Below are positions 1 to 13,547 of a DNA stretch of 13,547 bases, piece after piece (the first letter of the stretch is position 1; every line of letters starts with the position of its first letter). Under the pieces are notes generated by a model. That model was not told where the DNA came from. It searched no databases and saw only the letters and a program-made list of their open reading frames with translations. The DNA is from Burkholderiaceae bacterium (lineage in GTDB: Bacteria; Pseudomonadota; Gammaproteobacteria; Burkholderiales; Burkholderiaceae): positions 1-13,547 of the forward strand of contig CANISN010000022.1 in the NCBI GenBank assembly GCA_947470165.1. Direction: 5' to 3'. The translations under genes and the position numbers were made by a program.

Positions 1-576
1 ACGTACAACAAAGAGTCTGACATTGTCTACATCGCGCAGAGTTAGCTCAACATAGTAGGTTCTGGCGAACCGATGATTAATAGCAGTAAGCGTGTAGGGA
101 TAGTTATGCAGGGTAAAGTGAGTAACAGTACCGTCATCTAAAGGCAAGGGGTCCACCTTTAAATCAGTAATTCCAGCCTGAGTATGCCAATCTAGATCAG
201 TTTGCTGAGCCTCAAGACTCTTTTTAGGAAACGCACGAGTCTCAAAATAAATCTGATACAAGGTCTCAGGTAGATGTCGTTCAATCGCAAGGTTTTTTAG
301 GACTTCAGCAGTTGAAGTAATGCGGAGACGTTCAGCCATCAGATCGAGTTTCATATTGGCAATTTTTTGATTAATCACCTCCTCGAGTTGATGTGTTTTT
401 TGCAGACTCGCCACTATGACCGGCTCAATTGGCGCAGAACCAAGTCCCTGACCTTTTACATCTTCAATGACTTTGCCGTAGAAATCTTTAATAAAAAAAT
501 ACAAGAGCGCAATGAACATCAGCGCGCTGATGATCATGATGAGTTTTCCGGTGGTGAAGTTGGCAAATAGGCTCAT
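1..576 (-). CDS. Hypothetical single-pass membrane protein, 3'-truncated by the window edge
   Basis: The frame is open from the ATG at 576 to the first base of the window: 192 codons without a stop, so the C-terminus lies outside. Residues 1-11 are short and mildly basic. Residues 12-29 form one hydrophobic helix (KLIMIISALMFIALLYFF). The rest is hydrophilic, and residues 55-105 are rich in charged residues and predicted helical, perhaps a short coiled coil. The likely topology is cytoplasmic N-terminus with a periplasmic body. The gene follows the PilZ gene on the same strand with about 43 bp between them, so it is probably the last visible gene of that operon. No clear Shine-Dalgarno sequence precedes the ATG. 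I do not recognise the family. A sensor or surface-assembly protein would fit the neighbours, but that is only a guess. Confidence 0.72.
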   Translation of the reverse strand, partial: MSLFANFTTGKLIMIISALMFIALLYFFIKDFYGKVIEDVKGQGLGSAPIEPVIVASLQKTHQLEEVINQKIANMKLDLMAERLRITSTAEVLKNLAIERHLPETLYQIYFETRAFPKKSLEAQQTDLDWHTQAGITDLKVDPLPLDDGTVTHFTLHNYPYTLTAINHRFARTYYVELTLRDVDNVRLFVVR

Positions 577-619
577 AGTCAATTCATTCCGCAATTAGGC
601 GGTCTTACTTAATAGAAAC

Positions 620-1378
620 TTAGTCATACCAAGATGCTCCTAAATACCAATGATTCAGGCGGCCTTGGACTCTAGCGTTTTCAATGGCACTTCTTGTGCT
701 CTCAAATTGCTTTAAGACTACTTTATTAGGCTCATACAATTCACAGCCTGCTCGAATACGGTCCATTGCTGCCCCTGGTCGCACATTTTTAATGACTAGA
801 TCTATTGTTGTGGATCGTGACTTCAAGCGCTCAAAATAGCCAGAGTGCCAATATCGACCAACCTCCACTTCAGTAGCGCCTAAACGGAGATCAAGCAATA
901 CTCCATGGTCAGATATATCAATCACCTTAGTTAATAACTCCTGACCCGCGCCCAAGCAAAGCACAAAGCTCAAGTCCTCATCTCCGGGTCCGAGCGTTCG
1001 AAACTCTTTTCTGCGCTGCACTAAAATTAAATCAGCTGGTAAGGGGCATGTAATATTGCCGTCCTCAGTTAGCTTTAAGTTATTCGCTAAAAATTGCATC
1101 TTTCCAGAGTCTCCAGAAAGCACAGCGAGTCTTTGTCCACCAACCAAACTACTAAGCCCACCCTGGGGCTTGATTTCAGGCTTCATTAGTAACAGGCCTT
1201 CTGCAATATCAAGCAGCGTCACAGGCAACTCTCTTGCTGAGCCATCGATTGTGAATAGGCCGGCAAGTGGCTTTTTATGTATTTCGCGCTCAATTGTTTT
1301 AGCAATCGCACGTGCCTCCACATGAAATTTAGGCTCAATATTTTTAAGCGCTTCGGGAGGATAGATATTGAATTTCAT
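620..1378 (-). CDS. YcgR-like PilZ-domain protein (c-di-GMP receptor)
   Basis: This 252-residue soluble protein carries both PilZ signature motifs. An arginine motif, QRRKEFR (residues 121-127, R123 and R127 forming RxxxR), is followed about 27 residues later by DISDHG (154-159, the D-x-S-x-x-G motif). In PilZ proteins these residues wrap around a c-di-GMP dimer. The 120 residues before them match the layout of the N-terminal domain of YcgR-type proteins, which is a PilZ-like fold without the binding motifs. YcgR proteins link c-di-GMP to flagellar or surface behaviour, and the target here cannot be read from the sequence. An in-frame TTG at 1399 would add seven residues, but it overlaps the end of the upstream gene; the ATG at 1378 lies 8 bp after that gene's stop and is preferred. 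Transcription probably comes from the promoter near 1838. Confidence 0.82.
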   Translation of the reverse strand: MKFNIYPPEALKNIEPKFHVEARAIAKTIEREIHKKPLAGLFTIDGSARELPVTLLDIAEGLLLMKPEIKPQGGLSSLVGGQRLAVLSGDSGKMQFLANNLKLTEDGNITCPLPADLILVQRRKEFRTLGPGDEDLSFVLCLGAGQELLTKVIDISDHGVLLDLRLGATEVEVGRYWHSGYFERLKSRSTTIDLVIKNVRPGAAMDRIRAGCELYEPNKVVLKQFESTRSAIENARVQGRLNHWYLGASWYD

Positions 1379-1386
1379 AAAAAATA

Positions 1387-1809
1387 TTAAGGTGCACAAA
1401 CTTGGCTTTGCACAATTGCTAATGCGGAAGATTCTGGGACCGGATCGTCATTTAAATCAAAGCCTGTTTCCGTTTTCAGAATAGGTTTACCTACGGCCTG
1501 TGGCTCGGCATAATTCACGATTGCCAATGTTGAATACGTATTTCGGACGCAGTTAAACAGAATATTTCGGCGAACCGATACGATACGGGACTGTGAATGC
1601 TCATCTGCAGACTTTCGATCGATAAGGATCCAAACTTTTTTCCACTCGGGTGGCAAAGACTTAATTGAGCTTTTATAGTAAGCAACGGAGTACTGTTTCC
1701 CATCAAGCACCATTACCAAATCATCATTTCCTCGCGCAAAGGCAAGGCTAGTCCCAAGCAAACTGGCGAGGACTACATAAATGAATTTAGTGAACAAGTG
1801 CTTGCCCAT
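1387..1809 (-). CDS. Secreted surface-adhesin E-like protein (paralog 1)
   Basis: A 140-residue protein with a clear Sec signal peptide: lysines at 3 and 8, a hydrophobic core from about 9 to 24, and a probable cleavage after AFA at 25. The mature part (about 115 residues) is a small domain with two cysteines, one in FNCVRN and one at the very end (QVCAP), likely forming a disulfide. A Pro-Glu-Ser segment lies shortly before the final cysteine. This layout resembles the proteobacterial surface-adhesin E-like family, known mainly as small exported proteins of unclear role. The ATG at 1809 is preferred because a perfect TATAAT -10 box lies at 1838-1833, leaving a leader of about 17 bases. The ATG at 1821 would leave almost no leader, and the TTG at 1833 lies inside the promoter. 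It is the first gene of a likely operon with the PilZ gene. Confidence 0.75.
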   Translation of the reverse strand: MGKHLFTKFIYVVLASLLGTSLAFARGNDDLVMVLDGKQYSVAYYKSSIKSLPPEWKKVWILIDRKSADEHSQSRIVSVRRNILFNCVRNTYSTLAIVNYAEPQAVGKPILKTETGFDLNDDPVPESSALAIVQSQVCAP

Positions 1810-1832
1810 GGTGAAAACCATATAAATTGGCA

Positions 1833-1838
1833 ATTATA
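1833..1838 (-). promoter_or_regulatory. Perfect -10 box of the adhesin-E/PilZ operon
   Basis: The minus strand reads TATAAT at 1838-1833, a full match to the sigma-70 -10 consensus. No good TTGACA lies 16-18 bp upstream, so the -35 element is weak or an activator is used. Transcription would start near 1826, which rules out the in-frame TTG at 1833 and disfavors the ATG at 1821 as start codons. Confidence 0.5.
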
Positions 1839-1910
1839 CGGACAACTAGGGGGTAAAGGCACCCTACTTGGGATAGAAATTAAGCTCTGGCTCGTCTTCC
1901 TTTTAACCCA

Positions 1911-1932
1911 CTATCAAAGGGCAAGTTGATAG
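1911..1932. repeat. Inverted repeat CTATCAA...TTGATAG
   Basis: Perfect 7-bp inverted repeat (1911-1917 and 1926-1932) with an 8-nt spacer, between the stop of the 62-residue ORF and the promoter at 1838. No T-run follows on either strand, so it is not a classical terminator. It could be an operator or a weak transcript end. It lies about 75-95 bp upstream of the -10 box of the adhesin-E/PilZ operon. Confidence 0.35.
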
Positions 1933-1971
1933 CTGAATTCATCAATAATTAATAAGCGCGAAACCCTCCAT

Positions 1972-2160
1972 TTAGGCAGATGGGTTATCTACAGCACCGT
2001 TGCCAACTTGCTTAGGCATGGTCTCGCCCTTGATAACATGCTTGACCCAATAGCGTGCAGCAGCAATATTAGTCGTATAAAACGCAATTTTGCTACTTTT
2101 TTCGACAGTATAGAAACGGTCGCCACGAATGCGATGCTCGGTAATGACTGGATTTTCCAT
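1972..2160 (-). CDS. Small hypothetical protein, 62 residues
   Basis: The 62-codon frame starts with ATG at 2160. The product is basic in its first half, with several aromatic residues (FYTVEKSSKIAFYT), and ends in a polar tail (GNGAVDNPSA). It has no signal peptide, membrane helix or cysteine. A loose AAGAGA lies 12-13 bases before the ATG, so ribosome binding would be weak. I do not recognise the family. An overlapping open frame runs on the opposite strand (2008-2205), and one of the two must be a shadow. The minus frame is preferred because its residue pattern looks protein-like (alternating charged and aromatic residues, polar tail), whereas the opposite frame starts inside it. Transcription would run divergently from rpoN across the 261-bp spacer. 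Confidence 0.55.
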   Translation of the reverse strand: MENPVITEHRIRGDRFYTVEKSSKIAFYTTNIAAARYWVKHVIKGETMPKQVGNGAVDNPSA

Positions 2161-2421
2161 AATATGAAATGTCTCTTTTTTAACAGGTTAACTTATTACG
2201 GCTAAACAAGCCACCTTGATTAGGCTATTTTTATATTGCGATTGATTAATACCCAATAAAAACACTTAAGCCTTTAATTTATATAGGTATTTATACAGAA
2301 CTTATGGTTAGAATGGGGTTATGTATACCGAACTATACTTTTTGCAATTTAAGATTAAAGCATTAAAGCTAGATGGGCCTCACTGCAGCACCCCATCAAA
2401 TAGTCGTCACTAGACTCCAAA
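2161..2421. promoter_or_regulatory. AT-rich divergent spacer between the small ORF and rpoN
   Basis: This 261-bp spacer has no coding frame of note. It is very AT-rich from about 2215 to 2365 and must hold the rpoN promoter; TATACT (2334-2339) and TTAGAAT (2307-2313) are possible -10 boxes, but neither has a good -35. There is no Shine-Dalgarno motif directly before the rpoN ATG. Confidence 0.4.
2292..2335. repeat. Direct repeat TATACnGAACTnTA pair upstream of rpoN
   Basis: TATACAGAACT starts at 2292 and TATACCGAACT at 2324. Ten of eleven positions agree, and the copies are 32 bp apart, about three helical turns. Each copy is next to a small palindromic element (GTATTTATAC; GTATA-CCGAAC-TATAC). 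Such phased repeats can bind a regulator. They lie 87-130 bp before the rpoN ATG and could also serve the divergent small ORF. No regulator is identified. Confidence 0.4.
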
Positions 2422-3813
2422 ATGGCTATATCGCTTAACAATAGACTTAGTGCCCAAGTAAGCCTCACCCCGCAACTTCAGCAGGCAATCAAATTACTGC
2501 AACTATCAAATCATGAGCTAGAGCAAGAATTAGCTAAAGCTGCGGAAGATAACCCGTTATTAGAGTTTGAGCCTAATCCTGAAATTGAGTCTAACCTCAA
2601 TCAATCTGGTGATCGTATCGAGCCTACCCAGAATACTTGGTCAAGCAGCACTATCTCAAGCCATGATGATGAGGAATGGGTGGAGCGATATGAACGGGTC
2701 GCTCATCAGCAAACCCTACTGGAGTATTTGGAGGAGCAAATTCATTTACTCAATATCCCCCCTCAAGAGCAATCTGTTCTTGCCTACCTAGCTGGATGCC
2801 TTGATGAGAGAGGCTACTTATTGGATGATCTTGAGTCCATTAATACCGAAATTGGGACTCAACTACTGGGTGGCAATCAGGGCTCTTTTGCCCTGATAGA
2901 GTCTGGGCTAAAAAAACTGCAGGTCCTCGACCCTCCCGGTATTGGAGCGCGCAATCTTGCCGAATGTCTATCATTGCAAATTGATCGTATTCTCAATGAG
3001 CACAAAAGCAATGTAGATGACTGGAGTCTCGCGAGGATCATCGTTAATACCCATTTAAATAAAGTGGGCTCAAAAGATTGGCTCAAGATAAAACAAGCCT
3101 GTGGTAAATCCCAAGCAGAAGTACTAAAGGCAGTTGAGTGTATACGTAGCTTGCAACATAATCCTGGTGCCCAGTTTGAGCGTCAGCAGGATCAATGGGT
3201 CTTACCTGACGTCACGGTCAAAGCAAAGCATGGGCAATGGGTAGTAGAGTCCAATCCGAGTGCTAAACCACGCATTTCACTGAACAATGAATACGCCAGA
3301 ATTCTGAAGGAGAATGGGCAAAAGAAAGCAGATGGTGCATTAAAGCAAAAAATGCTTGAGGCTAGCTGGATGGTCAAAAATATTGCGCAGCGTGAAGAGA
3401 CTATTCTCAAGGTTGCCCAAGAAATCGTTGCTCGTCAGCAAAAATTCTTTTCAATGGGTGCAGTTGGAATGAGACCCCTTGTACTTCGAGAGATCGCTGA
3501 AAGTTTGAGCATGCATGAATCCACTATTTCTCGCGTGACGACTCAAAAATACCTCTCATGCCCGCTCGGAATTTACGAATTTAAATACTTTTTCAGTAGC
3601 CAGCTAAGCTCAGAAAAAGGTGGGGCCATTTCTTCAACAGCGGTACAAGCCCTAATTAAGCAAATTGTAGAAAACGAGCCGGCTAAAAAACCAATCTCCG
3701 ATACCAATATTGCAAAACTATTGAGTGATCAAGGTTATGTCATTGCCAGGAGAACGGTAGCAAAGTATCGAGAGGCGCTGCGTATCCCAGCAGTACACCT
3801 GCGCAAGGATTAA
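2422..3813 (+). CDS. rpoN: RNA polymerase sigma-54 factor RpoN
   Basis: The 463-residue protein has the full sigma-54 plan. Region I (residues 1-50) is glutamine/leucine-rich (LTPQLQQAIKLLQLSNHELE) and is where enhancer-binding AAA+ activators act. An acidic linker (about 50-85) follows, then the core-binding domain (about 90-280, with DPPGIGARNL), a helix-turn-helix near 350-377 (LREIAESLSMHESTISRV) and the RpoN box ARRTVAKYRE at 442-451, which reads the -24 element. It is close to the E. coli length (477), the linker being shorter. It directs RNA polymerase to -24/-12 promoters of nitrogen, motility, pilus or envelope genes. The ATG at 2422 lacks a clear ribosome-binding site, but the protein starts exactly where region I should. 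In many proteobacteria rpoN sits next to lptB and hpf; here neither is adjacent. It converges on the diguanylate cyclase gene with 10 bp between them. Confidence 0.96.
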   Translation: MAISLNNRLSAQVSLTPQLQQAIKLLQLSNHELEQELAKAAEDNPLLEFEPNPEIESNLNQSGDRIEPTQNTWSSSTISSHDDEEWVERYERVAHQQTLLEYLEEQIHLLNIPPQEQSVLAYLAGCLDERGYLLDDLESINTEIGTQLLGGNQGSFALIESGLKKLQVLDPPGIGARNLAECLSLQIDRILNEHKSNVDDWSLARIIVNTHLNKVGSKDWLKIKQACGKSQAEVLKAVECIRSLQHNPGAQFERQQDQWVLPDVTVKAKHGQWVVESNPSAKPRISLNNEYARILKENGQKKADGALKQKMLEASWMVKNIAQREETILKVAQEIVARQQKFFSMGAVGMRPLVLREIAESLSMHESTISRVTTQKYLSCPLGIYEFKYFFSSQLSSEKGGAISSTAVQALIKQIVENEPAKKPISDTNIAKLLSDQGYVIARRTVAKYREALRIPAVHLRKD

Positions 3814-3823
3814 ACTTAACTAA

Positions 3824-4567
3824 TTAGATTTCATGTAAATATTGGATACTGTTTTTGCCAGATTTTTTTGCCAAATACATTGCTTGATCAGCCTGATTAA
3901 TCAAATCTGTCACCGGTAATTTTTCATCAGCGGTGAGTGCAACACCGATGCTTGCGCCTAAAAATAATCGCATTGGATGATCTGGCTTCAGTTGCAGGGG
4001 TGTGGCAATAATTCCATGCAATCGAGTGGCCAATTGCATTGCTAAATCTCTAGTGTGGACGTCCTCAAAGAGCACAATAAACTCATCGCCCCCCCAGCGA
4101 ACCGCTAAGTCGTTTGGCCTAATGGCCGCCAAGATACGCGCACCAATCTCAGTCAATACCTGATCTCCGATTGCATGCCCATGCTGATCATTAATCTCTT
4201 TAAAGTCATCTAGATCAATAAAGCAGATAGCCAGTCCATTTTGCTTGCCCTCCGCTGAGAGGCCCTCTTGAGCAAGTCGATCTAAGAGGCTTGAACGTGT
4301 CAGCAATCCTGTTAGCTCATCCCTATTCCCAATAGAGGCATGATCAGTACTCCCCAGAAATCCCATCAGCAGTCTTCGCTGGGAAGTAGTCAAGCTAGAG
4401 TCCTGCATTAAGAATGTAGTTAATGCCTGACGATTCGAAGCTTGTAACACTTGTTGCAATTGAGTCAAGAGAATCTTTAATTGCACGCCAGCAAATTCCG
4501 AATTATGGGTGATTGCATCTTGCCCTTCAGGCAAAGAACTGTTTTTGATTAAAGCCACTCCTGGCAT
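3824..4567 (-). CDS. Diguanylate cyclase, GGDEF domain with intact inhibitory site
   Basis: A 247-residue protein predicted to make c-di-GMP from two GTP. The catalytic half (about 83-245) shows DELTGLLTR at 83, FIDLDDFKEIND at 117 (metal-binding aspartates), WGGDEF with GGDEF at 159-163, and SIGVA at 206. RPND at 150-153 lies five residues before GGDEF and forms the RxxD product-inhibition site. There is no EAL domain and no membrane helix. The N-terminal 80 residues are helical and may dimerise or sense a signal; I do not recognise them as a named domain. An in-frame TTG at 4576 would add three residues; the ATG at 4567 is chosen. It begins 15 bp after the adhesin-E-like gene, so it is co-transcribed with two envelope genes and may supply c-di-GMP for a local output. 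Confidence 0.92.
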   Translation of the reverse strand: MPGVALIKNSSLPEGQDAITHNSEFAGVQLKILLTQLQQVLQASNRQALTTFLMQDSSLTTSQRRLLMGFLGSTDHASIGNRDELTGLLTRSSLLDRLAQEGLSAEGKQNGLAICFIDLDDFKEINDQHGHAIGDQVLTEIGARILAAIRPNDLAVRWGGDEFIVLFEDVHTRDLAMQLATRLHGIIATPLQLKPDHPMRLFLGASIGVALTADEKLPVTDLINQADQAMYLAKKSGKNSIQYLHEI

Positions 4568-4582
4568 TGCTGCCAACTGAAA

Positions 4583-5071
4583 TTATTTACAGATAAGGTA
4601 CTTAACATCAGCCTCAACACTGTCGGAATCAATGGGCAATGGATTGGATTTATTTTTCTCAAAATAAACTTCCTTGAGAGCCCCCGCCTTAGCATCGAAG
4701 AACATATAGGATGTGCGGTAGTAAAAAGAGGAGTTTTCCTTACAATCCACGGCGCCGCTAACACTGAATAAGTTAAATGACTTACCGTCGGGGGAAATTT
4801 GATCTTTATTAAAGTGTGCGGAGACGGTGAACCACATGTAGGGACCTTCAGCCTTACCCCAACCAGAGAGTAAGTACAGTGTTTTTTCGGCATTCTTACC
4901 TAGCACCATATCTTTGTCATTAGCAATCTTAGTTGCGGCCTTAGTATCAGCAGACTTGGCATAAGCAGAGCCCTGATCAGGCTTTGCAGAAGCATCAAAA
5001 GTTAATCCAAACAAGGTGAAGGTAAGACTAACGACAATAAAGGGCTTACGTTTGAGGAAAAAATGACTCAC
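4583..5071 (-). CDS. Secreted surface-adhesin E-like protein (paralog 2), GTG start
   Basis: A 162-residue exported protein. The start is GTG at 5071: GGAGG sits six bases upstream, and the codon overlaps the stop of the preceding gene as GTGA, a classic coupled start. The longer frame from the ATG at 5104 has no such support and would put 11 odd residues before the signal peptide. That peptide has KRK at 7-9, a hydrophobic core from 11 to 25 and probable cleavage after ASA at 29. The mature protein has two cysteines, in VDCKEN and in the C-terminal YLICK, with a Pro-Ile-Asp-Ser segment before the second, the same layout as the protein at 1387-1809. The two look like distant paralogs of the adhesin-E-like family. 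It lies between an envelope protein gene and the diguanylate cyclase gene. Confidence 0.8.
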   Translation of the reverse strand: MSHFFLKRKPFIVVSLTFTLFGLTFDASAKPDQGSAYAKSADTKAATKIANDKDMVLGKNAEKTLYLLSGWGKAEGPYMWFTVSAHFNKDQISPDGKSFNLFSVSGAVDCKENSSFYYRTSYMFFDAKAGALKEVYFEKNKSNPLPIDSDSVEADVKYLICK

Positions 5072-5643
5072 TTCGACCCTCCCGCAAGCGGATTTACAGC
5101 CCATCCCTTAAATGCAGGCGGTACCGCCTCACCCTCAGCAAGGCCAAAGTAAGTCGGTTTGCCAGCCTCAACGATCCCCGCATAAATACGTCCTTTAGCA
5201 GGATCGATCACATATGCAGCTTGCGAGACAGCGCACGCCAACTTTTGACATCCTGAGCCAAAAATTTGTGAGCCTACGTAAACTAGAGGATAAGCTTCAT
5301 CAAGGGCGGCAATAAATTTTGGGTAACTACCACCCAGTAAATACTGAAAGAGGGGCTCATTGGCCCCACGCTTTACAAAGTTCAACGAAGAACTACCAAC
5401 AACTAAGGGTGAATAGGTGGCTAAATGCTTAGTTAAATTGGCAAAATTCTCACTTTGTTGAATTTTCAATGTCTTAGCAGCCTGCTGCTGATCTGACTCT
5501 TCTTTGTATTCCCAACCTTTGAAAGCAAGATAAAGGAGTACCAAAGCAGCTAATGCATACATCAAGAGTTTGGCAATTTTTTTTGCTAATAACGCTACTT
5601 GATTTACTATCATCTGCGGTTTGATATCCATGCTGCTAGTCAT
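5068..5643 (-). CDS. Membrane-anchored envelope protein, possibly Ivy-like
   Basis: From the ATG at 5643 the product has 191 residues. A basic stretch (KKIAK) precedes one hydrophobic helix at about 25-42 (LLMYALAALVLLYLAF), so the rest should be periplasmic. The C-terminal part contains CQKLAC (C132-x4-C137), then YVIDPAKGRIYAGIV, a glycine-rich turn, and VPPAFKGWAV. A CxxxxC loop followed by a beta-rich segment recalls the CKPHDC loop of Ivy-type lysozyme inhibitors, but the similarity is faint and the family assignment is a suggestion only. The frame also runs upstream to a GTG at 5721, giving 217 residues, and an ATG at 5631 is possible; no start has a good ribosome-binding site. It is the first gene of an operon with the second adhesin-E-like gene (4-bp overlap) and the diguanylate cyclase gene. 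Confidence 0.7.
   Translation of the reverse strand: MTSSMDIKPQMIVNQVALLAKKIAKLLMYALAALVLLYLAFKGWEYKEESDQQQAAKTLKIQQSENFANLTKHLATYSPLVVGSSSLNFVKRGANEPLFQYLLGGSYPKFIAALDEAYPLVYVGSQIFGSGCQKLACAVSQAAYVIDPAKGRIYAGIVEAGKPTYFGLAEGEAVPPAFKGWAVNPLAGGSK
5077..5083 (-). promoter_or_regulatory. Ribosome-binding site that fixes the GTG start at 5071
   Basis: The minus strand reads GGGAGGG at 5083-5077, followed by six bases and GTG. The site lies inside the last codons of the upstream gene, whose TGA overlaps the GTG. This implies translational coupling and decides against the ATG at 5104. Confidence 0.75.
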
Positions 5644-5745
5644 ATTGAACTGGCGATTATTCACATTTAGGCCATTAAGCTTGCCTAGCACCACTATAAA
5701 GCAAATCTTTGGTTTTTCCACTAATTAGCTAGTCTGAGTCAAGAT

Positions 5746-5775
5746 TTGCAATAAACTATATTTATTGGCTAAATT
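5746..5775 (+). promoter_or_regulatory. Candidate promoter of the 5830 gene
   Basis: TTGCAA at 5746-5751 and TAAATT at 5770-5775 are spaced 18 bp apart; each matches the sigma-70 hexamers at four of six positions. The spacer contains a small inverted repeat (CAATAAA-CTATA-TTTATTG). The elements are modest, but the position 55-85 bp before the start codon is sensible. Confidence 0.3.
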
Positions 5776-5829
5776 ATCGACGAGCTTTAGGCTTCAAACC
5801 GTTAGCACAAACATTATTTTGAGGTAATT

Positions 5830-6102
5830 ATGGACAATTTAGAAGACGCAATTAAAGAGCTAAAAGCAATTAACGCTCACTTAACTGAAATTAGCGCCAA
5901 TCTTCAACAAAGGGATCGCAAATCCGATGAAAGCCTAAATGTCATCAGAAAAGATCTGTGGAATATTAAAAACATCGTTGCAGATGAAGGTATTCAGAAT
6001 AGAATTGTACAAAAGGGAGTAGAAAAGGCTCTAGCAAAAGGCTTGGGGTATCTCTTAATTTTTGGACTGATGCTGTATGTTATTGGTAAATTTTTTCTAT
6101 AA
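5830..6102 (+). CDS. Small tail-anchored coiled-coil protein, 90 residues
   Basis: GAGGT five bases before the ATG makes this start well supported. Residues 1-40 carry hydrophobic residues in a heptad-like pattern (LEDAIKELKAINAHLTEIS) and probably form a coiled coil. Residues 41-68 are charged. A single hydrophobic helix at about 71-89 (LGYLLIFGLMLYVIGKFF) ends the protein, so it should be tail-anchored with its body in the cytoplasm. The size and plan occur in many unrelated small membrane proteins, and I do not recognise a family. The next gene starts 28 bp downstream and encodes another protein anchored near its C-terminus, so the two may work together. Confidence 0.8.
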   Translation: MDNLEDAIKELKAINAHLTEISANLQQRDRKSDESLNVIRKDLWNIKNIVADEGIQNRIVQKGVEKALAKGLGYLLIFGLMLYVIGKFFL

Positions 6103-6130
6103 GCGGCTAAGTACTCCATCGAATAAATCT

Positions 6131-6499
6131 ATGATGACTCCTGAATTAACTGATCGCCAAAAACGCTATGTTCACATTGCGAAGTCTCTAGAATCTGCAA
6201 GTAAAGAGTATGAGAATGCTGCGCTTGGGCTAGCGCAAGCAAGGAGCGAAGAGGAAGTCTATAGGCATATTAAAAAAGCGAATGCGGCTGTTGAGTCTGC
6301 CTTCCCAGAGCTGTTTGCTCCGTCAAAACCCATCACTCCCCCGCAGGCAGCAAGGGACTATACGATCATAAAGATCATTGTTATTGCCGTCCTAGTTTTA
6401 GGATTGCTGTATGCGTTTGTTGTATTTGGGCCAACAGGTGATCTTAGTAAAACCTGGATAACTGAAGACTTCCAAAAGAACATTGCCTACCCAAAATAA
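6131..6499 (+). CDS. Small membrane protein with N-terminal helical domain, 122 residues
   Basis: Starting at the ATG doublet at 6131/6134, the product has an alpha-helical, charged N-terminal domain (residues 1-62, with KSLESASKEYENAALGLAQA), a proline-rich linker (65-72), one membrane helix at about 78-99 and a 23-residue polar tail. The frame is open back to 6077 and would overlap the upstream gene by 26 bp, but that extension reads unlike a natural N-terminus. There is no good ribosome-binding site, so translation may depend on the gene before it. I do not recognise the family. The helical cytoplasmic part and single anchor parallel the 90-residue neighbour. Confidence 0.72.
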   Translation: MMTPELTDRQKRYVHIAKSLESASKEYENAALGLAQARSEEEVYRHIKKANAAVESAFPELFAPSKPITPPQAARDYTIIKIIVIAVLVLGLLYAFVVFGPTGDLSKTWITEDFQKNIAYPK

Positions 6500-6565
6500 G
6501 CTTACTTAGATATTTTGGCAACGCTTGTGAGTGACACTAAATAATCAATCTTGGAAAAGAGGTTT

Positions 6566-6591
6566 CTTAAGGTGATAAATTTCATCTTGAG
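6566..6591. terminator. Possible hairpin between convergent genes
   Basis: CTTAAGGTGA (6566-6575) can pair with TCATCTTGAG (6582-6591) as a 10-bp stem with two G-U pairs and a 6-nt loop. No T-run follows on either strand. It lies between the convergent gene ends at 6499 and 6624 and could end or protect transcripts, but it is not a textbook intrinsic terminator. Confidence 0.3.
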
Positions 6592-6623
6592 GAATAGGAT
6601 TTGTCATTTAAATCAAGATTTTC

Positions 6624-7097
6624 TTAATAACCATCCGTTTTTTGCATTGGCAATACATTATTGAGGAGCTCATCACCCTCCTGCTCGCCTACTAATTGAT
6701 CTAATACATCTGAAAGTAAGCACTTTAAATTGCCATTCACCTTAGCATCCGGATGAACATTAATTTGTGAATAAGTAACATCCCCATTAACTATGGCGCC
6801 AGGATAAATTTCAACGCGTCCTTTTGCATAAACCGAGCCCTCGATACGACCAATAATGATGGCATGGGAACTATGAATATTGCCCTCTAGAAACCCTGTC
6901 TTGCTAACCACCGCGGTGTAACCCTCTTTAGATTCAGCAGAGTCCTCTTCTTGATAAATATCCCCAACTAGGTGGCCAGATAAAAAGAGGTTTCCGCGAT
7001 GAGTAACATCGCCCTTAACCGAAGATCCACTACCAATTGTGCTTGCATAACTGAGTTGTGTATCGGCCATAGGGCCTTTTTTTGAAAACTCGAACAT
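6624..7097 (-). CDS. Bactofilin 1
   Basis: A 157-residue bactofilin, a polymer-forming cytoskeletal protein built on a right-handed beta-helix. The core (about 19-125) shows the family repeats: IGSGSSVKGDV at 21, LSGHLVGDI at 39, FLEGNI at 69, IIGRIEGSVYAKGRVEIYPGAIVNGDVTY from 81 (given in pieces: GRIEGSV, GRVEIYPGA, VNGDVTY) and AKVNGNL at 118. A loop of about ten acidic and polar residues (EEDSAESKEG, 50-59) interrupts the helix, which is unusual. The N-terminus MFEFSKKGPM has the short aromatic/lysine motif often linked to membrane binding in bactofilins. The C-terminus is a 30-residue acidic tail. GAGGTG lies five bases before the ATG. It follows the RodZ-like gene with 37 bp between them, so both are probably one transcript. 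Confidence 0.9.
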   Translation of the reverse strand: MFEFSKKGPMADTQLSYASTIGSGSSVKGDVTHRGNLFLSGHLVGDIYQEEDSAESKEGYTAVVSKTGFLEGNIHSSHAIIIGRIEGSVYAKGRVEIYPGAIVNGDVTYSQINVHPDAKVNGNLKCLLSDVLDQLVGEQEGDELLNNVLPMQKTDGY

Positions 7098-7102
7098 TTC
7101 AA

Positions 7103-7108
7103 CACCTC
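7103..7108 (-). promoter_or_regulatory. Ribosome-binding site of bactofilin 1
   Basis: The minus strand reads GAGGTG at 7108-7103, five bases before ATG at 7097. It lies in the 37-bp gap after the RodZ-like gene and is among the strongest sites in the window, consistent with a highly made structural protein. Confidence 0.65.
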
Positions 7109-7134
7109 AAAAAATGAGCTCGCACAATAGCGGA

Positions 7135-8154
7135 CTATAAAATAACTTCTACCAACTTGATCTGTTTTGATCCTGCGCTAGGAAGTCGAACCTTCCAACC
7201 CTGAAAATACATTTCTGCATTATCTAAATCTTGTCCAAGAACAGTAAATGGCGCCACCCCCTTAAAAACATGTGCAGTATTAGCCTCCATGCCAACAACC
7301 AACTGCTTGCCACTCGCATCAATAAAACAGATCGTTTGTTTAATTAATGTTTTTAAATTAACAACATCACCTGCTTTTGAGGGACTTGGAGATTGATAAC
7401 TAAATATTTGCCCTTCTGGCTTAAAGGGGCACTGACCTGGAGCGAGCGGTACTTCGGCTGACTTTACCTCAGGACTTACGGCAGGCTCATTTGGCATTTC
7501 TATCTTACTCCCCTCAGCCCCATCCTTAGTCAATTGTGCAGGGGAATTCTCCTGAGTTGCGAGCTTACGATCCATTAGGGATGACAGCTGATAAGTAAGC
7601 TCATACTTTTCATTGAGGCCATAAAAAGTTCCGGCAATGACTAAGCCGATAAGCAGATAGAAAACTGGCTTTGGCGGGAGCTTGGATACATAACTAGACT
7701 CTGGCCCAGAAACAACTCCACCGACTTTTTCTGTAAGCAACTCCTGCCACTCTAGACGCTCTGTGATGGCAGAATCTAGCGGGCTAGTCAAAGGCTTTCC
7801 TTGTGGGGATGACAAATTTGCCTCTGGGCTTGTTACGTCAAGTCCATCTTCACTTTTTACCCCATCTAACAAGACCTCTTCAAGACCCTCTTTACTCTCA
7901 ATAGCGGACTGCGGATAGGATAAATACTCCGATTCAGAAAGATTTAATGATTTACCAACCCGTTTCGCAGCATTAATTTTGAGTGGAAAATTATAGAAAG
8001 AAGTCATGCCCCCCTCCTCCAACTCCAAAATCATCTTTGCGGACAAGCAGCATAAGTTGGCTAGCTCTAAGCGCTCGAGCTTCCTGGCCTCTCTTGCTGT
8101 TTTGAGTGCTGATCCAATCACATCTGGCAAGGGGCTATTCATTACTGGTGACAT
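7135..8154 (-). CDS. RodZ-like membrane protein (HTH, one TM helix, DUF4115-like C-terminus)
   Basis: A 339-residue bitopic protein with RodZ architecture. Residues 11-73 form the RodZ-type helix-turn-helix (IGSALKTAREARKLERLELA, then LELEEGG); in RodZ this domain touches the actin-like MreB. The usual tyrosine-rich end of that domain (VYxRGFLRxYA) is replaced by FPLKINAAKRVGKSLNL. A 90-residue acidic linker leads to a membrane helix at about 163-181 (PVFYLLIGLVIAGTFYGL). A periplasmic linker ends in a RodZ C-terminal-type beta domain (264-336: ICFIDASGKQLVVGME, then FKGVAPFTVLG). AAGGA sits 10 bases before the ATG at 8154; ATG 8142 is an alternative. True rodZ usually neighbours ispG, which is absent here, so this is probably a paralog recruited to the bactofilin gene that follows it. 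Confidence 0.8.
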   Translation of the reverse strand: MSPVMNSPLPDVIGSALKTAREARKLERLELANLCCLSAKMILELEEGGMTSFYNFPLKINAAKRVGKSLNLSESEYLSYPQSAIESKEGLEEVLLDGVKSEDGLDVTSPEANLSSPQGKPLTSPLDSAITERLEWQELLTEKVGGVVSGPESSYVSKLPPKPVFYLLIGLVIAGTFYGLNEKYELTYQLSSLMDRKLATQENSPAQLTKDGAEGSKIEMPNEPAVSPEVKSAEVPLAPGQCPFKPEGQIFSYQSPSPSKAGDVVNLKTLIKQTICFIDASGKQLVVGMEANTAHVFKGVAPFTVLGQDLDNAEMYFQGWKVRLPSAGSKQIKLVEVIL

Positions 8155-8279
8155 GCGATTGATATCCTTAGTTTACTGCACCGCAACAAATAAGTAGGGT
8201 ATATAAATTTGTATTATTTTCACAATCTTTTTATATTGAGCAATATTATCACTACACAGTTGATTTATTAAGTCCCCAT

Positions 8280-8309
8280 TTGTCTCAAATCCATGCTGAA
8301 TGTTAAAAT
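8280..8309 (+). promoter_or_regulatory. Sigma-70-type promoter of the 8360 gene
   Basis: TTGTCT (8280-8285) and TAAAAT (8304-8309) are 18 bp apart, matching the consensus hexamers at four and five of six positions. The start point would be near 8316, leaving a 44-base leader to the ATG at 8360. The promoter faces away from the RodZ-like gene in the 205-bp divergent spacer. Confidence 0.5.
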
Positions 8310-8359
8310 AGCATTGTTCGCCGGATAAACCCATGCAAACTTAGGATTAAATACACAAA

Positions 8360-8713
8360 ATGCAGCTCATTTGGATTTCAGGGTCGACCTCGACCATGAA
8401 GCAAATCAAAATCACTGGCAGAACGATGATTAAGATCGCCTTGCTATCTTTTAGCGCATTTATCCTATTTGGGATTGGTATCCATTTCTTGGGCTTTAGA
8501 GTGGCTATTCGATTTAGCCCCGAGATGACTAAGGAAATGGGTGGCGTCATCACTCGCAAGGAGATGGATGAAGTTGAGGCACACTATCGCGAGAATCTTC
8601 AGTTACTTCAGCAGCAAGTCCCCCTCATTGAGAGCAAGATTGATTCCCTGAAAAACTTGAAGGATCAGTTCTCTGAATTATCCACCCCCACCACCACAAA
8701 AAATAAGCCCTAA
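8360..8713 (+). CDS. Small bitopic membrane protein with C-terminal coiled coil
   Basis: The open frame gives 117 residues from the ATG at 8360, or 105 from the in-frame ATG at 8396, which would place the basic stretch MKQIKITGR directly before the membrane helix. Neither start has an ideally spaced ribosome-binding site (AGGA 13 bases before the first, AGGG 12 before the second). The hydrophobic helix (IALLSFSAFILFGIGIHFLG) spans about residues 25-44 of the long form. The remaining 70 residues are charged and predicted to form a coiled coil (EVEAHYRENLQLLQQQVPLI, then IDSLKNLKDQFSEL), likely periplasmic, followed by a threonine/proline-rich end. I do not recognise the family. It is divergent from the RodZ-like gene and upstream of bactofilin 2, so it may be an anchor or adaptor of that cytoskeleton. 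Confidence 0.7.
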   Translation: MQLIWISGSTSTMKQIKITGRTMIKIALLSFSAFILFGIGIHFLGFRVAIRFSPEMTKEMGGVITRKEMDEVEAHYRENLQLLQQQVPLIESKIDSLKNLKDQFSELSTPTTTKNKP

Positions 8714-8728
8714 TATAGGGCATTTTGC
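8707..8728 (+). terminator. Weak hairpin terminator after the 8360 gene
   Basis: GCCCTA (8707-8712) pairs with TAGGGC (8716-8721) around a 3-nt loop, followed by ATTTTG. The stem contains the stop codon of the gene. The short T-run makes it a weak terminator that may allow partial read-through into bactofilin 2. Confidence 0.5.
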
Positions 8729-8801
8729 TAGTTCAACACCCTCATATACAAACGATATTGTTATATTATTGGTTCATATTTAATACTTTAGGAAATTCGA
8801 T

Positions 8802-9206
8802 ATGAATGACAATAATCCAAAAGGCTCACTTTTTGTAGGCGAGGGGGTCGTTGTGAAGGGTACTTTTGAGGTTCCCGAGATGGCGGTTGTTGCTGGTTTA
8901 GTAGAAGGCGAACTTAATACCAAAGAAGTGCTAGTAGATACGACTGGAATTGTGAATGGTCGAATCAATGCAGAAGTTGTAGAGATTCGCGGTGAAGTCA
9001 CCCAAGGACTTCATGTAACCAATCACCTGAATGTTCGTTCCAGCGCCAAAATTACCGGCCTGACACAGTACGCTGAAATGAGCGTTGAAAAAGGCGCCAA
9101 ACTGAGCGGTGAATTAAGAGTAATTGATTCTGCTCCAGCTGCTTCAGGCTACTCCACATCTTCAGCGCAAAGTTATCAAAGCTCAGATCCTAGTGATGAT
9201 GAGTAA
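8802..9206 (+). CDS. Bactofilin 2
   Basis: A 134-residue bactofilin. The beta-helix core (about 9-108) carries the spaced glycine/hydrophobic repeats FVGEGVVVKGTFEV, VAGLVEGEL, GIVNGRI, VEIRGEVTQGL and AKLSGEL. It is shorter than the other two copies and has no N-terminal aromatic/lysine motif, starting MNDNNPKGSL instead, so it may not bind the membrane by itself. The C-terminus (about 110-134) is a low-complexity serine-rich tail ending in DPSDDE. The ATG has AGGA eight bases upstream. It is the only bactofilin on the plus strand and ends at a strong bidirectional terminator. Bactofilins form non-polar filaments without nucleotide and scaffold cell-wall enzymes, stalks or polar complexes; the partner here is not known. 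Confidence 0.87.
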   Translation: MNDNNPKGSLFVGEGVVVKGTFEVPEMAVVAGLVEGELNTKEVLVDTTGIVNGRINAEVVEIRGEVTQGLHVTNHLNVRSSAKITGLTQYAEMSVEKGAKLSGELRVIDSAPAASGYSTSSAQSYQSSDPSDDE

Positions 9207-9219
9207 GTTCTAGATCTCC

Positions 9220-9259
9220 AAAAAAATACCCCTAGTAGAGATATTAGGGGTATTTTTTT
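9220..9259. terminator. Perfect bidirectional intrinsic terminator
   Basis: A 15-bp perfect inverted repeat (9220-9234 and 9245-9259) with a 10-nt loop. The stem core TACCCCTA/TAGGGGTA is flanked by seven A on one side and seven T on the other, so it works on both strands. It separates bactofilin 2 (plus) from the 293-residue gene (minus), whose stop codon is only two bases away. Confidence 0.9.
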
Positions 9260-9261
9260 GT

Positions 9262-10143
9262 TTAGGAATTCACAGCAGGTTTATCGCCCATCGCATTCAT
9301 CATGGATAACATTTGAAAATAAGGCGGGGGAGGGTCATTAAATTCTGAATTATCAAACGCGGTAATTCTGGTCTTATCTATGGCCTTAAAAATTTCAGAA
9401 TCAAATTGAATACCTCTTGGGGCCTCATCCAATCTATATCCATTCGCATCTATTTTAGAAATCATTTTGACCACCTCAGCTCGTCCAGATTGAACTTTCA
9501 CAATCCAAACATCGGTATAGCCAGTCGTATCCCTAAAGAGAGTCCAGCGTCCCCAACTGACATCATCATCTTGCATGTATGAATCTTGCTCCAACACCTT
9601 TAGAACACTTCCGCTGTACTTGAAAGAAGCTGATAACACCTCATTAATATCGTTCATAAAATAATGGATTTTTGTCAGATCATCAAATTTGGGTATTTCT
9701 AATTGAGCCAGGTTTTGCTCATATTTTTTAAGAGACTTGACGCACCGATCTACCCTTAACTTGGGATCAAGCTCGACATTCTCAACTGGATCTAATTGCA
9801 AGGTCTCTTCAAGCGCCTGGGCTGCTTGCGAGTGAATAGATGAGAAAATAAATAAGGACTCAGGACTGATGCCGAAAGTATTAAACCAATATTTTTCAAT
9901 CTCCAATCCGGCTTGTGCTAACTGAGCATGCAGAAGGTCATCGTTTGGAAACTCTGTTTCGCAAGCATATAACCGATCCACTAAGCGGCTTGAACTGCCG
10001 TTAGCCTCTAGGATGTTTGCATGCCAGAAATTTTGAAAGCTATCGTATTTAAATCTCTCACAATAGAATTGGAAAACACATTGGTCAAATTGCAATTGAC
10101 CCATAGACGATGGCCCACCCTTTTTAAAATCAAATAAGCCCAT
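9262..10143 (-). CDS. Unknown 293-residue protein with a bactofilin-like N-terminal motif
   Basis: The ATG at 10143 is preceded by GAGGA at nine bases, so the start is firm. The protein is soluble, acidic, rich in aromatic residues and without signal peptide, membrane helix or a motif I know. The first half looks helical (LVDRLYACETEFPNDDLLHA, QAAQALEETLQLDP). The second half contains WGRWTLFRDTTGYTDVWIVKV (188-217 region; WGRW at 197-200), which looks like beta strands, and ends with a PPPP stretch at 271-274 and a methionine-rich tail (MLSMMNAMG). Its start, MGLFDFKKGGPSSM, resembles that of bactofilin 1, MFEFSKKGPM: aromatic residues, KKG, then P and M. It follows bactofilin 3 with about 50 bp between them. 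It may be a bactofilin client or regulator, but no function can be assigned. Confidence 0.85.
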   Translation of the reverse strand: MGLFDFKKGGPSSMGQLQFDQCVFQFYCERFKYDSFQNFWHANILEANGSSSRLVDRLYACETEFPNDDLLHAQLAQAGLEIEKYWFNTFGISPESLFIFSSIHSQAAQALEETLQLDPVENVELDPKLRVDRCVKSLKKYEQNLAQLEIPKFDDLTKIHYFMNDINEVLSASFKYSGSVLKVLEQDSYMQDDDVSWGRWTLFRDTTGYTDVWIVKVQSGRAEVVKMISKIDANGYRLDEAPRGIQFDSEIFKAIDKTRITAFDNSEFNDPPPPYFQMLSMMNAMGDKPAVNS

Positions 10144-10193
10144 TACTACTCATCCTCGACAATCAATTAATTTAAAGCGCCTACAAAGGCAAA

Positions 10194-10646
10194 TTATGTG
10201 CTTTTGATTTTGCTCCAATTAGCCTGAAAAATGGCTGCTGAATCAGTGTTCCCCTCAGGCTCCTCGCCATTTCTGGATATCATGAGGCCATTTAACTTAG
10301 CACCATGCTCAATTCCAAGCTGGCCATAAGTAATATCGCCACGCACTTCTGCGCCTTCATGTAATTCAACTCGTTCAGTGGCGTAAATATTACCCTCAAC
10401 TCGCCCTGCAACTAGCACTCTAAATGCATAGATATCGCCCTGCACAACACCCGTTCTCCCAAGAGCAATACTGACGCTTTTGCCTTGACGTGCTTCGATA
10501 TTGCCAATTACGCGACCGTCAATTCGCAGACTCTCATTAGCAACTAATCTTCCATGCACCTCGGTGGCGGGTCCCACGATCGTCTCAAAAGACTCCATGG
10601 TGGGCTGCAAGAATTTAATAGATTGTGATTTTTTGAATATCTGCAC
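10194..10646 (-). CDS. Bactofilin 3
   Basis: A bactofilin with the most canonical core of the three. From the preferred start it has 150 residues; in that numbering the beta-helix repeats are TIVGPATEVHGRL at 22, SLRIDGRVIGNIEA at 39, GVVQGDIYAFRVLVAGRVEGNI from 66, VELHEGAEVRGDITY at 93 and AKLNGL at 115. A polar tail of about 25 residues follows. The GTG at 10646 is preferred: AAAAGGA lies six bases upstream, and it yields the N-terminus (M)QIFKKSQSIKF, close to the aromatic/lysine membrane motif of bactofilins. The ATG at 10664 would add six residues (MSKGKQ) and has no ribosome-binding site. The gene has its own promoter (10689-10719) and leads into the 293-residue gene. Function is inferred as a filament scaffold at the inner membrane. 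Confidence 0.9.
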   Translation of the reverse strand: MQIFKKSQSIKFLQPTMESFETIVGPATEVHGRLVANESLRIDGRVIGNIEARQGKSVSIALGRTGVVQGDIYAFRVLVAGRVEGNIYATERVELHEGAEVRGDITYGQLGIEHGAKLNGLMISRNGEEPEGNTDSAAIFQANWSKIKST

Positions 10647-10652
10647 TTGTTT

Positions 10653-10659
10653 TCCTTTT
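10653..10659 (-). promoter_or_regulatory. Ribosome-binding site supporting GTG start of bactofilin 3
   Basis: The minus strand reads AAAAGGA at 10659-10653, six bases before GTG at 10646. It overlaps codons 2-4 of the longer frame from the ATG at 10664, which itself has no such site. Confidence 0.55.
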
Positions 10660-10688
10660 GACATCAGGCATATGCTGGGCGGGGGTCT

Positions 10689-10719
10689 ATTCTAGCGTGA
10701 TTTGGTCTTCTTCTGACAA
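10689..10719 (-). promoter_or_regulatory. Promoter of bactofilin 3
   Basis: On the minus strand TTGTCA (10719-10714) and TAGAAT (10694-10689) each match the consensus at five of six positions. The spacer is 19 bp, slightly long. Transcription would start near 10682, giving a leader of about 36 bases to the GTG. Confidence 0.5.
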
Positions 10720-10742
10720 GGGATTATCTGCAATCAAATTAA

Positions 10743-10762
10743 GCACTTAAGTTAGCAAGTGC
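10743..10762. repeat. Inverted repeat GCACTT...AAGTGC
   Basis: A 6-bp perfect inverted repeat with an 8-nt spacer, 24 bp upstream of the -35 box of bactofilin 3. On the minus strand it is followed by a short TTAATTTG. It may be an operator or a remnant terminator of whatever lies between 10816 and 11112. Confidence 0.3.
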
Positions 10763-10815
10763 AAACTTTATTAGGCCTTAATGCATACAGATAGAGATGG
10801 GGCCACTGCGATGAT

Positions 10816-11112
10816 TTAGAGACAAATCTGGGAAATTAGACAAATAGGCTGCATCCACAATATTTTCGTATTGCGAATATAAGCACCAATTTGCCTATCA
10901 GCGCTCATCGGGATCAAGGCCAAAGGATCTGGCGTGTTACCACTTATTTCAATAGTGGCAGCAGGGCCCGATCGCTCAACCTTTAAAGCCGATGGGATAG
11001 GATGGGCTCTCGTGGCCGCAGTGCTAGGAGCAATTTTTCGATTATGCAAAGTAGCATCGCCTCGATGGGTCGAGCTACTGAGATAAGAAGACTGAAGATT
11101 TAATTTATCCAA
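10816..11112 (-). other. Doubtful 98-codon open frame, possibly a gene remnant
   Basis: Between the hydroxyacid dehydrogenase gene and the bactofilin 3 promoter there is no convincing gene in about 490 bp. The longest frame begins with TTG at 11112; there is no ATG before codon 69 and no ribosome-binding site. The middle of the translation (VERSGPAATIEISGNTPDPL, then ALIPMSADRQIGAYIRN) reads somewhat like protein, whereas the last 18 residues (LWMQPICLISQICL) do not. This could be chance, or a small gene that has lost its start or taken a frameshift. No family is recognised. Confidence 0.2.
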
Positions 11113-11155
11113 TTGCTTTGCTCACTTAATCAATATAGGCAAATCTATTCATCAT

Positions 11156-13547
11156 TTAACGAGCAATGCAAGCACTTTGTTGAGTCTGCAAGCTATGCGC
11201 CATTTGCAACAGTTCAGCCAAATGCTTTACCTTCCGACCGGTCTCCTGTTCAATCTGCTCACGACAGCTAAAGCCATTGGTGAGAATGATAGTTTCTTGC
11301 TCGGCTGCGCGAATGGCTGGGAGTAGCACTAATTCGCCCACTGCTTTTGATATTCCTACATGCTCGGGATTAAATCCAAATGAGCCGGCCATGCCGCAAC
11401 AGCCGCTATCGATATAATTGGCCTTCGCTCCCAAAGCGGTGAGAAGCGCGACATCGCCCTTTGTGCCAAACAAAGACTTCTGATGACAGTGGGAGTGAAC
11501 CAAGATATTGCAATCTAGAGGGGGTGGCACATAACCCTGCTCATGCAAGAAATCGCCCAGCAAATAACTACTAGATGACAACAACTTCGCCCTTGGATCA
11601 TGAGGGAAGAACTTTAATAGCTCATCCTTAAATACGGACATACATCCCGGCTCAAGACCAACCACGGCAATAGGAGAGCCATCATCCGCAGAAATCTGAT
11701 CTCCAAGCGCATCCAAAATTTTCTCAAGCTTTTGTTTAGCGAGGTCAAGATAGCCGAAGTCATATAAAGGACGTCCGCAACACAAAGGGGTTTTCGGCAA
11801 GGTGGCTTCAAATCCTGCATGAGCAAGTACTTCTACCGCTGCATTTGCCACTTCTGGATGAAAGTGCTCGCAGAAAGTATCTACCCAAAGAATGACTTTT
11901 TTCTGTCCTACACCAGTAGTTGCAGATTGCTTGAACTGCTTTCTGAAGGATGAGCTAGCAAACTTAGGCAGGCTACGCTCTTGCGCTACACCACCAAGCC
12001 ATTTAGCAACACTAGCTAACACGGGGGTTTCCATTACCCCATTGATTAACCAGGCAAACTTGCTAGCTAGTGGCGCCCAATCACCAATGCGCCCCATAGT
12101 GAGGGCCTGACGGGGTCGACTATTTATTTCATGATAGTGTGACAAAAACTCCGCTTTATATGAAGCCATGTCGACGTGGGCTGGACAATCACTTTTACAG
12201 CCTTTGCAGGAGAGACAGGTATCAAGCGCTTCTTTAAGCTCCTTACTTTCCCAACCATCCTTAATCACCTCGCCTTGTAGCATTTCCCAGAAGAGTCGTG
12301 AGCGGCCACGAGTAGAGAAGCGTTCTTCCTTAGTAGCGCGATAGCTTGGACACATCGTGCCCACTTTTTCACTTCGACACTTACCCATACCAACACAGCG
12401 CTCAACCGCTCTTTGGAAACCATTACCTTCTTGACTCAAGAAATTGAGCCGAGTTTTGATATTGACGACCTTATATTCTGGACCCATGCGTAGGTTTTCA
12501 TCTACACGATAAGGGTGCACAACCTTACCCGGGTTGAGCTTATTTTGTGGATCCCAAATACGCTTGAACTCATGCATCGCGCCCATCAACTCTTCGCCAA
12601 ACATAATAGGCAAGAACTCAGCTCTAGCTTGACCGTCACCATGCTCACCAGTGAGTGATCCTCCAAACGCGACAACTAAGGTTGCGGCATCCCGAATAAA
12701 GGATCTAAATTTAGTAACGCCTTCTGCAGTACGTAAATTAAAAGTGATACGCGCATGAATGCAGCCATCACCAAAGTGGCCATAAAGTGAAGTTTCATAT
12801 TCATAAGAGTCTACTAGCGCCTGGAAGGCTCGCAGGTACTCACCCAAGCGGGCGGGATCCACTGCCGCATCTTCCCAACCCACCACGGGATCAGGAAAAT
12901 TAGGATCAATCGACAGATGGGTAGCCGATGCGCCATTTTCTCGAATCGACCAAATACGCTTTTGTACCAGCGGATCAGACTCAAGCCAAGTTGATGGTTG
13001 AGGACCTTTGGTTCTCGCTTTAAAGTACTGCTCTGCTTTTTGAGCCTGAGCTACCGCACCCTCTAGAGTATCGTCTCCAAACTCTACGACTACCCAAGCG
13101 TTTCCAGGTGGTAATAGATCAATTTCAGCTTTAGCTAAATTCCGCTGTTGCAAACCTCGAATAATTTTGTAATCCAAGCCTTCGATTGCAATGGGATTAA
13201 AGGATTGATATTCGGGTACGGCATCGCCTGCTACATAAATATCCTCAAAACCTAATACCAATACCACGCGCTTTGCAGGACTCTTTACCAATCGTACTTT
13301 GGCAGCGAGTGTTAATGCACAAGTCCCCTCTGTTCCTACTAAGGCCTTGGCAACGTTAAAGCCATTCTCCGGCAAGAGTTGATCTAAGTTGTATCCCGAG
13401 ACACGGCGCTTGATATTTGGAAAGCGGGCACGAATCTGTTCCGCATAGCGATCACGTAAAGTCAGCAAATCTTGATAGATTTGTCCTTTACGACCACCAG
13501 CAGCAATGATTTCTGCTAACTCTAAATCAGATGTTGGACCAACCCAA
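11156..13547 (-). CDS. FAD-linked oxidase fused to Fe-S/CCG domains, D-2-hydroxyacid dehydrogenase type (5'-truncated)
   Basis: The frame is open to the window end, so the N-terminus is missing; 796 residues are visible (first WVGPTSDLELAEI). An in-frame TTG at 13468 is not the start. The first half is the end of the FAD-binding domain (VSGYNLDQLL, VGTEGTCALT) and the FAD-oxidase C domain (YGHFGDGCIHARI and GEHGDGQARAEF). Two 4Fe-4S motifs follow: CVGMGKCRSEKVGTMCPSY near 384 and CLSCKGCKSDCP near 445. Two CCG domains end the protein (LCCGRP near 587, SGCCGMAG near 715), which in GlpC/GlcF-like subunits bind further clusters. This single-chain plan matches YdiJ-like enzymes that oxidise D-lactate or D-2-hydroxyglutarate and pass electrons to an acceptor. 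The substrate cannot be fixed from sequence. No neighbour points to its pathway. Confidence 0.93.
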   Translation of the reverse strand, partial: WVGPTSDLELAEIIAAGGRKGQIYQDLLTLRDRYAEQIRARFPNIKRRVSGYNLDQLLPENGFNVAKALVGTEGTCALTLAAKVRLVKSPAKRVVLVLGFEDIYVAGDAVPEYQSFNPIAIEGLDYKIIRGLQQRNLAKAEIDLLPPGNAWVVVEFGDDTLEGAVAQAQKAEQYFKARTKGPQPSTWLESDPLVQKRIWSIRENGASATHLSIDPNFPDPVVGWEDAAVDPARLGEYLRAFQALVDSYEYETSLYGHFGDGCIHARITFNLRTAEGVTKFRSFIRDAATLVVAFGGSLTGEHGDGQARAEFLPIMFGEELMGAMHEFKRIWDPQNKLNPGKVVHPYRVDENLRMGPEYKVVNIKTRLNFLSQEGNGFQRAVERCVGMGKCRSEKVGTMCPSYRATKEERFSTRGRSRLFWEMLQGEVIKDGWESKELKEALDTCLSCKGCKSDCPAHVDMASYKAEFLSHYHEINSRPRQALTMGRIGDWAPLASKFAWLINGVMETPVLASVAKWLGGVAQERSLPKFASSSFRKQFKQSATTGVGQKKVILWVDTFCEHFHPEVANAAVEVLAHAGFEATLPKTPLCCGRPLYDFGYLDLAKQKLEKILDALGDQISADDGSPIAVVGLEPGCMSVFKDELLKFFPHDPRAKLLSSSSYLLGDFLHEQGYVPPPLDCNILVHSHCHQKSLFGTKGDVALLTALGAKANYIDSGCCGMAGSFGFNPEHVGISKAVGELVLLPAIRAAEQETIILTNGFSCREQIEQETGRKVKHLAELLQMAHSLQTQQSACIAR

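Follow-up and report, generated by a model that had tools for sequence, protein, structure and literature searches.

A conserved three-bactofilin locus with an M23 peptidase N-terminus lacking its enzyme domain borders the Polynucleobacter flagellar island

Bactofilins, proteins characterised by nucleotide-independent polymerisation, are described in several systems that partly resemble the locus reported here. The closest is the bactofilin/M23 endopeptidase module BacA-LmdC of Hyphomonas neptunium and Rhodospirillum rubrum, in which the N-terminal cytoplasmic region of LmdC (residues 1-38) binds BacA (PMC10945521). In Bacillus subtilis, the bactofilins BacE and BacF were tied to flagella through mutants; they were reported as necessary for hook and filament assembly (PMC4627819), and other strains show a mild motility defect or none (PMC9103452). 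The CcmA-Csd1/Csd2/Csd5/Csd7 system of Helicobacter pylori brings together a peptidoglycan hydrolase, its non-enzymatic homologue, a bactofilin and membrane proteins that are likewise non-enzymatic, and the abstract of its description names no RodZ-type partner (PMC9507126). The three bactofilins BacNOP of Myxococcus xanthus serve chromosome segregation together with ParABS (PMC5703909). RodZ, the adaptor of MreB, has an HTH-TM-periplasmic architecture.

The locus lies at 6624-10664 of the window, the whole 13,547-nucleotide stretch analysed, which belongs to a Polynucleobacter MAG of 82% completeness. A sequence-only reading of this DNA had listed three bactofilins, a RodZ-like protein, a small membrane/coiled-coil protein (cc117) and a 293-residue protein (u293), and all six open reading frames were confirmed at the positions given in Table 1. 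We refer to this cluster as locus 1. As in BacA-LmdC, an M23 domain accompanies the bactofilins of a paralogous locus 2, whereas locus 1 has lost it and combines three bactofilins with a RodZ-type protein, u293 and adjoining flagellar genes. The tie to flagella is shared with BacE/BacF, a Gram-positive pair; here, it consists of gene position and co-occurrence only. As in BacNOP, bactofilin genes stand beside a ParA-type gene in locus 2, while locus 1 is without ParA.

Table 1 Features of locus 1 and its flanks in the window
Feature	Coordinates	Strand	Evidence and remarks
bacA, bactofilin	10194..10664	-	PF04519 6.4e-24; likely start GTG at 10646
u293, family-less protein	9262..10143	-	downstream of bacA; kept in 13/17 locus copies; dN/dS 0.091
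bacC, bactofilin	8802..9206	+	PF04519 2e-18; dN/dS 0.057
cc117, M23 peptidase N-terminal third	8360..8713	+	alignment to 311-aa M23 protein; dN/dS 0.038
rodZ-like–cc117 divergent intergenic region	8155..8359	.	189-236 bp across 20 loci examined
rodZ-like, HTH-TM-C-terminal domain	7135..8154	-	HTH_25 and RodZ_C sub-threshold; alignment of 47
bacB, bactofilin	6624..7097	-	PF04519 8.6e-20; dN/dS 0.060
palindrome AAGTTAGTNNNNACTAACTT (imperfect), upstream of bacA	10749..10768	.	3 mismatches
TAGAAT, possible -10 box of bacA	10689..10694	-	15/17 locus copies
genes towards the island: two for small membrane proteins, two unknown, one GGDEF, rpoN, one PilZ-like; in complete relatives the flagellar genes follow	620..6499	.	
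rpoN	2422-3813	+	sigma54 domains in window protein
FAD-linked oxidase/Fe-S protein, outer flank, beyond conserved block	11156..13468	-	PF02913 5e-42

Locus 1 is one conserved unit. Read from bacA, the order bacA+, [u293+], bacC-, cc117-, rodZ-like+, bacB+ is kept in all 17 genus genomes with a rodZ-like orthologue, and this conservation excludes a chance arrangement. The inner flank carries rpoN in 16 of the 17 loci and GGDEF in 15 (the contig of G075 stops early), while the outer flanks fall into eight groups. The rodZ-like/cc117 intergenic sequence is little conserved among the 20 loci examined. The u293 gene occurs in 15 of 101 genus genomes, each time with a bactofilin within about 4 kb, so neither it nor the locus-type rodZ-like orthologue is found mainly away from bactofilins, and the gene order is not confined to a single strain, the outcomes that were to count against a functional unit. 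Cultured species with the locus include P. hallstattensis and P. bastaniensis.

All three bactofilins pass the curated Pfam cut-off for PF04519 (27.9 bits) with 66.9-84.5 bits. They are clearly different, as had been claimed: bacA shares 31% identity with bacB and 28% with bacC, and bacB and bacC gave no alignment at E 1e-3. The start of bacA is probably the GTG at 10646, judging from the preceding AAAGGA and from orthologues that mostly measure 149-150 aa; from there the protein begins with MQIFKKSQS. Its dN/dS is 0.036, with 89-95% identity to orthologues. BacB starts with MFEFSKKG, and bacC has no obvious N-terminal membrane-targeting peptide. The genome encodes nine bactofilins in total, the top of a 200-genome sample of the order in which 132 genomes have any, mostly one or two each; within the genus, G031 has ten. 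The 293-residue protein was rightly listed as an unknown, with no significant match in Pfam, NCBIfam, PHROG or PDB (best PDB E no better than 0.15). It has no TM segment and is probably cytoplasmic, as predicted from its sequence.

The small protein cc117 (117 aa) consists of a cytoplasmic peptide, a TM segment at about residues 23-44 and a coiled coil, and aligns as a homolog with bactofilin-linked M23 proteins; its residues 1-116 share 37% identity with an M23 protein of 311 aa encoded in this genome. A Pfam search of cc117 gave no M23 match, and the C-terminal M23 domain is absent. As judged from this alignment, cc117 is the N-terminal part of a bactofilin-linked M23 peptidase that has lost its catalytic domain. 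The earlier remark that the M23 peptidase usual beside bactofilins is missing here is therefore literally correct, but the small protein is that peptidase's N-terminal part. Helicobacter pylori Csd2 is a full-length M23-type protein, whereas in cc117 the whole M23 domain is lost. What cc117 retains is the N-terminal cytoplasmic region corresponding to the BacA-binding part of LmdC, binding having been shown for LmdC only. A split M23 gene was considered and rejected: in the eight complete locus-1 genomes searched, no M23 domain is nearer than about 63 kb, and the nearest one belongs to locus 2. No M23 domain was found on contig C22 of the genome studied. Given the loss of the enzyme-defining domain, one could see in cc117 a pseudogene in decay, and in the cluster a loose neighbourhood with no joint function. 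This is highly improbable, and for cc117 already contradicted by strong purifying selection: its median dN/dS is 0.038, as low as that of rpoN (0.043). Furthermore, its length is near-constant in 23 of 25 copies and the gene order is fixed across 17 genomes.

In the rodZ-like protein (339 aa), an N-terminal HTH and a C-terminal domain are separated by a single TM helix at about 163-181, as predicted by hydropathy alone. It shares this architecture with RodZ, but stays under both Pfam cut-offs (HTH_25, 15.3 bits against 24.6; RodZ_C, 12.2 bits against 23.9) and is set among bactofilins. A paralogue in G010 scores 26.1 bits for HTH_25, and paralogues of G002 and G032 (2/10 genomes) pass the RodZ_C cut-off. 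Two cysteines of the C-terminal domain, C242 and C276, are invariant in an alignment of 47 sequences. A RodZ-type HTH protein is present in 97 of 101 genus genomes (78/78 good ones), which usually makes the one in the locus an additional paralogue; the 82% complete MAG studied yielded no other RodZ-type copy. That it would stand in the place of MreB-RodZ, as had been suggested, was not supported: MreB is strongly matched in 95 of 101 genomes, including this one (G000:C185), and hence has not been replaced. The remaining six genomes gave weak MreB matches (1e-15 to 1e-17).

Within the genus, RodZ-type HTH genes recur next to bactofilins, with 36 of 149 found there against about 1.4 expected. 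An HTH tree was built on 84 columns, its loci being partly picked for lying near bactofilins. Outside the genus, a Polynucleobacter-trained profile detected no RodZ-like bactofilin neighbour in 50 loci (30 spanning ~1.5 kb per side, 20 hand-chosen); an M23 N-terminus of the same type was found in two of the 50 (L159, L172). The HTH protein of the locus may be a membrane-bound or soluble XRE-type regulator of the adjoining bactofilin genes and not a structural adaptor. Such a role would suit several HTH-only genes of 75-88 aa, too short for a TM domain and oriented divergently from a neighbouring bactofilin gene (L091, L093, L098, L104), which would be local autoregulators, and a PDB sequence search with the rodZ-like profile, in which XRE-type DNA-binding HTHs alone matched, weakly (best E 0.0036). 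However, HTH and bactofilin genes are co-directional in other loci (L096, L097, L099-L103), and the paralogues that exceed the RodZ_C cut-off also argue against it.

A target site for these regulators could be typified by the conserved palindrome ahead of bacA (AAGTTAGTNNNNACTAACTT), for which 0.06 occurrences are expected in the window and one arose in 10 of 200 shuffles. It has ≤2 mismatches in 10 of the 17 locus copies, ≤4 in 16 and 6 in G123. Six relatives (G010, G089, G103, G090, G088 and G116) carry it before flgB, starting 38 bp ahead of a sigma54 promoter, and G093 before a bactofilin gene (L196). At flgB of the other genomes examined and of the genome studied it is degenerate or absent; a match on C191 of the latter falls inside flgB. 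Across 29 genomes, each has 0-5 palindromes, which is about the level of the reversed-pattern control (0-5), other sites being mostly at unrelated genes. As a flagellar regulon signal the palindrome is thus only partly borne out, and the regulatory reading of the HTH proteins as a whole appears unlikely. TAGAAT lies ≤300 bp from the start used in 15 of the 17 locus copies. A sigma54 promoter was sought because rpoN is close by and flgB has a perfect one; a scan of the window and G010 revealed none in the intergenic stretch upstream of bacA.

Locus 1 forms the outer end of a flagellar/chemotaxis island, whose other end, locus 2, contains three bactofilins, a full M23 peptidase and a ParA-type ATPase. 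Neither the island nor the M23 origin of cc117 had been part of the sequence-only reading. Genetic linkage of locus 1 to flagellar genes, our own measure of association, was found in 12 of 12 testable genomes, those in which a single contig carries all parts: in each of them, flagellin genes lie between the two loci. The flagellar genes of G010 were confirmed by Pfam, and its homologs of the island-side genes gave a GGDEF match and a sub-threshold PilZ match. Flagellin is encoded in 17/17 locus-1 genomes, compared with 20/84 other genus genomes, and bactofilins in 31/37 genomes with and 22/64 without flagellin (p 1.4e-6, kinship ignored). Differently arranged, three bactofilins and a RodZ-like gene also stand beside motB in G114 (L072) and in G029 (L107), where MotB was called by eye. 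On the other side, the 17 locus-1 genomes may all go back to one gain, and six of the 37 flagellated genomes are free of bactofilins. G065 has seven bactofilins and no flagellin, and the flagellin-less G027 and G066 bear three-bactofilin loci elsewhere. Because 22 of 101 genomes have bactofilins without flagellin, a purely flagellar role is disfavoured.

The same 22 genomes, together with the presence of a full M23 peptidase in locus 2 and with cell shape as the best-known role of bactofilin-M23 pairs (PMC10945521), are consistent with a cell-shape module in which the scaffold, like BacA-LmdC, determines curvature or a zone of growth. The protein cc117, itself unable to hydrolyse, would then compete with the full M23 peptidase of locus 2 or act as a spacer for it, and the flagellar neighbourhood would arise because motility and shape genes are inherited together. 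We regard this as possible, if rather on the unlikely side, given that every locus copy resides in a flagellated genome and flanks flagellar genes wherever testable.

Our preferred, still tentative reading (probability about 0.45) is that locus 1 encodes a bactofilin scaffold that does not hydrolyse the wall, is held to the membrane by two anchor proteins and serves flagellar placement or assembly. The bactofilins would polymerise beneath the inner membrane, and two bitopic proteins, cc117 and the RodZ-type HTH-TM protein, would tether the polymer to the envelope. The protein cc117 would keep the region with which an LmdC-type M23 peptidase contacts bactofilin, with wall cutting made impossible; u293 may be an accessory cytoplasmic subunit. 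Such a scaffold would mark or stiffen an envelope site, most likely at flagellum placement or export-apparatus maturation, with the paralogous locus 2 providing the wall-cutting version. A bolder version, which we consider doubtful, is that a dedicated flagellar cytoskeleton evolved in Polynucleobacter: the flagellar island would be enclosed by two paralogous bactofilin modules, a hydrolytic one (M23, ParA) and a pure scaffold with an enzyme turned tether and a duplicated RodZ whose HTH switched from MreB to bactofilin. If so, RodZ-type HTH domains would be a general bactofilin-binding part in the genus, and the locus makes it testable whether these domains serve filaments besides MreB. It would also offer a natural experiment in which bactofilin binding by an M23 partner is separated from enzyme activity. 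If the flagellar reading is true, the locus would provide a Gram-negative case, in a genus that has cultured strains, for the little-understood link between bactofilins and the flagellum reported from B. subtilis.

Locus 1 (6624-10664), on contig C22 of a Polynucleobacter assembly of 1.8 Mb and 82% completeness, holds up as a conserved bactofilin locus of unusual make-up, the function of which we infer. Open reading frames and Pfam searches returned the six genes listed by the sequence-only reading, with all three bactofilins exceeding the Pfam cut-off and the 293-residue protein (u293) matching no known family. The 339-aa protein does have the RodZ architecture ascribed to it; its score lies under both RodZ Pfam cut-offs. 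Those homologues of the RodZ-like and 293-residue proteins that bear organism names are all from Polynucleobacter, which makes the source a MAG of this genus. By eye, the N-termini of BacB (MFEFSKKG) and of BacA from its likely start (MQIFKKSQS), both with F and lysines, resemble the targeting peptide MFSKQAKS of Caulobacter BacA (excerpts of PMC12448750); BacC (MNDNNPKG) shows no such resemblance. Two cysteines of the RodZ-like protein are invariant in an alignment of 47 such proteins of the genus, and a disulfide between them is possible.

Features of the window and of fetched loci (L-numbers, local positions)
Sequence	Position	Strand	Feature
Window	1972-2160	-	62-aa ORF (MENPVITEHRIRG...) between rpoN and PilZ-like gene
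Window	7135-8154	-	RodZ-like; C242 and C276 after TM helix
Window	10816-11112	-	small ORF starting DKLNLQ, upstream of bacA
L041 (own genome, contig C45)	4372-8564		locus 2: full M23 peptidase, three bactofilins, ParA-type ATPase
L041	7629-8564		full-length M23 peptidase, 311 aa (PF01551, 2.2e-34), adjoining the bactofilins
L041	8569-8835		DKLNLQ-ORF homologue adjoining the M23 gene; no Pfam match
L057 (G010)	5750-6688		full-length protein at a place similar-looking to that in L108
L062 (G010)	17493-17545		palindrome, start 38 bp before perfect flgB sigma54 promoter
L108 (G093)	1949-2320		123-aa protein with an M23-type N-terminus but no catalytic domain; no Pfam match
L196 (G093)	1096-1341		small ORF near bactofilin

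An orthologue of the RodZ-like protein (HTH E below 1e-22) is present in 17 of 101 genus genomes. The neighbourhood analysis proposed by the sequence-only reading yielded the order bacA, [u293], bacC, cc117, rodZ-like, bacB with fixed strands in 17/17. Nine of ten loci on GTDB contigs, several being the same contigs as in the genus set, have the identical order, and the tenth starts inside rodZ-like. The gene u293 is absent from the locus in G012, G031, G083 and G097; it occurs in 15/101 genomes, 13 times at locus 1, and the remaining copies (G093 and G078, about 40% identity) lie 3-4 kb from another bactofilin. Because the outer neighbours of bacA vary, forming 8 groups among the 17 genomes within up to 4.5 kb, bacA marks the edge of the conserved block. 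Homologues of the DKLNLQ ORF are found upstream of bacA in three fetched loci (L084, L111, L113).

Median dN/dS values were 0.036 for bacA, 0.038 for cc117, 0.057 for bacC, 0.060 for bacB, 0.091 for u293 and 0.176 for rodZ-like, with 0.043 for rpoN (24-52 pairs per gene, 0.05<dS<1.5); the pairs are not independent, since some of the 25 loci are one contig fetched twice.

The small 117-aa protein, cc117, corresponds by homology to the N-terminal third of full-length M23 peptidases such as that of locus 2. The alignment of 35 different sequences shares a MQLIWISGST-type cytoplasmic peptide, a TM helix, a post-TM block and a coiled coil up to an L(A/S)TP motif, shortly past which cc117 ends. It measures 115-122 aa in 23 of 25 fetched copies; the other two have 150 aa because the ORF caller chose an earlier start. 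No separate M23 domain was found near locus 1 in the 8 complete genomes searched or on contig C22. According to excerpts of PMC10945521, the N-terminal residues 1-38 of Hyphomonas LmdC, an M23 endopeptidase, bind BacA, and a fusion of residues 1-80 of Rhodospirillum LmdC (cytoplasmic part and TM helix) served as reporter for BacA co-localisation. As cc117 keeps the corresponding part of an M23 protein, it looks like a tether minus the enzyme. Among the proteins compared, its nearest full-length relative lies beside a bacA-type gene in the flagellin-less G064 (L078). A second truncated M23-type protein occurs at a different place in G093, next to a gene resembling ilvD, and possibly lost its catalytic domain independently.

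Locus 1 lies at one end of a flagellar island. In G010, the bacB side continues with small membrane proteins, a GGDEF protein, rpoN, PilZ-like and CheW-like genes (both products under the Pfam cut-off), then flgA, flgM, flgN, fliA, an SRP54-type GTPase (by position flhF), flhA, flagellin and fliD, and further a sigma54 activator, fliF, fliM, motB and flhB, with the genes in between recognised by eye. Past flhB follows locus 2 (L063), where three bactofilins accompany a full M23 protein and a protein of ParA type; it is also present in G012, G089, G104 and G123. By match coordinates, flagellin lies between both bactofilin loci in 12/12 genomes (G010, G012, G031, G083, G085, G089, G097, G103, G104, G112, G120, G123); the other five of the 17 have the parts on separate contigs. 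Identities between counterparts (bacA 61%, bacC 48%, cc117 37%) indicate that the two loci are paralogous. Other lineages have motB next to a group of three bactofilins plus a RodZ-like gene (G114 by Pfam; G029 with MotB recognised by eye). The 62-aa ORF beside rpoN recurs in several relatives and by eye looks similar to the small ORF in L196.

Bactofilins occur in 53/101 genomes (222 places) and flagellin in 37/101: 31 have both, 6 flagellin only, 22 bactofilin only and 42 neither (Fisher p 1.4e-6, kinship ignored), absence from incomplete genomes possibly reflecting missing sequence. Genomes with flagellin carry on average 4.5 bactofilins versus 0.9 without, and flagellin is found in 21 of 22 genomes with at least six, the exception being G065 (seven). 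All 17 genomes with the locus-1 RodZ-like gene are flagellated versus 20/84 others (p 2e-9, kinship ignored). Three-bactofilin loci at other places in the flagellin-less G027 and G066 imply that bactofilins of the genus are not only flagellar.

RodZ-type HTH matches occur in 97/101 genomes, including 78/78 good ones. Measured against the 150 of the 222 bactofilin places that were listed, 36 of 149 matches have a bactofilin no more than 4 kb away (expected 1.4); 17 belong to locus 1, and two of the other 19 lie at 3.9-4.0 kb. Among them are HTH-only genes of 75-88 aa and sets such as bactofilin-M23-RodZ-like (L102, L103) and RodZ-like-bactofilin-M23 (L101). Against this link, the remaining 113 have no listed bactofilin near, and four regions fetched for their HTH match (L092, L105, L109, L110) contained none. 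Mapped on a 53-row HTH tree, the bactofilin link requires 6 changes, at least 4 of them forced by well-supported branches, versus 15.1 in shuffles; it is thus clustered, yet spread across several branches. A small HU/IHF-looking gene (by eye) stands beside bactofilin or HTH-only genes in L093, L098 and L105. The sequence-only reading had placed the RodZ-like protein as adaptor where MreB-RodZ would act. MreB matches are strong in 95/101 genomes and only weak in the other six, so that a second, additional adaptor is a better fit than a substitute for MreB.

The stretch upstream of bacA carries a palindrome close to AAGTTAGTNNNNACTAACTT, with no more than two mismatches in 10/17 copies and no more than four in 16/17; TAGAAT is present in 15/17. 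The window copy, with three mismatches, is weak alone (an equally good site in 10/200 shuffles). The palindrome also precedes a bactofilin gene of G093 and the flgB sigma54 promoter in six related genomes (L062, L177-L181); at flgB elsewhere it is poorly preserved or missing, and its counts across whole genomes roughly equal the control's. We regard it as a lead.

A literature search returned no paper on Polynucleobacter together with bactofilin, and one match for bactofilin and 'flagellar gene cluster', concerning Enterobacter under pressure treatment. Neither a bactofilin locus containing a RodZ-like gene nor an M23 partner without its domain is described in the excerpts of PMC10945521, PMC12448750, PMC4627819 and PMC9103452, which is no proof of either being unpublished. 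The individual parts of locus 1 are of already known kinds; what is new in this variant is that they are combined with an M23 tether lacking its peptidase, with a paralogue of RodZ type and with the flagellar island.
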